Assembly: GCF_900177415.1 (NCBI RefSeq)
Contig: NZ_FXAF01000002.1
Span: 558,001 to 622,000, forward strand
Reading direction: 5' to 3'
Length of the DNA stretch: 64,000 nt
From: Xaviernesmea oryzae
Lineage (GTDB): Bacteria > Pseudomonadota > Alphaproteobacteria > Rhizobiales > Rhizobiaceae
The notes beneath the pieces were generated by a model. The model was not told the DNA's origin, did no database searches, and was given only the letters and a program-made list of their open reading frames with translations. Positions 1-64,000 of this stretch are shown in pieces; within the stretch, counting starts at the first letter, position 1; every line of letters starts with the position of its first letter. The position numbers and the translations under genes were made by a program.

Positions 1-1
1 T

Positions 2-46
2 CGGCTGATCGGTCTGCTGATGGATGGTTTGAGGGCGAAGAAATAG
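2..46 (+). CDS. C-terminal end of a possible TetR-family regulator (partial)
   Basis: The frame beginning at base 2 reads RLIGLLMDGLRAKK and then stops at TAG (44-46). This amphipathic tail resembles the last helix of TetR/AcrR regulators, which often end in a leucine-rich segment followed by basic residues. Only 14 codons are visible, so the call is a guess from style. A second frame is open from base 1 to 192, but its translation is not convincing. Confidence 0.3.
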   Translation, partial: RLIGLLMDGLRAKK

Positions 47-440
47 CGCCTCGAAATGGCCTATCGGGCCATCCTCGGCGCTCCTGTCGATGGCCAGATT
101 TCGCATCGTCCTTGAACGGAAAATCAATCAATCCGCATTGGCAGGTATCCTGTTACTCCGCCCTCGGGTTTCATCGGATTATCCTTGTAAAATAACCGGA
201 TAGCAGAACAAAAATCTGGGATTTTTCCACCCGAAAACGGTCAAAAATCGTTTTACATTGTCAAAATTCAATCTGTCGTTAAAGAGTTTGACCTAGGCTC
301 CGGACCATGGCGCCGTCGCCGTCCGGCATGGCGCGGAACCGGTATGAGGCCGGTTCTCTTCCCCACACTGCCAGATATCAGATCTGCGCGTGAAAACGCG
401 ATGCCTCTCCTCGAGGCTTCCTCATGTCGGAGCCGAACTC
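47..440. promoter_or_regulatory. AT-rich intergenic region upstream of the chemoreceptor gene
   Basis: No gene is supported here. The stretch from about 185 to 290 is clearly richer in A and T than its surroundings. It carries a perfect inverted repeat, AAAAATC-TGG-GATTTTT, at 210-226, and AAAACG/CGTTTT arms nearby. These could be an operator or a weak terminator for the preceding gene, and the promoter of the chemoreceptor probably lies here. I could not assign -35/-10 boxes with confidence. Confidence 0.4.
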
Positions 441-2390
441 ATGTCCTGTCTCTCCATCCGCAGCTCGCTGATCGCCGTCTTCGGCGCGATAGCAGCGCTC
501 ACCGCCGTTCTTTCCTGGGCGGCCATTTCCTCGCTCTCCCATGTCGCCGGCAATCTCGATACGATTTCCAACAATTCCCTTCGGAGCGTCCAAGCCTCCA
601 AGAACATCGAGACGGCCATCCTCGGCATGACGATCGCCTACATGAGCCATCTCACGACGACGTCGGACTTCGGCATGGAAGCTGCGGAAAAGCTGATCAC
701 CGAGCAGTCGGCAGCTCTGAAGTCCGCCCTCGACACCTACAAGCCGATGATTTCCGGCGACGACGAAAAGCAGCTCGTCGATCAGATCGCAACCGGCGTC
801 GACAAATACGTGGCGGGCGGCGAAAAGATGCTGGGCTTCTCCCGCAAGGCTTCCGATGCCCGCGCCCGCGTCGAAATGGAGAAGATGCGCATCGCGATCC
901 AGCCGGTCATGGAGGCCGTGACAGAGCTCGTCAAGGGGAACGCCGACGAGGCGGTCGTCGAAACCGCCAAGGCGGAGGCGACCTATGCCAGTGCGCTGAC
1001 CACGATGTATGCGATCCTTGGCGTCGTGTTCGTCCTGATCGCCGGCGCGGCCGTCTACGTCCTGACCGGCATCGCCCGCCCGATCCAGCGCATCACAGCC
1101 TCGATGAGCAATCTTGCCGCGGGCGACACGGCGACGGGAATTCCCTTCGCGGGCCGCAAGGACGAAGTCGGCGCCATGGCCGGCGCCGTCGAGGTCTTCC
1201 GCCAGGCCGCGATCTCCAACCGGCAGCTTCAGGAAGAGGCCGAAGAGGCCCGCGCCCGTGCCGAAGCCGACCGCATCCGCCTGCAGGAGGAAGCCGAAGC
1301 CGCCGCTCAGGCCCGCCTTCAGGAGGCCACGTCAGGCCTCGCCGCCGGTCTGCGCCGCCTCGCCTCCGGCGATCTCGCGTTCCAGCTCACCGAACCCTTC
1401 GCTCCGGATTTCGAGGCGCTGCGCGAAGACCTGAACTCCGCCGTCGCTCGCCTCAGCAGCGCCCTTTCGGAAGTCGCCTCCTCGGCCCAGTCGATCGACA
1501 GCGGCTCGCGCGAAGTAAGCCAGAGCGCCGACGACCTTTCGAAGCGCACGGAGCAGCAGGCCGCCTCGCTCGAGGAGACCGCCGCCGCTCTCGACGAGAT
1601 CACCGCCAACGTCTCGAACTCTTCCAAGCGCGCCGACGAGGCAAAGGCGATCGCGCGGGAGGCGAATGCCAGCGCGGCCCAGTCGGGCAGCGTCGTGGCG
1701 AACGCCGTCGACGCGATGCAGCGCATCGAACAGTCGTCCAGCCAGATCTCCAACATCATCGGCGTGATCGACGAGATCGCCTTCCAGACCAACCTGCTGG
1801 CGCTCAACGCCGGCGTCGAGGCAGCCCGCGCCGGCGAAGCCGGCAAGGGTTTCGCGGTCGTCGCCCAGGAAGTCCGCGAACTCGCCCAGCGCTCGGCCAA
1901 CGCCGCCAAGGAGATCAAGGACCTCATCCGCAATTCCGGCGCCGAGGTCCAAAACGGCGTGAAGCTGGTCCGCGAGACGGGCGACGCGCTGAAGACGATC
2001 GAAGCGCATGTCGTCACCATCAACGAGCACATCAGCGCGATCGCGACCGCCGCCCGCGAACAGTCGGTGGGCCTCGCGGAAGTCAACTCGGCCGTCAACC
2101 AGATGGACCAGGTGACTCAGCAGAACGCCGCGATGGTGGAGGAAACCAACGCCGCCGGCGCCAATCTCGCTTCGGAAAGTTCCAAGCTGCGCGATCTCAT
2201 CGGCCGTTTCAAGCTCGCCGAAACCGCAGCCAACCGTGCAGGCGCGTCGCGCATCCAGGGGCCGGTTGCGGCGGCCCACAATGCCGCCCCGCAGGAATCG
2301 CCGGCCCGCCGGCTCGCACAGCGGGTGACGAAGTCGTTCGGCGGCACCGCGGCGGCGGCAACCGCCGAAGCCCAGTGGACCGAATTCTGA
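441..2390 (+). CDS. methyl-accepting chemotaxis protein
   Basis: This is a membrane chemoreceptor of 649 residues that would signal to CheA/CheW. A first membrane helix (about residues 7-29) is followed by a helical periplasmic ligand domain of the four-helix-bundle type, which includes the segment [19 protein letters not shown] second membrane helix (about 190-210) leads into a HAMP domain and a long coiled-coil signalling domain. The hairpin tip is recognisable by [20 protein letters not shown] and the following [16 protein letters not shown]. The ATG at 441 was chosen because GGAG lies 9 bases upstream and the signal-anchor helix starts directly after it. A GTG at 390 would add 17 residues without a ribosome site. 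The ligand is unknown. Confidence 0.93.
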
Positions 2391-2398
2391 TCCGCTGA

Positions 2399-3223
2399 TC
2401 AGCTTTCAGCCTTGGACGGCCCGGCTCCTGCCATCCGGCGCAGAAGCCGGGCCGTTTCGTCGTTGGCGGGGAAGAAGGATTCGACCGCGAGTTCCGAGAG
2501 CGTCACGTCGACGGGCGTCCCGAACACGGTGATCGTCGAGATGAAGGACAGAAGCCCCGCCTCCGTCCGCAACTCCATCGGCACGGCGATGCCGGCATAG
2601 TCCCGGCCTGCGGATTTAGGCGCTGCTTCCGGCGCAGGATAACCGGACAGCTCCTCCAGAAGCTCTTCGAGCACCCGATCGCCGGTCGCCACGATCTGCT
2701 GGTGCAGCCGCTCCAGCAGATGGTTTCGCCATTCGAAAAGATTGGCGATCTGCGGCGCCAGCCCCTGCGGGTGGAGGCTGAGGCGCAGCACGTTGACCTG
2801 TCCTTCCAGCAAGGTTCTGTCGGCTACACCTTTGAGCAATGGCGCGACCGCCGCATTCGCCGCAACGAGGGTCCAGTGCCGGTCGACGGCGAGGGCCGGA
2901 AAAGGCTCATGGCCCTTCAGCACCATGTCAATCGCCTGCCGCGCCGGCGCGAGCGCCGGATCGTCGAGCCTGCGCTCCGCAAAGACCGGCGCAAAACCCG
3001 CGGCGATCAGCATCGGATTGCGTTCGCGAAGCGGCACGTCGAGCCGCTCCGCCAGGTGCAGCAGCATTTCCCGGCTCGGAGCCGACCGCCCGCTCTCGAT
3101 GAAGCTCAGATGGCGCTGCGAGATATCGGCCTCCAGGGCCAGGTCGAGCTGGCTCATGCGCCGGCGGCGGCGCCAGTCGCGCAGGAAATCGCCGAGAGGG
3201 CGGGCGGTCGCGGCGGTCGTCAT
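2399..3223 (-). CDS. XRE-family transcriptional regulator with MmyB-like ligand domain
   Basis: This 274-residue DNA-binding protein has a helix-turn-helix at residues 12-70, with the segment RRMSQLDLALEADISQRHLS and then FIESGRSAPS, the typical recognition part of XRE proteins. The remaining 190 residues match the MmyB-type C-terminal domain, which carries LAVDRHWTLVAANAA and ends in ELAVESFFPANDET. Some members of this family are proposed to sense lipid-like ligands. The start at 3223 overlaps the stop of the upstream gene by four bases (ATGA), so the two are translationally coupled. The chemoreceptor gene converges on it with only 8 bases between the stops. Confidence 0.9.
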   Translation of the reverse strand: MTTAATARPLGDFLRDWRRRRRMSQLDLALEADISQRHLSFIESGRSAPSREMLLHLAERLDVPLRERNPMLIAAGFAPVFAERRLDDPALAPARQAIDMVLKGHEPFPALAVDRHWTLVAANAAVAPLLKGVADRTLLEGQVNVLRLSLHPQGLAPQIANLFEWRNHLLERLHQQIVATGDRVLEELLEELSGYPAPEAAPKSAGRDYAGIAVPMELRTEAGLLSFISTITVFGTPVDVTLSELAVESFFPANDETARLLRRMAGAGPSKAES

Positions 3224-3585
3224 GCAGCGGCCGGAACCTGGTCGAGGAAACCGTGCACCGTCTTCAGCCGGCCGTTTTCGAGCCTGGCGAAATCCGTGCC
3301 CCTGATGATCGGCTCGCCGCCTTCCGGTCCGAGACCCCAGGAAAAGCGCAGGTTGTCGCCATAGCCGTCGGCTTCGCCTATCAGCGCGAAGCGGAAGCCC
3401 GGAAAACGGGTCTGCACGCCCTCGACCAGGCAATCGATCCAATCATGGCCCTTGCCATGCATCAGCGGATCGACATAGACGCCATCCTCCGTCCAGGCAT
3501 CGGCGATCATCGCCCGGCGGCGAGCGGCATCCGTCTCGTTCCAGATGGCGAGATAACGTTCGGCATGGGTGTTCGCGTCGGTCAT
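3220..3585 (-). CDS. SnoaL-like / nuclear transport factor 2 fold protein
   Basis: A 121-residue single-domain protein with the NTF2-like cone fold. Its pattern is AERYLAIWNETDAARR, then DGVYVDPLMHGKG, then VQTRFPGFRF and FARLENGRLKTVHGFLDQ, as in SnoaL-like proteins. Such proteins range from isomerases and hydrolases to ligand-binding partners, so no reaction can be assigned. A good ribosome site (AAAGGAG) precedes the ATG. It is co-transcribed with and coupled to the downstream XRE regulator, which suggests that the pair shares a signal or stress response. Confidence 0.8.
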   Translation of the reverse strand: MTDANTHAERYLAIWNETDAARRRAMIADAWTEDGVYVDPLMHGKGHDWIDCLVEGVQTRFPGFRFALIGEADGYGDNLRFSWGLGPEGGEPIIRGTDFARLENGRLKTVHGFLDQVPAAA

Positions 3586-3676
3586 GTCTTTTCTCCTTTG
3601 GTCGTCCCGTTCGTTTCAAGGACAGGGCGATCATGCGGGAGGAGCTGCACCGTCTCAATTACGCGGCAGGTAATAA

Positions 3677-4288
3677 CTATCGCTCGGAAAGCGCAAGCCG
3701 GGCACCAAGCAATACGAACGCGCCGGCAAAGGTGCGCCGCATCCAGACGAGGATACCGGGCCGGGAGACGACGTGGCTGCGGATCGATGCGGCGAAGAGC
3801 CCATAGGTGACAAAGACGCCGAAGGTCATCAGCATGAAGACGAGGCTGAGCTCCGCCATGCGGGTAACCGGGAACGCTTCGCTTTCGGGAACGAATTGCG
3901 GCAGGAAGGCGAAGAAGAAGATTGAAAGCTTCGGGTTGAGCACGTTGGCAAGAATGGAAGAGACGATCATCTGCCGTGCCGATTTCGGCGTATCCTTGGT
4001 CTCGATGGTCAGTGCGCCCTTCTCCTTCAGGACCTGCCAAGCCATGAAAAGCAGATAGGCGACACCAAGATATTTGATCACCTGGAAGGCGAGCGCGCTG
4101 GCATGCAGCACGGCCGCAAGGCCGGAGATCGCGGCAACCATGTGCGGAACGATGCCGAGCGTGCAGCCGAAGGCGGCAATGATGCTCGCCCGCGCTCCGC
4201 GCGACAGACCCGCGGCAAGCGTGATCAGAACGCCGGTGCCCGGCGAAGCGACAACGATCAAGGAGGTAATCAGGAATTCGGGACTCAT
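3677..4288 (-). CDS. LysE/RhtB-family amino acid exporter
   Basis: A 203-residue integral membrane protein with five or six hydrophobic helices. The N-terminus contains the family hallmark SPGTGVLITLAAGLSRGARA at about residues 15-34, close to the consensus PGP.....G...G...G. Members export amino acids such as lysine, threonine or homoserine lactone-type compounds through the inner membrane. The substrate cannot be read from sequence. AAAGGACAG precedes the ATG. It is separated by 91 bases from the SnoaL-like gene on the same strand and may form the first gene of that unit. Confidence 0.9.
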   Translation of the reverse strand: MSPEFLITSLIVVASPGTGVLITLAAGLSRGARASIIAAFGCTLGIVPHMVAAISGLAAVLHASALAFQVIKYLGVAYLLFMAWQVLKEKGALTIETKDTPKSARQMIVSSILANVLNPKLSIFFFAFLPQFVPESEAFPVTRMAELSLVFMLMTFGVFVTYGLFAASIRSHVVSRPGILVWMRRTFAGAFVLLGARLALSER

Positions 4289-4455
4289 GGACTGTCCTTT
4301 CGAAAGGTTCGGCTATCGCCGAAACCCCAACGTACCGATCCTCGAACGAAAAGACAGACCCGGAACAGTCCGCCATGACGGCATGCACAAGATGACATCC
4401 AGCCGGCCGCCGGATGGCGGAATGGTTTGCAGGCGTTTGCCGGGATGGACCGGTA
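4289..4455. other. intergenic stretch with short palindromes
   Basis: This 167-base gap lies between the LysE gene and the end of the importer operon. It holds a GGTTCGGC-TATC-GCCGAAACC-like hairpin near 4303-4323 and a CATCC/GGATG stem near 4396-4416 that may act as the operon's terminator. No coding potential is seen. Confidence 0.4.
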
Positions 4456-5238
4456 TCAGAAACGATGGATGCGCAGACCCAGCACCTTTTCCGAAATGAC
4501 CACCACCGCCAGCGTCAGCACGATCGAGCAGGTCGAGACGGCTGCCGCCTCCGGCGTGAAATTGGTGCGCAGATAGTCGAAGAGCTGGATCGGCAGCGTC
4601 GATGTTCCGACATTCTTCAGCATGAAGGAGATGGTGAAGATGTCGAAGGAAATGATGAAGGCGAAGAGGCAGCCGCCGATGACGCCCGGCTTGATGAGCG
4701 GCAGCATGATCCGCCGGAAGCGGGTGAAGCGGCCCGCGCCAAGGCTTTGCGCGGCCATGCTCCAGGACGGATCGTAGCTTTCCATCGAGGCGGAGACGTT
4801 GATGAAGACGAAGGGCAGCGTGATCAGCACGTGTCCCACGATCATGCCGACCATGGTCTGGGTCCCGATCCCGACCGAATAGACGAAGAAGAGCAGCGCG
4901 ATCGCCGTCAGCACTTCCGGCAAGAGCAGCGGCGCCAGCATGGCGATCCGCACCGTCTCCTTGAGCCTGCCCGAATACTGGACGTAGAACATCGCCGCCA
5001 TCGTGCCGATGACGCCCGAGATCACCATGGTGATCGCCGCGATCCACAATGAGGTGCGGATCGCCCGCATGAACACCTCGTTGTTGAAGAAGACCACGTA
5101 CCAGCGGAACGAAAAGCCCTGCGGCGGGAAGGTGAGGAAGGCGCCGGCATTGAAGGAGGCGACAACGACGACCAGGATCGGCGCCAGCAGGAAAGCGTAG
5201 ATGACGAGGCAATAGGCGGTGAAGAATGGCTTCGACAT
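4456..5238 (-). CDS. ABC transporter permease (PotC-like)
   Basis: A 260-residue inner-membrane permease of the polyamine/iron/opine importer class. Six hydrophobic segments are visible, the first directly at the N-terminus (FTAYCLVIYAFLLAPILVVV). The cytoplasmic EAA loop that contacts the ATPase is AAQSLGAGRFTRFRRIMLPL, at about residues 163-182. It is the last gene of a minus-strand operon (oxygenase, binding protein, ATPase, PotB-like permease, this gene) and lies 6 bases after the preceding permease. The substrate is inferred only from the family, which covers putrescine, spermidine, opines and other organic cations. Confidence 0.92.
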   Translation of the reverse strand: MSKPFFTAYCLVIYAFLLAPILVVVVASFNAGAFLTFPPQGFSFRWYVVFFNNEVFMRAIRTSLWIAAITMVISGVIGTMAAMFYVQYSGRLKETVRIAMLAPLLLPEVLTAIALLFFVYSVGIGTQTMVGMIVGHVLITLPFVFINVSASMESYDPSWSMAAQSLGAGRFTRFRRIMLPLIKPGVIGGCLFAFIISFDIFTISFMLKNVGTSTLPIQLFDYLRTNFTPEAAAVSTCSIVLTLAVVVISEKVLGLRIHRF

Positions 5239-5244
5239 GGTTCC

Positions 5245-6105
5245 TCAGGCCTTCCATTTCATGCGGGTCAGCCGCCCGAACAGCACGACGACGATCGCGC
5301 CGGTGACCGACAGCATCAGCGCGAGCGCCGAGCCGAACGGCCACTGGAACGTGTCGATCAAGGCGTCGACCACGGTGACCGCCATGGTCTTCACCCGCAT
5401 GCCGCCGATCAGCGACGGCGTCACATAGGCGCTGAGCGACAGCACGAAGACGAGGATGCAGCCCGCCTGGATGCCCGGCAGCGACAAGGGCAGCGTGATG
5501 CGGCGAAAGGCCGTGATTCGGGAAGCCCCGAGCGAACGCGCTGCCGCCTCCAGCGACGGATCGATGCCCTGGATGGCGCTCATGATCGGCAGGATCATGA
5601 AGGGCAGGAAGACATGCACCAGGGCGATGACGATGCCGAGCGCATTGTACATCAGCGGCAGCGGTCCATCGACGATGCCCCAGCTCGTCAATGTGCGGTT
5701 GATGATGCCGTTGTTGCCGAGCAGGATCGTCCAGCCGTAGCTGCGGATGACGATGCCGACGAGGAGCGGCGAAAGCACGAGGCCGTAACCCAAAGCCCGA
5801 AATGCCGAGGTGCCGCGCGCGAGCTGCCAGGCGACGGGATAGCCGAGAACCAGGCAGGCGAAGGTGGTCACGAAGCCGATCCACAGCGTGTTGACGACCT
5901 GGCCGATATAGAAGCCGTCGGCGAAGAACTTGCCGTAGTTGGCGAAGGTGAAGCCCGGCGCATAGGGCGTGCCCTGCCCCGGGATGCGGAAGCTCATCAC
6001 CACGATATTGAGATAGGGCAGCACCAGGAAGACGCCGAGCAGGATCGCGGCGGGCGCGATCAGCAGCAGCGGTCCGAAACCCTTCTTTGCGGGAACGGCA
6101 TTCAT
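5245..6105 (-). CDS. ABC transporter permease (PotB-like)
   Basis: A 286-residue partner permease of the same importer. The N-terminus has a hydrophobic helix (LLLIAPAAILLGVFLVLPYL), and the EAA loop is AARSLGASRITAFRRITLPL, at about residues 195-214. It overlaps the stop of the ATPase gene by four bases (6102-6105), so the two are translationally coupled. Together with the PotC-like protein it forms the heterodimeric channel. Confidence 0.92.
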   Translation of the reverse strand: MNAVPAKKGFGPLLLIAPAAILLGVFLVLPYLNIVVMSFRIPGQGTPYAPGFTFANYGKFFADGFYIGQVVNTLWIGFVTTFACLVLGYPVAWQLARGTSAFRALGYGLVLSPLLVGIVIRSYGWTILLGNNGIINRTLTSWGIVDGPLPLMYNALGIVIALVHVFLPFMILPIMSAIQGIDPSLEAAARSLGASRITAFRRITLPLSLPGIQAGCILVFVLSLSAYVTPSLIGGMRVKTMAVTVVDALIDTFQWPFGSALALMLSVTGAIVVVLFGRLTRMKWKA

Positions 6106-7157
6106 GCGCCGATCCCGGTCACTGGGCCGAGCGGCCAGAAGCGGTCGGCCGGCGCATGCACCAGCACCTCGTCGCCATCGGCGAAGCGCGTGCGCGGAAA
6201 GGCCTGGACATTGACGGCCGCACCGTTCGCAAGCTCCAGCCGGTAGTCCACGAGGCTTCCGGAATAATAGCTGGAAAGCACCCTGGCCGGCACGCCGGCC
6301 GCACCGGACCCGACCGGCAGAAGCTCGACCGCTTCCGGCCTGAGCGCCAGCATCAGTTCGGCGCCTTCGGCGTAGTCGCCGGAAACCGGCACGTCGCCGA
6401 AGGCGGTCGAGACGACCCGGTTTCCCACCCTGCCGCGGATGATGTTGACCTGGCCGACGAACTCGGCGACTTCCAAATTGGCAGGCCGTTCGTAGATGTC
6501 GGACGGTGTGCCGATCTGCGCGATACGGCCGCCGAACATCACGACGACACGGTCCGACATCGTCATTGCCTCCGCCTGGTCATGGGTGACGTAGACGGTG
6601 GTGATGCCGACGCGGCGCTGCAGGTCGCGGATGAAGACGCGCATTTCCTCGCGCAGCTTGGCGTCGAGATTGGCGAGCGGCTCGTCGAGCAGCAGGATCT
6701 TCGGCTCGATGACGAGCGCGCGGGCGAGCGCCACGCGCTGCTGCTGGCCGCCGGAAAGCTGGCGCGGATAGCGCTCCGCGTAGCCGGCGAGCTGCACCAT
6801 GTCCAAGACCTTGGCGATGCGCTCGCGGATCTCGGATTTCGGCACCTTGCGCATCTCCAGCCCGAAGGCGAGGTTCTTCTCCACCGTCATATGCGGGAAG
6901 AGCGCATAGTTCTGGAAGACCATGCCGATATCGCGCTTTTCGACCGGCACATGCACCACGTCGCGGCCGTCGAAGCGGATCGCTCCTTCCGTCGCGTCCT
7001 CGAAACCGGCGATCATCTTCAGCGTCGTCGTCTTGCCGCAGCCGGACGGGCCGAGCAGCGAGATGAACTCGCCCTCGGCTATTTTTATCGAAATGCCGTT
7101 GACCGCGGGGCCTTGCCCGTAGTCCTTGGTCAGCTTTTCGATGCTAACCTCTGTCAT
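6102..7157 (-). CDS. ABC transporter ATP-binding protein (PotA-like)
   Basis: A 351-residue ATPase of the importer. The Walker A motif is GPSGCGKTT (about residues 36-44), the signature is LSGGQQQRVALARAL, Walker B is ILLLDEPLANLD, and the H-loop follows in VYVTHDQAEAM. A C-terminal TOBE-type domain (from about 275) is typical for PotA/FbpC-class ATPases. The gene lies 83 bases downstream of the binding-protein gene and is coupled to the next permease. Confidence 0.95.
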   Translation of the reverse strand: MTEVSIEKLTKDYGQGPAVNGISIKIAEGEFISLLGPSGCGKTTTLKMIAGFEDATEGAIRFDGRDVVHVPVEKRDIGMVFQNYALFPHMTVEKNLAFGLEMRKVPKSEIRERIAKVLDMVQLAGYAERYPRQLSGGQQQRVALARALVIEPKILLLDEPLANLDAKLREEMRVFIRDLQRRVGITTVYVTHDQAEAMTMSDRVVVMFGGRIAQIGTPSDIYERPANLEVAEFVGQVNIIRGRVGNRVVSTAFGDVPVSGDYAEGAELMLALRPEAVELLPVGSGAAGVPARVLSSYYSGSLVDYRLELANGAAVNVQAFPRTRFADGDEVLVHAPADRFWPLGPVTGIGA

Positions 7158-7240
7158 GAAATTCCACTTTCAAATTCCGTCCCGAAAAAGCCGATCATGG
7201 CATGCCCGCAAAGGCAAGCCATGATCGCAGCGGGGGAAAA

Positions 7241-8278
7241 TCACCTGACCGTCTTCGCCCAGCGTTCGGAAAGTTCGCCCTGCTTTTCGTTGACGAAGTT
7301 CCAGTCCCAGGTGAGGATCTTGTCCATGTCCGCCCCGGAGACCGGCACATCGGCCTTGAGGTCGTCCGGCACGGCGACCTTGGCATTGGTGGGCGAGATG
7401 AAGAACTCCTTCATCATCATCGCCTGCACCTCCGGCGACAGAAGGAAGTTGGCGTATTGATAGGCCAGTTCCTTTTCGGGGGCGTTGGCGAGGATGTTGA
7501 TCGTCTGGTCGAACATGATCATGCCTTCTTCCGGGATGATGCAGTCGACCGGCAGGCCCTGGCGGCGCAGGCGCGCGATCTCGCCGAAATCGAACGGAGC
7601 GACGACGATCTCGCCCGAGGCAAGGCCGGTGGAAAGATTGAAATCGACCTGGATGACCGAGCCGAGCTTTTCAAGCGCGGCGAAGCCGGCATCGACGTCG
7701 TACTGGTCCTTGCCGAAGATCTTCGAGAAGAGCAGCAGCTCCATCTTGCCGGCGCTGTTGGCGAAATTGTAGAGGCCGATCTTGCCCTTGAATTCCGGGT
7801 TCTCCCACAGATCCTTCCAGCTCTTCGGCTTGGTCTTCACGAGATCGGTGCGGTAGCCGATGCCGATCGGAGAGACGGCGGCGATCGCCCCCCAGCCGTC
7901 GGTCTTCTTGGCGAGCGGATAGAGATCGGCATAGTTCGGCAGCTTGGAAAGGTCGAGCTTCTCGAAAAAGCCTTCCTTGCGCAGGCCGGAGGCGAAGACC
8001 TCGTTGGTCATCACGATCGAATAGGGCGGCTTGGCGACGCCCGCGGCGCGCAGGTTGGCGCCGAAGACGCGGCCGTTGCCGACATCGAGCGTGACGGCCG
8101 CGCCGCTCTGCCTGGTGAATTCCGGCGCGACGGTCGAGCGCCAGTATTGTTCCCAGACGCCACCGAGCGTCGGCACGACCAGCGTCTTCTGCTGCGCCCG
8201 GGCAGGCAGGCCCATGAGGCCGGCCGCCGCGAGAGCACCCATTCCGGCAAGTGTCTGCCGCCTTGTCAAATCCATCAT
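7241..8278 (-). CDS. extracellular solute-binding protein, spermidine/putrescine-type (Tat-exported)
   Basis: A periplasmic binding protein of 345 residues that would capture the substrate of the PotABC-like importer. The N-terminus MMDLTRRQTLAGMGALAAAG is a twin-arginine signal peptide, and cleavage after ARA is likely. The mature part starts LVVPTLGGVWEQYWRSTVAP, the style of the PotD/F family. The start was set at 8278 (or 8275) because AAGGGGAA lies just upstream. An open frame extends further, but it would place 22 non-signal residues before the twin arginine. The gene sits between the oxygenase gene and the ATPase gene in one operon. Confidence 0.9.
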   Translation of the reverse strand: MMDLTRRQTLAGMGALAAAGLMGLPARAQQKTLVVPTLGGVWEQYWRSTVAPEFTRQSGAAVTLDVGNGRVFGANLRAAGVAKPPYSIVMTNEVFASGLRKEGFFEKLDLSKLPNYADLYPLAKKTDGWGAIAAVSPIGIGYRTDLVKTKPKSWKDLWENPEFKGKIGLYNFANSAGKMELLLFSKIFGKDQYDVDAGFAALEKLGSVIQVDFNLSTGLASGEIVVAPFDFGEIARLRRQGLPVDCIIPEEGMIMFDQTINILANAPEKELAYQYANFLLSPEVQAMMMKEFFISPTNAKVAVPDDLKADVPVSGADMDKILTWDWNFVNEKQGELSERWAKTVR

Positions 8279-8359
8279 GTGCAGTTCCCCTTGTTGCGAT
8301 CTTTTCATGATCCGGTGTGCCGGCGGTTTTCCGCTTCTGGGCACGCGTTTGGTCGGTCG

Positions 8360-9334
8360 TCAGCCTTTCGAAAAAGCCTGCTTCGTCTTCAGGTCGATAT
8401 ATTCGCCATAGGTGATCGGCTCGTATTTCGCACCGCCTTTGACGAAAGGCGGCAGGCACTCGATCACCGTCTCCTTCGACGGGTTGAGGAAGAAGGGGAT
8501 CGACTGGCGGCGCGCCGTGCCCTTGAAGCCGCTCGGCGGATTGGCGACGCGATGCGGTGTCGAGACCCATTCGTCATTGGTCCAGCGCATGAAGGCGTCG
8601 GCGATGTTGATGACATAGGCGCCCTCGATCGAGGGCGCATCGAGCCACTCGCCGTTGCGGTTCCGCACCTGCAGCCCGCCGGGAGAGGCTTCCGAACGCA
8701 GGATGGTCATGAAGCCGTAATCGGTATGGACGCCGGCCCGCAGCTGCCCCGGCAGCGGCGATTCTTCCTGTTCGGGATAGTTGATGACGCGCAGCGCCGA
8801 GAGATGGCTCTCGAAAGACGGTTCGAAATAGTCCTGGTCGAGGCCGATCGCCTGGCAGAAGATGCGGCGCATGTGCTTCGACAGCACTTCCATTTCCCTG
8901 AAATAGTCCCGGAACGCCTGCTCCAGCCCCTCGGGCCGGCCCGGCCAGGCGTCGCCCGGCAGGTTCTTGCCGAAGTTCAGGCTTTCCTTGTAGTCGCCCG
9001 GTGTCTTCAGGCCGAGCGTGGCGGCCAGCGCCTCCTCGGCGATCGGCGAGAAGGCGACGCCGCCCGTGACACCTGTGCCGCGGCCGATCGTCTTCTTCCA
9101 TTCCTGTGGTTCGTCGAAGAAGGCGCGGGCGAGATTGTAGAGGCGGGACGTAATCTCCGGCGAAACGCCATGGCCGGTGACGAGGAAGAAGCCCGTATCA
9201 CGGCAGGCGGTTTCGATCGCCTTTACCACGGCGGAAGCGCCCGCCTCGTTCCGAATGAAGGGGCCGACGTCGATGACCGGGATGCCGGGCACCGATCCGC
9301 TTGTCGATACGGGATTGGCAGTCGAAACCGTCAT
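8360..9334 (-). CDS. isopenicillin N synthase-family Fe(II)-dependent oxygenase
   Basis: A 324-residue member of the non-heme iron dioxygenase superfamily. It has the N-terminal DIOX_N part (IPVIDVGPFIRNEAGASA) and the double-stranded beta-helix core. The iron ligands are visible as HTDYGFMTIL (H and D) and STPHRVANPP (H), with a distal RQSIPFFLNP that would bind the co-substrate carboxylate. Such enzymes hydroxylate or desaturate small molecules using oxygen and usually 2-oxoglutarate. It is the first gene of the importer operon, so it probably acts on the imported compound. The ATG at 9334 has GGAGG upstream. Confidence 0.88.
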   Translation of the reverse strand: MTVSTANPVSTSGSVPGIPVIDVGPFIRNEAGASAVVKAIETACRDTGFFLVTGHGVSPEITSRLYNLARAFFDEPQEWKKTIGRGTGVTGGVAFSPIAEEALAATLGLKTPGDYKESLNFGKNLPGDAWPGRPEGLEQAFRDYFREMEVLSKHMRRIFCQAIGLDQDYFEPSFESHLSALRVINYPEQEESPLPGQLRAGVHTDYGFMTILRSEASPGGLQVRNRNGEWLDAPSIEGAYVINIADAFMRWTNDEWVSTPHRVANPPSGFKGTARRQSIPFFLNPSKETVIECLPPFVKGGAKYEPITYGEYIDLKTKQAFSKG

Positions 9335-9349
9335 GGCATGCCTCCATTC

Positions 9350-9385
9350 ACATCTGACAAACAGATGTTGACAAAAACATCTGTT
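9350..9385. promoter_or_regulatory. tandem operator half-sites between the oxygenase/importer operon and psuK
   Basis: Three alternating half-sites of one motif lie in the divergent region. ACATCTG-ACAAA-CAGATGT (9350-9368) and AACAGATGTT-GACAAA-AACATCTGTT (9360-9385) are both perfect inverted repeats sharing the middle half-site. A TTGACA box at 9368-9373, with a CATATC-like box 18 bases downstream, would be a plus-strand promoter for psuK buried in the operator. This is the arrangement expected for a repressor that controls both directions. Confidence 0.7.
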
Positions 9386-9446
9386 GTTGTCCATATCAAA
9401 AATAACGAAGTTTTAAGGCGTGTCGCGCCGGGAAGAACAACTCACG

Positions 9447-10556
9447 ATGGATGACCTCGCCCCCCAGGAAGCGGCCGTCCTGGCAATCATCAAGGACAAC
9501 CCGTTCGCGGGTCAGCAGGAGATCGCCGCCCAGCTCGGACTGGCGCGCTCGACGGTGGCCGCGCATATCGTCCAGCTCATGCAGAAGGGCTACATCCTCG
9601 GCCGCGGCTATGTGATGCCGGCCGAAGCCCGGGCCGTCTGCATCGGCGGCGCGGTGCTCGACCGCAAGTACCGCGCCAGGCAGGACCTGGTCTTCGAGAC
9701 GTCCAACCCGGTCGACGGCATCCGCTCGATGGGCGGCGTCGCCCGCAACGTGGCGGAAAACATGGCGCTTCTGGGCACCACCACCAGCTTCGTGTCGATC
9801 GTCGGCGACGACGAGGGCGGCAGGGCGCTTCTGAAGCACATGCGCGACCGCGGCATCGACGTGAGCCAGGTTCTCACCACCACCGAGCGCCCCACGGCGG
9901 AATATGCGGCGATCCTCGACTTGAAGGGCGACCTCGTGCTCGGGATTGCCGACATGGGCATTTTCGACCTGCTCCCGCCCAGCCATTTGGAGCGGATATG
10001 GCCGCATCTCGCCGCCGCGAGCTGGGTCTTCTGCGACTGCAACGTGCCGGCCGAGACGCTTGCCGCTCTGATCGCAAAGCGTCAGGGCGCCCGCTTCAGG
10101 CTGGCGGTGGACGCGGTCTCGACGCCGAAAGCCGCCCGCCTGCCGGAAGACCTCACCGGCATCGATCTTCTGTTCATGAACATCGACGAGGCGAATGCGG
10201 TCCTGCACCGCAGGGCACATGAAACGATCGAAGACGCGCGCGACGCCGCACTTGCGCTGCAGGCCGCCGGCGCCCGCGAGGCGGTGGTCACCATGGGACC
10301 GCGCGGCATTGCCGTCGCCGGCACCGAAGGCGCGAAAACCTATCCCGCCGTGCATGCCAGGCCGGTCGATATCACCGGAGCGGGCGACGCGATGATTGCC
10401 GGGACCCTCCACCGCATCCTCCATGGCGAGGATACCTACACCGCCGCGCGCACCGGCGCGCTGCTCGGCACGCTGACGACGGAAAGCGCGGCAAGCGTCC
10501 ATACCGAATTGTCCGAACGCTTCCTGGAAGCGAACATGCACCGGCTTGCCGGATGA
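9447..10556 (+). CDS. psuK: pseudouridine kinase with N-terminal winged-helix domain
   Basis: This 369-residue protein combines two parts. Residues 1-55 form a winged helix-turn-helix (QEIAAQLGLARSTVAAHIVQ, then a GYILGRGYVM wing). Residues 60-369 form a PfkB-type sugar kinase with the N-terminal GGVARNVAENMALLG signature and the C-terminal DITGAGDAMIAGT signature carrying the catalytic Asp. The enzyme would phosphorylate pseudouridine at the 5' position for PsuG. The assignment as psuK rests on the adjacent psuG, 28 bases downstream. The ATG at 9447 was preferred over a GTG at 9420 because GGGAAG lies upstream of it. The HTH may make it a trigger-type autoregulator. Confidence 0.87.
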   Translation: MDDLAPQEAAVLAIIKDNPFAGQQEIAAQLGLARSTVAAHIVQLMQKGYILGRGYVMPAEARAVCIGGAVLDRKYRARQDLVFETSNPVDGIRSMGGVARNVAENMALLGTTTSFVSIVGDDEGGRALLKHMRDRGIDVSQVLTTTERPTAEYAAILDLKGDLVLGIADMGIFDLLPPSHLERIWPHLAAASWVFCDCNVPAETLAALIAKRQGARFRLAVDAVSTPKAARLPEDLTGIDLLFMNIDEANAVLHRRAHETIEDARDAALALQAAGAREAVVTMGPRGIAVAGTEGAKTYPAVHARPVDITGAGDAMIAGTLHRILHGEDTYTAARTGALLGTLTTESAASVHTELSERFLEANMHRLAG

Positions 10557-10584
10557 CCCGGCCGGCCGAACAAGGAATACTGCA

Positions 10585-11514
10585 ATGACCCTTCTGAAAC
10601 CGAAGCTGAGCCGCGAAGTGGCCGAAACCATCGCAGCCGGCGGCCCTGTCGTCGCGCTGGAATCGACCATCATCACCCATGGCATGCCCTACCCCGCCAA
10701 TCTCGAAACGGCGCTCGCCGTCGAGGGCGTCATCCGCGAGAACGGCGCGGTGCCCGCCACCATCGCCGTGATCGGGGGCGAGCTGCGCGTCGGCCTCGAA
10801 CGTCACGAGCTGGACGCGCTGGCGCAGGCCGAGGGCGTGGTCAAGGCATCCGGCCGCGACCTCGCCGTCGCCATGGTCAGGAAGCAATCGGCAGGCACGA
10901 CCGTCTCCGCCACCATGCTGCTTGCCGACCTCGCCGGCATCGACATCTTCGCGACCGGCGGCGTCGGCGGCGTGCATCGCGGCGCCGAACAGACCTTCGA
11001 CATTTCCGCCGACCTGACCGAGCTCGGCCGCACCAAGACCGCCGTCGTCTGCGCCGGCGTCAAATCGATCCTCGATATCGCCAAGACGCTCGAATATCTG
11101 GAAACCCAGCGCGTGCCCGTCATCGCCTACGGCACCGAGGATTTCCCGGCCTTCTTCACGAGAAAGAGCGGCTACAAGGCCGACCACCGGCTGGATACGC
11201 CGGAAGAAATCGCCGAGGCCATGTGGCTGCACCACAAGCTCGGCACAGGCACCGGCCTGATGATCGCCAATCCCATTCCCGAAGCGGCGGCGCTGACGCC
11301 GGAATTCATCGACGGCACGATCGCCGACGCGGTGCGCGAGGCGGACGAAAAGGGTATCGGCCGCAAGGAGCTGACGCCTTTCCTGCTCGCCCGCATCAAC
11401 GAGCTTTCGAAAGGCGAGAGCCTCAAGGCCAATATCGAGCTGGTGAAGAACAATGCTCGTCTGGCCGCGAAGATGGCGGTCGCCTACGCGGCGCTCAAGA
11501 AGACCGGCAAGTAA
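10585..11514 (+). CDS. psuG: pseudouridine-5'-phosphate glycosidase
   Basis: A 309-residue enzyme that cleaves the C-C glycosidic bond of pseudouridine 5'-phosphate to uracil and ribose 5-phosphate. The family fingerprints are clear: GGPVVALESTIITHGMPYPA near the N-terminus, GVVKASGRDLAVAM, ATGGVGGVHRGAEQTFDISA, and VVCAGVKSILDIAKTLEYLE. The length is normal for the family. The ATG at 10585 has AAGGAAT upstream. It follows psuK and precedes a crotonase gene on the same strand by 22 bases, so the four genes 9447-14514 are likely one operon. Confidence 0.96.
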   Translation: MTLLKPKLSREVAETIAAGGPVVALESTIITHGMPYPANLETALAVEGVIRENGAVPATIAVIGGELRVGLERHELDALAQAEGVVKASGRDLAVAMVRKQSAGTTVSATMLLADLAGIDIFATGGVGGVHRGAEQTFDISADLTELGRTKTAVVCAGVKSILDIAKTLEYLETQRVPVIAYGTEDFPAFFTRKSGYKADHRLDTPEEIAEAMWLHHKLGTGTGLMIANPIPEAAALTPEFIDGTIADAVREADEKGIGRKELTPFLLARINELSKGESLKANIELVKNNARLAAKMAVAYAALKKTGK

Positions 11515-11536
11515 TCAAGAAATAAGGGGAACTGCC

Positions 11537-12346
11537 ATGACTTATGAAACGATCCTTTACGAGAAGGACGCCACCGACAAATTCGCGACGATCACCATCA
11601 ATCGCCCCGACAAGATGAACGCGATGAACAAGACGGTGATTCGCGAGATCGACGCGGCGCTGAAGGCTGCCGTCGAGGATCCGGACGTCAACGCGCTGGT
11701 CATCACCGGCGCCGGCCGCGCCTTCTCCTCGGGCTACGACCTGCAGGGCGGCGATTTCGACGTCGATATCGACTTCTGGCGCGAGGACATGACCGAGAAC
11801 GCCGAGGCGCTGCTCAACATCTGGCGCGCGCCGATCCCGGTCATCGCTTCGGTCAACGGCTATGCGCTGGCTGGTGCGCTGGAACTGATGATGAGTTGCG
11901 ACCTGGCCATCGCCGCCGATACCGCCAAGTTCGGCGAACCGGAAGTACGCCATAATTCAGGCCCGCCTGCGCTGATGATGCCCTGGCTGCTCGCCACCCG
12001 CGACGTGCGCTGGCTGATGTTCACCGGCGACATGGTGGATGCCGAAGAGGCGCTGCGCATGCATCTTATCAACAAGGTCGTGCCGGCCGATCAGCTCAAG
12101 GAAAAGACCGAAAACCTTGCCCGCAAGCTGGCCCGCATGCCTGTTCCGGCGCTGAAATACACCAAGGCCTCGATCAACAACCAGCAGATGGTCGCGGGCC
12201 TGCTGCCGTCCTTCCAATACAATATCGAGGCGATCGCCGCCCTGCACGTGACCAGACAGGGCCGCGAATGGATGGCGAACCTCGCCAAGATGTCGCTGAA
12301 GGAATACCTCGCCTTCCGCGACAATCCCTTCAAGGGTCTCGACTGA
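11537..12346 (+). CDS. enoyl-CoA hydratase/isomerase-family protein (crotonase fold)
   Basis: A 269-residue crotonase-fold protein acting on acyl-CoA thioesters. The first oxyanion-hole segment is GAGRAFSSGYDLQ, and the second is ASVNGYALAGALELMMSCDL with one of the two usual catalytic glutamates. The position of the second glutamate is occupied by the segment VRHNSGPPALMM, which has no acidic residue. The protein may therefore be an isomerase, decarboxylase or hydrolase rather than a true hydratase. The ribosome site AAGGGGA precedes the ATG at 11537. It is followed after 14 bases by the acyl-CoA ligase gene. Confidence 0.85.
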   Translation: MTYETILYEKDATDKFATITINRPDKMNAMNKTVIREIDAALKAAVEDPDVNALVITGAGRAFSSGYDLQGGDFDVDIDFWREDMTENAEALLNIWRAPIPVIASVNGYALAGALELMMSCDLAIAADTAKFGEPEVRHNSGPPALMMPWLLATRDVRWLMFTGDMVDAEEALRMHLINKVVPADQLKEKTENLARKLARMPVPALKYTKASINNQQMVAGLLPSFQYNIEAIAALHVTRQGREWMANLAKMSLKEYLAFRDNPFKGLD

Positions 12347-12360
12347 GGAGGCTTCTGCCG

Positions 12361-14514
12361 ATGCCCGCAAACAAGTCCGAAGACTTTGGCGATGCGATGC
12401 GGGCTTTGATGGCGCCGCGCTCCGTCGCCGTCGTCGGCGCCACGGAGCGCGCCGACGCTTCGTCAAGCTTCGTGATGAGGAACCTGATGCGCTTCGGCTA
12501 TCGGGGAGAAATCATCCCGGTGCATCCCAAGGCGGAAACGGTCTTTGGCTACAAGGCGGCCCCTTCCCTCTCCTCGCTCGATGCCGCGCCGGATGTCGCG
12601 GTCATCGGCATCGCCGCTGAGAAGGTGATTGAAGCGCTCGACGAGGCAGGGCGGACGGGTGTCAAGGCGGCCGTCGTGCTGGCCTCCGGCTTCGCCGAAC
12701 TGGACGAGGCCGGCCGCGAGCGACAACGGCAGCTGGTCGAGATCGCCGGGCGATACTGCATGGCGATCTGCGGGCCGAACTGCCTCGGCCTCTTCAATCT
12801 CGGCACGGGCGCGGCGCTCTATTCATCGAGCCTCTCGACCAATCTCGAAAAGGGCCGGTTCGCGATCCTCTCCCATTCCGGCGCCAGCGCCATCGCGCTC
12901 GGCAATACCGGCCGCTTCGGGCTGAGCCATATCGTCTCCTCCGGCAACAGCGCCGCGACCGACATTCCGGAATATCTCGAATTCCTCGCCACGGACGAAG
13001 CCACGAGCGCGGTCGGCATCGTGATCGAAGCAATCCGCGAGCCGGGAAAGCTCGCCCGAGCGATGATGAAGATGCATGCGGCGAACAAGCCGGTCATCGC
13101 GCTTCGAGCCGGGCGCTCGGCGCGCGGGGCACAGGCGACGGCTGCCCATACCGGTTCGCTTGCCGGCAGCAACGAGGCCTATCACGCCTTTTTCAAGCGC
13201 GTCGGCATCATCGAAGTGCCGGACATGGACGGTTTCATGGAGACGGCAACGCTCTGCCTGAGCCTGAAGCAGCGGCCGACGAGGCCCGGCGTGGCGATCG
13301 TCGGCGTCTCCGGCGGCGGCGTCGCGCATGTCTCCGATATCGCTGACGAGGCGGGCCTCTCGTTGCCCGATCTACAGCCGGAAACGATCACGAAAATCAA
13401 AGCGCTGCTGCCGCCCTTCGCGACGCCCCAGAACCCGCTCGACACGACAGGCGTGGTCTTCGCCAATGGCGATATCTACCGCGACGTGCTGCATTCCCTC
13501 GCCGGTGACCCGTCGATCGGCCTGATCGTCGCCGCACAGGATGCTCCAGCCGGTCTCGACGATTTCTGCGCTTCGGAATATCTCGGCATCGCGGAGGCGG
13601 TTTCCGCCTATGCCGAGACCGGCAAGGCGCCGGTCGTCTTCATGAGCAATCTCTCCTCCGGCCATCATCCGGCCGTCGAGGCGAAGCTGCCGGATGTGCC
13701 GGTCCTGCGGGGCACGAAAAGCACTCTGGCGGCCATTGCCGGCCTGATCGGACAGAACCCCGTCGTCTCATGGCCGGGCATGGCGACAGCGGCAAGGAAA
13801 TCCCTACCCGCAGGCGCACTCACCGAACGCGAAGCCAAGGCGCTGCTGGCTGCCGAAGGTCTGCCGGTGCCGTCGGAAAAGCTTGTCACCAGCCCTGACG
13901 CCGCCGCGGAAGCGGCAAAGACGCTCGGCTTTCCCGTGGCGATGAAGATCGAGTCGCCGGATATCCTCCACAAGACGGAGGCCGGAGGGGTGAAGCTCGG
14001 CATCGCTTCCGAAGCGGAAGCCCGCGCCGCGTTCGAGGCAATCATGGCAAGCGCCCGTGCCTATGCTCCGAAAGCCGATCTGCGCGGTGTCTCGGTGCAG
14101 GAAATGGTAACGGGCGGCGTCGAGGCGCTGGTCGGCCTTGTCCGCCATGAACCCTTCGGTCTAGGCCTCGTGATCGGCATCGGCGGCGTGCTGGTGGAAT
14201 TGGTCAAGGACAGCGCCTTCGACCTCCTGCCGATCGACCTTGCCCGCGCCGAAGCGCTGATCGGCGAAACGAAGCTCGCATCGCTCCTCGACGGCTATCG
14301 CGCCGCGCCGAAGGCCGACCGCAAGGCCCTGGCGGAATTGCTGGTGAAACTCTCCGGCTTTGCCGCGCGTTACGGCGGCGATATCGAGGCGGTCGACCTC
14401 AACCCGGTCGCCGTCCTGCCGGAGGGCAAGGGCGTGCGCATCCTCGATGCGCTGATCATTCCGAGAACCGACGGCAAACGCGATGCCGGGCCAGCTATTG
14501 AAACCGAACGTTGA
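12361..14514 (+). CDS. ADP-forming acetate/acyl-CoA ligase, fused alpha-beta subunits
   Basis: A 717-residue protein with the ACD-type arrangement. It has an N-terminal CoA-binding Rossmann domain (RSVAVVGATERADASSS...CGPNCLGLFN), two flavodoxin-like ligase domains with the phosphohistidine region ILSHSGASAIALG, and a C-terminal ATP-grasp domain (EREAKALLAAEGLPVPSE and VAMKIESPDILHKTEAGGVK). It interconverts an acyl-CoA, ADP and phosphate with the acid, CoA and ATP. Which acid is used is unknown. GAGGAGG lies 7 bases before the ATG. With the upstream crotonase it may finish the breakdown of the compound handled by this locus. Confidence 0.9.
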   Translation: MPANKSEDFGDAMRALMAPRSVAVVGATERADASSSFVMRNLMRFGYRGEIIPVHPKAETVFGYKAAPSLSSLDAAPDVAVIGIAAEKVIEALDEAGRTGVKAAVVLASGFAELDEAGRERQRQLVEIAGRYCMAICGPNCLGLFNLGTGAALYSSSLSTNLEKGRFAILSHSGASAIALGNTGRFGLSHIVSSGNSAATDIPEYLEFLATDEATSAVGIVIEAIREPGKLARAMMKMHAANKPVIALRAGRSARGAQATAAHTGSLAGSNEAYHAFFKRVGIIEVPDMDGFMETATLCLSLKQRPTRPGVAIVGVSGGGVAHVSDIADEAGLSLPDLQPETITKIKALLPPFATPQNPLDTTGVVFANGDIYRDVLHSLAGDPSIGLIVAAQDAPAGLDDFCASEYLGIAEAVSAYAETGKAPVVFMSNLSSGHHPAVEAKLPDVPVLRGTKSTLAAIAGLIGQNPVVSWPGMATAARKSLPAGALTEREAKALLAAEGLPVPSEKLVTSPDAAAEAAKTLGFPVAMKIESPDILHKTEAGGVKLGIASEAEARAAFEAIMASARAYAPKADLRGVSVQEMVTGGVEALVGLVRHEPFGLGLVIGIGGVLVELVKDSAFDLLPIDLARAEALIGETKLASLLDGYRAAPKADRKALAELLVKLSGFAARYGGDIEAVDLNPVAVLPEGKGVRILDALIIPRTDGKRDAGPAIETER

Positions 14515-14524
14515 CCATTCTCTC

Positions 14525-14555
14525 CGTCATTCCTGTGCTTCTCACAGGAATGACG
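14525..14555. terminator. perfect hairpin between convergent genes
   Basis: CGTCATTCCTGTG and CACAGGAATGACG form a perfect 13-bp stem with a five-base loop. It lies between the stop of the acyl-CoA ligase gene (+) and the stop of the nucleoside hydrolase gene (-), so it can serve as a bidirectional terminator. Flanking T runs are short. The sequence style (GTCATTCCTGTG...) also resembles dispersed rhizobial palindromes. Confidence 0.65.
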
Positions 14556-14564
14556 ATGGAAATA

Positions 14565-15536
14565 TTAGGTCGCCTCTGCCCTGGCACCAGCCTGTCGACC
14601 GGCCAACGCCGCCACCCTTTCCGTCAGCAGCGCATAAAAACCGTCGGCGTCCACGTCGCGCATGAACATGGCGTTCTTCGGTCGGCCGGAAACGCCCCAC
14701 CAGTCGGTCACGGTCATGCCCTTGGTGAGTTCGGATTCCGTCTCGATCTCCACATTGCAGAGCCGGCCGGAATAAAGCTCAGGCTTCAGGAGATAGGCGA
14801 TCACGTTCGGGTCGTGCAGCGGCCCGCCCTCGCTGCCGTATTTCGCCACGTCGAAGCGCTCGAAATAATCGAGCCAGCCGACCAGCACTTCGGAAAAATG
14901 CCCGCCGATCCTCCGGATCGCCTCGACCCTCGCCCGCGTCGTCAGCGTCTTGTGGGTGACGTCGAGCGGCATCATGACGATCGGTACGCCGGAGCCGAAG
15001 ACGACGGCCGCCGCCTGTGGATCGACATAGATGTTGAACTCGGCGGCCGGCGTGATGTTGCCGCCTTCGAAGCAGCCGCCGCCCATCAGCACGATTTGCC
15101 TGATGCGGCCGGCGATCTCCGGCTCCTTCGCCAGCGCCTTGCCGAGATTGGTGAGCGGGCCGAGCGTGCAGATCGTCACCGTGCCGGCCTGCTCGTTCCG
15201 GAGCGTCTCGATGATGAAGTCGACGCCGTGCTGATCCTGCAGCGGCATCGTAGGCTCCGGCAGGTCGGCGCCGTCGAGGCCCGTCGCGCCATGCACGTGC
15301 TCGGCCGTTACCAAGGCTCCGTCCATGGGCTGGCTGCAGCCGGCGAAGACCTTGATGTCGGGCCGTCCCGCGAGCTCGCAGATCTTGCGGATGTTCACGT
15401 TGGTAAGCGAAAGCGGCACGTTGCCCGCCGCGGCGACGATGCCGAGAACGTCGAGTTCCGGGCTTGCCAGAGCCAGCAGAATGGCGAGGGCGTCGTCCTG
15501 CCCGGGATCGGTGTCGATGATGATCTTTTCTGCCAT
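14565..15536 (-). CDS. nucleoside hydrolase (inosine-uridine preferring type)
   Basis: A 323-residue enzyme that hydrolyses the N-glycosidic bond of ribonucleosides. The calcium-binding N-terminal signature DTDPGQDDALAILLAL is at residues 8-23. LMGGGCFEGGNITPAAEFN and the DPNVIAYLLKPELY region, which also belong to the active site, follow. Base specificity is unclear. It is the distal gene behind the indolepyruvate oxidoreductase gene (31 bases between them) and faces the psuKG operon, so its function fits nucleoside salvage. Confidence 0.93.
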   Translation of the reverse strand: MAEKIIIDTDPGQDDALAILLALASPELDVLGIVAAAGNVPLSLTNVNIRKICELAGRPDIKVFAGCSQPMDGALVTAEHVHGATGLDGADLPEPTMPLQDQHGVDFIIETLRNEQAGTVTICTLGPLTNLGKALAKEPEIAGRIRQIVLMGGGCFEGGNITPAAEFNIYVDPQAAAVVFGSGVPIVMMPLDVTHKTLTTRARVEAIRRIGGHFSEVLVGWLDYFERFDVAKYGSEGGPLHDPNVIAYLLKPELYSGRLCNVEIETESELTKGMTVTDWWGVSGRPKNAMFMRDVDADGFYALLTERVAALAGRQAGARAEAT

Positions 15537-15566
15537 GCTGGTCGCTCTCGGAAGCTGGAAAATCGG

Positions 15567-18500
15567 TCAGGCGACATGAGTGAGCGGTACCGCTGCACGC
15601 CATTTCGCAATGAGGTCGGCTTTGCGTTTATCGTAACGCTCGACGGAAGCAAGTTTGACGGGACCGAAACCGCGGACCATGTCCGGCAGGCCGGCAAGCT
15701 CGGTGGAGAGCGTGTGATTGCCGGCATCGAGGCCGGCCGCAAGCTCGGCCACTAGCGCGAAGTAATCCTCGACAAGCTGCCGCTCCATGCGCCGCTCGGA
15801 CGTGCGTCCGAAGGGATCGAAGGCCGTGCCGCGCAGGAATTTCAGCTTCTCCAGCACCGCGAAGGCGGGCCTGATCCAGCCGCCGAAGGCGATCTTGGCC
15901 GGATGGCCGGTGCGCGCATCGATCCGGCGGGAGAAAAGCGGCGGCGCGAGGTGATGCTTTATCTTGAAATCGCCCTCGAACTGCTCGGCGAGCTTCCTTT
16001 CGAAACTGCCGTCGCGATGTAGCCGGGCAACCTCGTATTCGTCCTTGTAGGCCATCAGCTTGAAGGCGTTCTTCGCCACCGCCTCGGCAAAACCGGCCGC
16101 ACCGTGCAACCGCGCCTCGGCGTTCTTGGCGATCTCGACGAGGTCCTTGTAACGCGCGGCATAGGCGGCGTTCTGGTAATCGGTGAGGAATGCGACGCGA
16201 CGGGCGACGGTCTCCTCCAGCGTTTGGGCCTTCGGCTCCACTCTTACGAGACTCGCCTCACGGGCGACTTCCGCCACGTCCTCCGCCGCGCGGCGGCCCC
16301 AGCCGAAGGCGGCGCGGTTCACGGCGATGCCCGTGCCGTTCAGTTCGATCGCCTTGTCGATCGAGGCAAGGCCGATCGGCACGAGGCCGCGCTGCCAAGC
16401 ATATCCGAGCAGGAACATGTTGGACGCGATCGCATCGCCGAGAAGCGCCGTAGCGAGATCGGTCGCCGGCACGGTGTCGACCGCATCCTCTCCGGCGGCG
16501 CGGCGCAGCGATTTCAGCGTCGCCTCCTGCCTGAAATCGATCGTCGTGTCCTTCACGAAGGAAGCGGTCGGCGCGAAGTGATCGTCGATCACCGCCCGCG
16601 TTTTGTTCCTGGCGAATGAGGCGAGCGAGTTCTTCTGGGCGGCCACGACGATGTCGAAACCGAGCACCAGATCGCTTTCCCCGGGGCCGATCCGCGCCGC
16701 GTTGATTTGCGCGGGATCCTTCGCCAGCCTTATATGCGAGACGACCGAGCCGTTTTTCTGCGCCAGCCCCGTCTGATCCAGCGTCACCAGCGCCAGCCCG
16801 TCGAGAAGTGCTGCCTGCGCGAGGATGGCGCTGACCGTGATGACGCCCGTGCCGCCGATGCCGGCGAGCAGCATGCTGTAAGGCGTCTCGAAAGTCGCGG
16901 TGAACGCCGGCAGCGGCAGGTCGTCCGTCTTGACGGACCTCGATTTCACGGCCGGCTTGCGGATGCTGCCGCCCTCGACGGTGACGAAGCTCGGACAGAA
17001 ACCCTTGATGCAGGAAAGGTCGGTATTGCAGCTCGACTGGTTGATGCGCCGCTTGCGGCCGAATTCGGTCTCCTGCGGTTCGATCGAAATGCAGTTGGAG
17101 ACGGCCGAACAGTCGCCGCAACCTTCGCAGACAAGCTCGTTGATGAAGGCGCGCTTGGTCGAGACGGGATAGGCGCCGCGCTTGCGGCGACGCCGCTTTT
17201 CGGCGGCACAGACCTGGTCGTAGATCAGCACGGTGACGCCCGGAATTTCCCGCAATTCGCGCTGCACCGCGTCGAGCTCGTCGCGGTGATGGACCGAAAC
17301 ATCGCGCGGAAGATTGCCCTGCCAGACCTCCGGCCGCTCGGCGACGACGACGACGCGGCCGGCCCCCTCGGCCAGCATCTGCGCGACGATGCCCGGCACG
17401 GTGACCTCGCCGTCGTGCTTCTGGCCGCCGGTCATGGCGACCGCATCGTTGTAGAGGATCTTGTAGGTGGCATTGACCTTCGCCGCGATCGCCGCGCGGA
17501 TCGCCAGCACGCCGGAATGGAAATAGGTGCCGTCGCCCATGTTGACGAAGATGTGCTTCTCGTCGGTAAAGGGCGAGAGCCCGATCCACGAGCCACCCTC
17601 GCCGCCCATCTGCGTGAAGGTGGAAGTGTTGCGGTCCTCATTGCCGATGATCATCATATGACAGCCGATGCCGGTCGAGGCACGGCTTCCCTCCGGCAGG
17701 CGGGTCGAGACGCTGTGCGGACAGCCCGAGCAGAAATAGGCCTCGCGGCGGAGCGCCGTCGCCTCGACACCCGTGGCAATCGCCATTTCCTCCACGAAAT
17801 GGGCCTTTGCCTGCAGCGCTTCGTCAAGCACTCCTAGGCGCGAGAGAATCGCCTTGGCGACCGAAAGCGTGTTGATCTCGCCGATCGACTGGAGAAGCGT
17901 TGCGCCCTGTTCGCCCGTCTTGCCGAAGACGCGCGGCCGCTGGTCGGAAGGCAGGTTGAAGAGCTGCGCCTTGATCTGGTCTTCGAGGATGGAGCGCTTC
18001 TCCTCCACCACCAGCAGCTCCTCAACGCCCGAGGCGAAATCCGTAATCCCCTGCGGTTCCAGCGGCCAGACCATGCCGATCTTGTAGAGCCGGATGCCGA
18101 GTTGGGCGGCGCGGGCCTCGTCGATCCCGAGTAGCGCCAGCGCACCCATCAGGTCGAGCCAGGATTTGCCGGTCGAGACGATGCCGAGCCGGGCTCGTCC
18201 TGCCGAACCCCAGACGGTGCGGTCGATCCTGTTGGCACGGGCGAAGGCCTGCACCGCCAGCATCTTGCGTTCAAGCCGCAGCTCCATCGCATGCGGCCCG
18301 TCCGGCCAGCGCAGCGACAGGCCGTCCGGCGCGAAGGTTTCATCGGGAAGCACGATCAGCGGCCGATCCGGGTCGAGATCGACCGTCGCCGAACATTCGA
18401 CGATCTCGGTCTGGCACTTGAAGCCGACCCAGGCGCCGGAATAGCGGCTCATGGCAAAGCCCAGAAGGCCGTAGTCGATATATTCGCCGACGCCGGCCGG

Positions 18501-19046
18501 CGAGAGCATCGGCACCATGGCGGAGATCAGGTTGTGCTCGCTCTGATGCGGCAGGGTGGAGGATACCGCGCCGTGGTCGTCGCCGACCAGGAGCAGCACG
18601 CCCCCGTTCGGGTTGGTGCCCACCGCGTTAGCGTGGCGGATCACGTCCATGCTGCGGTCGACGCCCGGCCCCTTGCCGTACCACATGGCGAAGACGCCGT
18701 CGTAACGCGAGCCCTGGAACATGCCGGTCTGCTGCGTGCCCCAGACGGCGGTCGCCGCCATGTCCTCGTTGAGGCCCGGCTGGAATTTGACATGCGCCGC
18801 ATCGAGATATTTCTTCGCCTTGCCCATCTCGCGGTCGAAGCTCGCCAGCGGCGAACCGCGATAGCCCGAAACATAGCCGGCGGTATTCAGCCCTCGCGCC
18901 AGATCTCTTTGGCGCTGGATCATCGGCAGACGGATCAGCGCCTGCGTGCCCGACACCAGGATGCGGCCCTTTTCCAGCGTGTAACGATCGTCGAGGCTGA
19001 CCTTGCGATCCGAGGAGAGCGTATCCGGGGCGGCGCGTATCGACAT
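15567..19046 (-). CDS. indolepyruvate ferredoxin oxidoreductase, fused alpha-gamma form
   Basis: A 1159-residue 2-oxoacid:acceptor oxidoreductase that would decarboxylate aryl 2-oxoacids, such as indolepyruvate, to acyl-CoA. A pyruvate-binding domain (SGYRGSPLASFDREMG, about residue 60) is followed by a TPP domain with GDGTYFHSGVLAIRAAIAAK. A cysteine-rich iron-sulfur region has CEGCGDCSAVSNC and CNTDLSCIKGFCPS. The gamma domain comes next with LAGIGGTGVITVSAILAQAA. Fusion into one long chain is the form found in aerobic proteobacteria. Its ATG follows the stop of the flavoprotein gene directly (TAGATG). Confidence 0.92.
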   Translation of the reverse strand: MSIRAAPDTLSSDRKVSLDDRYTLEKGRILVSGTQALIRLPMIQRQRDLARGLNTAGYVSGYRGSPLASFDREMGKAKKYLDAAHVKFQPGLNEDMAATAVWGTQQTGMFQGSRYDGVFAMWYGKGPGVDRSMDVIRHANAVGTNPNGGVLLLVGDDHGAVSSTLPHQSEHNLISAMVPMLSPAGVGEYIDYGLLGFAMSRYSGAWVGFKCQTEIVECSATVDLDPDRPLIVLPDETFAPDGLSLRWPDGPHAMELRLERKMLAVQAFARANRIDRTVWGSAGRARLGIVSTGKSWLDLMGALALLGIDEARAAQLGIRLYKIGMVWPLEPQGITDFASGVEELLVVEEKRSILEDQIKAQLFNLPSDQRPRVFGKTGEQGATLLQSIGEINTLSVAKAILSRLGVLDEALQAKAHFVEEMAIATGVEATALRREAYFCSGCPHSVSTRLPEGSRASTGIGCHMMIIGNEDRNTSTFTQMGGEGGSWIGLSPFTDEKHIFVNMGDGTYFHSGVLAIRAAIAAKVNATYKILYNDAVAMTGGQKHDGEVTVPGIVAQMLAEGAGRVVVVAERPEVWQGNLPRDVSVHHRDELDAVQRELREIPGVTVLIYDQVCAAEKRRRRKRGAYPVSTKRAFINELVCEGCGDCSAVSNCISIEPQETEFGRKRRINQSSCNTDLSCIKGFCPSFVTVEGGSIRKPAVKSRSVKTDDLPLPAFTATFETPYSMLLAGIGGTGVITVSAILAQAALLDGLALVTLDQTGLAQKNGSVVSHIRLAKDPAQINAARIGPGESDLVLGFDIVVAAQKNSLASFARNKTRAVIDDHFAPTASFVKDTTIDFRQEATLKSLRRAAGEDAVDTVPATDLATALLGDAIASNMFLLGYAWQRGLVPIGLASIDKAIELNGTGIAVNRAAFGWGRRAAEDVAEVAREASLVRVEPKAQTLEETVARRVAFLTDYQNAAYAARYKDLVEIAKNAEARLHGAAGFAEAVAKNAFKLMAYKDEYEVARLHRDGSFERKLAEQFEGDFKIKHHLAPPLFSRRIDARTGHPAKIAFGGWIRPAFAVLEKLKFLRGTAFDPFGRTSERRMERQLVEDYFALVAELAAGLDAGNHTLSTELAGLPDMVRGFGPVKLASVERYDKRKADLIAKWRAAVPLTHVA

Positions 19047-20456
19047 CTAGGCTCGCTCCGCCTCGCCGGCCGGAACCGGCGCCTCGAAGACCCGGCCGCG
19101 GTTGAGAATATGGTTCGGGTCGAAGGCGGCCTTCAGCCGCCGCATCGTGGCGATCTCGGCGTCGCTGCGCGCATATCTGAGATACCGAACCTTGTCGGTG
19201 CCGATGCCGTGCTCGGCGGAAACGCCGCCGCCGACAGCCGTGATGCCGGAGAACACCGCCTCGGCGATCTTCTCCTTCCGCCGCGTCAGCACGCAATAAT
19301 GCAGGTTGCCGTCGCCGAGATGGCCGAAGATGAAGGAGACCGCATCCGGATCGATCTCCGCTATGGCGTGAGCGGCCCTGTCCAGGAATTCCCCCATGCG
19401 GGAGAGCGGCACGGAAATGTCGTAGCCCGCCATCTCGCCAAGGCCGAAGAGGTAATCGTTGATGCCGTCGCGGATCGCCCAAAGTCCGTTGAACTCGCGC
19501 AGCGAATTGGAGAGCACGACATCGGTGGCAAGGCCCTCCTCCAGCGCCGCGGCGAGGGCCGCCTCGAAACGCTCGTTGTCCTGCTCCGGCGACTGGCCCT
19601 GGATTTCGACCATGGCATACATGCCCGCGCCCGGTTCGACCGGAGGGCGGATGCCCATATGGGCGACGGTACCCTCATAGACATTCGGAAAAATCGCTTC
19701 GAAGGCCGATAGCAACCCGGACAATTCGGTCCGCAGCTTCCCCAGAAGCTCCTGAGCCGCGCACAGCGATGGCAGCGCGACAAAGGCGTTGCGTTCGATC
19801 TTCGGCTTCGGATGCAGTTTCAGGCAGGCGCGGGTGACGACGCCGAGAGTACCTTCCGTGCCGATGAACAGCGGGTTGAGATCATAGCCGGAATTGTCCT
19901 TCGGCAGGCCCTTGAGCGAGGAAAGCACGGTGCCGTCGGCCAGCACCGCCTCAAGCCCCATGACCTGCGCCCGGTACATGCCGTAGCGCAGCACACGGAT
20001 GCCGCCGGCATTGGTGCCGATATTGCCCCCGACCGTCGCCGTGCCGCGCGCGCCGATATCGACGCCGAAGAACAGATCGTTGTCGGCGGCGACCTGCTGC
20101 ACGATCTGCAACGGAGTGCCGGCGGCGACGATCATGGTCTGCGCCGCAACGTCGATCGATTCAACGCCGCTCATCCGCTCCAGCGAGATCGAAACCTCGC
20201 CGGCGAGCGGTCGCGAGGCGCCGGACAACCCGGTTCGCCCACCCTGCACGACGAGCGGCTGGCCGAGATCGCTGGCGGCGGCAAGAATGGCCGAAACGTC
20301 GGCGGTATTGCGCGGGCGGAGAACCGCAAGGGGATGGTGACCGCGTGCCGTGGCGTCTGCGGCATAGCCGTCGGAAACCGCATCGCCGGCAAGAATTGCA
20401 GCGGCATCGAGCCTGCCTTCAAGACGAGCCAGAAGACGCTTGACGCGATCAGACAA
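19047..20456 (-). CDS. FAD-binding oxidoreductase, GlcD / D-lactate dehydrogenase type
   Basis: A 469-residue flavoprotein of the VAO/PCMH family. The FAD-binding part has AILAAASDLGQPLVVQGGRTGLSG, shortened here to its core VVQGGRTGLSGA, and GNIGTNAGGIRVLRYGM. The C-terminal FAD-oxidase domain ends with SFIFGHLGDGNLHYCVL and AEHGIGTDKVRYL. Such proteins oxidise 2-hydroxy acids such as D-lactate, D-2-hydroxyglutarate or glycolate. I place the start at TTG 20456 because AAGGAGG lies upstream at the right distance. An in-frame ATG at 20492 would run through this ribosome site. It is translated directly before the oxidoreductase and probably makes its 2-oxoacid. Confidence 0.87.
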   Translation of the reverse strand: MSDRVKRLLARLEGRLDAAAILAGDAVSDGYAADATARGHHPLAVLRPRNTADVSAILAAASDLGQPLVVQGGRTGLSGASRPLAGEVSISLERMSGVESIDVAAQTMIVAAGTPLQIVQQVAADNDLFFGVDIGARGTATVGGNIGTNAGGIRVLRYGMYRAQVMGLEAVLADGTVLSSLKGLPKDNSGYDLNPLFIGTEGTLGVVTRACLKLHPKPKIERNAFVALPSLCAAQELLGKLRTELSGLLSAFEAIFPNVYEGTVAHMGIRPPVEPGAGMYAMVEIQGQSPEQDNERFEAALAAALEEGLATDVVLSNSLREFNGLWAIRDGINDYLFGLGEMAGYDISVPLSRMGEFLDRAAHAIAEIDPDAVSFIFGHLGDGNLHYCVLTRRKEKIAEAVFSGITAVGGGVSAEHGIGTDKVRYLRYARSDAEIATMRRLKAAFDPNHILNRGRVFEAPVPAGEAERA

Positions 20457-20559
20457 GGAAACCCTCCTTCGAATGCCTTTCCAGGCCGCCACGGCATGAT
20501 GCCGGGCCGAATGTCATGTCGCACATAGTCTTCCCCTCGCCTTGACGGCTTTGCAAGAG

Positions 20560-20587
20560 ACGTTATTCCCATTCCCCTATTTGTCAA
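20560..20587 (-). promoter_or_regulatory. predicted sigma-70-type promoter of the flavoprotein/oxidoreductase operon
   Basis: On the minus strand TTGACA (20582-20587) is separated by 16 bases from TAACGT (20560-20565). It lies 104 bases upstream of the TTG start. The -35 box is embedded in TTTGTCAAACC, which partly resembles the TnGTnnnACnA operator of FadR-type regulators, and such a regulator is encoded divergently next door. The remaining intergenic region 20457-20676 shows no gene. Confidence 0.5.
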
Positions 20588-20676
20588 ACCTATATTTAAA
20601 AAGCATTGGCCTTTTCATTTTCCGCATGGCATGACTATCGGCAGGAGACGTGGCCAGGACATCGGGGAAGGGTAAC

Positions 20677-21429
20677 ATGATCCTCAAATACGACGAGGTC
20701 GTCCGCACCGGCATCGCCAAACAGGTGGCCGACAATATCCGCTCGGCGATCCTCGACGGAAGGCTGAAGGTGGACGAGCGCCTGCCGACCGAGGAAGAGC
20801 TTGCGAGGAGCTTCGGCATCTCCCGCCCGACCGTGCGCGAAGCGCTCAAGCGGCTGGCCGCCCAGAACCTCATCCATTCCAAGCGCGGCCCTGCCGGTGG
20901 CAATTTCGTCAAGCGGCCGGATCCCGAAGGACTCTCCAAGGCGATCACCGGTGCGGCCACCCTGCTCGTCGGCATCGGCGCCTTCGACATCGAGGAAATC
21001 ATCACCGCCCGGCTCGAGACCGAGACGGTCTGCTGCCGGCTCGCCTGCGAAAACCGCAGCGAAACCGATCTCGCCGCCATGGCGGCGGAGATCGCCGTGC
21101 AGCAGGACGAGGCGATCAGCGACGAGGATTTCTGCGCTTCGGACGTGCGCTTCCATCGGGCACTGGTGGAATCGACCGGCAACGGTCCCTTGAAGCTGAT
21201 GATGTACACCGTCATCGAAGCCTTCATCCCGATCACCAACATGATCGTCTTCCGGGTGCGCGAACGCCGGCATGTCGCCTCGCTGCACCAGGAAATTCTC
21301 GACGCGGTGCGCGATCGTCATGACGCGAAGGCTGCCGCGGCGCTTGCCCGGCTGCTTGCCTATGTGCGCGAAAGCTATGCCGCCGTGCTCGATGCGCGGG
21401 CCGAACGCGAAGCCCAGGCTTCCGCCTGA
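20677..21429 (+). CDS. FadR/GntR-family transcriptional regulator
   Basis: A 250-residue regulator. The N-terminal winged helix contains LPTEEELARSFGISRPTVRE, the GntR recognition pattern, and the wing SKRGPAGGNFV. The C-terminal all-helical FCD domain (about residues 95-235) has the metal/ligand residues in CASDVRFHRALVESTGN and LHQEILDAVRDRHDAKAAAA. The ATG at 20677 has GGGGAAGGG upstream. It is divergent from the indolepyruvate oxidoreductase operon and is followed by an AcuI-like gene 34 bases downstream. It probably regulates one or both units in response to an organic acid. Confidence 0.9.
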   Translation: MILKYDEVVRTGIAKQVADNIRSAILDGRLKVDERLPTEEELARSFGISRPTVREALKRLAAQNLIHSKRGPAGGNFVKRPDPEGLSKAITGAATLLVGIGAFDIEEIITARLETETVCCRLACENRSETDLAAMAAEIAVQQDEAISDEDFCASDVRFHRALVESTGNGPLKLMMYTVIEAFIPITNMIVFRVRERRHVASLHQEILDAVRDRHDAKAAAALARLLAYVRESYAAVLDARAEREAQASA

Positions 21430-21463
21430 TACCAGCCAAATCCAAACCGGGAGAGAGATGCCC

Positions 21464-22477
21464 ATGAGCGAGACCTTCGGAGCCCCCGAGACCTTCAGGG
21501 CAATGGTGATCGACGCCGTCGACGGCAAGCCGAAAGGCGCCTTCAGGGAGATTTCCGTCGCCGATCTTCCCGATCATGAAGTGCTCGTCGAGATCGCCTA
21601 TTCGACGCTGAACTACAAGGACGGGCTCGCCATCACCGGCAAGGGCAAGATCGCCCGCCGCATGCCGATGGTGGGCGGCATCGACCTTTCCGGCACGGTC
21701 GTGGAATCCCGCTCGCCGGAATGGAAGCCGGGCGACAAGGTCGTGCTGAACGGCTGGGGCCTTTCCGAGACCGAATGGGGTGCCTATGGCCGCTACCAGC
21801 GCGTCAAGCCGGAATGGCTGATCCGTCTTCCCGAAGCCTTCACGATGGAACAGGCCATGGCGATCGGCACGGCCGGCTACACGGCGGCGCTTTGCGTCGA
21901 TGCGCTCGAAAAATGGGGGTCGATCAGGCCCGGCGAAGGCGAGGTTCTGGTGACGGGTGCGGCCGGCGGCGTCGGCTCCGTGGCAATCGCCCTTCTTGCT
22001 GCCCGCGGCTACAACGTCACCGCCTCCACCGGCCGGCCGGAAACGCACGGCTATCTCGCCTCGCTCGGCGCCACGGGTTTCATCGACCGCGCGACGCTCG
22101 CTGAAAAAGGTGGGCCCTTGCAGAAGGAACGCTGGACCGGCGGCGTCGATTCCGTCGGCTCCACCACGCTCGTCAACGCGCTCGCCCAGACGGTGCGCGG
22201 CGGCGCCATTGCCGCCTGCGGCCTTGCCGGCGGCGCAGACCTGCCCGGCACCGTGCTGCCGCACATCCTGCGCGCCGTCACGCTGATCGGCGTCGATAGC
22301 GTCATCGCCACGCGCGAGCAGAGGCTTTCGGCCTGGGCACGGCTCGCCCGCGATCTGGATAAGGCGAAGCTCGACAGCATGACGACGGTGGAGCCTATGT
22401 CCAACCTGCCGCAGCTCGCCGAGGACATTATTGCGGGAATGGTTCGAGGGCGCGTGGTGATCGATGTGACGAGGTAG
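21464..22477 (+). CDS. acrylyl-CoA reductase (AcuI)-like MDR oxidoreductase
   Basis: A 337-residue zinc-independent medium-chain reductase. The substrate part contains STLNYKDGLAITGKGKIARR and the AcuI-like VGGIDLSGTVVES. The NADPH-binding Rossmann motif is VTGAAGGVGSVAIALLAARG. AcuI proteins reduce acrylyl-CoA to propionyl-CoA, and relatives reduce other enoyl compounds. The second of two close ATGs (21464) is used because GGGAGAG is 7-8 bases upstream of it and only 2 bases from the first. It shares a transcript with the FadR-type regulator. Confidence 0.85.
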   Translation: MSETFGAPETFRAMVIDAVDGKPKGAFREISVADLPDHEVLVEIAYSTLNYKDGLAITGKGKIARRMPMVGGIDLSGTVVESRSPEWKPGDKVVLNGWGLSETEWGAYGRYQRVKPEWLIRLPEAFTMEQAMAIGTAGYTAALCVDALEKWGSIRPGEGEVLVTGAAGGVGSVAIALLAARGYNVTASTGRPETHGYLASLGATGFIDRATLAEKGGPLQKERWTGGVDSVGSTTLVNALAQTVRGGAIAACGLAGGADLPGTVLPHILRAVTLIGVDSVIATREQRLSAWARLARDLDKAKLDSMTTVEPMSNLPQLAEDIIAGMVRGRVVIDVTR

Positions 22478-22528
22478 CGATCGTACTTTGTACCCGATGG
22501 TTTAATCCGCCAATCGCGGAGCAAGGCC

Positions 22529-22700
22529 GCCCCCCTCTGGCCTGCCGGCCATCTCCCCCACAGGTGGGGAGATCGGCTGAACGCACCGGCTTCCTCAAAC
22601 AACTTCGGTACAGCTCGGTGGACCATCGCTTTGTGGGAAGGTCGGCCCGCTTGTGATCTCCCCACCCGTGGGGGAGATGGCCGGCAGGCCAGAGGGGGGC
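22529..22700. repeat. 172-bp element with very long inverted-repeat arms
   Basis: Arms at 22529-22574 and 22655-22700 are complementary over 46 bases with a single mismatch, enclosing an 80-base loop. The outer 33 bases of each arm match perfectly. The arm contains CTGGCCTGCCGGCCATCTCC, a style seen in dispersed rhizobial intergenic palindromes. It lies between two convergent genes (reductase + and M20 peptidase -) and would form a strong hairpin in either transcript. The flanks 22478-22528 and 22701-22732 show nothing further. Confidence 0.85.
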
Positions 22701-22732
22701 TGACTCGGCATGAGCCAGCCGCTGACAATCGC

Positions 22733-24106
22733 TCACATCTTCATCTCGCCCAGCTTCGTCAGCAACGCCGCGCCCGTCCTGATCCCGTCGATGAACAGAT
22801 CGATCTTCAGGTTCTCGTTCGGCGCGTGGTTCGCTTCGTCCGCATTGGCGTAAGGAACGACAAACGCGGGCTTTTTCAATATCTTGGTGAAGACATAATC
22901 CGGCAGCGAGCCGCCGACTGTGGGATAGAGCAGCGGCTCGACGCCCCGCGCCGCGACGATCGCATCCTGAATGACCGGCGCAAACGGATTGTCCATCGGC
23001 GTCTTCGACGGCAGCATGGCGTTCTGCGGCACGAACTCCACGTCAGGCGCATGGCGTTCCACATGCGCCCTCACCTTCTCGAACACGTAGTCCGGCGTGA
23101 GGCTTTCGACGAGGCGGATGTCGCACTTCGCAAAAGCCTCGCAGGGCAGAACCGTCTTCTGGCCCGGGCCGCCGTAGCCGCCATGCAGGCCGTTGATCGT
23201 CAGCGTCGGGTGGAACATCAGTCGGTCGAAATAACCGCGGTCGAGCGGCTGGTCGAGTTCCCTGATGCCGAGATCTGCCTTGATCGCGTCGAGATCGAGC
23301 GGCAGCTTGGAGACCGCCTCGCGTTCCATGTTGGTCGGCGGCACGACCACGTCGTGCAGCCCGTCGATGGTGATCTCGCCGCGCTCGTTCTTCATCGTCG
23401 CGAGCAGATGCACGAGCTTCCAGATGGCGTTCGGCATGACCCCGCCGAAATTGCCGGAATGGGCATCACGGTTGGCCGTCTTGCAGCGAAGCTCGAAGGA
23501 AGCCACACCACGTACGCCAAAAGTGATGATCGGCAGGCCGCTTTCATGCAGCGGGCCGTCGGACGTGACGACCAGGTCGGCATCGAGCTTGTCGGCATGC
23601 TCGGCGACGAATTCGGCGATATGCGGACTGCCGATCTCCTCCTCTCCTTCGAGCAGGAAGATGACGTTGCAGGGCAGTTCGCCGGTCACCTTCAGATGCG
23701 ATTCCAGCGCCATGAGCTGGGCGAAATGCTGGCCCTTGTTGTCGCCGATGCCGCGCGCATAGATGCGGCCGTCGCGGATGGTCGGTTCGAAGGGCGGACT
23801 ATGCCACAACTCGTATGGTTCCGGCGGCTGCACGTCGTAATGGCCGTAGAGCAGCACGGTCGGCTTCCCCGGCTGCTTTTCCATCCGGCCGAGAACCATC
23901 GGATGGTTCCTGGTCGGAATGGTCATGGCCTCCATGCCCATGCCTTGCAGCATGTCGACAAGGATCGCCGCGACTTCCTTGATGCCGTTGTTCTGGGCGC
24001 TGATCGAGGGATGGCGGACATAGTCCATCACCCGCTCGATGAAGCTCTCGCGGTTTTCCTCGATATGCGCAAAGACGCGCTCCAGATCGCTCTTTTGCTC
24101 GGTCAT
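22733..24106 (-). CDS. M20-family dipeptidase / deacylase
   Basis: A 457-residue di-zinc amidohydrolase. Metal-ligand and catalytic residues are visible in LLYGHYDVQPPEPYELW (His and Asp), ARGIGDNKGQ (bridging Asp) and FLLEGEEEIGSPHIAEF (base and ligand Glu). A dimerisation domain follows from about residue 200. The family contains carnosinase-type dipeptidases and N-carbamoyl or acyl amino acid hydrolases. It is the last gene of the long minus-strand operon that begins with the peptide-binding protein. Two bases separate it from hyuA, and GGAGGTG precedes the ATG. Confidence 0.9.
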   Translation of the reverse strand: MTEQKSDLERVFAHIEENRESFIERVMDYVRHPSISAQNNGIKEVAAILVDMLQGMGMEAMTIPTRNHPMVLGRMEKQPGKPTVLLYGHYDVQPPEPYELWHSPPFEPTIRDGRIYARGIGDNKGQHFAQLMALESHLKVTGELPCNVIFLLEGEEEIGSPHIAEFVAEHADKLDADLVVTSDGPLHESGLPIITFGVRGVASFELRCKTANRDAHSGNFGGVMPNAIWKLVHLLATMKNERGEITIDGLHDVVVPPTNMEREAVSKLPLDLDAIKADLGIRELDQPLDRGYFDRLMFHPTLTINGLHGGYGGPGQKTVLPCEAFAKCDIRLVESLTPDYVFEKVRAHVERHAPDVEFVPQNAMLPSKTPMDNPFAPVIQDAIVAARGVEPLLYPTVGGSLPDYVFTKILKKPAFVVPYANADEANHAPNENLKIDLFIDGIRTGAALLTKLGEMKM

Positions 24107-24107
24107 G

Positions 24108-26144
24108 TCACACCTCCTGCTTTCGGGTGAGAAGAAGGGCGCCGGATGGGTGAACCGTGCCGGTCCAGCCGGGCGCGACGAGCGTCGTCGTATCGAGCTG
24201 GGTAAGGATCATCGGTCCCTCGAAGGCGGCACCGGCACCCAGCGTCGAACGGTCGACGACCGGAACGCTCTTCACGCCGCTTTCGAAATGCACCGGCACA
24301 TGGTCGAACGGAGCGACTGCCGAACCGGGTTCGAGCTTCGCCGGCGGGGGTTCATGCGTCATGCCGGCGGCTTCGACGCGCAGCGTCACCAACTCGATTG
24401 CGGTATCCAGCGTGAAGCCGTAGAGCGCCTTGTGCTCGGCGGCGAAGGCGGCTTCCACAGCCTCGCGGGTCTCCTCCCAGACGACCGGAAGTTCGCCACC
24501 CTGGCCGTGATAGCGCAGCAGCGCGACCGTCTGCATGCGGCGGTCCTTTTCGGCCACGCCTTCCGTCTCGAACCAGGCGGCCGCCTGCTTCTCGAGGTCG
24601 GCGATGATGCCGCTCGCGACGCCGACATCGATCGCCCCTGCCTTCGGCAGCGTGCGGCTGAACTCGGCCTTGAGATCGGCTGCCAGCAGCCCGTCGGCGC
24701 AGAGGATGCCCGGCGCCGGCGCGATCATGACACGGGAAATGCCGAGCAGTTCGGCGAGCGAGCAGCCATGCAGCGGCCCGGCGCCGCCGAAGGGCACCAG
24801 CGTGAAATCGCGCGGATCGTGGCCGCGCTCGACCGAGACGACACGCACCGCGCCCACCATGTAGTTGTCGACGATCGCCAGAATGCCGCGCGCGGCGGTG
24901 GCGGTCGAAAGGCCGAGCGGATCCGCGACCTTCGTCTCCACGGCCTTGCGTGCGGCTTCCACGTCGAGCGCCATGCGGCCGCCGAGAAGCCGGGCCGGCA
25001 GATGGCCGAGCACGACATGCGCGTCGGTGACGGTCGGGTTCTCGCCGCCATGGCCGTATGCAGCCGGGCCCGGGCGGGCACCGGCGCTCTGCGGACCGAC
25101 GGACAACGTGTGATCGCTCACCTTGGCAATAGAGCCGCCGCCGGCGCCGATCGTCACCATGTCGACCATGGGCAGCGGCAGCGGCCACTCGCCCACCTTG
25201 CCGTGCTGGGTGAGCCCGATCCTGCCGTCCTTGATGAGGCAGATATCCGCGCTCGTGCCGCCGATATCGACGGTGATGATGTCCTTGATGCCGCAGGCGG
25301 CCGCGACCGAGCGCGCGCCCACCACGCCGGCGGCAGGACCAGACAGCGCCGTCAGGGCCGGCGCCTGGCGGATGGTCGCCGCCCCCGCCACGCCACCGTT
25401 CGACTGCATCAGGAGCAGCGGCGCCGCCACCTTCTCGTCTTCCAGCCGCTTTTCCAGTCGTCCGACATAGGTGGTGACGCCCGGCATGACGGTAGCGTTC
25501 AGCACCGTCGTCAGCGAGCGCTCGAATTCACGGACGACCGGCAGCACGTCGGTCGAGGTGGTGATCGCAAGGCCCGGCAGTTCCTCGCGCAGGATTTCCG
25601 CCGCGCGCCTCTCGTGCACCGGGTTGGCGAAGGCATGCAGCAGGCAGACGGCGACGGCCTCGACATCCATTCCCCGGATCGCTTCGGCTGCAGCCCGCAC
25701 GCTCGCTTCGTCCAGCGCATCGACCACGGCACCGCCGGCGGCGATACGCTCGTCGATCTCGATGATGCGCGAGGCCGGCACGGGCCGCTCCGGCTTCACC
25801 CAGGTATAGAGGTTCGCCTTGCGGGGAATGTCCTGGCGGCCGATCGCCAGCACGTGGCGGAAGCCGCGTGTGGTGACGAGCGCCGTGCGGGCGCCTTTGT
25901 CTTCCAGGATCATGTTGGTGGCGACCGTCGTGCCGTGCAGTACCTGGCCGAGCGACGCGGCCTCGCGTTTGGCATCGGCGAGTGCCAGGCGGATGCCGTT
26001 CAGGAAAGCCTCCGAGGGGTCGGACGGCACGCTCGGCGTCTTCGCCCGCCAGACCTTGCCGGTCGCCCGGTCGAGAAGGGCGACGTCGGTGAAAGTGCCG
26101 CCGATATCGACCGCGACGGAAAGAGACCTATCAAGCGAGGACAT
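24108..26144 (-). CDS. hyuA: hydantoinase/5-oxoprolinase subunit A
   Basis: A 678-residue ATP-dependent ring-opening enzyme subunit with the actin-like ATPase fold. The N-terminus has VAVDIGGTFTDVALLDRATG, the phosphate-binding loop, and a second one, TVDIGGTSADICLI, lies near residue 290. VPFGGAGPLHGCSLAELLG is also diagnostic. With subunit B it would hydrolyse hydantoins, 5-oxoproline or related cyclic amides. The start at 26144 is favoured because AGGAG is 7 bases upstream. The ATG at 26150 is too close to it. The gene overlaps the end of hyuB by 14 bases. Confidence 0.93.
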   Translation of the reverse strand: MSSLDRSLSVAVDIGGTFTDVALLDRATGKVWRAKTPSVPSDPSEAFLNGIRLALADAKREAASLGQVLHGTTVATNMILEDKGARTALVTTRGFRHVLAIGRQDIPRKANLYTWVKPERPVPASRIIEIDERIAAGGAVVDALDEASVRAAAEAIRGMDVEAVAVCLLHAFANPVHERRAAEILREELPGLAITTSTDVLPVVREFERSLTTVLNATVMPGVTTYVGRLEKRLEDEKVAAPLLLMQSNGGVAGAATIRQAPALTALSGPAAGVVGARSVAAACGIKDIITVDIGGTSADICLIKDGRIGLTQHGKVGEWPLPLPMVDMVTIGAGGGSIAKVSDHTLSVGPQSAGARPGPAAYGHGGENPTVTDAHVVLGHLPARLLGGRMALDVEAARKAVETKVADPLGLSTATAARGILAIVDNYMVGAVRVVSVERGHDPRDFTLVPFGGAGPLHGCSLAELLGISRVMIAPAPGILCADGLLAADLKAEFSRTLPKAGAIDVGVASGIIADLEKQAAAWFETEGVAEKDRRMQTVALLRYHGQGGELPVVWEETREAVEAAFAAEHKALYGFTLDTAIELVTLRVEAAGMTHEPPPAKLEPGSAVAPFDHVPVHFESGVKSVPVVDRSTLGAGAAFEGPMILTQLDTTTLVAPGWTGTVHPSGALLLTRKQEV

Positions 26145-27981
26145 CGACATACTCCTGACGATGGAATGCACGGGTAGAGGGTCGGTTGGCGCGCAGGGCC
26201 GCCGTGGCGGCCTCATCGACCTTGTTGCCGGCGATCACCACGCCATAGAGACGCTGGGCAGCCTCCGCGCTGACGAAACCGCCGAGCACGTCTTCGAGAA
26301 CGGCATCGAGCTTGCGGTCGTAGGGATGGCCGTAACCGCCGCCCCCGCCGGTCTCCATGCGCAGGATGTCGCCCTTGACCAGCCTGTTGCCGTCGGAGAG
26401 CGGCGCAAGGATGCGTTCATTCTCTTGGCCGGGATTGATGGTCACGCGGCCGGTGCCGCCGCCCATGCCGCCATGGATGCCCCAGGGCGGATTCTTGACG
26501 CTGTCGATGCGCACCGCGAGCATCATGTCTTCCGCCAGGATCTCGTATTCGCGGATGATGCCGCAGCCGCCGCGATATTGGCCGGCGCCGCCGGAATCCT
26601 TGACGATGCCGTAGGTCCTGAGTCGCACCGGATAACCCACTTCCAGGAACTCGACGGGATAATTCTCCTGCGCCACGAAATAGACGGCGTCGATGCCGTC
26701 CGCCTCCGGCCGCGCGCCGTAACCGACGCCGATGCCGTCGGCGAGCAGGAAGCGCTTCAGGTCGCCCGCGTCATCCTTGTAGTTGCCGCGCATGATGGTG
26801 ATGACATAGGCCGAGTTCGAGGCCGGCGCCTTGCCGCCCGCCGTGTTGACGAGACCGTTGAGCGCCGAAAGCACGCGCATGGTGGTCAACCCGCGCATGC
26901 CGAGCGCGGCCGGGAAATTCGGCTGCAGGAAGGACCCTTGCCTCAGCTTCACATCGTCCAGCGCCTGCGGGCCACCGGCATTGCAGACCTGCGCCGGATC
27001 GCCGCCCAGATAATAGAGGCCGAGCGCCATGCCCGGCACGCCGCGGTTCATCAGGAAATTGACCGGACCGGGCGCCTGGTCGTCGGATTGGGTGGCGTCG
27101 AAAATGAACCTGTCCTCGCCGTCCCCCCTCTCGCGGGTCAGCGAGAACCGCATCTTGAACGGACCGTTGCCGTGGCCATCCGTATCGATCGCATCGGTGA
27201 AGCTGTGCGTGCCGTAATCGAAGGTCTCGGCGAGCTTGGCGCGCACCAGCTTGCGGGTGCGGGTGAGCAATTGAGCCAGCGCATCCTCGACGATATCGGC
27301 GCCGAAACGGTCGAGGATTTCCCCGATCCGCTTCACGCCGAGGTCGACGCTCGCCATCAGCGCCCGCATGTCGCCGATGCTCTGTTCGGGAAAGCGGGAA
27401 TTGCGATGGAAGATCGACAGCGTTGCTTCGTTGGTGACGCCCTGGTCGATCAGCTTGGTGACCGGAATGATGATGCCTTCCTGATAGATGTCGGTCGCAT
27501 CGGGGCTGATCGAGCCCGGCCGCATCCCGCCGATATCGGCGAAATGCGCCCAGCTCATCACGAAGGCCGAGCGCTTGCCGTCCTTGAAGACCGGCGCCAG
27601 CAGAACCTGGTCGTTGGAGTGGGAAACGGCGCCGCGCGACCCATAGCAGTCGTTGTACCAGTAGAGATCGCCGGGCTTCATCGTGTCGGCCGGAAAGCTG
27701 TCGAAGACCGGGCCGGTCATGTCGCCGAAGATCGGCACCATGGAGCCGACCGCCATCACGCCGTCGGCATCGAACAAAGCAGTATAAAAGTCCTTCTTTT
27801 CGCGGATGAAGGCGGAAATCGCCGTGCGTTCGAGCAGCGCTTCCATCTCCGACTGGGCGGCGGCGATCGCGCCGCGGATGATTTCGAGCGAAACGGGATC
27901 GCAGGCGGCCCCCTCCCGTTTCGGCGCCCGCAGGGATGCGCCGTCGCTTTCAGGCCCCTTGCTCTCTTGGGGATTGTACAT
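26131..27981 (-). CDS. hyuB: hydantoinase/5-oxoprolinase subunit B
   Basis: A 616-residue subunit B. The family opening DPVSLEIIRGAIAAAQSEME lies near residue 28, followed by LLERTAISAFIREKKDFYTA. FVMSWAHFADIGGMRPGS and the glycine-rich C-terminal GGGGGYGHPYDR are typical. I chose the ATG at 27981, which has GAGGA at 8 bases. An upstream in-frame ATG at 28029 overlaps the stop of the reductase gene (ATGA) and would add 16 residues, so translational coupling from there cannot be excluded. The A and B subunits act as a complex in the cytoplasm. Confidence 0.92.
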   Translation of the reverse strand: MYNPQESKGPESDGASLRAPKREGAACDPVSLEIIRGAIAAAQSEMEALLERTAISAFIREKKDFYTALFDADGVMAVGSMVPIFGDMTGPVFDSFPADTMKPGDLYWYNDCYGSRGAVSHSNDQVLLAPVFKDGKRSAFVMSWAHFADIGGMRPGSISPDATDIYQEGIIIPVTKLIDQGVTNEATLSIFHRNSRFPEQSIGDMRALMASVDLGVKRIGEILDRFGADIVEDALAQLLTRTRKLVRAKLAETFDYGTHSFTDAIDTDGHGNGPFKMRFSLTRERGDGEDRFIFDATQSDDQAPGPVNFLMNRGVPGMALGLYYLGGDPAQVCNAGGPQALDDVKLRQGSFLQPNFPAALGMRGLTTMRVLSALNGLVNTAGGKAPASNSAYVITIMRGNYKDDAGDLKRFLLADGIGVGYGARPEADGIDAVYFVAQENYPVEFLEVGYPVRLRTYGIVKDSGGAGQYRGGCGIIREYEILAEDMMLAVRIDSVKNPPWGIHGGMGGGTGRVTINPGQENERILAPLSDGNRLVKGDILRMETGGGGGYGHPYDRKLDAVLEDVLGGFVSAEAAQRLYGVVIAGNKVDEAATAALRANRPSTRAFHRQEYVDVLA

Positions 27982-28025
27982 GCTGGAATCCTCGATGGAT
28001 GAAATGGAATGGAAAGATCGGGAGC

Positions 28026-29033
28026 TCATGGCCGGCCCCCGATCAGGACGACGACATTGCCGAGGCTGCCGCGCTCTACGCGCTCATGAGCCCCGGCGAT
28101 GTCGTGAAGCGGAAATGTCGCGCCGATCGCGACCTTGAGTTTGCCGGCATCGGCCAGCTCGGCGATCATCTTCTCGCCGGCCAGCCGCTGAGCCTCGGGG
28201 ATCAGGAAGCCCTGGATGAAGCGCAGGTTGGCGCCCTTGCTGGCAAAAGCGTAGTAGGGAAGCGTCGGCGTCGGATTGCTGCTCGACGAATAGGAAGCGA
28301 CCGTGCCGTTGCGCTTCAGGACGGCCGCATCAAGCTCCAGATTGGCGCCGAAATCCACCTCGACGATGCGATCGACGCCCGCGCCTTCCGTCAGCTCGAG
28401 AACCCGCGCCGTGACATCTTCCCTTTTGCGGTCGATGGTCGCGAAAGCGCCGGCATCCATCACATGCGCGGCCGCTTCGGGATTGCTCACCGTGCCGATC
28501 ACCCGCGCGCCGCCGGCAACCGCCATCTGCACGGCAAAATGCCCGACGGCGCCGGCCGCACCGTTGACGAAGACCGTCTGGCCGGCGACAAGACCGTCCG
28601 CGAAGACGGCGCGGTAGGCGGTCATGGCGGGCACGCCGAGATTGGCGCCCTCGGCATAGCTCAGGCTGTCCGCCAGCCTTACCGCCTGATGCGCGGCGAT
28701 GGCGATGAATTCGGCCGCGGTGCCGAAGGCGCGGCCCGCCTCGCCGTATCCGCCTTGCGCATTCCACATCCAGACCCGCTCGCCCACACGGGAGGGATCA
28801 ACGCCCTCACCGACCGAGACGATCTCCCCTGCCCCGTCCGTATGCGGAATGACCAGCGGATGATCGAGCCCCATGCCGCGCCAGCCGGCGCGGCGCTTCA
28901 CGTCGGCGGGGTTGATACCCGAGGCGTGAACCCGCACCAGCACGTCGCCGGGGCCTGCGACCGGCGCAGCCATTTCGCCAACGGAGAGAACTTCCGCGGC
29001 GGGACCGGTACGTGTGTAGGTGGCAGCTAACAT
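28026..29033 (-). CDS. NADPH:quinone reductase-like zinc-independent MDR oxidoreductase
   Basis: A 335-residue medium-chain reductase of the quinone oxidoreductase (zeta-crystallin) type. It has VRVHASGINPADVKRRAGW at the N-terminal domain and the nucleotide-binding FVNGAAGAVGHFAVQMAVAG. The structural zinc cysteines of alcohol dehydrogenases are absent. GGAGG precedes the ATG. It lies 12 bases after the ABC ATPase gene, in the middle of the peptide/hydantoin operon. It may detoxify or reduce an enone released during catabolism, but no substrate can be named. Confidence 0.88.
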   Translation of the reverse strand: MLAATYTRTGPAAEVLSVGEMAAPVAGPGDVLVRVHASGINPADVKRRAGWRGMGLDHPLVIPHTDGAGEIVSVGEGVDPSRVGERVWMWNAQGGYGEAGRAFGTAAEFIAIAAHQAVRLADSLSYAEGANLGVPAMTAYRAVFADGLVAGQTVFVNGAAGAVGHFAVQMAVAGGARVIGTVSNPEAAAHVMDAGAFATIDRKREDVTARVLELTEGAGVDRIVEVDFGANLELDAAVLKRNGTVASYSSSSNPTPTLPYYAFASKGANLRFIQGFLIPEAQRLAGEKMIAELADAGKLKVAIGATFPLHDIAGAHERVERGSLGNVVVLIGGRP

Positions 29034-29045
29034 CGAAACCTCCGC

Positions 29046-30035
29046 TCAGAACAGATGACAGGCGACGGTACGCGTGCCGACCTGCCGCGGCTGCGGCACT
29101 TCCGCCGCGCAGCGCGCATGCGCCGACGGACACCGGTCGCGGAAGACGCAGCCGGAGGGCGGGTTGCGCGGATCCGGCGCACCGCGGCCGATCGGCAGCG
29201 GATCGTGGCTCTGGTCGGGATTGGGCACCGGCACCGCGGCGACCAGCGCCTTCGTGTAGGGATGCAACGGCTGATGGACGATATCCTCGGTCGGTCCGTC
29301 CTCCATGATGCGGCCGAGATACATGACGATCGTCCGCTCGCAGACGTAACGCACCAAAGCCAGATCGTGGCTGATATAGATGGCGGTCAGCCCCAGCCGG
29401 TCGCGCACGTCGCGGAAGACGTTGAGCACCCCTGCCCGGACGGAAACGTCGAGCATGGAGACCGGCTCGTCGGCCACGACGAATTCCGGCTGCAGGATCA
29501 GCGCCCGCGCCATGACGACCCGCTGCAGCTGGCCGCCCGAAAGCTGGTGCGGATAACGGTCGAGAAACTGCGCCGGCTCGGGCAGGCGGACGAGTTCGAG
29601 CGCCTTGATGATGCGGCCTTCCCGCTCACCGCGCGGGATGCCCGCATTCTCCAGCGGCTCGGAGAGCGTCGCGCGGATGCTGAAGCGCGGGTTGATCGCG
29701 TCGAACGGATTCTGGAAAATGAGCTGCGCCCTGGAGCGGAACGTCTTCAACCCCTTGCGCTGGACCTTGCCCAGTTCCTCGCCGTCGAAATGGATCGAAC
29801 CGCCGGTGGTTTCTTCGAGCTTCAGCAGCAATCGGCCCATCGATGTCTTGCCGCAGCCGGATTCGCCGAGCAGCCCGACGCTTTCGCCGCGGCGGATGTC
29901 GAAGGTGACGCCGTCGACCGCCTTCACGACCGTCGACTTGCCGCGCATCGCGGCGAAGGCGCCGCCGACACGGTAATGCAGCCTGGCATCGTGCACGGAG
30001 ACGAGAACGTCGGTTTTCCTGGTCGCTATATTCAT
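29046..30035 (-). CDS. oligopeptide ABC transporter ATP-binding protein (DppF/OppF-like)
   Basis: A 329-residue ATPase. Walker A is GLLGESGCGKTSMG, the signature is LSGGQLQRVVMARAL, and Walker B is FVVADEPVSMLD. The C-terminal oligopeptide-transporter extension carries cysteines in GCVFRDRCPSAHARC, the iron-sulfur-like cluster motif of Dpp/Opp ATPases. It overlaps the stop of the partner ATPase gene by four bases (30032-30035). Confidence 0.94.
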   Translation of the reverse strand: MNIATRKTDVLVSVHDARLHYRVGGAFAAMRGKSTVVKAVDGVTFDIRRGESVGLLGESGCGKTSMGRLLLKLEETTGGSIHFDGEELGKVQRKGLKTFRSRAQLIFQNPFDAINPRFSIRATLSEPLENAGIPRGEREGRIIKALELVRLPEPAQFLDRYPHQLSGGQLQRVVMARALILQPEFVVADEPVSMLDVSVRAGVLNVFRDVRDRLGLTAIYISHDLALVRYVCERTIVMYLGRIMEDGPTEDIVHQPLHPYTKALVAAVPVPNPDQSHDPLPIGRGAPDPRNPPSGCVFRDRCPSAHARCAAEVPQPRQVGTRTVACHLF

Positions 30036-31048
30036 GCGCGGGCCATCCAGGTCTCCGTCTTGGCGGCTTCGATGCGTAAGGCTGCGCTTTCGGATGCGCG
30101 ATGGCAGAGCACCGGATGCCCCGGCGCCACATCGACGACCGGCGGCTCCGAGCCGCAGAGATCGAGCGCGAAGGGACAGCGCGGCTTGAACCGGCAGCCG
30201 GTGGGCGGATTTGCGAGGTTCGGCGGCGCACCCTCGATCGGCGTCAGCACGCCGGAAGCTGCGCCCTGCAGGTCCGGGAAGGCATTGCGCAGGCCCATCG
30301 TGTAAGGATGCGACGGCGCGGTCAGCGCCGCCTGCATGCTGCCCGACTCCGCCACCTTGCCGGCATACATGACGACGGTTCGGTCGCAGATATAGGCGAC
30401 GACGGAGATATCGTGCGTCACGAGGATGACCGACAGGCCGAGCCGCGTCTGCAGCTCCTTGAGCTGGTCGAGGATCTGCCGCTGCACGATGACGTCGAGC
30501 GCCGTGACAGGCTCGTCGGCGATGATCAGCTTCGGGTCGAGCGCAAGGGCGAGCGCGATCGCCACCCGCTGGCGCATGCCGCCGGAAAACTGGTGCGGGT
30601 AATCGGTCAGCCGGCCCGGATCGATGCCGACCATGTCGAACAGCTCTTCGGAACGCTTGCGCGCCTGGGCCCTGCTCATGCCGCCGCGACGCCGCAGCAC
30701 TTCGCCGAGCTGGTATTCGACCGTGTAGACCGGATCGAGCGAGTTCATGGCGCTCTGCGGGATGAAGGCGATGTCGCGCCAGCGCAGCGCATTCATCTCC
30801 TTCTCCGGTATCCTCGCGAGGTCCTTGCCGTTAAACAGGATCTGCCCGCCGGAGATCGTCGCATTGTCGGCGATCACCCGCGTCAGCGCCCGGGCGACGG
30901 TGGTCTTGCCGCAGCCGGATTCGCCGACAAGGCCGGTGATCGAACCCTTCGGAATGTCGAAGCTCGCGCCATCCACCGCATGGACGAAATTGCGCCCCAC
31001 CTGATAGCTGACGCGTAAATTCCTGACGGAAAGAAAGGCTTCTGTCAT
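30032..31048 (-). CDS. oligopeptide ABC transporter ATP-binding protein (DppD/OppD-like)
   Basis: A 338-residue ATPase pairing with the DppF-like protein. Walker A is GLVGESGCGKTTVA, the signature is FSGGMRQRVAIALAL, and Walker B is LIIADEPVTALD. The C-terminal extension has GCRFKPRCPFALDLC. Its ATG lies 4 bases after the stop of the DppC-like permease gene, consistent with one polycistronic message. Confidence 0.94.
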   Translation of the reverse strand: MTEAFLSVRNLRVSYQVGRNFVHAVDGASFDIPKGSITGLVGESGCGKTTVARALTRVIADNATISGGQILFNGKDLARIPEKEMNALRWRDIAFIPQSAMNSLDPVYTVEYQLGEVLRRRGGMSRAQARKRSEELFDMVGIDPGRLTDYPHQFSGGMRQRVAIALALALDPKLIIADEPVTALDVIVQRQILDQLKELQTRLGLSVILVTHDISVVAYICDRTVVMYAGKVAESGSMQAALTAPSHPYTMGLRNAFPDLQGAASGVLTPIEGAPPNLANPPTGCRFKPRCPFALDLCGSEPPVVDVAPGHPVLCHRASESAALRIEAAKTETWMARA

Positions 31049-31052
31049 CGGT

Positions 31053-31973
31053 TCAACTTCGGGAAAAGGATGTTTTCATAACCGCGGTGATGAAGAAGCC
31101 CGCGCTGACGACGAGGATGATGCAGACGCCCGGCGGCACGAACCAGTAATAGGCCTGCTTGGCGAGCGCCTGGCTCGCGAACGCGTCCTGCAGCATGTAG
31201 CCCCAGCTGATCGAATCCGGATCGCCGAAGCCGAGGAAGCTGATAGAGGCCTCGGTGAGGATCGCCCAGCCGATCGCGATCGATCCGTAGAGGAAGGAAA
31301 GCGGCAGGATGTTCGGCGCGATATGGCGCAGGATGATCTTGAAATCGGAAGAGCCCGCCACCCGCGCCGCCTCGACATAGCCGCGGGTCCTGAGCGTCAG
31401 CACCTGGCTGCGGATGACGCGGGCGGTATCGCGCCAGAGCACCAGCGCCATGGCGATGACGACGTTCCAGATCGAAGGCTGCAGGAAGGCTGCGAGCACG
31501 ATGACGAAAGGCAGGAACGGGATGCCGAAGGCGATGTCGGCGAGCCGCATCAGCACCGCATCCACCCAGCGGCCGAAGTAGCCGGCGACGAGCCCGATGA
31601 TCGAGCCGATCAGCGCCACCATGAAGGCGGCGGTCACGCCGATCAGAAGCGCCGAGCGGCTGCCGTAGACGAGCTGCGAGAAGATGTCCCGGCCGAGGCT
31701 GGTGGTTCCCATCAGGAAACCGTCCTGCCCCGGCCGAAGGTCCGCCGCCAGATCGTAGGAGGGCGTGTAGAGGATCTCGGTCGGGTCGTGCGTGGCGATC
31801 TGATCGGCAAACACCGCCGCCACGACGAAGACGAGATAGATGACGAGGCCGGCCACCGCGAACGGATCGTTGACCGGCAGCTTCAGCGCCTGGAAAATCC
31901 GGACGACGATATGGGGTCTTCTTATACCCGCGGTCTTGGAAATGGTGCTCTTGGGAATGGCGATCTCAGGCAT
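31053..31973 (-). CDS. oligopeptide ABC transporter permease (DppC-like)
   Basis: A 306-residue permease with an N-terminal cytoplasmic tail, the OppC_N-type helix (FAVAGLVIYLVFVVAAVFAD) and further helices after the periplasmic segment GTTSLGRDIFSQLVYGSR. The EAA loop is EAARVAGSSDFKIILRHIAP. It overlaps the end of the DppB-like gene by 8 bases. Confidence 0.93.
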   Translation of the reverse strand: MPEIAIPKSTISKTAGIRRPHIVVRIFQALKLPVNDPFAVAGLVIYLVFVVAAVFADQIATHDPTEILYTPSYDLAADLRPGQDGFLMGTTSLGRDIFSQLVYGSRSALLIGVTAAFMVALIGSIIGLVAGYFGRWVDAVLMRLADIAFGIPFLPFVIVLAAFLQPSIWNVVIAMALVLWRDTARVIRSQVLTLRTRGYVEAARVAGSSDFKIILRHIAPNILPLSFLYGSIAIGWAILTEASISFLGFGDPDSISWGYMLQDAFASQALAKQAYYWFVPPGVCIILVVSAGFFITAVMKTSFSRS

Positions 31974-32943
31974 GCGAGACCCTCGGATCGAGAATGGCGT
32001 AAAGCATGTCTGCCAGCAGGTTCATCAGGATCACGACGAGCGCGATCATCAGGAAGGCGCCCTGCGCCAGCGGATAGTCGGAGGCGGCGACCGCATTCAC
32101 CAGCTCGCGGCCGAGGCCGGGCCAGGAGAAGACCGATTCCACCACGACATTGCCCTGGAGCTGGTAGCCGACGGCGATCGCAAACGAGGTCATGACCGGC
32201 AGCAGCGCGTTGCGCGCCGCGTGGCGCACCACCACCGTCCAGTTCGAAAGCCCCTTGATGCGGGCCATGGTGACGAAGTCCTCCTTCATCACGTCCAGCA
32301 TGTTGGAACGCATCAGGAGGAGCGGCAGGCCCTGACTGTAGATCGCGAGCGTCGCGGCCGGCAGGACCAGATGCGCAAGGAAGTCGCGCGACGTATAGAG
32401 GTCGAGCAGGCCCGAATATTCCGCGCCGGGATCGCGCGTGCCGCCCGCCGGAAACCAGCCGAGCGAGAAGGAGAAGATCGCCAGGAGCACCATGCCGAGC
32501 CAGAATTCCGGCATGGCGCGGGTCGTCAGCACCATCGGGATGGCCGCCTGCTCCACCCAGCTTCCGCGCCGCCAGGCGAGATAGGCGCCGGCCAGGATGC
32601 CGAATGCATAGGCGATGATCAAAGAGGAGAAAGTCAGGATCAGCGTGTTCGGCAGCAGGATCCAGATACGCTGGCCGACCGGCTCGCGATAGCGGAAGCT
32701 CTGGCCGAGTTCGCCCTGCAGGAGATTGCCGAGATAGATCAGGTATTGCTGCCAGAGCGGCTTGTCGAGGCCGAACTGGGCCATGAGCTGCTGTTGCTGC
32801 TCCAGCGTGAAGGTCGGGTCGATATAGGCGGCCATCGGATTGCCCGGCATCAGCCGGAACATCAGGAAGAGGATGGTCACCACCGCCCACAGGACAAGAG
32901 CGAGCTGCAGCAGCCTGCTGCCCACGGCCTTGAAATTGCTCAT
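31966..32943 (-). CDS. oligopeptide ABC transporter permease (DppB-like)
   Basis: A 325-residue permease. The first helix is LLQLALVLWAVVTILFLMFR, followed by the periplasmic segment MPGNPMAAYIDPTF typical of DppB. The EAA-type loop, VMKEDFVTMARIKGLSNWTV, lies in the second half. It is the first permease gene after the binding-protein gene, from which it is separated by 118 bases containing a strong hairpin. Confidence 0.93.
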   Translation of the reverse strand: MSNFKAVGSRLLQLALVLWAVVTILFLMFRLMPGNPMAAYIDPTFTLEQQQQLMAQFGLDKPLWQQYLIYLGNLLQGELGQSFRYREPVGQRIWILLPNTLILTFSSLIIAYAFGILAGAYLAWRRGSWVEQAAIPMVLTTRAMPEFWLGMVLLAIFSFSLGWFPAGGTRDPGAEYSGLLDLYTSRDFLAHLVLPAATLAIYSQGLPLLLMRSNMLDVMKEDFVTMARIKGLSNWTVVVRHAARNALLPVMTSFAIAVGYQLQGNVVVESVFSWPGLGRELVNAVAASDYPLAQGAFLMIALVVILMNLLADMLYAILDPRVSHA

Positions 32944-33021
32944 CTGAAAAAATCCTTCTCTTGGCTCGACCCCCTTCGCGCGAAACGAGAGGAGAAGCCG
33001 ATGTCAAGCGTCGGGAAAAGA

Positions 33022-33055
33022 GGGAGGCGGCGACGGGAGGAGCCCGCCGCCTCCC
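33022..33055. terminator. GC-rich hairpin after the binding-protein gene
   Basis: GGGAGGCGGC (33022-33031) and GCCGCCTCCC (33046-33055) form a perfect 10-bp stem around a 14-base loop. It lies between the binding-protein stop and the permease start, inside the operon, and no T run follows. The position is that of mRNA-protecting or partial attenuation hairpins that raise binding-protein levels relative to the membrane parts. Confidence 0.7.
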
Positions 33056-33061
33056 GAAGGA

Positions 33062-34714
33062 TCACTTGGCGGCGACGGTTTCCTTGCTGTCGCCCGGATA
33101 GTGGAGCTTGCCGCCTTCCAGCGTGTAGCCCGCATCCTTCAAGGTCTTCGCCGCGATGGCCTGGCCTGCCTTGAAGTTTTCAACGACCGACTTGTCGTGC
33201 CAGAACTCGAGCGCCGGAGAGACGATGGAATTCGAGGCGACCGCGAAACCGCGATAGGCGGCCTTGACGATCAGCTGGCGGTCGACCGCTTCCGAAAGCG
33301 CCCGGCGGAAGGCGGGGTCGTTGAAGGGCGGCCGGCGTTCATTGAAGGCGATGTAGCGGAAGCCCATGTCGACCGTCGAGACGACTTCCAGATCGCCGTC
33401 CTGCTGGGCTGCGTTGACCAGCACCTGCGGATCGCCGGTGAACTCGCCCATGAAGTTGACCTCACCCGAACGCAGCATGCCGAGGGCTGCTTCCGCATTC
33501 GGAACGATGCGCAGGATCCAGCGGTCCACCTTCGGCGGATTGAAGTGATCCTTGTTCGCGGCAAGCGTGACGGACTCGTTCTTCGCCCAGCTGACGAACT
33601 TGAACGGGCCGGAGCCGATCGGCATCTGCTCCTGGTAGCTTTCCGCCGTTTCCGGCTTGGCGGCGAGGTCCTTCAGGATCGGTTCCCAGACATGCTTCGG
33701 GATCAGGTTGATCTTGGCAAGGCTGGAGGTGACGAAGGAGGCGGCCGGCTTCTTCAGCTTGAAGGTGATCACGTCGCCATCGATGGCGATCGAGTCGATA
33801 TTGGTGGCGAAGGGCTTGTACATCGGCGCTTCTCCGCCGACGGCCGCTTCGAAGGAGAACTTGACGTCGTCCGGTGTCACCGGCTGGCCGTCATGCCACT
33901 TCAGGCCGGATTTCAGCTTCACGTCGACCGTGGTCGCATCCTTCCAGGTGAAGCTCTCGGCCGCCCACGGCTTCGGCAGGCCGTCCGGGCCGACGCGTAG
34001 CAGGCGGTCCCAGACGAGTTCGGTGATCCAGCTGTCGACACTTCCCGAGATATAGAGCGGGTTGATCGACTTGATATTGTCGGAGGAGTTGATGATCAGG
34101 TCCTTCTTGGCGCCGGCCGGCTCGATGCCCAGGAAGGTCCAGGTGTTGCGGATGCCGATGCCGCTCTGGTTGACGACCGATTCCGGCTTCCAGACGGTCT
34201 TGTCGAAGGCGAAGGTCGACTTCGGATGCACCAGCATCATGTAGGGCTGGTCCTTGCTGAGGATCTCCTGCGCCTTGTAGACGAGCGCCTTGCGCTTTTC
34301 CGGATCGATCTCGCCGCGCTGCGCCTCGGCAGTCGCGTCGTAATCCTTGTTCAGGTAGCCCGCGAAATTATAGCCGTTCTCCGCGGTCGAGGAATGGAAG
34401 AGGTTGAAGATGAGTTCGTCGGGGTCGGAGCGCTCGGGACGGCCGACCATCTGCCAGGCGGTCGAGTCCCAGTCGTTGCGCTTGTACCAGACGACATCGG
34501 ACATCTGTTCCCACGGCATCGCCTTGACCTCGACGTCGAGACCGAGCTTGCGCCATTCCTGGGCAATGAGCTGGACGGACTGGAATTCCGCCTGCTGGCC
34601 GGCCTGCGGACGGCTCAGGAGGGTGATCTTGCGGATCGGATCGCCGGCCCAGGCGGGCAGAGCGACGGCTGTCACCACAAGCGCTGCAAATGCACTTTTC
34701 AACACGGACTTCAT
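33062..34714 (-). CDS. oligopeptide ABC transporter substrate-binding protein, apparently circularly permuted
   Basis: A 550-residue exported protein with a Sec signal peptide (MKSVLKSAFAALVVTAVALP, then AWA). It belongs to solute-binding family 5, but the parts appear in swapped order. Residues about 27-200 carry what is normally the C-terminal third: IAQEWRKLGLDVEVKAMPW, then NFAGYLNKDYDATAEAQRGE, then KALVYKAQEILSKDQPYMML. Residues about 215-550 then carry the normal N-terminal portion: SDNIKSINPLYISGSVDSW, LRVGPDGLPKPWAAESFTW, SGLKWHDGQPVTPDDVKFSF. The chain ends after AIAAKTLKDAGYTLEGGKL, where usual members continue into the first segment. The start at 34714 has AGAGGAGA upstream. It heads the importer operon. 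Confidence 0.9.
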   Translation of the reverse strand: MKSVLKSAFAALVVTAVALPAWAGDPIRKITLLSRPQAGQQAEFQSVQLIAQEWRKLGLDVEVKAMPWEQMSDVVWYKRNDWDSTAWQMVGRPERSDPDELIFNLFHSSTAENGYNFAGYLNKDYDATAEAQRGEIDPEKRKALVYKAQEILSKDQPYMMLVHPKSTFAFDKTVWKPESVVNQSGIGIRNTWTFLGIEPAGAKKDLIINSSDNIKSINPLYISGSVDSWITELVWDRLLRVGPDGLPKPWAAESFTWKDATTVDVKLKSGLKWHDGQPVTPDDVKFSFEAAVGGEAPMYKPFATNIDSIAIDGDVITFKLKKPAASFVTSSLAKINLIPKHVWEPILKDLAAKPETAESYQEQMPIGSGPFKFVSWAKNESVTLAANKDHFNPPKVDRWILRIVPNAEAALGMLRSGEVNFMGEFTGDPQVLVNAAQQDGDLEVVSTVDMGFRYIAFNERRPPFNDPAFRRALSEAVDRQLIVKAAYRGFAVASNSIVSPALEFWHDKSVVENFKAGQAIAAKTLKDAGYTLEGGKLHYPGDSKETVAAK

Positions 34715-34886
34715 TGTCGTTCTCCTCTGAATAGTTTGACTATTCTCTTTGTTGGCAAAGGGTTGGCTCCCTTGCTTTTGCGAATTCCGAAATCTCTCTC
34801 CGGCACGCATCGCACGCACCGGAAAACGGCCTTCAATCCACAGCTTCATCGCCGAACGCCGGAAGCGATTGCATCGCAGCGCGCAA

Positions 34887-34912
34887 TGTTTTATTCTGTG
34901 AAACATCGTTTC
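34887..34912 (+). promoter_or_regulatory. predicted IclR operator in the dpp/iclR intergenic region
   Basis: A 26-base motif starts with TGTTTTATT and ends with the palindrome GAAAC-ATC-GTTTC (34900-34912). The same motif occurs on the opposite strand at 36153-36178, differing only in a short internal spacer. Here it lies 85 bases before the IclR start and 173 bases before the binding-protein start, so it can control both divergent genes. The rest of the 282-base gap shows no gene. Confidence 0.75.
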
Positions 34913-34996
34913 GCATTGCAAACGAGTAAATCACATTCCCAGAAGATTGCAAGAAGCTTCAAGCAATCCATGTTGAGACGACGGAGGACGCATCCG

Positions 34997-35797
34997 ATGA
35001 CCGAACCGAAAGACTACAAGATCGCGGCCGTGGACCGGGCGCTTGCCCTCCTCGAAGCACTGGCCGACCGTCCGGAACAGGGCGTCACCTCGCTCGCGAA
35101 ATCCCTTGGCATGACCAAATCCCTCGTCTTCCGGCTGCTGCATACGCTGGAGGAGCGAGGCTTCGTGTCGCGGGACCCGGAACGCGCGGAATATTCGCTC
35201 GGCTACCGCATCGGCGTGCTCGGCGAACGGCTCGGCAAGGACGGCGCCCTGCTCTATGCCGCCCGGCCGGTGATGGATGCCCTGCGGGACAAGACGTCAG
35301 AGAACGTCAATCTCGTGATCCGGGAGGGGCTGAAAAGCTATGTGCTCGCCACCCGCGCCGGCTATCATTCGATCCGGCTTTTCGCCCAGGCGGGACGCAA
35401 CGGCCCATTGCATGCGGGCGGCGGATCGCTGCTTCTGCTTGCCTATGCCGATCCGTCCGTCGTCGACACCGTGCTCGCCCAGCCCCTCGAAGCCTTCACG
35501 CCGCATACGGTCACCGATCGCGCCAAGCTGCGCCAGGTGCTCGAACGCATCCGGGCGAACGGCTACAACATCGTGCTCAACGACCTCGATGACGGCGCCT
35601 TCTCGGTGGCTGCGCCGATCCGCAGCGCCGACGGAGCCGTGATCGCCTCGATCTCGGTCGCGGGCGCGGTGGTCCGCTTCGACGAGGAGCGCCGGGAAAC
35701 CTATCTGAAAGCGGCGCTCGACGCCGCGGCGGAAATTTCCGAACGCCTGTCGATCCACGGCCCGGGCGAGAACGGCCGTGTGAAATCAATGGCTTAG
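34997..35797 (+). CDS. IclR-family transcriptional regulator
   Basis: A 266-residue regulator. The N-terminal winged helix has AVDRALALLEALADRPEQGV and SLAKSLGMTKSLVFRLLHTL, the classical IclR recognition helix. The C-terminal effector domain begins near residue 85 and includes GPLHAGGGSLLLLAYAD and VAAPIRSADGAVIASISVAG. The ATG at 34997 has GGAGG 8 bases upstream. It is divergent from the peptide importer/hydantoinase operon and just upstream of the M28-like peptidase gene. The paired operator motifs suggest it controls both. Confidence 0.93.
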   Translation: MTEPKDYKIAAVDRALALLEALADRPEQGVTSLAKSLGMTKSLVFRLLHTLEERGFVSRDPERAEYSLGYRIGVLGERLGKDGALLYAARPVMDALRDKTSENVNLVIREGLKSYVLATRAGYHSIRLFAQAGRNGPLHAGGGSLLLLAYADPSVVDTVLAQPLEAFTPHTVTDRAKLRQVLERIRANGYNIVLNDLDDGAFSVAAPIRSADGAVIASISVAGAVVRFDEERRETYLKAALDAAAEISERLSIHGPGENGRVKSMA

Positions 35798-35812
35798 AGG
35801 TGCATCGCCCCC

Positions 35813-36070
35813 TCCTGCGTCATTCTCGGGCTTGTCCCGAGAATCTGTCCACATCAAACGTGGTTAGATCCTCGCCACAAGGGCGAGGATGACGTCAACC
35901 AATGAAAATCATCACAGGAAAATCCACGGGCGCTACAGCCCTCCTTCGTCATGCTCGGGCCTGTCCCGAGCATCTGCCTACATCAGACGTGAGCAGATCC
36001 TCGGCACAAGGCCGAGGATGACGCAAATTGCAAACTAGCTTCGCCAGAAAAATCCACGGGCGCTGTAGCG
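35813..36070. repeat. two tandem copies of a ~130-bp palindromic intergenic element
   Basis: Two units with a period of about 129-130 bases are seen. Each starts with GTCAT (35819 and 35948) and contains two hairpins. In the first unit these are ATTCTCGGG/CCCGAGAAT and ATCCTCGCC/GGCGAGGAT. In the second they are ATGCTCGGG/CCCGAGCAT and ATCCTCGGC/GCCGAGGAT. Each unit ends with AATCCACGGGCGCT (35921 and 36051). The style matches rhizobial palindromic elements. A third, diverged copy of the hairpin part lies at 37996-38071. Confidence 0.85.
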
Positions 36071-36152
36071 CCCGTTTTCGTCAGTGCGATTTCTTGCCCT
36101 CCGAACCCGCTTGCGGCGCCCCGAAACCTCTGTTAGCGTTTTCATGTTTTAT

Positions 36153-36178
36153 GAAACGATGTTTCATCTAATAAAACA
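36153..36178 (-). promoter_or_regulatory. predicted IclR operator in front of the M28-like peptidase gene
   Basis: The minus strand reads TGTTTTATT, a four-base spacer, then GAAACATCGTTTC, the same motif as at 34887-34912. Here the palindrome extends to ATGAAAC-GAT-GTTTCAT (36151-36167), with outer GTTTTAT/ATAAAAC arms. It ends 18 bases before the ATG of the peptidase gene, so binding would block transcription or initiation. Confidence 0.75.
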
Positions 36179-36196
36179 ATATGGGGAGTACCGGAG

Positions 36197-37921
36197 ATGA
36201 ACGAGATCGAATCCGCCGTTCTGGGAGCGGTGAAGCTGGATGAACCCTGGGCGCTGATCGAAAGCTTTGCGACCTACAAGCGCGAACATCCGACCGATGT
36301 GAACCGCGGCATGGACGAAGTGGCCGCACGTCTGAAGAAGCACGGCGTGGACGTGACCATGCACGAGCCGAGCCTCTATCTCAGCCTGCCGGGGCTTGCC
36401 CGCGTCGAAGCCGGCGGCAAGACGTTTCGCGCCAAGCCGCCGGCTTATGCCAAGGATGCCAAGGCCGGCGTGAAGGGCGAGCTCGTCTACATCAGCAGCC
36501 ATCAGCCGAAAGCGATCTCGACCATGTTCGAGAAGGCCGTCGAGGATACCGACAACCTCGCCGCCCGGGTGCGCGGCAAGGTCGTGCTGTCGGAAGGTTT
36601 CGCCAATCCGGGCCTCGTCTCGCAATTCACCGAGCTCGGCGCGATCGGCGTCATCGCGATCAATCCCGGCGTCGATATCCACTGGGGCATCTGCACCACC
36701 GTCTGGGGCACGCCCGATCTCGACGACCTGCCCCGCAAGCCGTCCATCCCGGCCGTCGCCGTCAACCGCGAGAGCGGCGATGCGCTGATCGAGCTCGCCA
36801 AGTCCGGCGCCGAGGTCACCGTCTTCACCGACATGGAGGAAGGCTGGTTCACGTCCAAACTGCCGGAAGTCTTCATCGAGGGTACGGACGAGCCGGAGAA
36901 ATACATCCTCCTGCACGGCCATCTCGATAGCTGGGACGTTGGCGTGGGCGACAACGCCACCGGCGATGCGACGTTGCTCGAAATCGCCCGCGTGCTCTGG
37001 GCCAATCGCGACAAACTGAAGCGCTCCGTGCGCATCTGCTGGTGGCCGGGCCATTCGACCGGCCGTTATGCAGGCTCCACCTGGTTCTCCGACAATTTCG
37101 CGCTGGACCTCGACGAGAATTGCGTCGCGTCCGTCAACTGCGACAGCCCCGGCTGCCGCTGGGCGACCGAGTTCATCAACCTCTGCATGATGAGCGAGAC
37201 GGAAGCCTTCCTCTCCGACGTCATCGAGGAAGTGGCCGGCAAAAAGGCCGAAGGCGAGCGCCCGCACCGCGCCGGCGACTATTCCTTCAACAATATCGGC
37301 CTTTCGAGCTACCTGATGCTCTCCTCGACCATGGCGGACCGCGACCGGGAGGAAAAGGGCTACTACACGGTCGGCGGCTGCGGCGGCAACATCGCCTGGC
37401 ACACCGAGAACGACACGCTGGAGATCGCCGACAAGGATATCCTGTTGCGCGACATCAAGGTCTATCTGCTCGCCGTGCTGCGCAATGCCAATGCGAAGAT
37501 CCTGCCCTTCGACTGGCGCGCGACGGCACGGGAATTCCTAGACACGGTCGATACCTATCAGAAGAAGGCCGGCGATCGCTTCGATCTTTCACCGACCCGC
37601 AAGGCCGTGGAATCCTTTGCTGAAGCACTCGCTGCCTTTCATGCCGGCATCGACGGCGGCAAGGTGGAGGCGAGGGAGGCCAACCACGTGATCCAGCGCC
37701 TCGCCCGCATACTCGTACCGCTGAACTATACCCGCGAGCAGCGTTTCCGTCACGATCCCGCCCTGCCGATCCCGGAACTTCCAGCACTCTCGACGGCTGC
37801 CGATTTCGACAAGCTCGATCCGGCCAAGCATGGTTTCGCCAGGACGCAGCTCGTCCGCGGCCAGAACCGCGTCATCGCAGCACTTCGCCAGGCCGAAGAG
37901 CTCGTCCGCTCCGCCGGTTGA
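36197..37921 (+). CDS. M28-family metallopeptidase-like protein with PA domain and altered active-site pair
   Basis: A 574-residue protein of the M28 aminopeptidase/carboxypeptidase fold without a signal peptide. A protease-associated domain lies at about residues 120-210. Metal ligands are conserved in HGHLDSWDVGVGDNATGD (His242, Asp252), VNCDSPG (Asp316) and IAWHTENDTLE (His402). The usual adjacent pair of glutamates (general base and metal ligand) should stand in CWWPGHSTGRYAGS, but this segment has Gly285-His286 instead. Either a His replaces one ligand or the protein is not a standard peptidase. GGGGAG precedes the ATG. It shares an operator motif with the peptide importer. Confidence 0.82.
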   Translation: MNEIESAVLGAVKLDEPWALIESFATYKREHPTDVNRGMDEVAARLKKHGVDVTMHEPSLYLSLPGLARVEAGGKTFRAKPPAYAKDAKAGVKGELVYISSHQPKAISTMFEKAVEDTDNLAARVRGKVVLSEGFANPGLVSQFTELGAIGVIAINPGVDIHWGICTTVWGTPDLDDLPRKPSIPAVAVNRESGDALIELAKSGAEVTVFTDMEEGWFTSKLPEVFIEGTDEPEKYILLHGHLDSWDVGVGDNATGDATLLEIARVLWANRDKLKRSVRICWWPGHSTGRYAGSTWFSDNFALDLDENCVASVNCDSPGCRWATEFINLCMMSETEAFLSDVIEEVAGKKAEGERPHRAGDYSFNNIGLSSYLMLSSTMADRDREEKGYYTVGGCGGNIAWHTENDTLEIADKDILLRDIKVYLLAVLRNANAKILPFDWRATAREFLDTVDTYQKKAGDRFDLSPTRKAVESFAEALAAFHAGIDGGKVEAREANHVIQRLARILVPLNYTREQRFRHDPALPIPELPALSTAADFDKLDPAKHGFARTQLVRGQNRVIAALRQAEELVRSAG

Positions 37922-37995
37922 CCGGCCGGCCGATGAAGCCTGTGCCGATTTTCGGCGCAGGCCAGCTTGATGGCAAACCTGGCGTCTTGCCCGGA

Positions 37996-38071
37996 GTCAT
38001 CCTCGGCCTTGTGCCGGGGATCTATAAACGTCAATGATTTGCAGATGCTCGGCACAGGCCCGAGCATGACG
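37996..38071. repeat. third copy of the rhizobial palindromic element
   Basis: The segment begins GTCATCCTCGGCC and ends CGAGCATGACGG. It holds two hairpins, ATCCTCGGC/GCCGGGGAT and ATGCTCGGC/CCGAGCAT, like the tandem copies at 35.8-36.1 kb. It lies in the 334-base gap between the peptidase gene and the molybdopterin-subunit gene. The rest of the gap (to 38255) shows no gene and probably holds the promoter of the latter. Confidence 0.75.
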
Positions 38072-38255
38072 GTCAGGGATTTTCGAACCGTTGTCGGCAG
38101 TCTGACTCGCGCCGACTTTTCGGCCCGAGCTTGCATCTAATCTGCCCGACAGGGCGACAGAAACATTTGTCAAATCGGAACTCCTGCCTTAGCGTCACGG
38201 CCAGTGTCAGCGAGGCTGATACCGATCGCTTGTGCCTGCCGGGGAGTACGTTCTT

Positions 38256-40565
38256 TTGAGCAATGATCATGAGGTCTTCACCGGCCGCCGGGAAGACGCG
38301 AGGCTTGTTACCGGGCAAGGCGCCTATACCGCCGACAAGAGACTGGATGGACAGCTTTACGCCGCGTTTTTGAGGGCGGACCAGCCGCACGCGCGCATCG
38401 TCTCGATCGATGTGGAAGCGGCGATCGAGGCACCCGGCGTTCATCTCGTTTTGACGGGCAAGGATGCGCTCGAAGCCAGGCTGATCGCCCCCGGCCCGCT
38501 CATCTCCTTCCCGGGCGTCGACGGCATGACGATCAGGGCGCCGGTCCGCTACGCGCTCTCGACCGACCGCGTCCGCTTCGTCGGCGAGCCGGTCGTCCTG
38601 GTCGTTGCCGACAGCGCGGAAGCTGCCGCCGATGCGGTCGAACTCATCGCCGTCGAGTACGAGGAACTGCCGGCGGTCGTCGATGCCGAAAAGGCACTCG
38701 AGGAGGATGCGCCGCAGCTCTTCGACGACGTGCCCGGCAATCTGGTCTTCCTGCACGGCTTCGGCGACAAGGCCGCAACCGACGAGGCCTTCGCCAGGGC
38801 CACCCATATCTCGAAGCTTACCGTCGAATCGCAGCGCGTCGCCGCCAACCCCCTCGAACTGAAATCCTTCATGGCGGCCTACGATCCGGAAACGGACATC
38901 TTCGACGTCTATTCCGCCAGCCAGGGCACCGGCCTTGCCGATGGGCTTGCCCGCTTCACCGGCCATCCGCCGGAAAAGGTCCGGCATCATATGGGCGATG
39001 TCGGCGGCAGTTTCGGCATCCGCGGCGCGGCCTATCCGGAATATGCGGCGATCATGCTCGCCACGCGAAAGCTCTGTCGCCCGGTGCGCTGGACCGCCAG
39101 CCGCACCGAGAGCTTTCTTGCCGATTACCATGGCCGCGCGGTGAAGCTCACCGGAGAACTCGCCATGAACGAGGCCGGCGAGTTCCTCGGCATCCGCATC
39201 GGCGTCGTGTGCGATCTCGGCGCCTATCATTCGCCGCCGGGCGCGTTGATCAACGTGCTGAACCCGATGCTGACGGGCACCGGCTGCTACAGGATCCCTG
39301 TCGTTTTCGGCCTCAACAGGCTCGCCTTCACCAACACCTCTCCGATCGCCGCCTATCGCGGCGCCGGCCGTCCCGACATCAACTATATGGTGGAACGGCT
39401 GGTCGATCAGGCTGCGGCCGACATCGGCATGGATCGGGTCGAAATCCGGCGGAAGAACCTGATCCCGGACGACGCCTATCCCTACCGGACGCCGACCACG
39501 GTCTATGACAGCGGCAACTATGTCGCCATGCTGGAGGAAGCGGTCTCGATTTCCGACTGGAAGGGTTTCGAGGCGCGCCGCAGGGAGGCCGAAAGCCGCG
39601 GCAACCTGCGCGGCATCGGCATGGGCATTTTCATCGAACCGTCGGGCGGCGGCCATATGCCGGAGGAAACGGAAATCCGTTTCGAACCCGACGGCACGAT
39701 CACGCTCTACACGCTCTCCGGTTCCGCCGGCCAGGGCCATGAGACGGTCCTGCCGCGGCTTGTCGCGAGGGAGCTCGGCATCGACGAGAACCTGATCACG
39801 CTCCGCGCCAACAGCGTGAAGGCGCCCCACAGGCTGAAGGGCGCCGGAACCATGGGCTCCCGCACCATGGCCTCGCACGGCGCCTCGCTCACGGTCACCT
39901 CGCGTGAGGTGGTGAGGAAAGGCTTCAAGCTCGCCGCGGACGCGCTGGAAGCCTCGGAAAACGACATCGAGTTCGACCATGGCCATTACAAGGTCGCCGG
40001 CACGAACCTTTCCGTCTCGCTCATGGAACTCGCCGCCCGCAACGTCACGCTGGAGGGCAATGCGCTCGACACCTTGGCCTCGATCCAGCCGGAGCGCAAC
40101 TTTCCGGGCGGCGTGCATGTGGCCGAGGTGGAGATCGATCCCGGCACCGGCGAGACGAAGGTCATCTCCTATATCGGCGTCGACGATGCGGGCCGCGTGA
40201 TCGACCATACGCTTCTCGAAGGCCAGATGCATGGCGGCCTGGCCCAGGGCGCCGGCCAGGTCTTCGGCGAAGAGATCGTCTACGACGGCGACAGCGGCCA
40301 ACTTCTGACCGCCACCTTCATGGACTATTTCATGCCGCGGGCGGATTTCATGCCGACGCCGCGCTTCGTCGACATGCCGGTGCCTTCGCCGACCAACGTG
40401 CTTGGCGCCAAGGGCGGCGGCGAAGCGGGCACGACCGGCGCCCTGCCGACGTTGATGAACGCGGTGGTGGATGCGCTTCGCCGGGCGGGCGTCAGGGAAT
40501 TCGACATGCCGGCAACGCCCTACAGGATCTGGAAAGCTTTGAAATCGGCAGAAGCCGGCATATGA
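38256..40565 (+). CDS. xanthine dehydrogenase-family molybdopterin-binding subunit (form II CoxL-like)
   Basis: A 769-residue large subunit of a molybdenum hydroxylase. It begins with the Ald_Xan_dh_C domain (GRREDARLVTGQGAYTADKR), followed by the cofactor-binding domain. The active-site loop reads SPIAAYRGAGRPD. AYRGAGR is the form II pattern, not the AYRCSFR of true CO dehydrogenase. The catalytic Glu is in LGAKGGGEAGTTG near the C-terminus. The start is a TTG at 38256 with GGGGAG upstream. A GTG at 38232 would run through that site. No FAD or iron-sulfur subunit gene lies beside it, so its electron partners must come from elsewhere. Confidence 0.88.
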   Translation: MSNDHEVFTGRREDARLVTGQGAYTADKRLDGQLYAAFLRADQPHARIVSIDVEAAIEAPGVHLVLTGKDALEARLIAPGPLISFPGVDGMTIRAPVRYALSTDRVRFVGEPVVLVVADSAEAAADAVELIAVEYEELPAVVDAEKALEEDAPQLFDDVPGNLVFLHGFGDKAATDEAFARATHISKLTVESQRVAANPLELKSFMAAYDPETDIFDVYSASQGTGLADGLARFTGHPPEKVRHHMGDVGGSFGIRGAAYPEYAAIMLATRKLCRPVRWTASRTESFLADYHGRAVKLTGELAMNEAGEFLGIRIGVVCDLGAYHSPPGALINVLNPMLTGTGCYRIPVVFGLNRLAFTNTSPIAAYRGAGRPDINYMVERLVDQAAADIGMDRVEIRRKNLIPDDAYPYRTPTTVYDSGNYVAMLEEAVSISDWKGFEARRREAESRGNLRGIGMGIFIEPSGGGHMPEETEIRFEPDGTITLYTLSGSAGQGHETVLPRLVARELGIDENLITLRANSVKAPHRLKGAGTMGSRTMASHGASLTVTSREVVRKGFKLAADALEASENDIEFDHGHYKVAGTNLSVSLMELAARNVTLEGNALDTLASIQPERNFPGGVHVAEVEIDPGTGETKVISYIGVDDAGRVIDHTLLEGQMHGGLAQGAGQVFGEEIVYDGDSGQLLTATFMDYFMPRADFMPTPRFVDMPVPSPTNVLGAKGGGEAGTTGALPTLMNAVVDALRRAGVREFDMPATPYRIWKALKSAEAGI

Positions 40566-40613
40566 CGGAGACGATCGAACGCCCGACATGAGTCTGCCTG
40601 AGGGTTCCGGACG

Positions 40614-41234
40614 ATGAATCTGGATGAAATCGCTGAAATCGTCATCGCCCGCGCCGGGGACAAACGGCGCTTCATCGTCGCGGTCGCCGGTCCTCCCGGC
40701 GCCGGCAAGTCGACGCTGGCGGAGGCGCTGCACAAGGCGTTGCTGGCGCGCGGCGAAACCGCCGAAGTCCTGCCGATGGACGGTTTCCACATGGATAACG
40801 GCATTCTGGAAGCCCGCGGCCTGCTGCCCCGCAAGGGCGCGCCGGAAACCTTCGACGTCCGCGGTTTTGCCGATATCCTCCGCGCCGTGCGGCAGGCGGA
40901 CGAGGAAGTGCTGGTGCCGGTCTTCGACCGGTCGCGCGAGATCGCCATCGCTTCGGCGCGGCCGATTTCGCCGGACACCCATATCGTGCTTGCGGAAGGC
41001 AATTACCTGCTGATCGATGCCGCTCCCTGGTCGCGGCTCGCGGATTTTTTCGACCTCACCATCTTCGTCGGCCCGGAGGAAGAGGTGCTGCGCGAACGCC
41101 TGACGGCGCGCTGGGTGCATTACGGGCTGGACGAGGCCGCCATCGCCTGGAAGCTCGACGGCAACGACCTGCCGAACGGCCGGTTCATCATCGTCAATTC
41201 CCGCCCCGCCGACATCCGGATCGAGACGTTCTGA
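40614..41234 (+). CDS. P-loop kinase of the uridine kinase / pantothenate kinase / FrcK type
   Basis: A 206-residue small-molecule kinase. Walker A is AVAGPPGAGKSTLAEAL (residues about 22-38), followed by VLPMDGFHMDN with the substrate-binding Asp, and LAEGNYLLIDAAPW. The family is close to uridine kinases and to rhizobial proteins encoded next to fructose importers. The sugar or nucleoside phosphorylated is unknown. It starts 48 bases after the molybdopterin-subunit gene and converges on the CUT1 importer operon with 2 bases between the stops, so it may phosphorylate the imported sugar. Confidence 0.8.
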   Translation: MNLDEIAEIVIARAGDKRRFIVAVAGPPGAGKSTLAEALHKALLARGETAEVLPMDGFHMDNGILEARGLLPRKGAPETFDVRGFADILRAVRQADEEVLVPVFDRSREIAIASARPISPDTHIVLAEGNYLLIDAAPWSRLADFFDLTIFVGPEEEVLRERLTARWVHYGLDEAAIAWKLDGNDLPNGRFIIVNSRPADIRIETF

Positions 41235-41236
41235 AA

Positions 41237-42307
41237 TTACAGCGCGACGCCGCTGTCGCGGTCGAAGACATGCACCTGCTCGGCCGGAATGTTCGCCTCG
41301 AACCTCGCGCCGTAGCGAGCCGGATATTCGCCGTCGACGATCGCCGTCACCGGCTGGCCGGCGAGGTCGAAGACCACATGCGTCTGTGCTCCGGTCGGCT
41401 CGACCAGCAGCGTCCGGCCGGCCAAAGCGGTCCCGCCCGTGCCGGGGCTCAGATGTTCGGGCCTCAGGCCGATCTTGATCGCCTGCCCGCGCTTCACCTT
41501 GCGGTCCGGCGCGATGCGGATCGCCGTGCCGTCGCCGAGGCGCGCCGCCGCCTCGCCACCCCCACCGTCGACGGTGCCGTCGAGGATATTCATCGCCGGC
41601 GAGCCGATGAAGGCCGCGACGAAGAGGTTGGCCGGCGTCTTGTAGAGTTCCATCGGCGTGCCCTCCTGCTCCACCCGTCCCTGGTTGAGCACGACGATGC
41701 GGTCGGCGAGCGTCATCGCCTCGATCTGGTCGTGGGTCACGTAGATCGAGGTCGTGCCCACCTTCTGGTGCAGGGTCTTGATCTCGGAGCGCATCTGCAC
41801 GCGCAGTTTCGCATCGAGGTTGGAAAGCGGCTCGTCGAACAGGAAGACGGCCGGGTTGCGGACGACTGCGCGGCCCATGGCGACCCGCTGGCGCTGGCCG
41901 CCGGAAAGCTGCGCCGGCTTGCGGTCGAGAAGCGGGACGAGATCGAGCATGCGCGCCGCCTCGTTGACCCGCTCGGCGATGACCGGCTTCGACGCGCCGG
42001 AAAGGCGCAGGTTGAAGCCCATGTTCTCGGCCACCGTCATATGCGGATAGAGCGCATAGGACTGGAACACCATGGCGATGTTCCGTTCGCGCGGCGTCAG
42101 CTCGTTGACGACCTTGCCGCCGATGAGGACGTCGCCTTCGGTAATCTCCTCAAGGCCTGCGATCATCCTGAGAAGCGTGGATTTTCCGCATCCCGACGGG
42201 CCGACCAGCGCGATGAATTCGCCGTCCTCGATGGAAAGCCTCACGCCGTGGATGACCCCGAGGGAACCGTAGGATTTTTGGACGTTGGACAGGGTGACGG
42301 AGGCCAT
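41237..42307 (-). CDS. sugar ABC transporter ATP-binding protein (UgpC/MsmK-like)
   Basis: A 356-residue CUT1 ATPase. Walker A is [13 protein letters not shown], the signature is [15 protein letters not shown], Walker B is [17 protein letters not shown], and the H-loop is [14 protein letters not shown]. Two OB-type regulatory domains follow from about residue 240. It is the last gene of an operon that starts with the binding protein at 45474. Confidence 0.95.
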
Positions 42308-42325
42308 GGGTGTTCCGATCTTCGG

Positions 42326-43174
42326 TCAGGACTTCACGGCGCCGGCCGTCAGGCCGGCGATGATGTGCTTCTGGGCAAGGAAGAAGACGATGATGGTCGG
42401 CAGGATGGTGAGCGTGATGAAGGCGAGCACCAGTTGCCACTCGGTCCCGAATTCTCCCCGGTAGACCATGATCCCCAGCGGCCAGGGATAGATGGATTCC
42501 GAATTCAGCATGATGAGCGGCAGGATGTAGCTGTTCCAGCTCGCCACGAAGGACACGATCGCGACCGTCGCGATGATCGGGCGCGAGAGCGGTAGCGTGA
42601 CGTGCCAGAAGAAGCGCATGTAGCCGCAGCCATCCACGAAGGCGGCCTGGAACAGTTCCTCCGGAAGATTGCGGAAATAATTCCGGAACAGGAGGATGCT
42701 CATGCCGAGGCCGAAGGCCACCTGCGGCAGGACGACGCCCCAATAGGTATTGAGCAGGCCGAGGTCGCGGATACGGATGAAGAGCGGCAGGATCGCGGTG
42801 GCGGCCGGAAACATCAGCCCGATCAGAAAGTAGTTGAGCAGGAAGTTCGAGCCGAAGAACCGGACATGGGCAAAGGTGAAGGCTGCCATGGCCGCGACGG
42901 ACACGGTGAGGAATACGGTGAGCGTGGCGATGATCAGCGAGTTCATCATCTGCCGCCAGTACCGGTCCCCGAACAGGATATCGGTATAGTTGGACCATTG
43001 CCATTCGGCCGGCAGGCCGAACGGATTGATGCGCAGGTCGCCGAGCGTCTTGAAACCGCCGAGAGCCGTCGTCAGCAGCGGAACGACGACGACCGCGGCA
43101 ATGATGGTGAGCGAGACGTAGAGGTAGATTTTCGTGCCGGCGCTCATCCGGATTGAGGATCCCGTCTCAGTCAT
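42326..43174 (-). CDS. carbohydrate ABC transporter permease (MalG-like)
   Basis: A 282-residue CUT1 permease. The first helix is IYLYVSLTIIAAVVVVPLLT, and the EAA loop is AAFVDGCGYMRFFWHVTLPL, at about residues 190-209. It overlaps the end of the partner permease gene by 8 bases. Confidence 0.93.
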   Translation of the reverse strand: MTETGSSIRMSAGTKIYLYVSLTIIAAVVVVPLLTTALGGFKTLGDLRINPFGLPAEWQWSNYTDILFGDRYWRQMMNSLIIATLTVFLTVSVAAMAAFTFAHVRFFGSNFLLNYFLIGLMFPAATAILPLFIRIRDLGLLNTYWGVVLPQVAFGLGMSILLFRNYFRNLPEELFQAAFVDGCGYMRFFWHVTLPLSRPIIATVAIVSFVASWNSYILPLIMLNSESIYPWPLGIMVYRGEFGTEWQLVLAFITLTILPTIIVFFLAQKHIIAGLTAGAVKS

Positions 43175-44105
43175 GGCGCATGAATATCCGTTTGTAGCTG
43201 AAGGCGAGCGTGACGCAGATCACGAACAGGACGACGCCGACCGCGCTTCCGAGACCCACCTGCATCCGGGTGACCCCGAAATTGTAGAGGAAGGTCACCA
43301 TGGTCTGGGTGGAATTGAAAGGTCCGCCGCCGGTCAGCGGCATGATCATGTCGAACAGTTGCAGCGACCCGACCACGGCGAAGAACACCGACAGGCGCAG
43401 CGTCGAGCCGAGGAGCGGCAGCGTCACGAAGCGGAATTTCTGCCAGCCGGTGGCGCCGTCGATCTCGGCGGCTTCCAGGACGCTCTTGTCGAGGGACTGG
43501 AGCCCGGCGATGAAGAGCATCATGTGGAAGCCGAAATATTTCCAGACCACCACGGCGAGCACCGCATAGATGGCGAGGTCCTTGTCGGCGAGAACATAGG
43601 GCGTCTCGACCCCGAGGAAGCCTGCGACGGCCGCGAAAAGCCCGTAGTCGCCGTCATAGACGAAGCGCCAGATGAGGCCGGCCGCCACATCGGCGAGCAC
43701 ATAGGGCAGGAAGAAGATCAGCCGGAAGACGATCACGCCCTTGATGCGGTTCGCCAGCATCATGGCAAGCCAGATCGCAAGCGGTATTTGCAGCAGCAGC
43801 GAAACGACGATGATCAGGAAGTTGTTCTTGAGGGCCGTCAGAAAGGCGCCGTTTCCGAAGAGCACCTCGAAATTCCGCAGGCCCACGAACTGCTCGGGCA
43901 GGCCGTAGCCGTCCCACCGGTAGAGGCTGTACCAGGCGGCCTCGCCCATCGGCATGATCACGAAGATCGTGAAAAGAAGAAGCGCCGGCGGCAGGAACAG
44001 GATCAGTACCGGAAGCCGCCCCCGTGCCGTCGGGCTCTTGCGCCTGGCAACGCGACGTGCGTCCGCCGCATGCCCTATGGCGGTCGTTGCAGAAACATTG
44101 GTCAT
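43167..44105 (-). CDS. sugar ABC transporter permease (MalF-like)
   Basis: A 312-residue CUT1 permease. A basic cytoplasmic N-terminus is followed by LILFLPPALLLFTIFVIMPM, and the EAA loop is AAEIDGATGWQKFRFVTLPL. The start at 44105 (MTNVSATT) has GGAACGAAG upstream. An ATG six codons earlier (44123) has no visible ribosome site. It forms the channel together with the MalG-like partner. Confidence 0.92.
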   Translation of the reverse strand: MTNVSATTAIGHAADARRVARRKSPTARGRLPVLILFLPPALLLFTIFVIMPMGEAAWYSLYRWDGYGLPEQFVGLRNFEVLFGNGAFLTALKNNFLIIVVSLLLQIPLAIWLAMMLANRIKGVIVFRLIFFLPYVLADVAAGLIWRFVYDGDYGLFAAVAGFLGVETPYVLADKDLAIYAVLAVVVWKYFGFHMMLFIAGLQSLDKSVLEAAEIDGATGWQKFRFVTLPLLGSTLRLSVFFAVVGSLQLFDMIMPLTGGGPFNSTQTMVTFLYNFGVTRMQVGLGSAVGVVLFVICVTLAFSYKRIFMRHD

Positions 44106-44175
44106 CTTCGTTCCGGCTGTCATGGGCTGCAGGGAACGCGCCGGCCGGGGCAGTCGGCCCCGCCGGCGCCTCGCA

Positions 44176-45474
44176 TCACATCTTGTCCATTTCCACCGCG
44201 TCCTGGATCGTCTGCGCGCCTTCCTCCGGCGACATCTGACCCGACACGATGGCGACCGACGCGTCGTTCACGACACGGCCGACGGATGGGCCCAGCTCCT
44301 GATCGAAGAAGTTCTGGTGCCAGGTGGAAGCTTCGAGCTGTTTTGCAGACTCGCTAAGGAGCGGGTTGGTGACACCGTCCTCCGCTCCGACCGCCGCCGG
44401 CAGGATCATCCCCGCTTTCGCCATGAAGCGTTCGTTTTCCGCATTCGTCAGATAGGCGAGGAAATCCAGGGTTTCCGGCGGCGCCTTCGCCGTCACGGCC
44501 CATGCGTTGATGCCGCCCAGCGTATCGGTGGCCTTGCCGGCTCCGCCTGCCACCGCGGGAAAGGCGAAGCGGCCGATATTGTCGCTTGCAAGCCCCTTGC
44601 CGTCGCCGGCATTTCTGCGCTGGAAAGCTTCCGTCGTCTCGAAACCGAGGATCATCGCGGCCTTGCCGTCGCCGAAGACGCCGAGGGCCTGAGGCCAGGT
44701 CGTGGCGAGATAGCCCGGCTGGAACGGTTCAAGCTTGCCGAGTTCGGCAAGCTGCTCGCCGGCTTTTACGGCTTCAGGCGCCACGAAACCGTCGCCCGCA
44801 CCGGTCTTCATCGCATCGAAGCCCTGCTGGCCGGCATTGCGCATGACCAGATAGCTCCAGTAGAAGTGGATCGGCCACTTCTCCCCGCCGCCGCCCGCGA
44901 TCGGCACGATCCCCGCATCCTTGAGCTTCTTGACTGCGGCGAGAAAATCGTCCCAGGTCTTGATGCCCGCGGCATCGACCCCCGCTTTCGCGAAATAGGC
45001 CTTGTTATAGAAGAAGCTGACGGTTCCCATCTTGTAGGGCACGGCGCTGATCTTGCCGTCGAAGGTGACCGCCTTCAGGGCGGCGGGATTGTAGCTCTTG
45101 CCCCAGGCGCCGCCATCTCCCTTCATCTTGTCGGTGATGTCCTTGAGCGCGCCCGTTGCCTGCTGCTGCTTCAGCACGCCGCCGCCCCAGCTGTAGAAGA
45201 AATCCGGCGCATCGCTGGATTGCAGCAGCGTCGGCAGCTTTGCCTTGAAGGCCTCGTTTTCGAGAAACTGCATCTCGATCTTCACGCCGGGATGCTCGGC
45301 CTGATACTTGTCGGCAATGCCGCGCCAGACTTTCACATATTCCGGATTGAGCTCCAGGTGCAGCCATTTCACGACCGCATCGGCCGAGGCCGTGGCGGCC
45401 GTCGCGCATAAAGCCAGCGTGCCGATGGCACTGGCAAACGCAAAGCGAATTCCCGATTTCCCGATGGTCAGCAT
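44176..45474 (-). CDS. extracellular sugar-binding protein (CUT1, MalE-type)
   Basis: A 432-residue periplasmic protein with a signal peptide (FAFASAIGTLALCATAATAS, cleavage near ASA-DA). The mature part starts VKWLHLELNPEYVKVWRGIA, and the pattern YQAEHPGVKIEMQFLENEAF is typical for family 1 solute-binding proteins. The substrate cannot be read. It is the first gene of the CUT1 operon and is divergent from a ROK regulator, which usually senses the sugar or its phosphate. A role as importer for the sulfoquinovose cluster 5 kb away is possible but unproven. Confidence 0.92.
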   Translation of the reverse strand: MLTIGKSGIRFAFASAIGTLALCATAATASADAVVKWLHLELNPEYVKVWRGIADKYQAEHPGVKIEMQFLENEAFKAKLPTLLQSSDAPDFFYSWGGGVLKQQQATGALKDITDKMKGDGGAWGKSYNPAALKAVTFDGKISAVPYKMGTVSFFYNKAYFAKAGVDAAGIKTWDDFLAAVKKLKDAGIVPIAGGGGEKWPIHFYWSYLVMRNAGQQGFDAMKTGAGDGFVAPEAVKAGEQLAELGKLEPFQPGYLATTWPQALGVFGDGKAAMILGFETTEAFQRRNAGDGKGLASDNIGRFAFPAVAGGAGKATDTLGGINAWAVTAKAPPETLDFLAYLTNAENERFMAKAGMILPAAVGAEDGVTNPLLSESAKQLEASTWHQNFFDQELGPSVGRVVNDASVAIVSGQMSPEEGAQTIQDAVEMDKM

Positions 45475-45591
45475 TTCGCACTCCTCCCGTAGCGCTTTAT
45501 TTCTGTACCCGGATTAAATAATCGCAGCCTTTCCCATTCTGTCAATAGCTTGCCTGAGAAAGTGGCAAAAAGCGCCTAAAAAGAAGGCTTA

Positions 45592-45607
45592 AACAGAAAT
45601 TCCTGTT
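45592..45607. promoter_or_regulatory. candidate ROK operator between the sugar importer and ROK genes
   Basis: AACAGAAATTCCTGTT is a near-perfect 16-base palindrome (one mismatched pair) in the divergent intergenic region. A related half-site, TTTCTGTA, occurs near 45499. The region 45475-45706 is AT-rich compared with its surroundings and should hold both promoters. No gene is seen in it. Confidence 0.5.
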
Positions 45608-45706
45608 GCGCAAACGTGAAAATCGGATTTAGAAGAAGGCGAATTTAATTTGCCATGCGTAAAAAATACGCCGGGCACTGACGGGGTTGGGTGCCCGCAC
45701 GAGACG

Positions 45707-46906
45707 ATGAAAACTGCCGATCCCGAACTGATGCGCGCCATCAACCGCCTGAGCGTGCTGGATACGATCCGGCGCCACGGGCCGATCTCCCGCGTGGAGA
45801 TCAGCGAGCGAACCGAGCTTTCGACCACCACCGTCTCGGCAATCACCGGCTCCCTTCTCGATGACGGATTGATCCTGACCCGCCACGAAGGCGACATCCG
45901 CAACGAGACTGTGCGCGGCCGGCCCCGCGTCATGCTGGAGGTCAATCCGGATGCCGCCCGCGTCGTCGGCGCCAAGATCGCCGCAAATCGCATGGTCTTC
46001 GTCGTCACCAATTTCCGCGGCGACGTGCTGTCCAAGCTGACGCTGCCGATCCGCATCGACCGGCAGCCGATCGCCGTCATCGCCGACCTGGTGGAAGACG
46101 GGGTGCGCCGCTGCGTCGTGGATGCCGACCTGTCGCTGGAGGATGTCGACAGCGTCTGCCTCGGAATCCCGGGCGTCATCGAGCATCGCACCGGCTATAT
46201 CCGGTCGAGCCCGATCTTCCGTGAGGTGAACATCGATTTCGCCGCGGAAATGTCGGTGCGCCTGTCGACGCCGACGATCATCGAAAGCGACGCGCACGCC
46301 ATCACGCTCGGCCACCACTGGTTCGGCAAGGCCCGCGACCTGGAGGATATGGTGCTGATATCGCTGGAGCAGACGCTGGGCTTGGGCGTCCTGCACCGCA
46401 ATCAGCTTTTCCGGGGCGCCGGCGGCCTCAGCCACAATCTCGGCGACCTCGTGCTCGGCATGGGCCAGCAGGGTGTCGTCCGGCTTTCGAGCCGGGCGGG
46501 CGAAAGCGCGATCCTCGGAGAACAGCAGACGGACGGGCGCTTTGCGGAAGCCGTGCGGCTCGGCCGCGGCATGAGCCACGTGCAGGCGCTGATCCAGGCG
46601 GACGACGACCGGCTGATCGGCGCGGCGATGCGCGCCGGCGAGGCGGTCGGGCTGACGATCGCCAACATCGTTACGCTGTTCGCGCCGCCCAGGGTCATCC
46701 TCGTCGGCTCCTCGCTGGCGCTCGGCGAACCGTTCCTCAACAGCCTGCGCGATGCCTATGCGCTCGCCATCCCCCCGTCGCTGAAAGGCGTCAGCGAACT
46801 CGTCTTCGACGATTCGACCGACGATTTCTGGGCACAGGGGGCGGCAGCCGTCGCGCTCTACGAACTTTACGAATCGCCCTGGAGCACCACCGGGCCGGCG
46901 CTCTGA
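45707..46906 (+). CDS. ROK-family transcriptional regulator
   Basis: A 399-residue regulator. The N-terminal winged helix has RHGPISRVEISERTELSTTT with the following VSAITGSLLDDGLI. The ROK sugar-kinase-like part starts near residue 75, with VGAKIAANRMVFVVTNFRGD and LGIPGVIEHRTG. The region that carries the zinc-binding CxCGxxGC motif in NagC/Mlc-type proteins reads RGAGGLSHNLGDLVLGMGQQ and lacks cysteines, so the protein is a non-zinc member. The ATG at 45707 is chosen by homology of the N-terminus, and its ribosome site is weak. It heads an operon with the Gfo/Idh and ThuA-like genes. Confidence 0.88.
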   Translation: MKTADPELMRAINRLSVLDTIRRHGPISRVEISERTELSTTTVSAITGSLLDDGLILTRHEGDIRNETVRGRPRVMLEVNPDAARVVGAKIAANRMVFVVTNFRGDVLSKLTLPIRIDRQPIAVIADLVEDGVRRCVVDADLSLEDVDSVCLGIPGVIEHRTGYIRSSPIFREVNIDFAAEMSVRLSTPTIIESDAHAITLGHHWFGKARDLEDMVLISLEQTLGLGVLHRNQLFRGAGGLSHNLGDLVLGMGQQGVVRLSSRAGESAILGEQQTDGRFAEAVRLGRGMSHVQALIQADDDRLIGAAMRAGEAVGLTIANIVTLFAPPRVILVGSSLALGEPFLNSLRDAYALAIPPSLKGVSELVFDDSTDDFWAQGAAAVALYELYESPWSTTGPAL

Positions 46907-46943
46907 CGCGTCCCGGATATCATGATTCATTGGGAGGAGAATG

Positions 46944-48047
46944 ATGGACAAAGTCGGTATCGGCATCATCGGATGCGGCAATATTTCAGGCGCCTACTTG
47001 AAGGCGATGACCTCCGCATTCCCGATCCTCGACATTCGCGGGCTGGCCGACCTCAACCGCGACCTTGCGGAAGCGAAGGCTTCGGAATTCAACCTCTCCG
47101 CCAGAAGTGTGGACGAGCTGCTCGCGGACCCGCGGATCGAGATCATCGTCAACCTGACGATCCCGAAGGCGCATGTGGCCGTCGGCCTGCAGGCGCTCGA
47201 AGCCGGCAAGCACACCTATTCGGAAAAGCCGCTCGGGATTAATTTCGCGGAAGGAAAAAAACTGGCGGAGGCAGCCAAAGCCAGGGGCCTGCGTATCGGC
47301 GCGGCACCCGACACCTTCCTCGGCGGCGGCCACCAGACCGCCCGCGCCCTGATCGATGAGGGCGTCATCGGGATACCGGTCGGCGGCACGGCGACCTTCA
47401 TGTGCCCCGGCCACGAGCGCTGGCATCCCAATCCCGCCTTCTATTACGAGGTCGGCGGCGGACCGATGCTCGACATGGGACCCTATTACATCACCGATCT
47501 CGTCAACCTGCTCGGCCCGGTCTCGCAGGTCGCGGGTTTTGCGATCACCCCCCGCAAGGAGCGCGTCATCACCAGCGAACCGAGGAACGGCGAACGCATT
47601 CCCGTGCATGTGCCGACCCATGTGGCGGGCGTGATGGCCTTTGCCGGCGGCGCGGTCGTGCAGATCGGCATGAGCTTCGACGTCGCCGGCCACAAGCATG
47701 TGCCGCTGGAAGTCTATGGCACCGAGGGCACACTGATCGTGCCGGATCCGAACCATTTCGGCGGACAGGTCGAATACCTGAAGAAGGGCGGCCAGTTCGA
47801 GGAACAGCCGCTGACCGCGCCCTATGCGGACGGCAACTACCGTTCGCTCGGCGTCGCCGACATGGCTTATGCGATCCGCTCCAACCGCCCACACCGGGCG
47901 AACGGCGATCTCGCGCTGCATGTGCTGGAAGTGATGGAAGCCTTCCACACCGCAGCAGCCGAAGGCCGCACCATCAAGATCACCACGGCAACGGAACGAC
48001 CGGCGCCTCTGCCGGTCTCGCTCGTCGACGGCCGGCTGGCCCGGTAA
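46944..48047 (+). CDS. Gfo/Idh/MocA-family NAD(P)-dependent sugar oxidoreductase
   Basis: A 367-residue dehydrogenase. The Rossmann motif is GIGIIGCGNISGAYLKAM, and the active-site lysine motif is AGKHTYSEKPLGINFAEGKK (EKP). The C-terminal domain has GGGPMLDMGPYYITDLVNLL, with the conserved Asp and Tyr/His positions. It would oxidise a sugar hydroxyl, often at C3. The second of two adjacent ATGs is used because GGAGGAGA is 5 bases from it. The downstream ThuA-like gene supports a 3-keto sugar route such as that of thuA/thuB in trehalose use. Confidence 0.9.
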   Translation: MDKVGIGIIGCGNISGAYLKAMTSAFPILDIRGLADLNRDLAEAKASEFNLSARSVDELLADPRIEIIVNLTIPKAHVAVGLQALEAGKHTYSEKPLGINFAEGKKLAEAAKARGLRIGAAPDTFLGGGHQTARALIDEGVIGIPVGGTATFMCPGHERWHPNPAFYYEVGGGPMLDMGPYYITDLVNLLGPVSQVAGFAITPRKERVITSEPRNGERIPVHVPTHVAGVMAFAGGAVVQIGMSFDVAGHKHVPLEVYGTEGTLIVPDPNHFGGQVEYLKKGGQFEEQPLTAPYADGNYRSLGVADMAYAIRSNRPHRANGDLALHVLEVMEAFHTAAAEGRTIKITTATERPAPLPVSLVDGRLAR

Positions 48048-48077
48048 TCCGATAAAGCAATTCTGGAGGAAAAGAAC

Positions 48078-48719
48078 ATGCGGGAAGCACTGATCGTCTG
48101 GGGCGGCTGGAGCGGCCACGAACCGCAGGAATGCGCCGAGATCATCAAGGACATGCTCGAGGAGGACGGCTTCAAGGTCTATCTCGAACATTCGACCGAG
48201 GCCTTCGCCGACCCTTCGATCCATGACCTGAGCCTCATCGTGCCGATCATGACCATGTCGAAGATCGAGAAGGAAGAGGTGAAGAACCTCGCCGCCGCGG
48301 TCGAGGGCGGCGTCGGCATCGCCGGCTATCACGGCGGCGCGGGCGACGCCTTCCGCGAATCGGTCGACTACCAGTTCATCATCGGCGGCCAGTGGGTCGC
48401 CCATCCCGGCAACATCATCGACTACACCGTCAACATCACCAGGCCCGACGATCCGCTGATGGAAGGGATCACCGATTTCCCCTACACGTCCGAGCAATAT
48501 TACATGCATGTCGACCCCTCGAACGAGGTGCTGGCGACGACGACCTTCACCGGCGCGCATGCCTGGTGGATCGACGGAGTGGTGATGCCGGTGGTCTGGA
48601 AGCGGAAATACGGCAACGGCCGCGTCTTCTATTCCTCGCTCGGCCATCAGGCGAAGGAATTCGACGTACCGCAGATGAAAACGATCTTCCGCCGCGGCGC
48701 GAATTGGGCGGCTCGGTGA
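48078..48719 (+). CDS. ThuA-like protein (class I glutamine amidotransferase-like fold)
   Basis: A 213-residue ThuA-domain protein: ALIVWGGWSGHEPQECAEII at the N-terminus, then AGYHGGAGDAFRESVDYQFI, and YGNGRVFYSSLGHQAKEFDV near the C-terminus. ThuA-like proteins take part in the use of disaccharides through keto-sugar intermediates in rhizobia. GGAGGAAAAG precedes the ATG. It is co-transcribed with the ROK and Gfo/Idh genes. Confidence 0.9.
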   Translation: MREALIVWGGWSGHEPQECAEIIKDMLEEDGFKVYLEHSTEAFADPSIHDLSLIVPIMTMSKIEKEEVKNLAAAVEGGVGIAGYHGGAGDAFRESVDYQFIIGGQWVAHPGNIIDYTVNITRPDDPLMEGITDFPYTSEQYYMHVDPSNEVLATTTFTGAHAWWIDGVVMPVVWKRKYGNGRVFYSSLGHQAKEFDVPQMKTIFRRGANWAAR

Positions 48720-48783
48720 CCTTAGATTGAGAGGTTGCTCCATACCTCTTTGGCAATTGACGCCACGGCGCTGACGCGGGTTT

Positions 48784-48860
48784 ACCTCTCTCCTTGTGGG
48801 AGAGGTTACAAAATCAGCATCTTAGCCGAAGGCTAAGTGCTAGATTTTGTTGGTGAGGGG
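48784..48860. repeat. palindromic intergenic element, copy 1
   Basis: A short hairpin (ACCTCTC.../GAGAGGT, 48784-48806) is followed by a long hairpin at 48808-48850 with outer arms ACAAAATC/GATTTTGT and inner arms CTTAGCC/GGCTAAG (48821-48837). The conserved tail is GGTGAGGGG. A second copy lies at 55547-55620, with different but equally paired bases in the stems. It sits between the ThuA-like gene and the convergent aminotransferase gene and may terminate transcription. Confidence 0.8.
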
Positions 48861-48885
48861 ATCATGTTTGATTTCCCTATAAGCC

Positions 48886-50055
48886 TCAACGGCTGCGGAT
48901 ATAGTCGCTCAACCTCTGCGCCGCGTCCTCCACCTGCAGCGGATCGCGCAGATAGCAGGCGCGCATGAAGCCTTGGCCGCCGGGGCCGAAGGCGGTTCCC
49001 GGCGCCATGCCGACGCCCGTCTTGTCGACGATCCTGAACGCCTCGTAGCGGCTGTCGGTGACGCCGTCGATCTTCAGGAAGGCGTAGAGCGCGCCGTCCG
49101 GCTTGCGGGTTTCGACGCGGTTGGTGGCGATCAGCGCATCGCAGAGGATGTCGCGGGATTTGCGCGCCCGCTCGATATTGGTGCGGATGAAATCGTCACC
49201 CTGTTCGAGGGCCGCGATGGCGCCTTTCTGCATGAACTGCGCGACGCCCGAGGTCGAATACTGGATGAGGTTGGTGAGCGTCTGGCCGATTTCGGCCGGC
49301 GCCACCATCCAGCCGACGCGCCAGCCGGTCATGCACCAGTTCTTGGAGAAGGAATTGGCGAAGATGATCCGGTCTTCCGGCTCCATGACGTCCATGAAGG
49401 AGGGCGCGCGGGCGCCTTCGAAATAATAGAGGCCGTAGATCTCGTCGGCGATGATCCAGAGGCCGCGCTTGCGGGCAAGCTCCAGGATGGCCCTGAGATC
49501 TTCGTGCGTCGCGGTCCAGCCGGTCGGATTGGAGGGCGAGTTGATGAAGAGCGCAGTGGTTTTGGGAGTGATCGCGGCTTCCAGCCGCTCGATGTCCAGC
49601 ACCCAGCGGCCGTCGGCAAAACCGAGCCGGACCGTCACGGGCTTGGCTTCGGAGACGCCGATGGCGTTGACGACATTCGGCCAGGCGGGAGAGAGGTAGA
49701 CGATCTCGTCGCCGGCGGAAGCGACCGTCTGGATCGCCAGCACGATCGACTGCATGCCCGAGCCGGTGATGTAGATATTGTCGGTCGAAAGCTTCGTGCC
49801 GTAGTGCCGCTGATAATAGCGGACGATCGCCTCCCGAAGGGCGGGAATGCCTTGCGTCCAGGTGTAGAAGGTCTCGCCGGCCAGCAGCGCCTCGCTGGCT
49901 GCGCGTGTGATGAAATCCGGCGTCGGAAGATCGCCTTCGCCGATCCAGAGCGGCATCAGGTTTTCGCGGCCCCTCGCATAGGTGACGATCTCGCCAATGC
50001 CGCTGCGCGGCGCTGCCGCGGCGCGGGCGCTGATATCCGGTCTGATGATGGTCAT
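48886..50055 (-). CDS. class I/II pyridoxal phosphate-dependent aminotransferase
   Basis: A 389-residue fold-type I aminotransferase. The segment INSPSNPTGWTATHEDLRAI carries the cofactor-binding Asn. WIIADEIYGLYYF carries the pyridine-pairing Asp and Tyr, and NSFSKNWCMTGWRVGW the Schiff-base Lys. R-rich MRACYLRD near the end holds the substrate carboxylate Arg. It resembles aspartate/aromatic aminotransferases of rhizobia. The substrate is not fixed by sequence. It lies 75 bases downstream of the flavin reductase gene on the same strand and could be the last gene of that operon, though it has no obvious role in sulfoquinovose breakdown. Confidence 0.93.
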   Translation of the reverse strand: MTIIRPDISARAAAAPRSGIGEIVTYARGRENLMPLWIGEGDLPTPDFITRAASEALLAGETFYTWTQGIPALREAIVRYYQRHYGTKLSTDNIYITGSGMQSIVLAIQTVASAGDEIVYLSPAWPNVVNAIGVSEAKPVTVRLGFADGRWVLDIERLEAAITPKTTALFINSPSNPTGWTATHEDLRAILELARKRGLWIIADEIYGLYYFEGARAPSFMDVMEPEDRIIFANSFSKNWCMTGWRVGWMVAPAEIGQTLTNLIQYSTSGVAQFMQKGAIAALEQGDDFIRTNIERARKSRDILCDALIATNRVETRKPDGALYAFLKIDGVTDSRYEAFRIVDKTGVGMAPGTAFGPGGQGFMRACYLRDPLQVEDAAQRLSDYIRSR

Positions 50056-50130
50056 GGATGGCCTGTCGATGCTGGGATGGTGTTTTCCTGCGTAGGCCCG
50101 GACCTATTCCCGGTCAATATGTTTCAGGCG

Positions 50131-50658
50131 TCAGTGGCTCTGAAAGCGGCCGAACGTGCCGCGCGAAAAACACAAGGGGTCGCCTTCGCGGTGGGCGGCG
50201 CGCAGCACGCGGCCGAGGATCAGCGTGTGGTCGCCGGCATCGTGCAGGTCCGAGCGTTCGCATTCGAAGCGGGCGAGCGTACCGGGGATGACCGGTACGC
50301 CTTCCATGTTCTCGATCCAGTCGAGCCCCTCGAAACCCGCTCCGTTGCGGGTGAAGCGGGCGCTCAGGCGATCCTGCTCGGCACTCAGCACATGGATGAC
50401 AAAATAGCTTGCCGCCGTGAAGGCCCGATGGCGCGACGAGCTTTTTGCCGGCGACCAGAGGACGAGCGGGGGGTCGAGCGAAACCGACGTGAAGCTGTTG
50501 ACCGTCATGCCGATCGGCCCGTCCGGCGTCCTTGCCGTCACCACCGCCACGCCGGTCGTGAACGTGCCGAGCGCATTGCGATAGTGCCGGGCCGTCGAGG
50601 CGTCCGGAATGAAGACCTGCTCGTTCAGGCCGTGGGTGATGTCGGCTGATATCGTCAT
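50131..50658 (-). CDS. smoA: flavin reductase of the sulfoquinovose monooxygenase system (SmoA-like)
   Basis: A 175-residue FMN-binding split-barrel reductase. The family patterns are YRNALGTFTTGVAVVTARTP, GMTVNSFTSVSLDPPLVLWS and the C-terminal DHTLILGRVL. It would reduce FMN with NAD(P)H and hand FMNH2 to the monooxygenase. Its start overlaps the stop of the aldo-keto reductase gene by four bases (50655-50658). The smo name is given from gene order (reductase, aldo-keto reductase, LLM monooxygenase, regulator, GH31), which matches the set known from Agrobacterium. Confidence 0.85.
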   Translation of the reverse strand: MTISADITHGLNEQVFIPDASTARHYRNALGTFTTGVAVVTARTPDGPIGMTVNSFTSVSLDPPLVLWSPAKSSSRHRAFTAASYFVIHVLSAEQDRLSARFTRNGAGFEGLDWIENMEGVPVIPGTLARFECERSDLHDAGDHTLILGRVLRAAHREGDPLCFSRGTFGRFQSH

Positions 50659-51548
50659 GGCACCTGCTTTCCGATGGCAGCGGTATAGAGTTCGAACCAG
50701 GTCTGGCGATCGATCGTCACTTTCGCGGCGTCGGCGATCTTTCCGATGCGGCCGGGATTGTTGGTGCCGAGCACCGGCAGGATCCTCGCCGGATGGGCCA
50801 GCAGCCATGCGACCGCGACGGCCGTCGCATCGACATCCTGTTCGCCGGCGGTCCGCTCCAGCACCGTCATCAGCCGCTGGTTTTCCGGCTTGAAGAGCGA
50901 ACCGCCGCCGAGCGGCGACCAGGCCATCGGCGCGATGTTGCGTTCCTGCAGATAGGCAAGGTCGCCATTGGTGAAGGAATCCGTCGCGACGAGGCTCATC
51001 TCGATCTGATTGGTGATGAGTTCGGCTTCCATCGAGGACTGCAGCAGCGAGAAATCCCAGGGCCGGAAATTCGAAACGCCGACGGCGCGCACCTTGCCGG
51101 ATGCGACGAGCGCGTCGAGCGCCGGCCCCGTCTCGTCCGGATCCATGAACGGGTCGGGACGATGGATGAGGAGCAGATCGATGTAATCCGTCGCCATGTC
51201 GCGCAGCGAGGCCTCTACCGACGCATTGATGTGGCCGGCGCTTGTATCATAGTGCTTGCCGCGGACGGCCGAATGCCGGCCGGCCGGCGCGACGATGCCG
51301 CATTTGGTGACGATCTCTATCCTGTCGCGCAGTGAAGGCGAGGCCTTCAGCGCCGCGCCGAAGATCGCTTCCGCCGTGTAGCCGCCGTAGATGTCGGCAT
51401 TGTCCATGGTGGTGATGCCCTGCGCCAGGCAGGCTTCGATCTTGGCCTCGACATGTTTCGGCGAGGTATCGGCATCGTCGCCGATGCGCCACAGGCCGTA
51501 GACGAGACGGCTGAGTTCGAGATCGGGTGAAAGTTGAATGCGGTCCAT
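50655..51548 (-). CDS. smoB: aldo-keto reductase, 6-oxo-glucose reductase candidate (SmoB-like)
   Basis: A 297-residue TIM-barrel reductase. The catalytic tetrad is visible: Asp49 and Tyr54 in TTMDNADIYGG, Lys82 in IVTKCGI and His129 in LLLIHRPDP. In the sulfo-SMO pathway this enzyme reduces 6-oxo-glucose, the product of desulfonation, to glucose with NADPH. The function is inferred from the neighbours, since aldo-keto reductases have many substrates. GGGAGG lies upstream, and the ATG overlaps the monooxygenase stop by one base (TGATG). Confidence 0.85.
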   Translation of the reverse strand: MDRIQLSPDLELSRLVYGLWRIGDDADTSPKHVEAKIEACLAQGITTMDNADIYGGYTAEAIFGAALKASPSLRDRIEIVTKCGIVAPAGRHSAVRGKHYDTSAGHINASVEASLRDMATDYIDLLLIHRPDPFMDPDETGPALDALVASGKVRAVGVSNFRPWDFSLLQSSMEAELITNQIEMSLVATDSFTNGDLAYLQERNIAPMAWSPLGGGSLFKPENQRLMTVLERTAGEQDVDATAVAVAWLLAHPARILPVLGTNNPGRIGKIADAAKVTIDRQTWFELYTAAIGKQVP

Positions 51549-52705
51549 CAGTGGCGCCTCCCTGCGCCGAGCGGTGTTGCGGGCGTGTCGGCCGGTACGC
51601 GGCCGTAGATATGCGGCAGCGAGCAGGTCTTCAGCTGCGGCAGGACCTTCTTGCCGAAATGTTCCGCTTCGTCGAGATGAGGATAGCCGGAAAAGATGAA
51701 GGCCCTGACGCCCATCTTCTTGTAGGCCTCGATTTCCGAAAGCACCTGATCCGTGGAGCCGACCAGCGCCGCGCCGCAGCCGGAGCGTGCCCGGCCGATG
51801 CCGGTCCAGAGGTGGCGCTCGACATAGCCGAACTTGTCGGCGAGCTCCCGGGTGCGAGCCTGATGGGAAACGCCAAGCGAGGTGCTGTCATGGGCGCGGC
51901 TGCGGATCAGCCGGCCGTATTCGTCGTCCAGCTTCGAGACGAGGTGCTCGGCATAATCCCGGGCTTCCTTTTCCGTATCGCGGACGATCATGTGAACGCG
52001 CAGACCGTAATCCAGGGTGCGGCCGTGAGCTTCGGCACGGGCGTGCACGGCCTTCATGCGTTCGGCGATCTGCTCCTTCGGCTCTGGCCACATGAGGTAG
52101 ACATCGCATTGGGCTCCGCAGAGCTCCAGCGCATCCGGCGAATAGCCACCGAAATAGAGAAGCGGGCCGCCGTTCTGCTGGTAGGGTCTGGCAGGCTCGG
52201 TGGTGACGCCCTTGAAATTGTAGACCTCGCCCTCATGGTCGATCGTGTCGCGCGTCCAGGCCTGGCGGAGAATCTGCACGACCTCGTGGCTGCGGCGATA
52301 GCGGAAGGCGCTGTCGGCCACTTCGCCGGGGAAATCCGAGCTGATGACGTTGAGCGTCAGGCGGCCCTTCAGCATGTGGTCGAGGGTTGCGACGGTGCGG
52401 GCGAGCATGATCGGCTGCATCTCGCCGCAGCGGATCGCGGCGAGAAGGTTGATCCTCTCGGTGATTTGCGAGCAGGCGGCGACGAAGCTCAGCGTGTCCT
52501 GCCCGACCTGATAGGAGGAGGGGCAGAGGATGTTGCGGAAGCCGAGCGTTTCGGCGCGCGTGACGATCTCGGAACAGTGCTCGAAGCTCGATTTCAGGGC
52601 GTCGTCGGGAACGCCGAGATAGGCATAGTCGTCCGAGCAGAGGGCGGCGAACCAGGACACTTCGGCCGCATCGAGATCCGGCGATGTGATCGGGACAACG
52701 GTCAT
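51548..52705 (-). CDS. smoC: FMNH2-dependent sulfoquinovose monooxygenase (SmoC-like, LLM family)
   Basis: A 385-residue luciferase-like monooxygenase related to alkanesulfonate monooxygenase SsuD. Family segments include FRNILCPSSYQVGQDTLSFV, LLAAIRCGEMQPIMLARTVA, RLTLNVISSDFPGEVADSAF and GGPLLYFGGYSPDALELCGA. The C-terminus carries GCGAALVGSTDQVLSEIEAY. In this setting it would cleave the C-S bond of sulfoquinovose with oxygen, giving sulfite and 6-oxo-glucose. The ATG at 52705 has GGAGGAGGAG upstream. It is the first gene of the smoCBA operon, divergent from the GntR and GH31 genes. Confidence 0.88.
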   Translation of the reverse strand: MTVVPITSPDLDAAEVSWFAALCSDDYAYLGVPDDALKSSFEHCSEIVTRAETLGFRNILCPSSYQVGQDTLSFVAACSQITERINLLAAIRCGEMQPIMLARTVATLDHMLKGRLTLNVISSDFPGEVADSAFRYRRSHEVVQILRQAWTRDTIDHEGEVYNFKGVTTEPARPYQQNGGPLLYFGGYSPDALELCGAQCDVYLMWPEPKEQIAERMKAVHARAEAHGRTLDYGLRVHMIVRDTEKEARDYAEHLVSKLDDEYGRLIRSRAHDSTSLGVSHQARTRELADKFGYVERHLWTGIGRARSGCGAALVGSTDQVLSEIEAYKKMGVRAFIFSGYPHLDEAEHFGKKVLPQLKTCSLPHIYGRVPADTPATPLGAGRRH

Positions 52706-52737
52706 CAGTCTCCTCCTCCGCGTCGATACTTGACACT

Positions 52738-52777
52738 TGCATAACATCTGATTTGATGTAGATCAATGATGTATCAA
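52738..52777. promoter_or_regulatory. operator/promoter region between smoC and the GntR regulator
   Basis: Two adjacent inverted repeats lie in the 100-base divergent gap: TTGAT-GTAG-ATCAA (52753-52766) and TGAT-GT-ATCA (52767-52776). On the minus strand a TTGATC box followed after 17 bases by TATGCA (52738-52743) may be the smoC promoter, so the operator would cover its -35 box. A GntR-type repressor encoded next to it is the natural ligand. Confidence 0.6.
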
Positions 52778-52805
52778 TTTTCTCTTTGGGGGGAGAAGCG
52801 CTTCG

Positions 52806-53510
52806 ATGGAAAGTCATCCCGGCAGCCTGCCGATCTATCTGCAGATCACCGAACTGCTGGTGCGGGATATCGCGGCCGGCCGGCTGGTCGACGGCGAGAA
52901 GCTGGCGCCGGAGCGCGACATGGCGGCCGAACTCGGCATTGCGGTGGGTACGTTGCGGAAGGCGCTTGCGGAGCTCCAGAGCCGCGGACTTCTGGAACGG
53001 GTGCAGGGGTCGGGGAACTATATCCGGGCGATCAGCGATCCGAAAAGCGTCTATGCCATGTTCCGCCTGGAACTCATCCAGGGCGGCGGACTGCCCACCG
53101 CCGAGATCATCGATGTCGAGCGGCTCGACAAATCGGGGGATCTGCCGAAATTCGGCTTTTCTCCGGAAGGCCATCGCATCCGGCGCATACGGCGGTTGTC
53201 GGGGAAAGTGGCGGCACTGGAGGAAATCTGGCTGGACGGTTCCTATGCGCAAGCGATCGCGCCGGAGGACCTGTCGGAATCGCTTTATCTCTATTATCGC
53301 ACGCGGCTCAATCTCTGGATCGTCCGGGCCGAGGACAGGATCGCTCTCGATACCGTGCCCGAATGGGCGCCGCCGGTCTTCGGCCACAAACCGGGCGCGC
53401 CGATCGCTCATGTCCTGCGCATGAGCCAGGCGCAGGACGGCGCGGTGGCCGAGGTTTCCCATACATGGTTCGACCATTCCGTGGCGCGCTACGTATCGCG
53501 CTTGAGGTAG
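52806..53510 (+). CDS. GntR/HutC-family transcriptional regulator (SmoD position)
   Basis: A 234-residue regulator. The winged helix has LPIYLQITELLVRDIAAGRL, KLAPERDMAAELGIAVGTLR, and the wing LERVQGSGNYI. A UTRA-type ligand domain follows from about residue 85, with RIRRLSGKVAALEEIWLDGS and ending SHTWFDHSVARYVSRLR. Domains of this kind bind sugars, sugar phosphates or amino compounds. It lies 4 bases before the GH31 gene and is divergent from smoCBA. It probably represses the cluster until sulfoquinovose or a derivative appears. Confidence 0.9.
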   Translation: MESHPGSLPIYLQITELLVRDIAAGRLVDGEKLAPERDMAAELGIAVGTLRKALAELQSRGLLERVQGSGNYIRAISDPKSVYAMFRLELIQGGGLPTAEIIDVERLDKSGDLPKFGFSPEGHRIRRIRRLSGKVAALEEIWLDGSYAQAIAPEDLSESLYLYYRTRLNLWIVRAEDRIALDTVPEWAPPVFGHKPGAPIAHVLRMSQAQDGAVAEVSHTWFDHSVARYVSRLR

Positions 53511-53514
53511 GCCG

Positions 53515-55527
53515 ATGGATTTGCGCAGCCGACACATGACATTCGAAAGCACGCCCGACGGCTTCTCCATCTCGCTGAACGGCCGGACGGTTCTCCGGCA
53601 CAGCGCCTCCTCGCCCTGCATTTTCGTGGGCGAGGGACAGGAGCGGATGGACATGTACCGCGGCAATTTCGAGGTCGAGGACTATATCGTCGAGCGCAGC
53701 CCGCTCAGGCATGCGGCCGTCGAGGGAGATACGATCAGCCTTTCGGAGGCGGAGGGAAGGGCGCCGCGCCTCGAGTTGACGATCGCGGGGTCCGCCATCC
53801 ATTTCCGCTCGTTGGACGGCCGCATCAACCGTTTCTGGATCCGCATCCATGCGAAGAACGACGAGCATGTCTGGGGCGGCGGCGAGCAGATGTCCTATTT
53901 CGACATGCGCGGGCGTCGTTTCCCGCTCTGGACCTCCGAGCCGGGCGTCGGCCGCGACAAGACGAGCGAGATCACCTTCAAATCCGACCTGAAGGACAAG
54001 GCGGGCGGCGACTACTACAACACCAACTATCCGCAGCCGACCTACATCTCCTCGGCGCGTTATGCGCTGCATGTGGAGACGACGGCCTATTGCGTCTTCG
54101 ATTTCCGCCGCCAGACCTTTCACGAGATCGAGGTCTGGGCGGTCCCGGAGCGGATCGAGCTCCATTCCGCGCCGACCTTCGTCGAACTCGTCGAAACCCT
54201 GTCATCGCGTTTCGGACGGCAGCCGGAACTGCCGGATTGGGTCTATAACGGCGCGATCGTCGGTCTGAAGGACGGCATGAATTCCTTCGACCGGCTGGAC
54301 AGGATGCGGCAGGCGGGCGTGCAGGTCTCCGGCCTCTGGTGCGAGGATTGGGTCGGCATCCGGCAGACCTCGTTCGGCTCTCGCCTCTTCTGGGACTGGC
54401 AGGCGAACGAGGAGCGGTATCCGGGCCTGAAGGAGCGCATCGCCGAATTGAACGGCGAGGGCATCCGCTTCCTCGGCTATGTGAATCCCTATCTCTGCGT
54501 CGATGGAGCACTGTTTCCGGAGGCGGAAGCGGCGGGTTATTTCGCCAGGGATCAGCTCGGCCGTACGGCGATCGTCGATTTCGGCGAGTTCGACTGCGGT
54601 GTCGTCGATTTCACCAATCCGGAGGCCGCCGAATGGTTCGCCGAGGAGGTGATAGGCCGCCGCATGCTGGATTTCGGCCTGTCTGGGTGGATGGCGGATT
54701 TCGGCGAGTATCTCCCGATCGACGTCGAGCTTGCGAACGGCATCGACGCCAAGCTGATGCATAATGCCTGGCCGGTGCTCTGGGCCGAGGTTAATGCAAA
54801 GGCGATCGCAAGCCGCGGCAAGACCGGGGAGGCCTTGTTCTTCATGCGGGCCGGCTTCACCGGGGTGCAGAAACATTGTCCGCTCTTATGGGGCGGCGAC
54901 CAGTCGGTGGATTTCTCCCGCCATGACGGTCTCGTCACCGTCATATGCGCCGCGCTGTCGTCGGGCCTCCTGGGCAACGCCTATCACCATTCCGATATCG
55001 GCGGCTACACGAGCCTGTTCGGCAATGTGCGCACGCCCGAGCTTCTGATGCGCTGGGCCGAGATGGCCGCGTTCACGCCGGTGATGCGCAGCCACGAGGG
55101 CAACCGGCCGCGCGACAATGTCCAGATCGACCAGGACCCGGAAGTGCTCGCCCATTTCGCAAGGATGACGCGGATCTACGTGCATCTGGCGCCCTATCTC
55201 AAAACCTTGTCGAAGGAGGCCGCCACGCGCGGCCTGCCGGTGCAGCGGCCGCTCTTCCTGCATTACGAGCATGACCTGAAAACCTACGCGATCCAGGACA
55301 GCTATCTCTACGGCCCGGACCTGCTGGTGGCGCCGGTCTGGCACGCGGCCCAAGTCGAGCGCGCCGTCTATCTGCCGGAAGGAGCGGATTGGGTGCATGT
55401 CTGGAGCGGAGAGGAGTTTTCAGGCGGTCAGGAGGCGACGGTCGCCTCACCGATCGGCTGTCCGCCGGTGTTTTATCGGAAGGGTGCGGCTTTTGCGGAG
55501 ATGTTTGAAGGGCTGAGGGGGATGTGA
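53515..55527 (+). CDS. sulfoquinovosidase, glycoside hydrolase family 31
   Basis: A 670-residue GH31 enzyme close to E. coli YihQ and Agrobacterium SmoI. The nucleophile is Asp395 in GWMADFGEY, and the acid/base is Asp462 in LWGGDQSVD. Three residues that bind the sulfonate in YihQ (Arg301, Trp304, Tyr508) have counterparts at Arg290 and Trp293 (SRLFWDW) and Tyr498 (DIGGYTSLF). EDWVGIRQTSFGSR and SHEGNRP also match that group. It would release sulfoquinovose from sulfoquinovosyl glycerol derived from plant sulfolipid. No signal peptide is seen, so it acts in the cytoplasm. Confidence 0.94.
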   Translation: MDLRSRHMTFESTPDGFSISLNGRTVLRHSASSPCIFVGEGQERMDMYRGNFEVEDYIVERSPLRHAAVEGDTISLSEAEGRAPRLELTIAGSAIHFRSLDGRINRFWIRIHAKNDEHVWGGGEQMSYFDMRGRRFPLWTSEPGVGRDKTSEITFKSDLKDKAGGDYYNTNYPQPTYISSARYALHVETTAYCVFDFRRQTFHEIEVWAVPERIELHSAPTFVELVETLSSRFGRQPELPDWVYNGAIVGLKDGMNSFDRLDRMRQAGVQVSGLWCEDWVGIRQTSFGSRLFWDWQANEERYPGLKERIAELNGEGIRFLGYVNPYLCVDGALFPEAEAAGYFARDQLGRTAIVDFGEFDCGVVDFTNPEAAEWFAEEVIGRRMLDFGLSGWMADFGEYLPIDVELANGIDAKLMHNAWPVLWAEVNAKAIASRGKTGEALFFMRAGFTGVQKHCPLLWGGDQSVDFSRHDGLVTVICAALSSGLLGNAYHHSDIGGYTSLFGNVRTPELLMRWAEMAAFTPVMRSHEGNRPRDNVQIDQDPEVLAHFARMTRIYVHLAPYLKTLSKEAATRGLPVQRPLFLHYEHDLKTYAIQDSYLYGPDLLVAPVWHAAQVERAVYLPEGADWVHVWSGEEFSGGQEATVASPIGCPPVFYRKGAAFAEMFEGLRGM

Positions 55528-55546
55528 GGCGGTGCGGCACCGGCAT

Positions 55547-55620
55547 CTCTCCCCTTGTGGGAGAGAAAGCGATTTCGACATCTTAGCTTCAGCTAAGTGT
55601 TAGAAATCGCAAGTGAGGGG
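55547..55620. repeat. palindromic intergenic element, copy 2
   Basis: It has the same layout as the element at 48784-48860: CTCTCCC/GGGAGAG (55547-55565), then a long hairpin at 55569-55610 with outer arms GCGATTTC/GAAATCGC and inner arms CTTAGCT/AGCTAAG (55582-55597), then AGTGAGGGG. Stem bases differ from copy 1, yet all pairs are kept. It lies between the convergent sulfoquinovosidase and FtsK genes. Confidence 0.8.
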
Positions 55621-55632
55621 GCAACGCCGGCC

Positions 55633-58119
55633 TCACTCCTCGAAACCATCCGGCACCGCCGCACCCGAACGTCCGCCCGAGATGATCTCGCGCTTGCCGA
55701 CGTGGTTGGCGGGGCCGACAAGCCCTTCCTGTTCCATGCGCTCGACCAGCGAAGCGGCACGATTGTAGCCGATCGAGAGCCGCCGCTGGATATAGGAGGT
55801 CGAGCATTTGCGGTCCTTCATGACCACCTTGACGGCCTTTTCGTAGAGCTCGTCGCTGTCGTCGCCACCCATGGCGCTCTTGTCGAAGACGGCTTCCTGC
55901 GAGGCCTCTTCGCTTTCCGCCTCTTCCTCGTCCTCGGTGACCGTGCCGAGATAGTCCGGCCTGCCTTGCGTCTTGAGGTGACGGACGACCGATTCCACCT
56001 CCGCATCGGAGACGAACGGACCGTGGACGCGGGAAATCCGCCCGCCGCCGGCCATGTGCAGCATGTCGCCCTGGCCGAGCAGATGTTCGGCGCCCTGCTC
56101 CCCGAGGATCGTGCGGCTGTCGATCTTCGACGTCACCTGGAAGGAGATGCGGGTCGGGAAGTTCGCCTTGATCGTGCCGGTGATGACGTCGACGGACGGG
56201 CGCTGCGTCGCCATGATCAGGTGGATGCCGGCGGCGCGCGCCATCTGCGCCAGGCGCTGGATCGCCCCCTCGATATCCTTGCCGGCGACCATCATCAGGT
56301 CGGCCATTTCGTCGACGATGACGACTATGTAGGGCATCGGCGACAGGTCGAGTTCCTGTTCCTCGTAAACGATCTCGCCGGTCGTCCGGTCGAAGCCGGT
56401 CTGGACGCTGACGGTGATGACCTCGCCCTTTTCCCTCGCCTGCGCTGCACGCTGGTTGTAGCCGTCGATATTGCGGACGCCGAGGCGGGACATCTTGCGA
56501 TAGCGGTCCTCCATCTCGCGGACCGCCCATTTCAGCGCCAGGACGGCCTTCTTGGGATCGGTGACGACGGGCGTCAGCAGATGCGGGATACCGTCATAGA
56601 CGGAAAGCTCCAGCATCTTCGGATCGATCATGATCAGCCGGCATTCTTCCGGACGCAGCCGGTAGAGGAGCGACAGGATCATCGTGTTGATCGCCACCGA
56701 CTTGCCCGAACCGGTCGTACCGGCCACGAGCAGATGCGGCATCTTCGCGAGCTCGGCGATGACAGGTTCGCCGCCGATCGTCTTGCCGAGGCAGAGCGCG
56801 AGGCGATGCTTGGTCTCCCAATAGTCCTCGCATTCGATGAGTTCGCGGAAATAGACCGTCTCGCGGGTGGCGTTCGGCAGTTCGATGCCGATGACGTTGC
56901 GGCCGGGCACGACGGCGACGCGGGCCGACAGCGCCGACATCGACCGGGCGATGTCGTCCGAAAGGCCGATGACGCGCGATGATTTGACGCCCGGCGCCGG
57001 CTCGAATTCGTAGAGTGTGACCACCGGCCCCGGGCGGACATCGATGATCTCACCGCGCACGCCGAAATCTTCGAGGATGCTTTCCAGCAGCCCGGCGCTC
57101 TGCTGCAGGGCGTCCGGCTGCATGGCCTGGCCGCGCTCGCCGCGCGGCTCCTGCAGAAGCGAAATGGGTGGGAATTCGTACTCGGCTATCGCCGGCCGAA
57201 CGGTGCGCGGACGGACCGGCTCGGTTTGCGGAGCCGGCGCGGGAGCTGCCGTGAAAACGGGGGTCGGCTGCGGCGGCTCCGAGACCACGGGAGCCTCGGT
57301 TTTTAACACCGGCGCCGGAACGGCCTGAACAGGCGCCACCGGTTCAGGGACCTTGACCGGTTCCGGCCTCGGGGATGGCGCGACCACGAGCGTCCGGGCG
57401 GCCGCCTGGCGCGGCACTTCGCGATAAAGGGCCGTCACCGGCTGGTTGGCCCTTGCCAAAACCGGCGCTCTTACCGGCTGCGGTGCCGGAACACGCTCGA
57501 CAACGGCCGGTTCTTCCAGTTCGAACGGCATGGCGTCCCAGAAGGCGAAATCGGAGATCGCGATATCCTGACGCGGAACTGCGATCGCGGGCATCGCCTG
57601 CGGAGCTTCCGGCTGCGGCGCCTCGATGGACACGGCTGCCGGATTATCAGGCGGGGGTGCAGCGACAACCGGCTGCCGCATCGTGGCGGCGAGCTGTTGC
57701 AGGCCGGCGATCTGGTCGAGCGGCACGGCCGGCGCTTCAGGTGCGGCGTCCGAATCACCTGCAGCGGCCGGATACGGCTCCGCCGGAACAACGTCGACGG
57801 GCTCGGCAGCCGGCTCGGCCGCCTTGTGTTCGGCAGCACCATCCGACACCTGCGCCGGAACCGCCTCTGCCTCCGCCTGCCTGCGAGTGAGAACGTTTTC
57901 CGGCGTGCGGGTGAACCGCACGTTCGGGGCCAGCCGGAACGCCGCCTGCCAGGGCGCCTGCTCTATGACGGGCTGATTGAAGTCGGCCAGGCTCTGCTGG
58001 CGAACATTCTGCCGCACCACCTCGACTGCATCGTCTTCGGTGCTGGCTTGGTCGGAACTCTGGGGAAAATTATTGCGTGTGAATTGCATGAGAACCGGAC
58101 GAGAAACGAGAGGGCACAT
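55633..58119 (-). CDS. ftsK: FtsK/SpoIIIE-family DNA translocase lacking membrane segments
   Basis: An 828-residue hexameric DNA motor. Residues 1-330 are a Pro/Ala/Val/Glu-rich linker with no hydrophobic helix. The motor follows: alpha domain ([20 protein letters not shown]), RecA-like domain with Walker [14 protein letters not shown] and Walker [16 protein letters not shown], and [20 protein letters not shown]. The C-terminal winged gamma domain that reads KOPS DNA has [20 protein letters not shown]. It lacks the usual four N-terminal helices, so it may be a soluble paralogue of the division FtsK. The start is uncertain. ATG 58119 has a weak site, and ATG 58089 is possible. Confidence 0.88.
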
Positions 58120-58197
58120 CTATCCATGAAGTAAAAAATAAAGGTTAACTGGTTCTTTCCGTCCGGCTCCCGGCGGAACAAATCCTCAGGCCCGATC

Positions 58198-58827
58198 ATG
58201 ACGCTTGCCAAGATTGCTGCACTGCGGCAACACTATGGGATGCCGGCACCCGATCTCACCATTCTGGTTATCGACGAAAACGCCATCCGCGCCTCCATCA
58301 TCGAGGAAGGGCTGCGGGAGGCCGGGCATGGCAATGTCACGGTGATCCACGAGGTGCAGGGCGTCGCCCGCATCATCGATACGCTGAAGCCGGATGTCAT
58401 CGTCATCGATATCGAGAACCCGAACCGCGACATGATGGAGCACCTGTTCCAGCTCACGCGGACGGTGAGCCGGCCGATCGCCATGTTCGTGGACCGTTCC
58501 GACACGGCCTCCATCGAAGCCGCGGTGGAGGCGGGCGTTTCGGCCTATGTGGTCGACGGTTTGAAGAAGGAACGCGTCAAGCCGATCCTCGACATGGCGG
58601 TGAGCCGCTTCAACGCCTTCAGCCGGCTGCAGCGGGAGCTTGCCGACGCGAAATCGGCGCTGGAGGAACGCAAGGTCATCGAGCGCGCCAAGGGCATTCT
58701 CATGAAGATGCGCGGCCTCTCGGAGGAGGATGCCTTCGCGCTGCTCCGCCAGACCGCCATGAACGAGAAGAAGAAGATATCCGAGATCGCCCAGAGCGTG
58801 GTGACGGCAGCCGGGCTGCTGATGTGA
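58198..58827 (+). CDS. nasT: nitrate-responsive antiterminator NasT (ANTAR protein)
   Basis: A 209-residue RNA-binding response regulator. A receiver-like domain begins with LTILVIDENAIRASIIEEGL and has the acidic site in DVIVIDIENP. A coiled linker leads to a C-terminal ANTAR domain with ERAKGILMKMRGLSEEDAFA and LLRQTAMNEKKKISEIAQSV. NasT binds paired hexaloop hairpins in leader RNAs of nitrate genes and prevents termination. NasS holds it inactive when nitrate is absent. It is followed 43 bases later by nasS. The first ATG is used. An internal ATG at 58240 is a possible alternative. Confidence 0.93.
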   Translation: MTLAKIAALRQHYGMPAPDLTILVIDENAIRASIIEEGLREAGHGNVTVIHEVQGVARIIDTLKPDVIVIDIENPNRDMMEHLFQLTRTVSRPIAMFVDRSDTASIEAAVEAGVSAYVVDGLKKERVKPILDMAVSRFNAFSRLQRELADAKSALEERKVIERAKGILMKMRGLSEEDAFALLRQTAMNEKKKISEIAQSVVTAAGLLM

Positions 58828-58870
58828 TGCATTCGACCAAGGAAATATCCGGGAGAAAGCCGGAGTGAAC

Positions 58871-60142
58871 ATGATGAGCAAGATCGACCAATCGGGAGAA
58901 AATCTCGCCGCACCCGGGCGCTCGAAGGGCGAAGGCCCGAAGGTGCTGCGCGCCGGCTTCATTCCGCTGGTCGACGCCTCCGTGCTGATCGCCGCCGCCG
59001 AGTTCGGCTTTGCCCGAAAGGAAGGCCTGACGCTCGATCTGGTGAAGGACGTCTCCTGGGCCAATGTGCGGGACCGGCTCGCCTTCCGGCAATTCGACAT
59101 CGCCCACATGCTGTCGCCCATGCCGGTCGCATCGATGCTCGGCCTCGGCTCCAACCCCTCGCCCACCATCACGCCCTTCTCGCTCGGCCGCGGCGGCAAT
59201 GCCATCACCCTTTCGATCCGGCTCTTCGAGCGCATGCGCGAGGCCGGCGGGATTTCGGAGGCCGCAAGCGCGCTGGAGAACGCACAGGCGCTCGCAAAGG
59301 TGCTGCAGGCCATGAAGGAGCGCGGCGAGCCGCTGCCGACGCTCGGCATGACCTATCCCTTCTCGTCGCACAACTACGAATTCCGCTATTGGCTCGCCGC
59401 CGGCGGCATCGATCCGGACCGCGACGTGAAGCTCGTCGTCGTGCCGCCGCCGCTGACCTCGGATGCGCTGGCGGCCGGCGCGATCGACGGCTTCTGCGTC
59501 GGCGCGCCGTGGAACATGGTCGCCTCCGAACGAGGCGCCGGCCGCATCGTCGCTGCCAAGCAGGACATCTGGCCATCGGCGCCGGAAAAGGTGATCGGCA
59601 TGCGTCCGGAATGGGCCGGGACGCATCCCGAAATCGTCTCCCGGCTCATCGTCGCGCTCGATGCCGCCGCCCGCTGGTGCGACGAGGCGAAAAACCATGA
59701 TGCGCTGGCCGAGGCGTTGGCCGATCCGCGCTTCATCGCGGCTCCGGTGAAGATCATCCGCCACGTACTGGCCGGCGAATTCAGCCTCGACGCCAAGGGC
59801 AACCGCCGCGTCATCGACGACTATTTCACCTTCCACCGCGGTTTTGCGAATTATCCGCGCCCGAGCCAGGCCCTGTGGATCTACAGCCAGATGATCCGTT
59901 GGGGCCAGACCGGGTTCAGCGAGGCGGGTGCGCGCGCCGCAGCGGGCGCCTATCGCCCCGATCTCTACCGGACCGCCCTGGGGAACGGACCGACGGAACC
60001 CGATATCGGCATCGAGGGTGATCGCGATGGCGACCGCTTCATGGACGGCCATGTTTTCGACCCGCGGAAATTGCCGGATTATGTCGCGGGCTTCAGCGTC
60101 GCCCGGCGGGACCCGGCAGGCCTGGACACCAACGAGACGTGA
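58871..60142 (+). CDS. nasS: cytosolic nitrate/nitrite sensor NasS (NrtA/CmpA-like, no signal peptide)
   Basis: A 423-residue NrtA/CmpA-family protein. Recognisable parts are VLRAGFIPLVDASVLIAAAE, FDIAHMLSPMPVASMLGLGS, YPFSSHNYEFRYWLAAGGID and DGFCVGAPWNMVASERGAGR. The N-terminus (MNMMSKIDQSGENLAAPGRS) is hydrophilic and lacks a signal peptide. This separates NasS sensors from periplasmic NrtA. NasS binds nitrate or nitrite and then releases NasT. Its place directly after nasT supports the role. Confidence 0.92.
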   Translation: MMSKIDQSGENLAAPGRSKGEGPKVLRAGFIPLVDASVLIAAAEFGFARKEGLTLDLVKDVSWANVRDRLAFRQFDIAHMLSPMPVASMLGLGSNPSPTITPFSLGRGGNAITLSIRLFERMREAGGISEAASALENAQALAKVLQAMKERGEPLPTLGMTYPFSSHNYEFRYWLAAGGIDPDRDVKLVVVPPPLTSDALAAGAIDGFCVGAPWNMVASERGAGRIVAAKQDIWPSAPEKVIGMRPEWAGTHPEIVSRLIVALDAAARWCDEAKNHDALAEALADPRFIAAPVKIIRHVLAGEFSLDAKGNRRVIDDYFTFHRGFANYPRPSQALWIYSQMIRWGQTGFSEAGARAAAGAYRPDLYRTALGNGPTEPDIGIEGDRDGDRFMDGHVFDPRKLPDYVAGFSVARRDPAGLDTNET

Positions 60143-60409
60143 AGACGGACGCCGCCTCCCGGGGTTGACATCGGATATCCCGCCGAGGATCATGAGACAT
60201 GACCACGTTTTCGGGCCTGCACATCCTCTTTCGTAATAGGGCGTGTCCTATCGCAGGATACTGACCCCGCCCCGGTTGCCGTCGCGCCCCGGGTCATGGG
60301 GTAGCTTAGCCACGGGCCAATCGTCCATTCCGCGACAATCAAATCGAAAAAACGAATGCAGACGCCAGGAACGGAAGCATTGCTCCGTCCGGCGCCAGAG
60401 GTAACTATT
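60143..60409. other. intergenic gap between nasS and rnk
   Basis: This 267-base gap shows no gene. A TTGACA box occurs at about 60164, and an ATAGG-GCGTGT-CCTAT inverted repeat near 60236-60251. These may belong to the rnk promoter or the nasS terminator, but no convincing full promoter or T-tailed hairpin was found. Confidence 0.4.
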
Positions 60410-60811
60410 ATGGAAAATCTTCAATCCGACGCATCGAAGCCGCTCATCATCGTCGCAGAAACCGACTACACGCGCCTGACGGGCCTTGCGCAAGGCGCTC
60501 TCGAGCGTTTTCCGGAGGTCGCTGACGAATTGCTCGTGGAACTGGAGCGGGCATGCGTCATGCTGGACGACCAGCTTGCGTCGAACATCATCCGCATGGG
60601 CTCCACGGCAACCTATAAGACGGAAACCGGCGAGGAACGCACGGTGACGCTCGTCTATCCAGGCGAGGCGGACATCGCGGCCGGAAGGATATCGATCCTC
60701 ACCCCGATCGGCGTTGCCCTTCTCGGCCTTGGCCCCGGCCAATCGATAAGCTGGCAGGCCCGCGACGGAAGCCATCACAGACTTACGATCAAGGACGTGA
60801 AGGCAACTTAA
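60410..60811 (+). CDS. rnk: Rnk/GreA-type regulator of nucleoside diphosphate kinase
   Basis: A 133-residue protein. The N-terminal part (LIIVAETDYTRLTGLAQGAL) is the Rnk-type short coiled coil. The C-terminal domain is the GreA/GreB C-terminal fold, with IIRMGSTATYKTETGEERTV, YPGEADIAAGRISILTPIGV and ALLGLGPGQSISW. Such proteins bind RNA polymerase near the secondary channel. AGAGG lies 9 bases before the ATG at 60410. It sits between nasS and nrtA, but a nitrate-related role is not implied by the family. Confidence 0.9.
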   Translation: MENLQSDASKPLIIVAETDYTRLTGLAQGALERFPEVADELLVELERACVMLDDQLASNIIRMGSTATYKTETGEERTVTLVYPGEADIAAGRISILTPIGVALLGLGPGQSISWQARDGSHHRLTIKDVKAT

Positions 60812-61015
60812 CGCGCATCATCCCGGTGCCATCCCGTTCGGCATGGCACCATTATCCTTCTGCTGCGATGCACAGAGAATGCCTAGATTGCCTGCATTCC
60901 GATCCGCGCTTCCGCCTAAAATCTGGGCGAGACCCCCTGTGCACAATTATTAATCAACTCCGCAAAAATAAGTATTTCGCTTTCGTTACAATAGGTTAGG
61001 ACGAAAGCATCAATC

Positions 61016-61030
61016 TGGCACGCCGCTTGC
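61016..61030 (+). promoter_or_regulatory. sigma-54 promoter upstream of nrtA
   Basis: TGGCACGCCGCTTGC matches the -24/-12 consensus (TGGCACG-N4-TTGC). The GG (61017-61018) and GC (61029-61030) are separated by exactly 10 bases. Transcription should start near 61042. Nitrate uptake genes are commonly under NtrC and sigma-54 control, so nitrogen limitation would drive initiation. Confidence 0.85.
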
Positions 61031-61040
61031 GTAATAAAAC

Positions 61041-61172
61041 TTGCACCGGTCAACGGCGACCGGCGCAGATAGGCGCGCCATAAGCGCTTGCAGAAGACAC
61101 CGACGTCGCAAGGTTTTTGCTGTCCGGGACACCTCCCCTCCCGCGGACGCAATCACCGAGCGGCGTTTTTTT
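61041..61172 (+). promoter_or_regulatory. NasT-responsive antitermination leader of nrtA (two hexaloop hairpins and a terminator)
   Basis: Hairpin P1 (61041-61068) has the stem CCGGTC/GACCGG extended by further pairs, with the hexaloop AACGGC (61052-61057). Hairpin P2 (61087-61112) has the stem CTTGC...GAC/GTC-GCAAG with a four-base bulge and the hexaloop ACCGAC (61099-61104). Both loops have A at position 1 and G at position 4, as in ANTAR target RNAs. A terminator-like stem (CCGCGG.../CC..GCGG, 61141-61163) followed by seven T (61166-61172) lies before the nrtA ATG. P2 is itself followed by five T. Confidence 0.75.
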
Positions 61173-61206
61173 GTCCCCAAATTCCGCCAGCAGAGGGAAC
61201 CTGCGC

Positions 61207-62505
61207 ATGAACAAGATTTTGACGACCGGCATCAGCCGCCGCAACGTGCTCAAGACCACAGCCACCGCCGCCCTGATCGGCGCGGCAAAAATTGCTTTCC
61301 CCTCCGGCGCCTTTGCCGCCCCGTCCGGCCCAGAAGTGACGGGCGTCAAGCTCGGCTTCATCGCGCTCACCGACGCAGCGCCGCTGATCATCGCCAAGGA
61401 AAAGGGCCTGTTCGAAAAACACGGCCTTCCGGATGTCGATGTCGCAAAGCAGGCGTCCTGGGGCGCCACCCGCGACAACCTCGTGCTCGGCGGCGCGGCG
61501 AACGGCATCGACGGCGCGCACATCCTCTCGCCGCTCCCCTATCTCATGCACACCGGCAAGGTGACGCAGAACAACAAGCCCGTACCGATGGCGATCCTCG
61601 CCCGGCTCAATCTCGACAGCCAGGGCATCTCGGTCGCCAGGGAATATGCCGAAACCGGCGTCCAGCTCGATGCGTCGAAGCTGAAGGCGGCCTTCGAGAA
61701 GAAGAAGGCCGAGGGCAAGGAGATCAAGGCGGCCATGACCTTCCCGGGCGGCACGCATGACCTCTGGATCCGCTACTGGCTCGCCGCCGGCGGCATCGAC
61801 CCGAACAAGGACGTCTCGACCATCGTCGTGCCGCCGCCGCAGATGGTGGCGAACATGAAGGTCGGCAACATGGACGTCTTCTGTGTGGGCGAACCCTGGA
61901 ACGAGCAGCTCGTCAACCAGGGCATCGGCTTCACCGCCGCCACCACCGGCGAGCTCTGGAAGGGCCATCCCGAAAAGGCGCTCGGCCTTCGCGCCGACTG
62001 GATCGAGAAGAACCCCAACGCCGCGAAAGCCCTGCTGATGGCCGTCATGGAGGCCCAGCAGTGGTGCGACAGCATGGACAACAAGGCGGAGATGGCCGAT
62101 ATCCTCGGCAAGCGCCAGTGGTTCAACGTGCCGCCGAAGGATGTGCTCGGCCGCCTCAAGGGCGACATCAACTACGGCAACGGCCGCGAGGTCAAAGGCA
62201 CCGACCTCTACATGAAGTTCTGGAAGGACGGCGCGTCCTATCCCTATCAGAGCCACGACGCCTGGTTCATGGCCGAGAACGTCCGCTGGGGCAACCTGCC
62301 GGCCGACACGGACATCAAGGCGCTGGTGGGCCAGGTGAACCGCGAGGACATCTGGCGCGAAGCGGCCAAGGATCTAGGCGTCGCCGCGGCCGATATCCCG
62401 GCTTCGCCCTCACGCGGCAAGGAGACCTTCTTCGACGGCAAGGTCTTCGATCCCGAAAATCCCTCGGCCTATCTCGAAAGCCTGTCGATCAAGGCTGCGT
62501 CGTGA
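61207..62505 (+). CDS. nrtA: nitrate ABC transporter substrate-binding protein NrtA (Tat-exported)
   Basis: A 432-residue nitrate/bicarbonate-type binding protein. The N-terminus NKILTTGISRRNVLKTTATA is a twin-arginine signal, with likely cleavage after AFA. The mature part has VKLGFIALTDAAPLIIAKEK, WIRYWLAAGGIDPNKDVSTI and MDVFCVGEPWNEQLVNQGIG, matching NrtA/CmpA. AGAGGGAA precedes the ATG. It is the first gene of the nrt operon and is controlled by the sigma-54 promoter and the antitermination leader described above. Confidence 0.94.
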   Translation: MNKILTTGISRRNVLKTTATAALIGAAKIAFPSGAFAAPSGPEVTGVKLGFIALTDAAPLIIAKEKGLFEKHGLPDVDVAKQASWGATRDNLVLGGAANGIDGAHILSPLPYLMHTGKVTQNNKPVPMAILARLNLDSQGISVAREYAETGVQLDASKLKAAFEKKKAEGKEIKAAMTFPGGTHDLWIRYWLAAGGIDPNKDVSTIVVPPPQMVANMKVGNMDVFCVGEPWNEQLVNQGIGFTAATTGELWKGHPEKALGLRADWIEKNPNAAKALLMAVMEAQQWCDSMDNKAEMADILGKRQWFNVPPKDVLGRLKGDINYGNGREVKGTDLYMKFWKDGASYPYQSHDAWFMAENVRWGNLPADTDIKALVGQVNREDIWREAAKDLGVAAADIPASPSRGKETFFDGKVFDPENPSAYLESLSIKAAS

Positions 62506-62516
62506 TGCGTGGAACT

Positions 62517-62649
62517 TGCCCCTCACCCGCCTGTCGGCACCTTCTCCCCGTGCACGGGGAGAAGGATGGAAGCCGCAAAGGCCCCTTCCCCGAACCCAAG
62601 CGGAGCGCGTCCCCTCTCCCGCTGGCGGGAAGAGGCCGGGTGAGGGGCA
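62517..62649. repeat. 133-bp palindromic repeat inside the nrt operon
   Basis: Outer arms TGCCCCTCACCCG (62517-62529) and CGGGTGAGGGGCA (62637-62649) are perfectly complementary. Inside is a perfect 26-base palindrome (62540-62565, centre GTGCAC, arms CCTTCTCCCC/GGGGAGAAGG) and a second hairpin near 62612-62636. It fills the gap between nrtA and nrtB and matches the style of rhizobial intergenic mosaic elements. Confidence 0.85.
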
Positions 62650-62686
62650 CTTTTACGCCAGGCTATTGAACTAGAAGGAACAATCC

Positions 62687-63577
62687 ATGTCCGCATTGGC
62701 AAGGAACGAAGCCGCCGTCGCAAAGGCGGCGCCCAAGACGGCAGATATCGTGCATCTGGCGAAACAGCCCGAACGGCGTATCGACCCCAGGCAGCTTGCA
62801 TTGGCCGCGTTACGCGGCATCGCGCCGCCGGTGGTCGTACTGGCGCTGATCCTGCTCGTCTGGCAGGTCCTCTGTTCCGCGCCGGATGCGTCGCTCCCCT
62901 CGCCGCATGTGGTCTGGACGGAAGCCTATGACCTCATCGCCTATCCCTTCTTCAATTACGGCTCGCAGGATATCGGGCTCGGCTGGCGGGTGCTGGTCTC
63001 GCTGCAGCGCGTCGCCTACGGCTTCGGGCTTGCCGCGGTGACCGGCGTCATCGTCGGCGCAATCATCGGCCAGTCCGTCTGGGCGATGCGCGGTCTCGAC
63101 CCGATCTTCCAGGTGCTGCGCACCGTGCCGCCGCTCGCCTGGCTACCGCTGTCGCTCGCAGCCTTCCAGGACTCGAACCCCTCGGCGATCTTCGTGATCT
63201 TCATCACTTCGATCTGGCCGGTGATCATCAATACCGCGGTCGGCGTGCGCAACATCCCGCAGGATTATCGCAACGTCGCCGAGGTCCTGCGGCTCAACCA
63301 GTTCGAGTTCTTCTTCAAGATCATGCTGCCTTCGGCCGCACCCTACATCTTCACCGGTCTCAGGATCGGCGTCGGGCTTTCCTGGCTCGCCATCGTCGCG
63401 GCCGAAATGCTGACCGGCGGCGTCGGCATCGGCTTCTTCATCTGGGATGCGTGGAACTCCTCGCGGCTTCCCGACATCATCGTCGCGCTCGCCTATATCG
63501 GCATCGTCGGCTTCGCCCTCGACAAGCTGGTCGCCGCGCTCGGCAAACTCGTCACCCGCGGCGCCTCGGCCAGCTAA
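62687..63577 (+). CDS. nrtB: nitrate ABC transporter permease NrtB
   Basis: A 296-residue permease. After a 55-residue cytoplasmic N-terminus comes GIAPPVVVLALILLVWQVLC, and further helices follow. The sequence LASLQR-like region reads LGWRVLVSLQRVAYGFGLAA. The EAA loop is AEVLRLNQFEFFFKIMLPSA, and LSWLAIVAAEMLTGGVGIGF is typical for NrtB/SsuC-type permeases. AAGGAA precedes the ATG. It follows nrtA after a repeat-filled gap of 181 bases and precedes the ATPase gene by 69 bases. Confidence 0.94.
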   Translation: MSALARNEAAVAKAAPKTADIVHLAKQPERRIDPRQLALAALRGIAPPVVVLALILLVWQVLCSAPDASLPSPHVVWTEAYDLIAYPFFNYGSQDIGLGWRVLVSLQRVAYGFGLAAVTGVIVGAIIGQSVWAMRGLDPIFQVLRTVPPLAWLPLSLAAFQDSNPSAIFVIFITSIWPVIINTAVGVRNIPQDYRNVAEVLRLNQFEFFFKIMLPSAAPYIFTGLRIGVGLSWLAIVAAEMLTGGVGIGFFIWDAWNSSRLPDIIVALAYIGIVGFALDKLVAALGKLVTRGASAS

Positions 63578-63646
63578 GCAATTCCAGGAAAAGTGGAGAC
63601 CGGTTTTCCGTCCGGAATTGCGTCACGAAACAAGAGGAGAACAATC

Positions 63647-64000
63647 ATGACCGCCTACCTCAAGCTCGACCATATCGACAAGCATTTCGACCGCGGCGGA
63701 AACCGCTCGGAAGTCCTGAAGGGCATCAGCCTGGCGATCTCCAAGGGAGAGTTCGTCTCCATCATCGGCCATTCCGGCTGCGGCAAGTCGACCCTGCTCA
63801 ACCTCATCGCCGGGCTGACGCGGGTCTCCGCCGGCGCGGTCCTGCTCGAAAACCGCGAGGTGAACGAGCCCGGCCCGGAACGCGCCGTCGTTTTCCAGAA
63901 CCACTCGCTGCTGCCCTGGCTGACGGTCTACGAAAACGTCAACCTCGCAGTCTCGAAGGTCTTCAGGAACACCAAGAGCAAGTCCGAACGGCATGACTGG
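63647..64000 (+). CDS. nitrate ABC transporter ATP-binding protein NrtC/NrtD (truncated by window end)
   Basis: The first 118 residues of an ATPase are visible. Walker A is [18 protein letters not shown], and the Q-loop is AVVFQNHSLLPWLTVYENV, the pattern of nitrate/sulfonate/taurine ATPases. AGAGGAGA precedes the ATG at 63647. The signature and Walker B lie beyond the window. Whether this is a short NrtD or a long NrtC with a fused NrtA-like domain cannot be decided here. Confidence 0.92.
   Translation, partial: MTAYLKLDHIDKHFDRGGNRSEVLKGISLAISKGEFVSIIGHSGCGKSTLLNLIAGLTRVSAGAVLLENREVNEPGPERAVVFQNHSLLPWLTVYENVNLAVSKVFRNTKSKSERHDW

Follow-up and report, generated by a model that had tools for sequence, protein, structure and literature searches.

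A circularly permuted family 5 solute-binding protein encoded with ABC importer genes in Xaviernesmea oryzae

One gene in the window, the whole stretch of 64,000 nucleotides of Xaviernesmea oryzae DNA analyzed here, encodes a circularly permuted family 5 protein, in which the two segments of the chain are exchanged at a cut point shared with its relatives. We are confident that it is a family 5 (cluster C) relative whose permutation likely goes back to a single event, probably a tandem duplication with subsequent trimming, and that the protein, predicted to form a two-lobed clamp, would likely supply the ABC importer encoded immediately downstream with peptide-like or hydantoin-like solutes. 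Importer subunits of family 5 are very common, and the order of their domains is generally assumed not to vary. The reading frame lies on the minus strand, with an ATG at 34714, a stop codon at 33062-33064 and AGGAGA upstream of the ATG. Its parts are:

33062..34714, minus strand: gene of the permuted family 5 solute-binding protein, 550 aa (profile, structure-database and frame evidence)
34646..34714, minus strand: residues 1-23, signal-peptide-like start MKSVLKSAFAALVVTAVALPAWA (judged by eye)
34181..34630, minus strand: residues 29-178, the segment that ends canonical members (profile 358-503 of 517), here first
33929..34291, minus strand: residues 142-262, segment spanning the join, used as search probe
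34103..34117, minus strand: residues ~200-204, short join of the native C- and N-terminal ends (by eye against DppA)
33122..34111, minus strand: residues 202-531, the segment that opens the canonical mature protein (profile 34-354), here last
33065..33121, minus strand: residues 532-550, new C-terminal tail at the cut

The exchange was established with a canonical profile of 517 positions built from 30 family 5 proteins of the same genome. Residues 29-178 match profile positions 358-503 with 74.5 bits and residues 202-531 match positions 34-354 with 243.1 bits; the profile is thus used about once, with the cut at 354-358. Homology to family 5 (SBP_bac_5, cluster C) spans nearly the entire mature chain in two pieces of swapped order. 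The canonical succession of domains I, II and III is absent, as 358-503 comes before 34-354, and due to this order we class the protein as a permuted branch derived from SBP_bac_5/cluster C and not as an ordinary member. A full-length co-linear family 5 match was not seen. The motifs quoted by an earlier sequence-only reading, which had proposed a circular permutation, occur in the translated frame in the order it gave. Sequence profiles, the doubled profile described below and, as a prediction, an AlphaFold2 model all agree with its proposal.

A Pfam search of the whole protein (E up to 1) returned SBP_bac_5 (PF00496) alone, in two stretches, with a score of 229.9 bits compared to the curated cut-off of 32.4; the better stretch places residues 247-537 on profile positions 2-285 of 368. 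Searched apart, the two halves match opposite ends of this profile, the N-terminal 203 residues at 293-366 (E 1.2e-6, 28.3 bits, below the cut-off of 32.4) and the remainder at 2-285 (E 1.7e-62). Among solved structures the best chain is Bacillus AppA (1xoc), again in two pieces of exchanged order, query 205-533 on chain residues 23-347 and query 38-171 on 368-496. For NCBIfam models including Opp4A, NikA, GsiB and DppA, the best-matching stretch lies in the later part of the protein, with scores far below the cut-off in every case; the permuted order explains why models of the family 5 kind cover just part of the protein at such scores. Two unrelated NCBIfam models also graze the region of residues 45-84 over short stretches (E 0.0074 and 0.01), again far below their cut-offs.

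The weak Pfam match of the N-terminal segment on its own could speak for a family 5 protein of canonical order that has lost its C-terminal end and gained an unrelated domain at its N-terminus. That segment, however, matches the end of the family 5 profile and supplies the part missing at the other end, and Pfam assigns the first 203 residues to family 5 only. At E up to 0.001, a profile of these residues finds 19 solved sequences; by name, every one is a binding protein of family 5 type, and every match starts at residue 347 or later. With a doubled profile, consisting of two canonical copies head to tail, the 12 permuted proteins tested all align as a single stretch over the copy boundary, 11 of them with a higher score than the two-piece total (P0205 showed no gain); E. 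coli K-12 DppA and OppA remain within one copy. The order test, the doubled profile and the N-terminal profile against solved structures refute an unrelated N-terminal domain, to which we assign hardly any probability.

The AlphaFold2 model of the permuted protein reached a mean pLDDT of 88.2 and a pTM of 0.86 and is predicted to fit the usual bilobed clamp fold of cluster C. Modeled alone, the N-terminal segment gave a poor model (pLDDT 55.1) with a weak fit to the bilobed class. The new ends fall in the stretch of DppA that we take to be domain III, as anticipated by the sequence-only reading, which had placed the termini beside the third domain. Its linker near residues 200-215 is to be narrowed, as the join of the native ends, judged by eye, takes up about five residues at ~200-204. 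The chain end, which it had set at KDAGYTLEGGKL, had to be corrected, with the chain continuing 13 residues beyond (HYPGDSKETVAAK). Export of the permuted protein through its signal-peptide-like start is predicted from the sequence.

The same swapped order and cut point were found in the window protein, in 120 of 120 homologues among the matches listed and in 21 of 21 genome loci. These loci include Trueperaceae, Halanaerobiales and Thermomicrobiales MAGs, whose copies are 52-59% identical to the window protein, and divergent bacterial as well as haloarchaeal relatives also proved permuted in the order test. Residues 142-262 are free of gaps in a 12-row alignment (A2), with MAGs of three other groups among the 12 rows crossing the junction; small gaps appear after the addition of divergent relatives (A3). 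An artefact of assembly, frameshift or annotation, or a decayed gene, would have to account for all of this. Nothing in the window points towards such an origin, and the one reading-frame break encountered is a separate one in a single strain record (L085). Conservation of order and cut across homologues, isolates and MAGs of several groups refutes artefact and decay, whose probability we put at practically zero.

The permuted branch is scattered over the genomes searched. With an E limit of 1e-12 the junction probe picked up 15 of 247 genomes in the family, counting the own one (17 matches, 12 of them strong); the three other listed genomes of the same genus showed no permuted gene with this probe. 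With a limit of 1e-6 it picked up 10 of 240 in the class, the own genome again among them. All 47 loci tested after the family and class searches are permuted, a number that includes the 21 loci named above and in part the same gene. A phylum-wide probe of 299 genomes, with at most 14 candidates scored per genome and further genomes of the own family in the sample, returned the window's own gene only (1/299), which points to a rare branch or to a weak probe. Of 201 genomes from the phylum of the Thermomicrobiales MAG, 7 gave a match, but just 2 of them one that spans the junction; the newly found one (L117) is permuted, and six matches covering the N-domain side only (L118-L123) have canonical order. 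For a haloarchaeal query, the first 91 of the best 120 of 560 matches comprised 89 permuted proteins and 2 fragments, and the last 29 were canonical. The own genome holds 49 PF00496 places, one of them permuted; 30 canonical places were order-tested with a profile built from themselves, the other 18 judged by Pfam ranges alone. Such a patchy distribution would fit transfer and loss.

Plasmids carry the permuted gene in 14 of 72,556 records, from Neorhizobium, Ketogulonicigenium, Roseomonas, Microvirga, Nitratireductor and the archaeon Haladaptatus. On the Neorhizobium galegae VafX2 plasmid (L085:8460-10227) the gene is split into two frames, and some neighboring genes are oddly fused or split, possibly by sequencing errors; other strains carry intact copies.

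To construct a tree, residues were placed on the columns of the canonical profile, of which 450 remained after removal of those near the cut and the native ends. Thinning by fill and identity reduced the permuted rows from 146 to 41 and the canonical ones from 89 to 70. The 41 permuted rows form one clade against the 70 canonical ones with bootstrap 100 and SH-aLRT 100, present in 100% of 200 bootstrap trees. Together with the order tests this bears out, among the proteins sampled, the expectation that the permuted order is fixed in a clade. Three proteins (L104, P0214 and P0229) join the clade with support of 95/90; as long branches meet there, no sister is claimed. Repeated cuts at the same loop are not forbidden, and since similarity to the window junction or to a haloarchaeal relative with the permuted order guided the choice of permuted rows, a permutation with a different origin would escape. 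Against more than one origin at this loop stands the single clade in two trees, the one above and an earlier quick one of 36 permuted versus 58 canonical rows (SH-aLRT 99), and we regard recurrence as improbable. The permuted order in bacteria and salt-loving archaea was likely inherited from one old event. Identity among the permuted proteins has a median of 30% and a minimum of 20%, compared to a canonical median of 25% in this sample; being nearly as diverse as the canonical proteins, they suggest that the permutation is old. Among the 89 canonical proteins compared, the nearest shares 27% identity with the window protein.

Concerning the route, a tandem duplication may have come first, after which copy one lost its initial part and copy two its final part. 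This origin by duplication and trimming, put forward in the sequence-only reading, is compatible with the doubled-profile result and stays an assumption as to the step itself: a non-exhaustive search found no duplication intermediates, and no head-to-tail neighbors stood out in the family 5 list of the own genome. A 1260-aa frame (L127) considered as an intermediate was rejected, as it contains a single canonical family 5 copy at residues 738-1258. This frame, at L127:746-4525 of a Trueperaceae MAG, shows no Pfam match in its first 737 residues and is either a fusion or overlong.

The surroundings of the gene in the window are as follows:

31966..32943, minus strand: permease 1 (BPD_transp_1)
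31053..31973, minus strand: permease 2 (BPD_transp_1)
30032..31048, minus strand: ABC ATPase 1 with oligo_HPY tail
29046..30035, minus strand: ABC ATPase 2 with oligo_HPY tail
28026..29033, minus strand: zinc-binding-dehydrogenase-like oxidoreductase
26131..28029, minus strand: hydantoinase B/oxoprolinase subunit
24108..26216, minus strand: hydantoinase A/oxoprolinase subunit
34997..35797, plus strand: IclR-type regulator, divergent (start by eye; scanned from 34973)
36197..37921, plus strand: M28 family peptidase, divergent

On its own strand the binding protein gene is thus followed by two permeases, two oligo_HPY ATPases, the oxidoreductase and hydantoinases B and A. The longest frames of the two hydantoinase subunits share 86 bases (26131-26216), and one true start may lie further in. 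A molybdopterin-binding xanthine/aldehyde oxidase-like subunit is encoded at 38232-40565, and 5 of the 36 loci fetched contain a similar gene.

In these 36 loci, which have short flanks and are in some cases identical or close kin, matches anywhere were obtained for permease 1 in 36, for permease 2 in 35 and for each ATPase query in 35; in one locus (L015) both ATPase queries match one gene. Counted likewise, IclR occurred in 28, M28 in 25, the oxidoreductase in 23, HyuB in 21 and HyuA in 19. The binding protein gene shares its strand with permease 1 in 36/36 and with permease 2 in 35/36 loci, a linkage that extends to relatives 28-32% identical to the window protein and to a haloarchaeon; in locus L062 it stands last, not first. 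Some binding proteins serve as receptors, and the altered chain order might indicate a sensor or decoy that keeps the fold and is no longer an importer subunit. The same-strand permeases, retained even in the distant relatives and the haloarchaeon, argue against a sensor or decoy, which we consider very unlikely. As an importer subunit, the permuted protein would capture its ligand in the cleft between the lobes and would dock on the permeases as canonical members do, delivering the solute.

Neighboring genes give hints on the substrate. Annotated records of Ketogulonicigenium and Roseomonas contain M20, M28 and hydantoinase genes near the permuted gene, that of Haladaptatus a D-aminoacylase, a dipeptide epimerase and M81, and one Halanaerobiales MAG has M19, M24, an amidohydrolase and an Asp/Glu/hydantoin racemase as neighbors. 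From these recurring peptidases, hydantoinases, amidohydrolases and racemases, we infer that the substrate is probably a peptide-derived or cyclic amide compound. Family 5 proteins, going by structure entry names, also bind opine-like compounds, sugars or metal chelates, and one divergent relative lies near an octopine-dehydrogenase-like gene. Import of such a ligand class in place of peptides or cyclic amides is conceivable though less likely than not, since peptidases with hydantoinases or amidohydrolases recur in distant genomes.

Two loci deserve mention in their own right. The divergent relative at L058:1427-2536 adjoins the octopine-dehydrogenase-like gene, a hint of another substrate in that subgroup. 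A Halanaerobiales contig (L126:5354-6961 and 18111-19784) carries permuted importer genes and a canonical family 5 gene ~11 kb off on the same strand; a second pair of permeases and genes for M19/M24 peptidases lie in between or next to these.

A loose pattern, applied without a control, picks out a lipobox-like cysteine close to the start in 61 of the 65 haloarchaeal-type members (L083, P0122-P0188), in 7 of the 24 other members of the haloarchaeal-query list and in 0 of 121 in the main group. Close to the new end, this cysteine could anchor the haloarchaeal proteins via domain III, with the clamp hanging from the opposite lobe. We tentatively propose, while holding it to be rather less than probable, an ancient, so far unnamed permuted class of cluster C ('cluster Cc'), whose N-terminal anchor or free end would have been relocated from domain I to domain III and kept for the altered tethering or docking on the permease that this brings. 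Divergent, widespread and tied to complete importers, the permuted branch represents a natural experiment on the role of chain-end position in folding, export, anchoring and docking.

In the open-access literature we found neither a report of a permuted cluster C binding protein nor a paper on the operon of the present one. Compared to family 5/cluster C proteins (AppA 1xoc, DppA, OppA, NikA/NikZ; PF00496), the window protein shares homology over nearly the whole mature chain, a predicted bilobed fold and linkage to two BPD permeases and two oligo_HPY ATPases. It differs in its swapped segments, its new ends in what we take to be domain III and its native ends joined by ~5 residues. Homology to Type I/cluster B sugar binders was not observed, as Pfam at E up to 1 gives PF00496 only.

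The closest precedent nevertheless comes from cluster B. TpMglB-2 (Tp0684) of Treponema pallidum, a glucose binder of cluster B, is circularly permuted and was shown by experiment to bind its ligand; the authors propose the term 'cluster Bc'. Its permutation shifts strands of the N-lobe and is reported in treponemes and Gram-positives (PMC4990184). In both cases an ABC binding protein has undergone a natural circular permutation that is conserved across a group of genomes. Unlike TpMglB-2, the window protein belongs to cluster C, is cut in domain III and has its relatives in Alphaproteobacteria, some other bacteria and haloarchaea.
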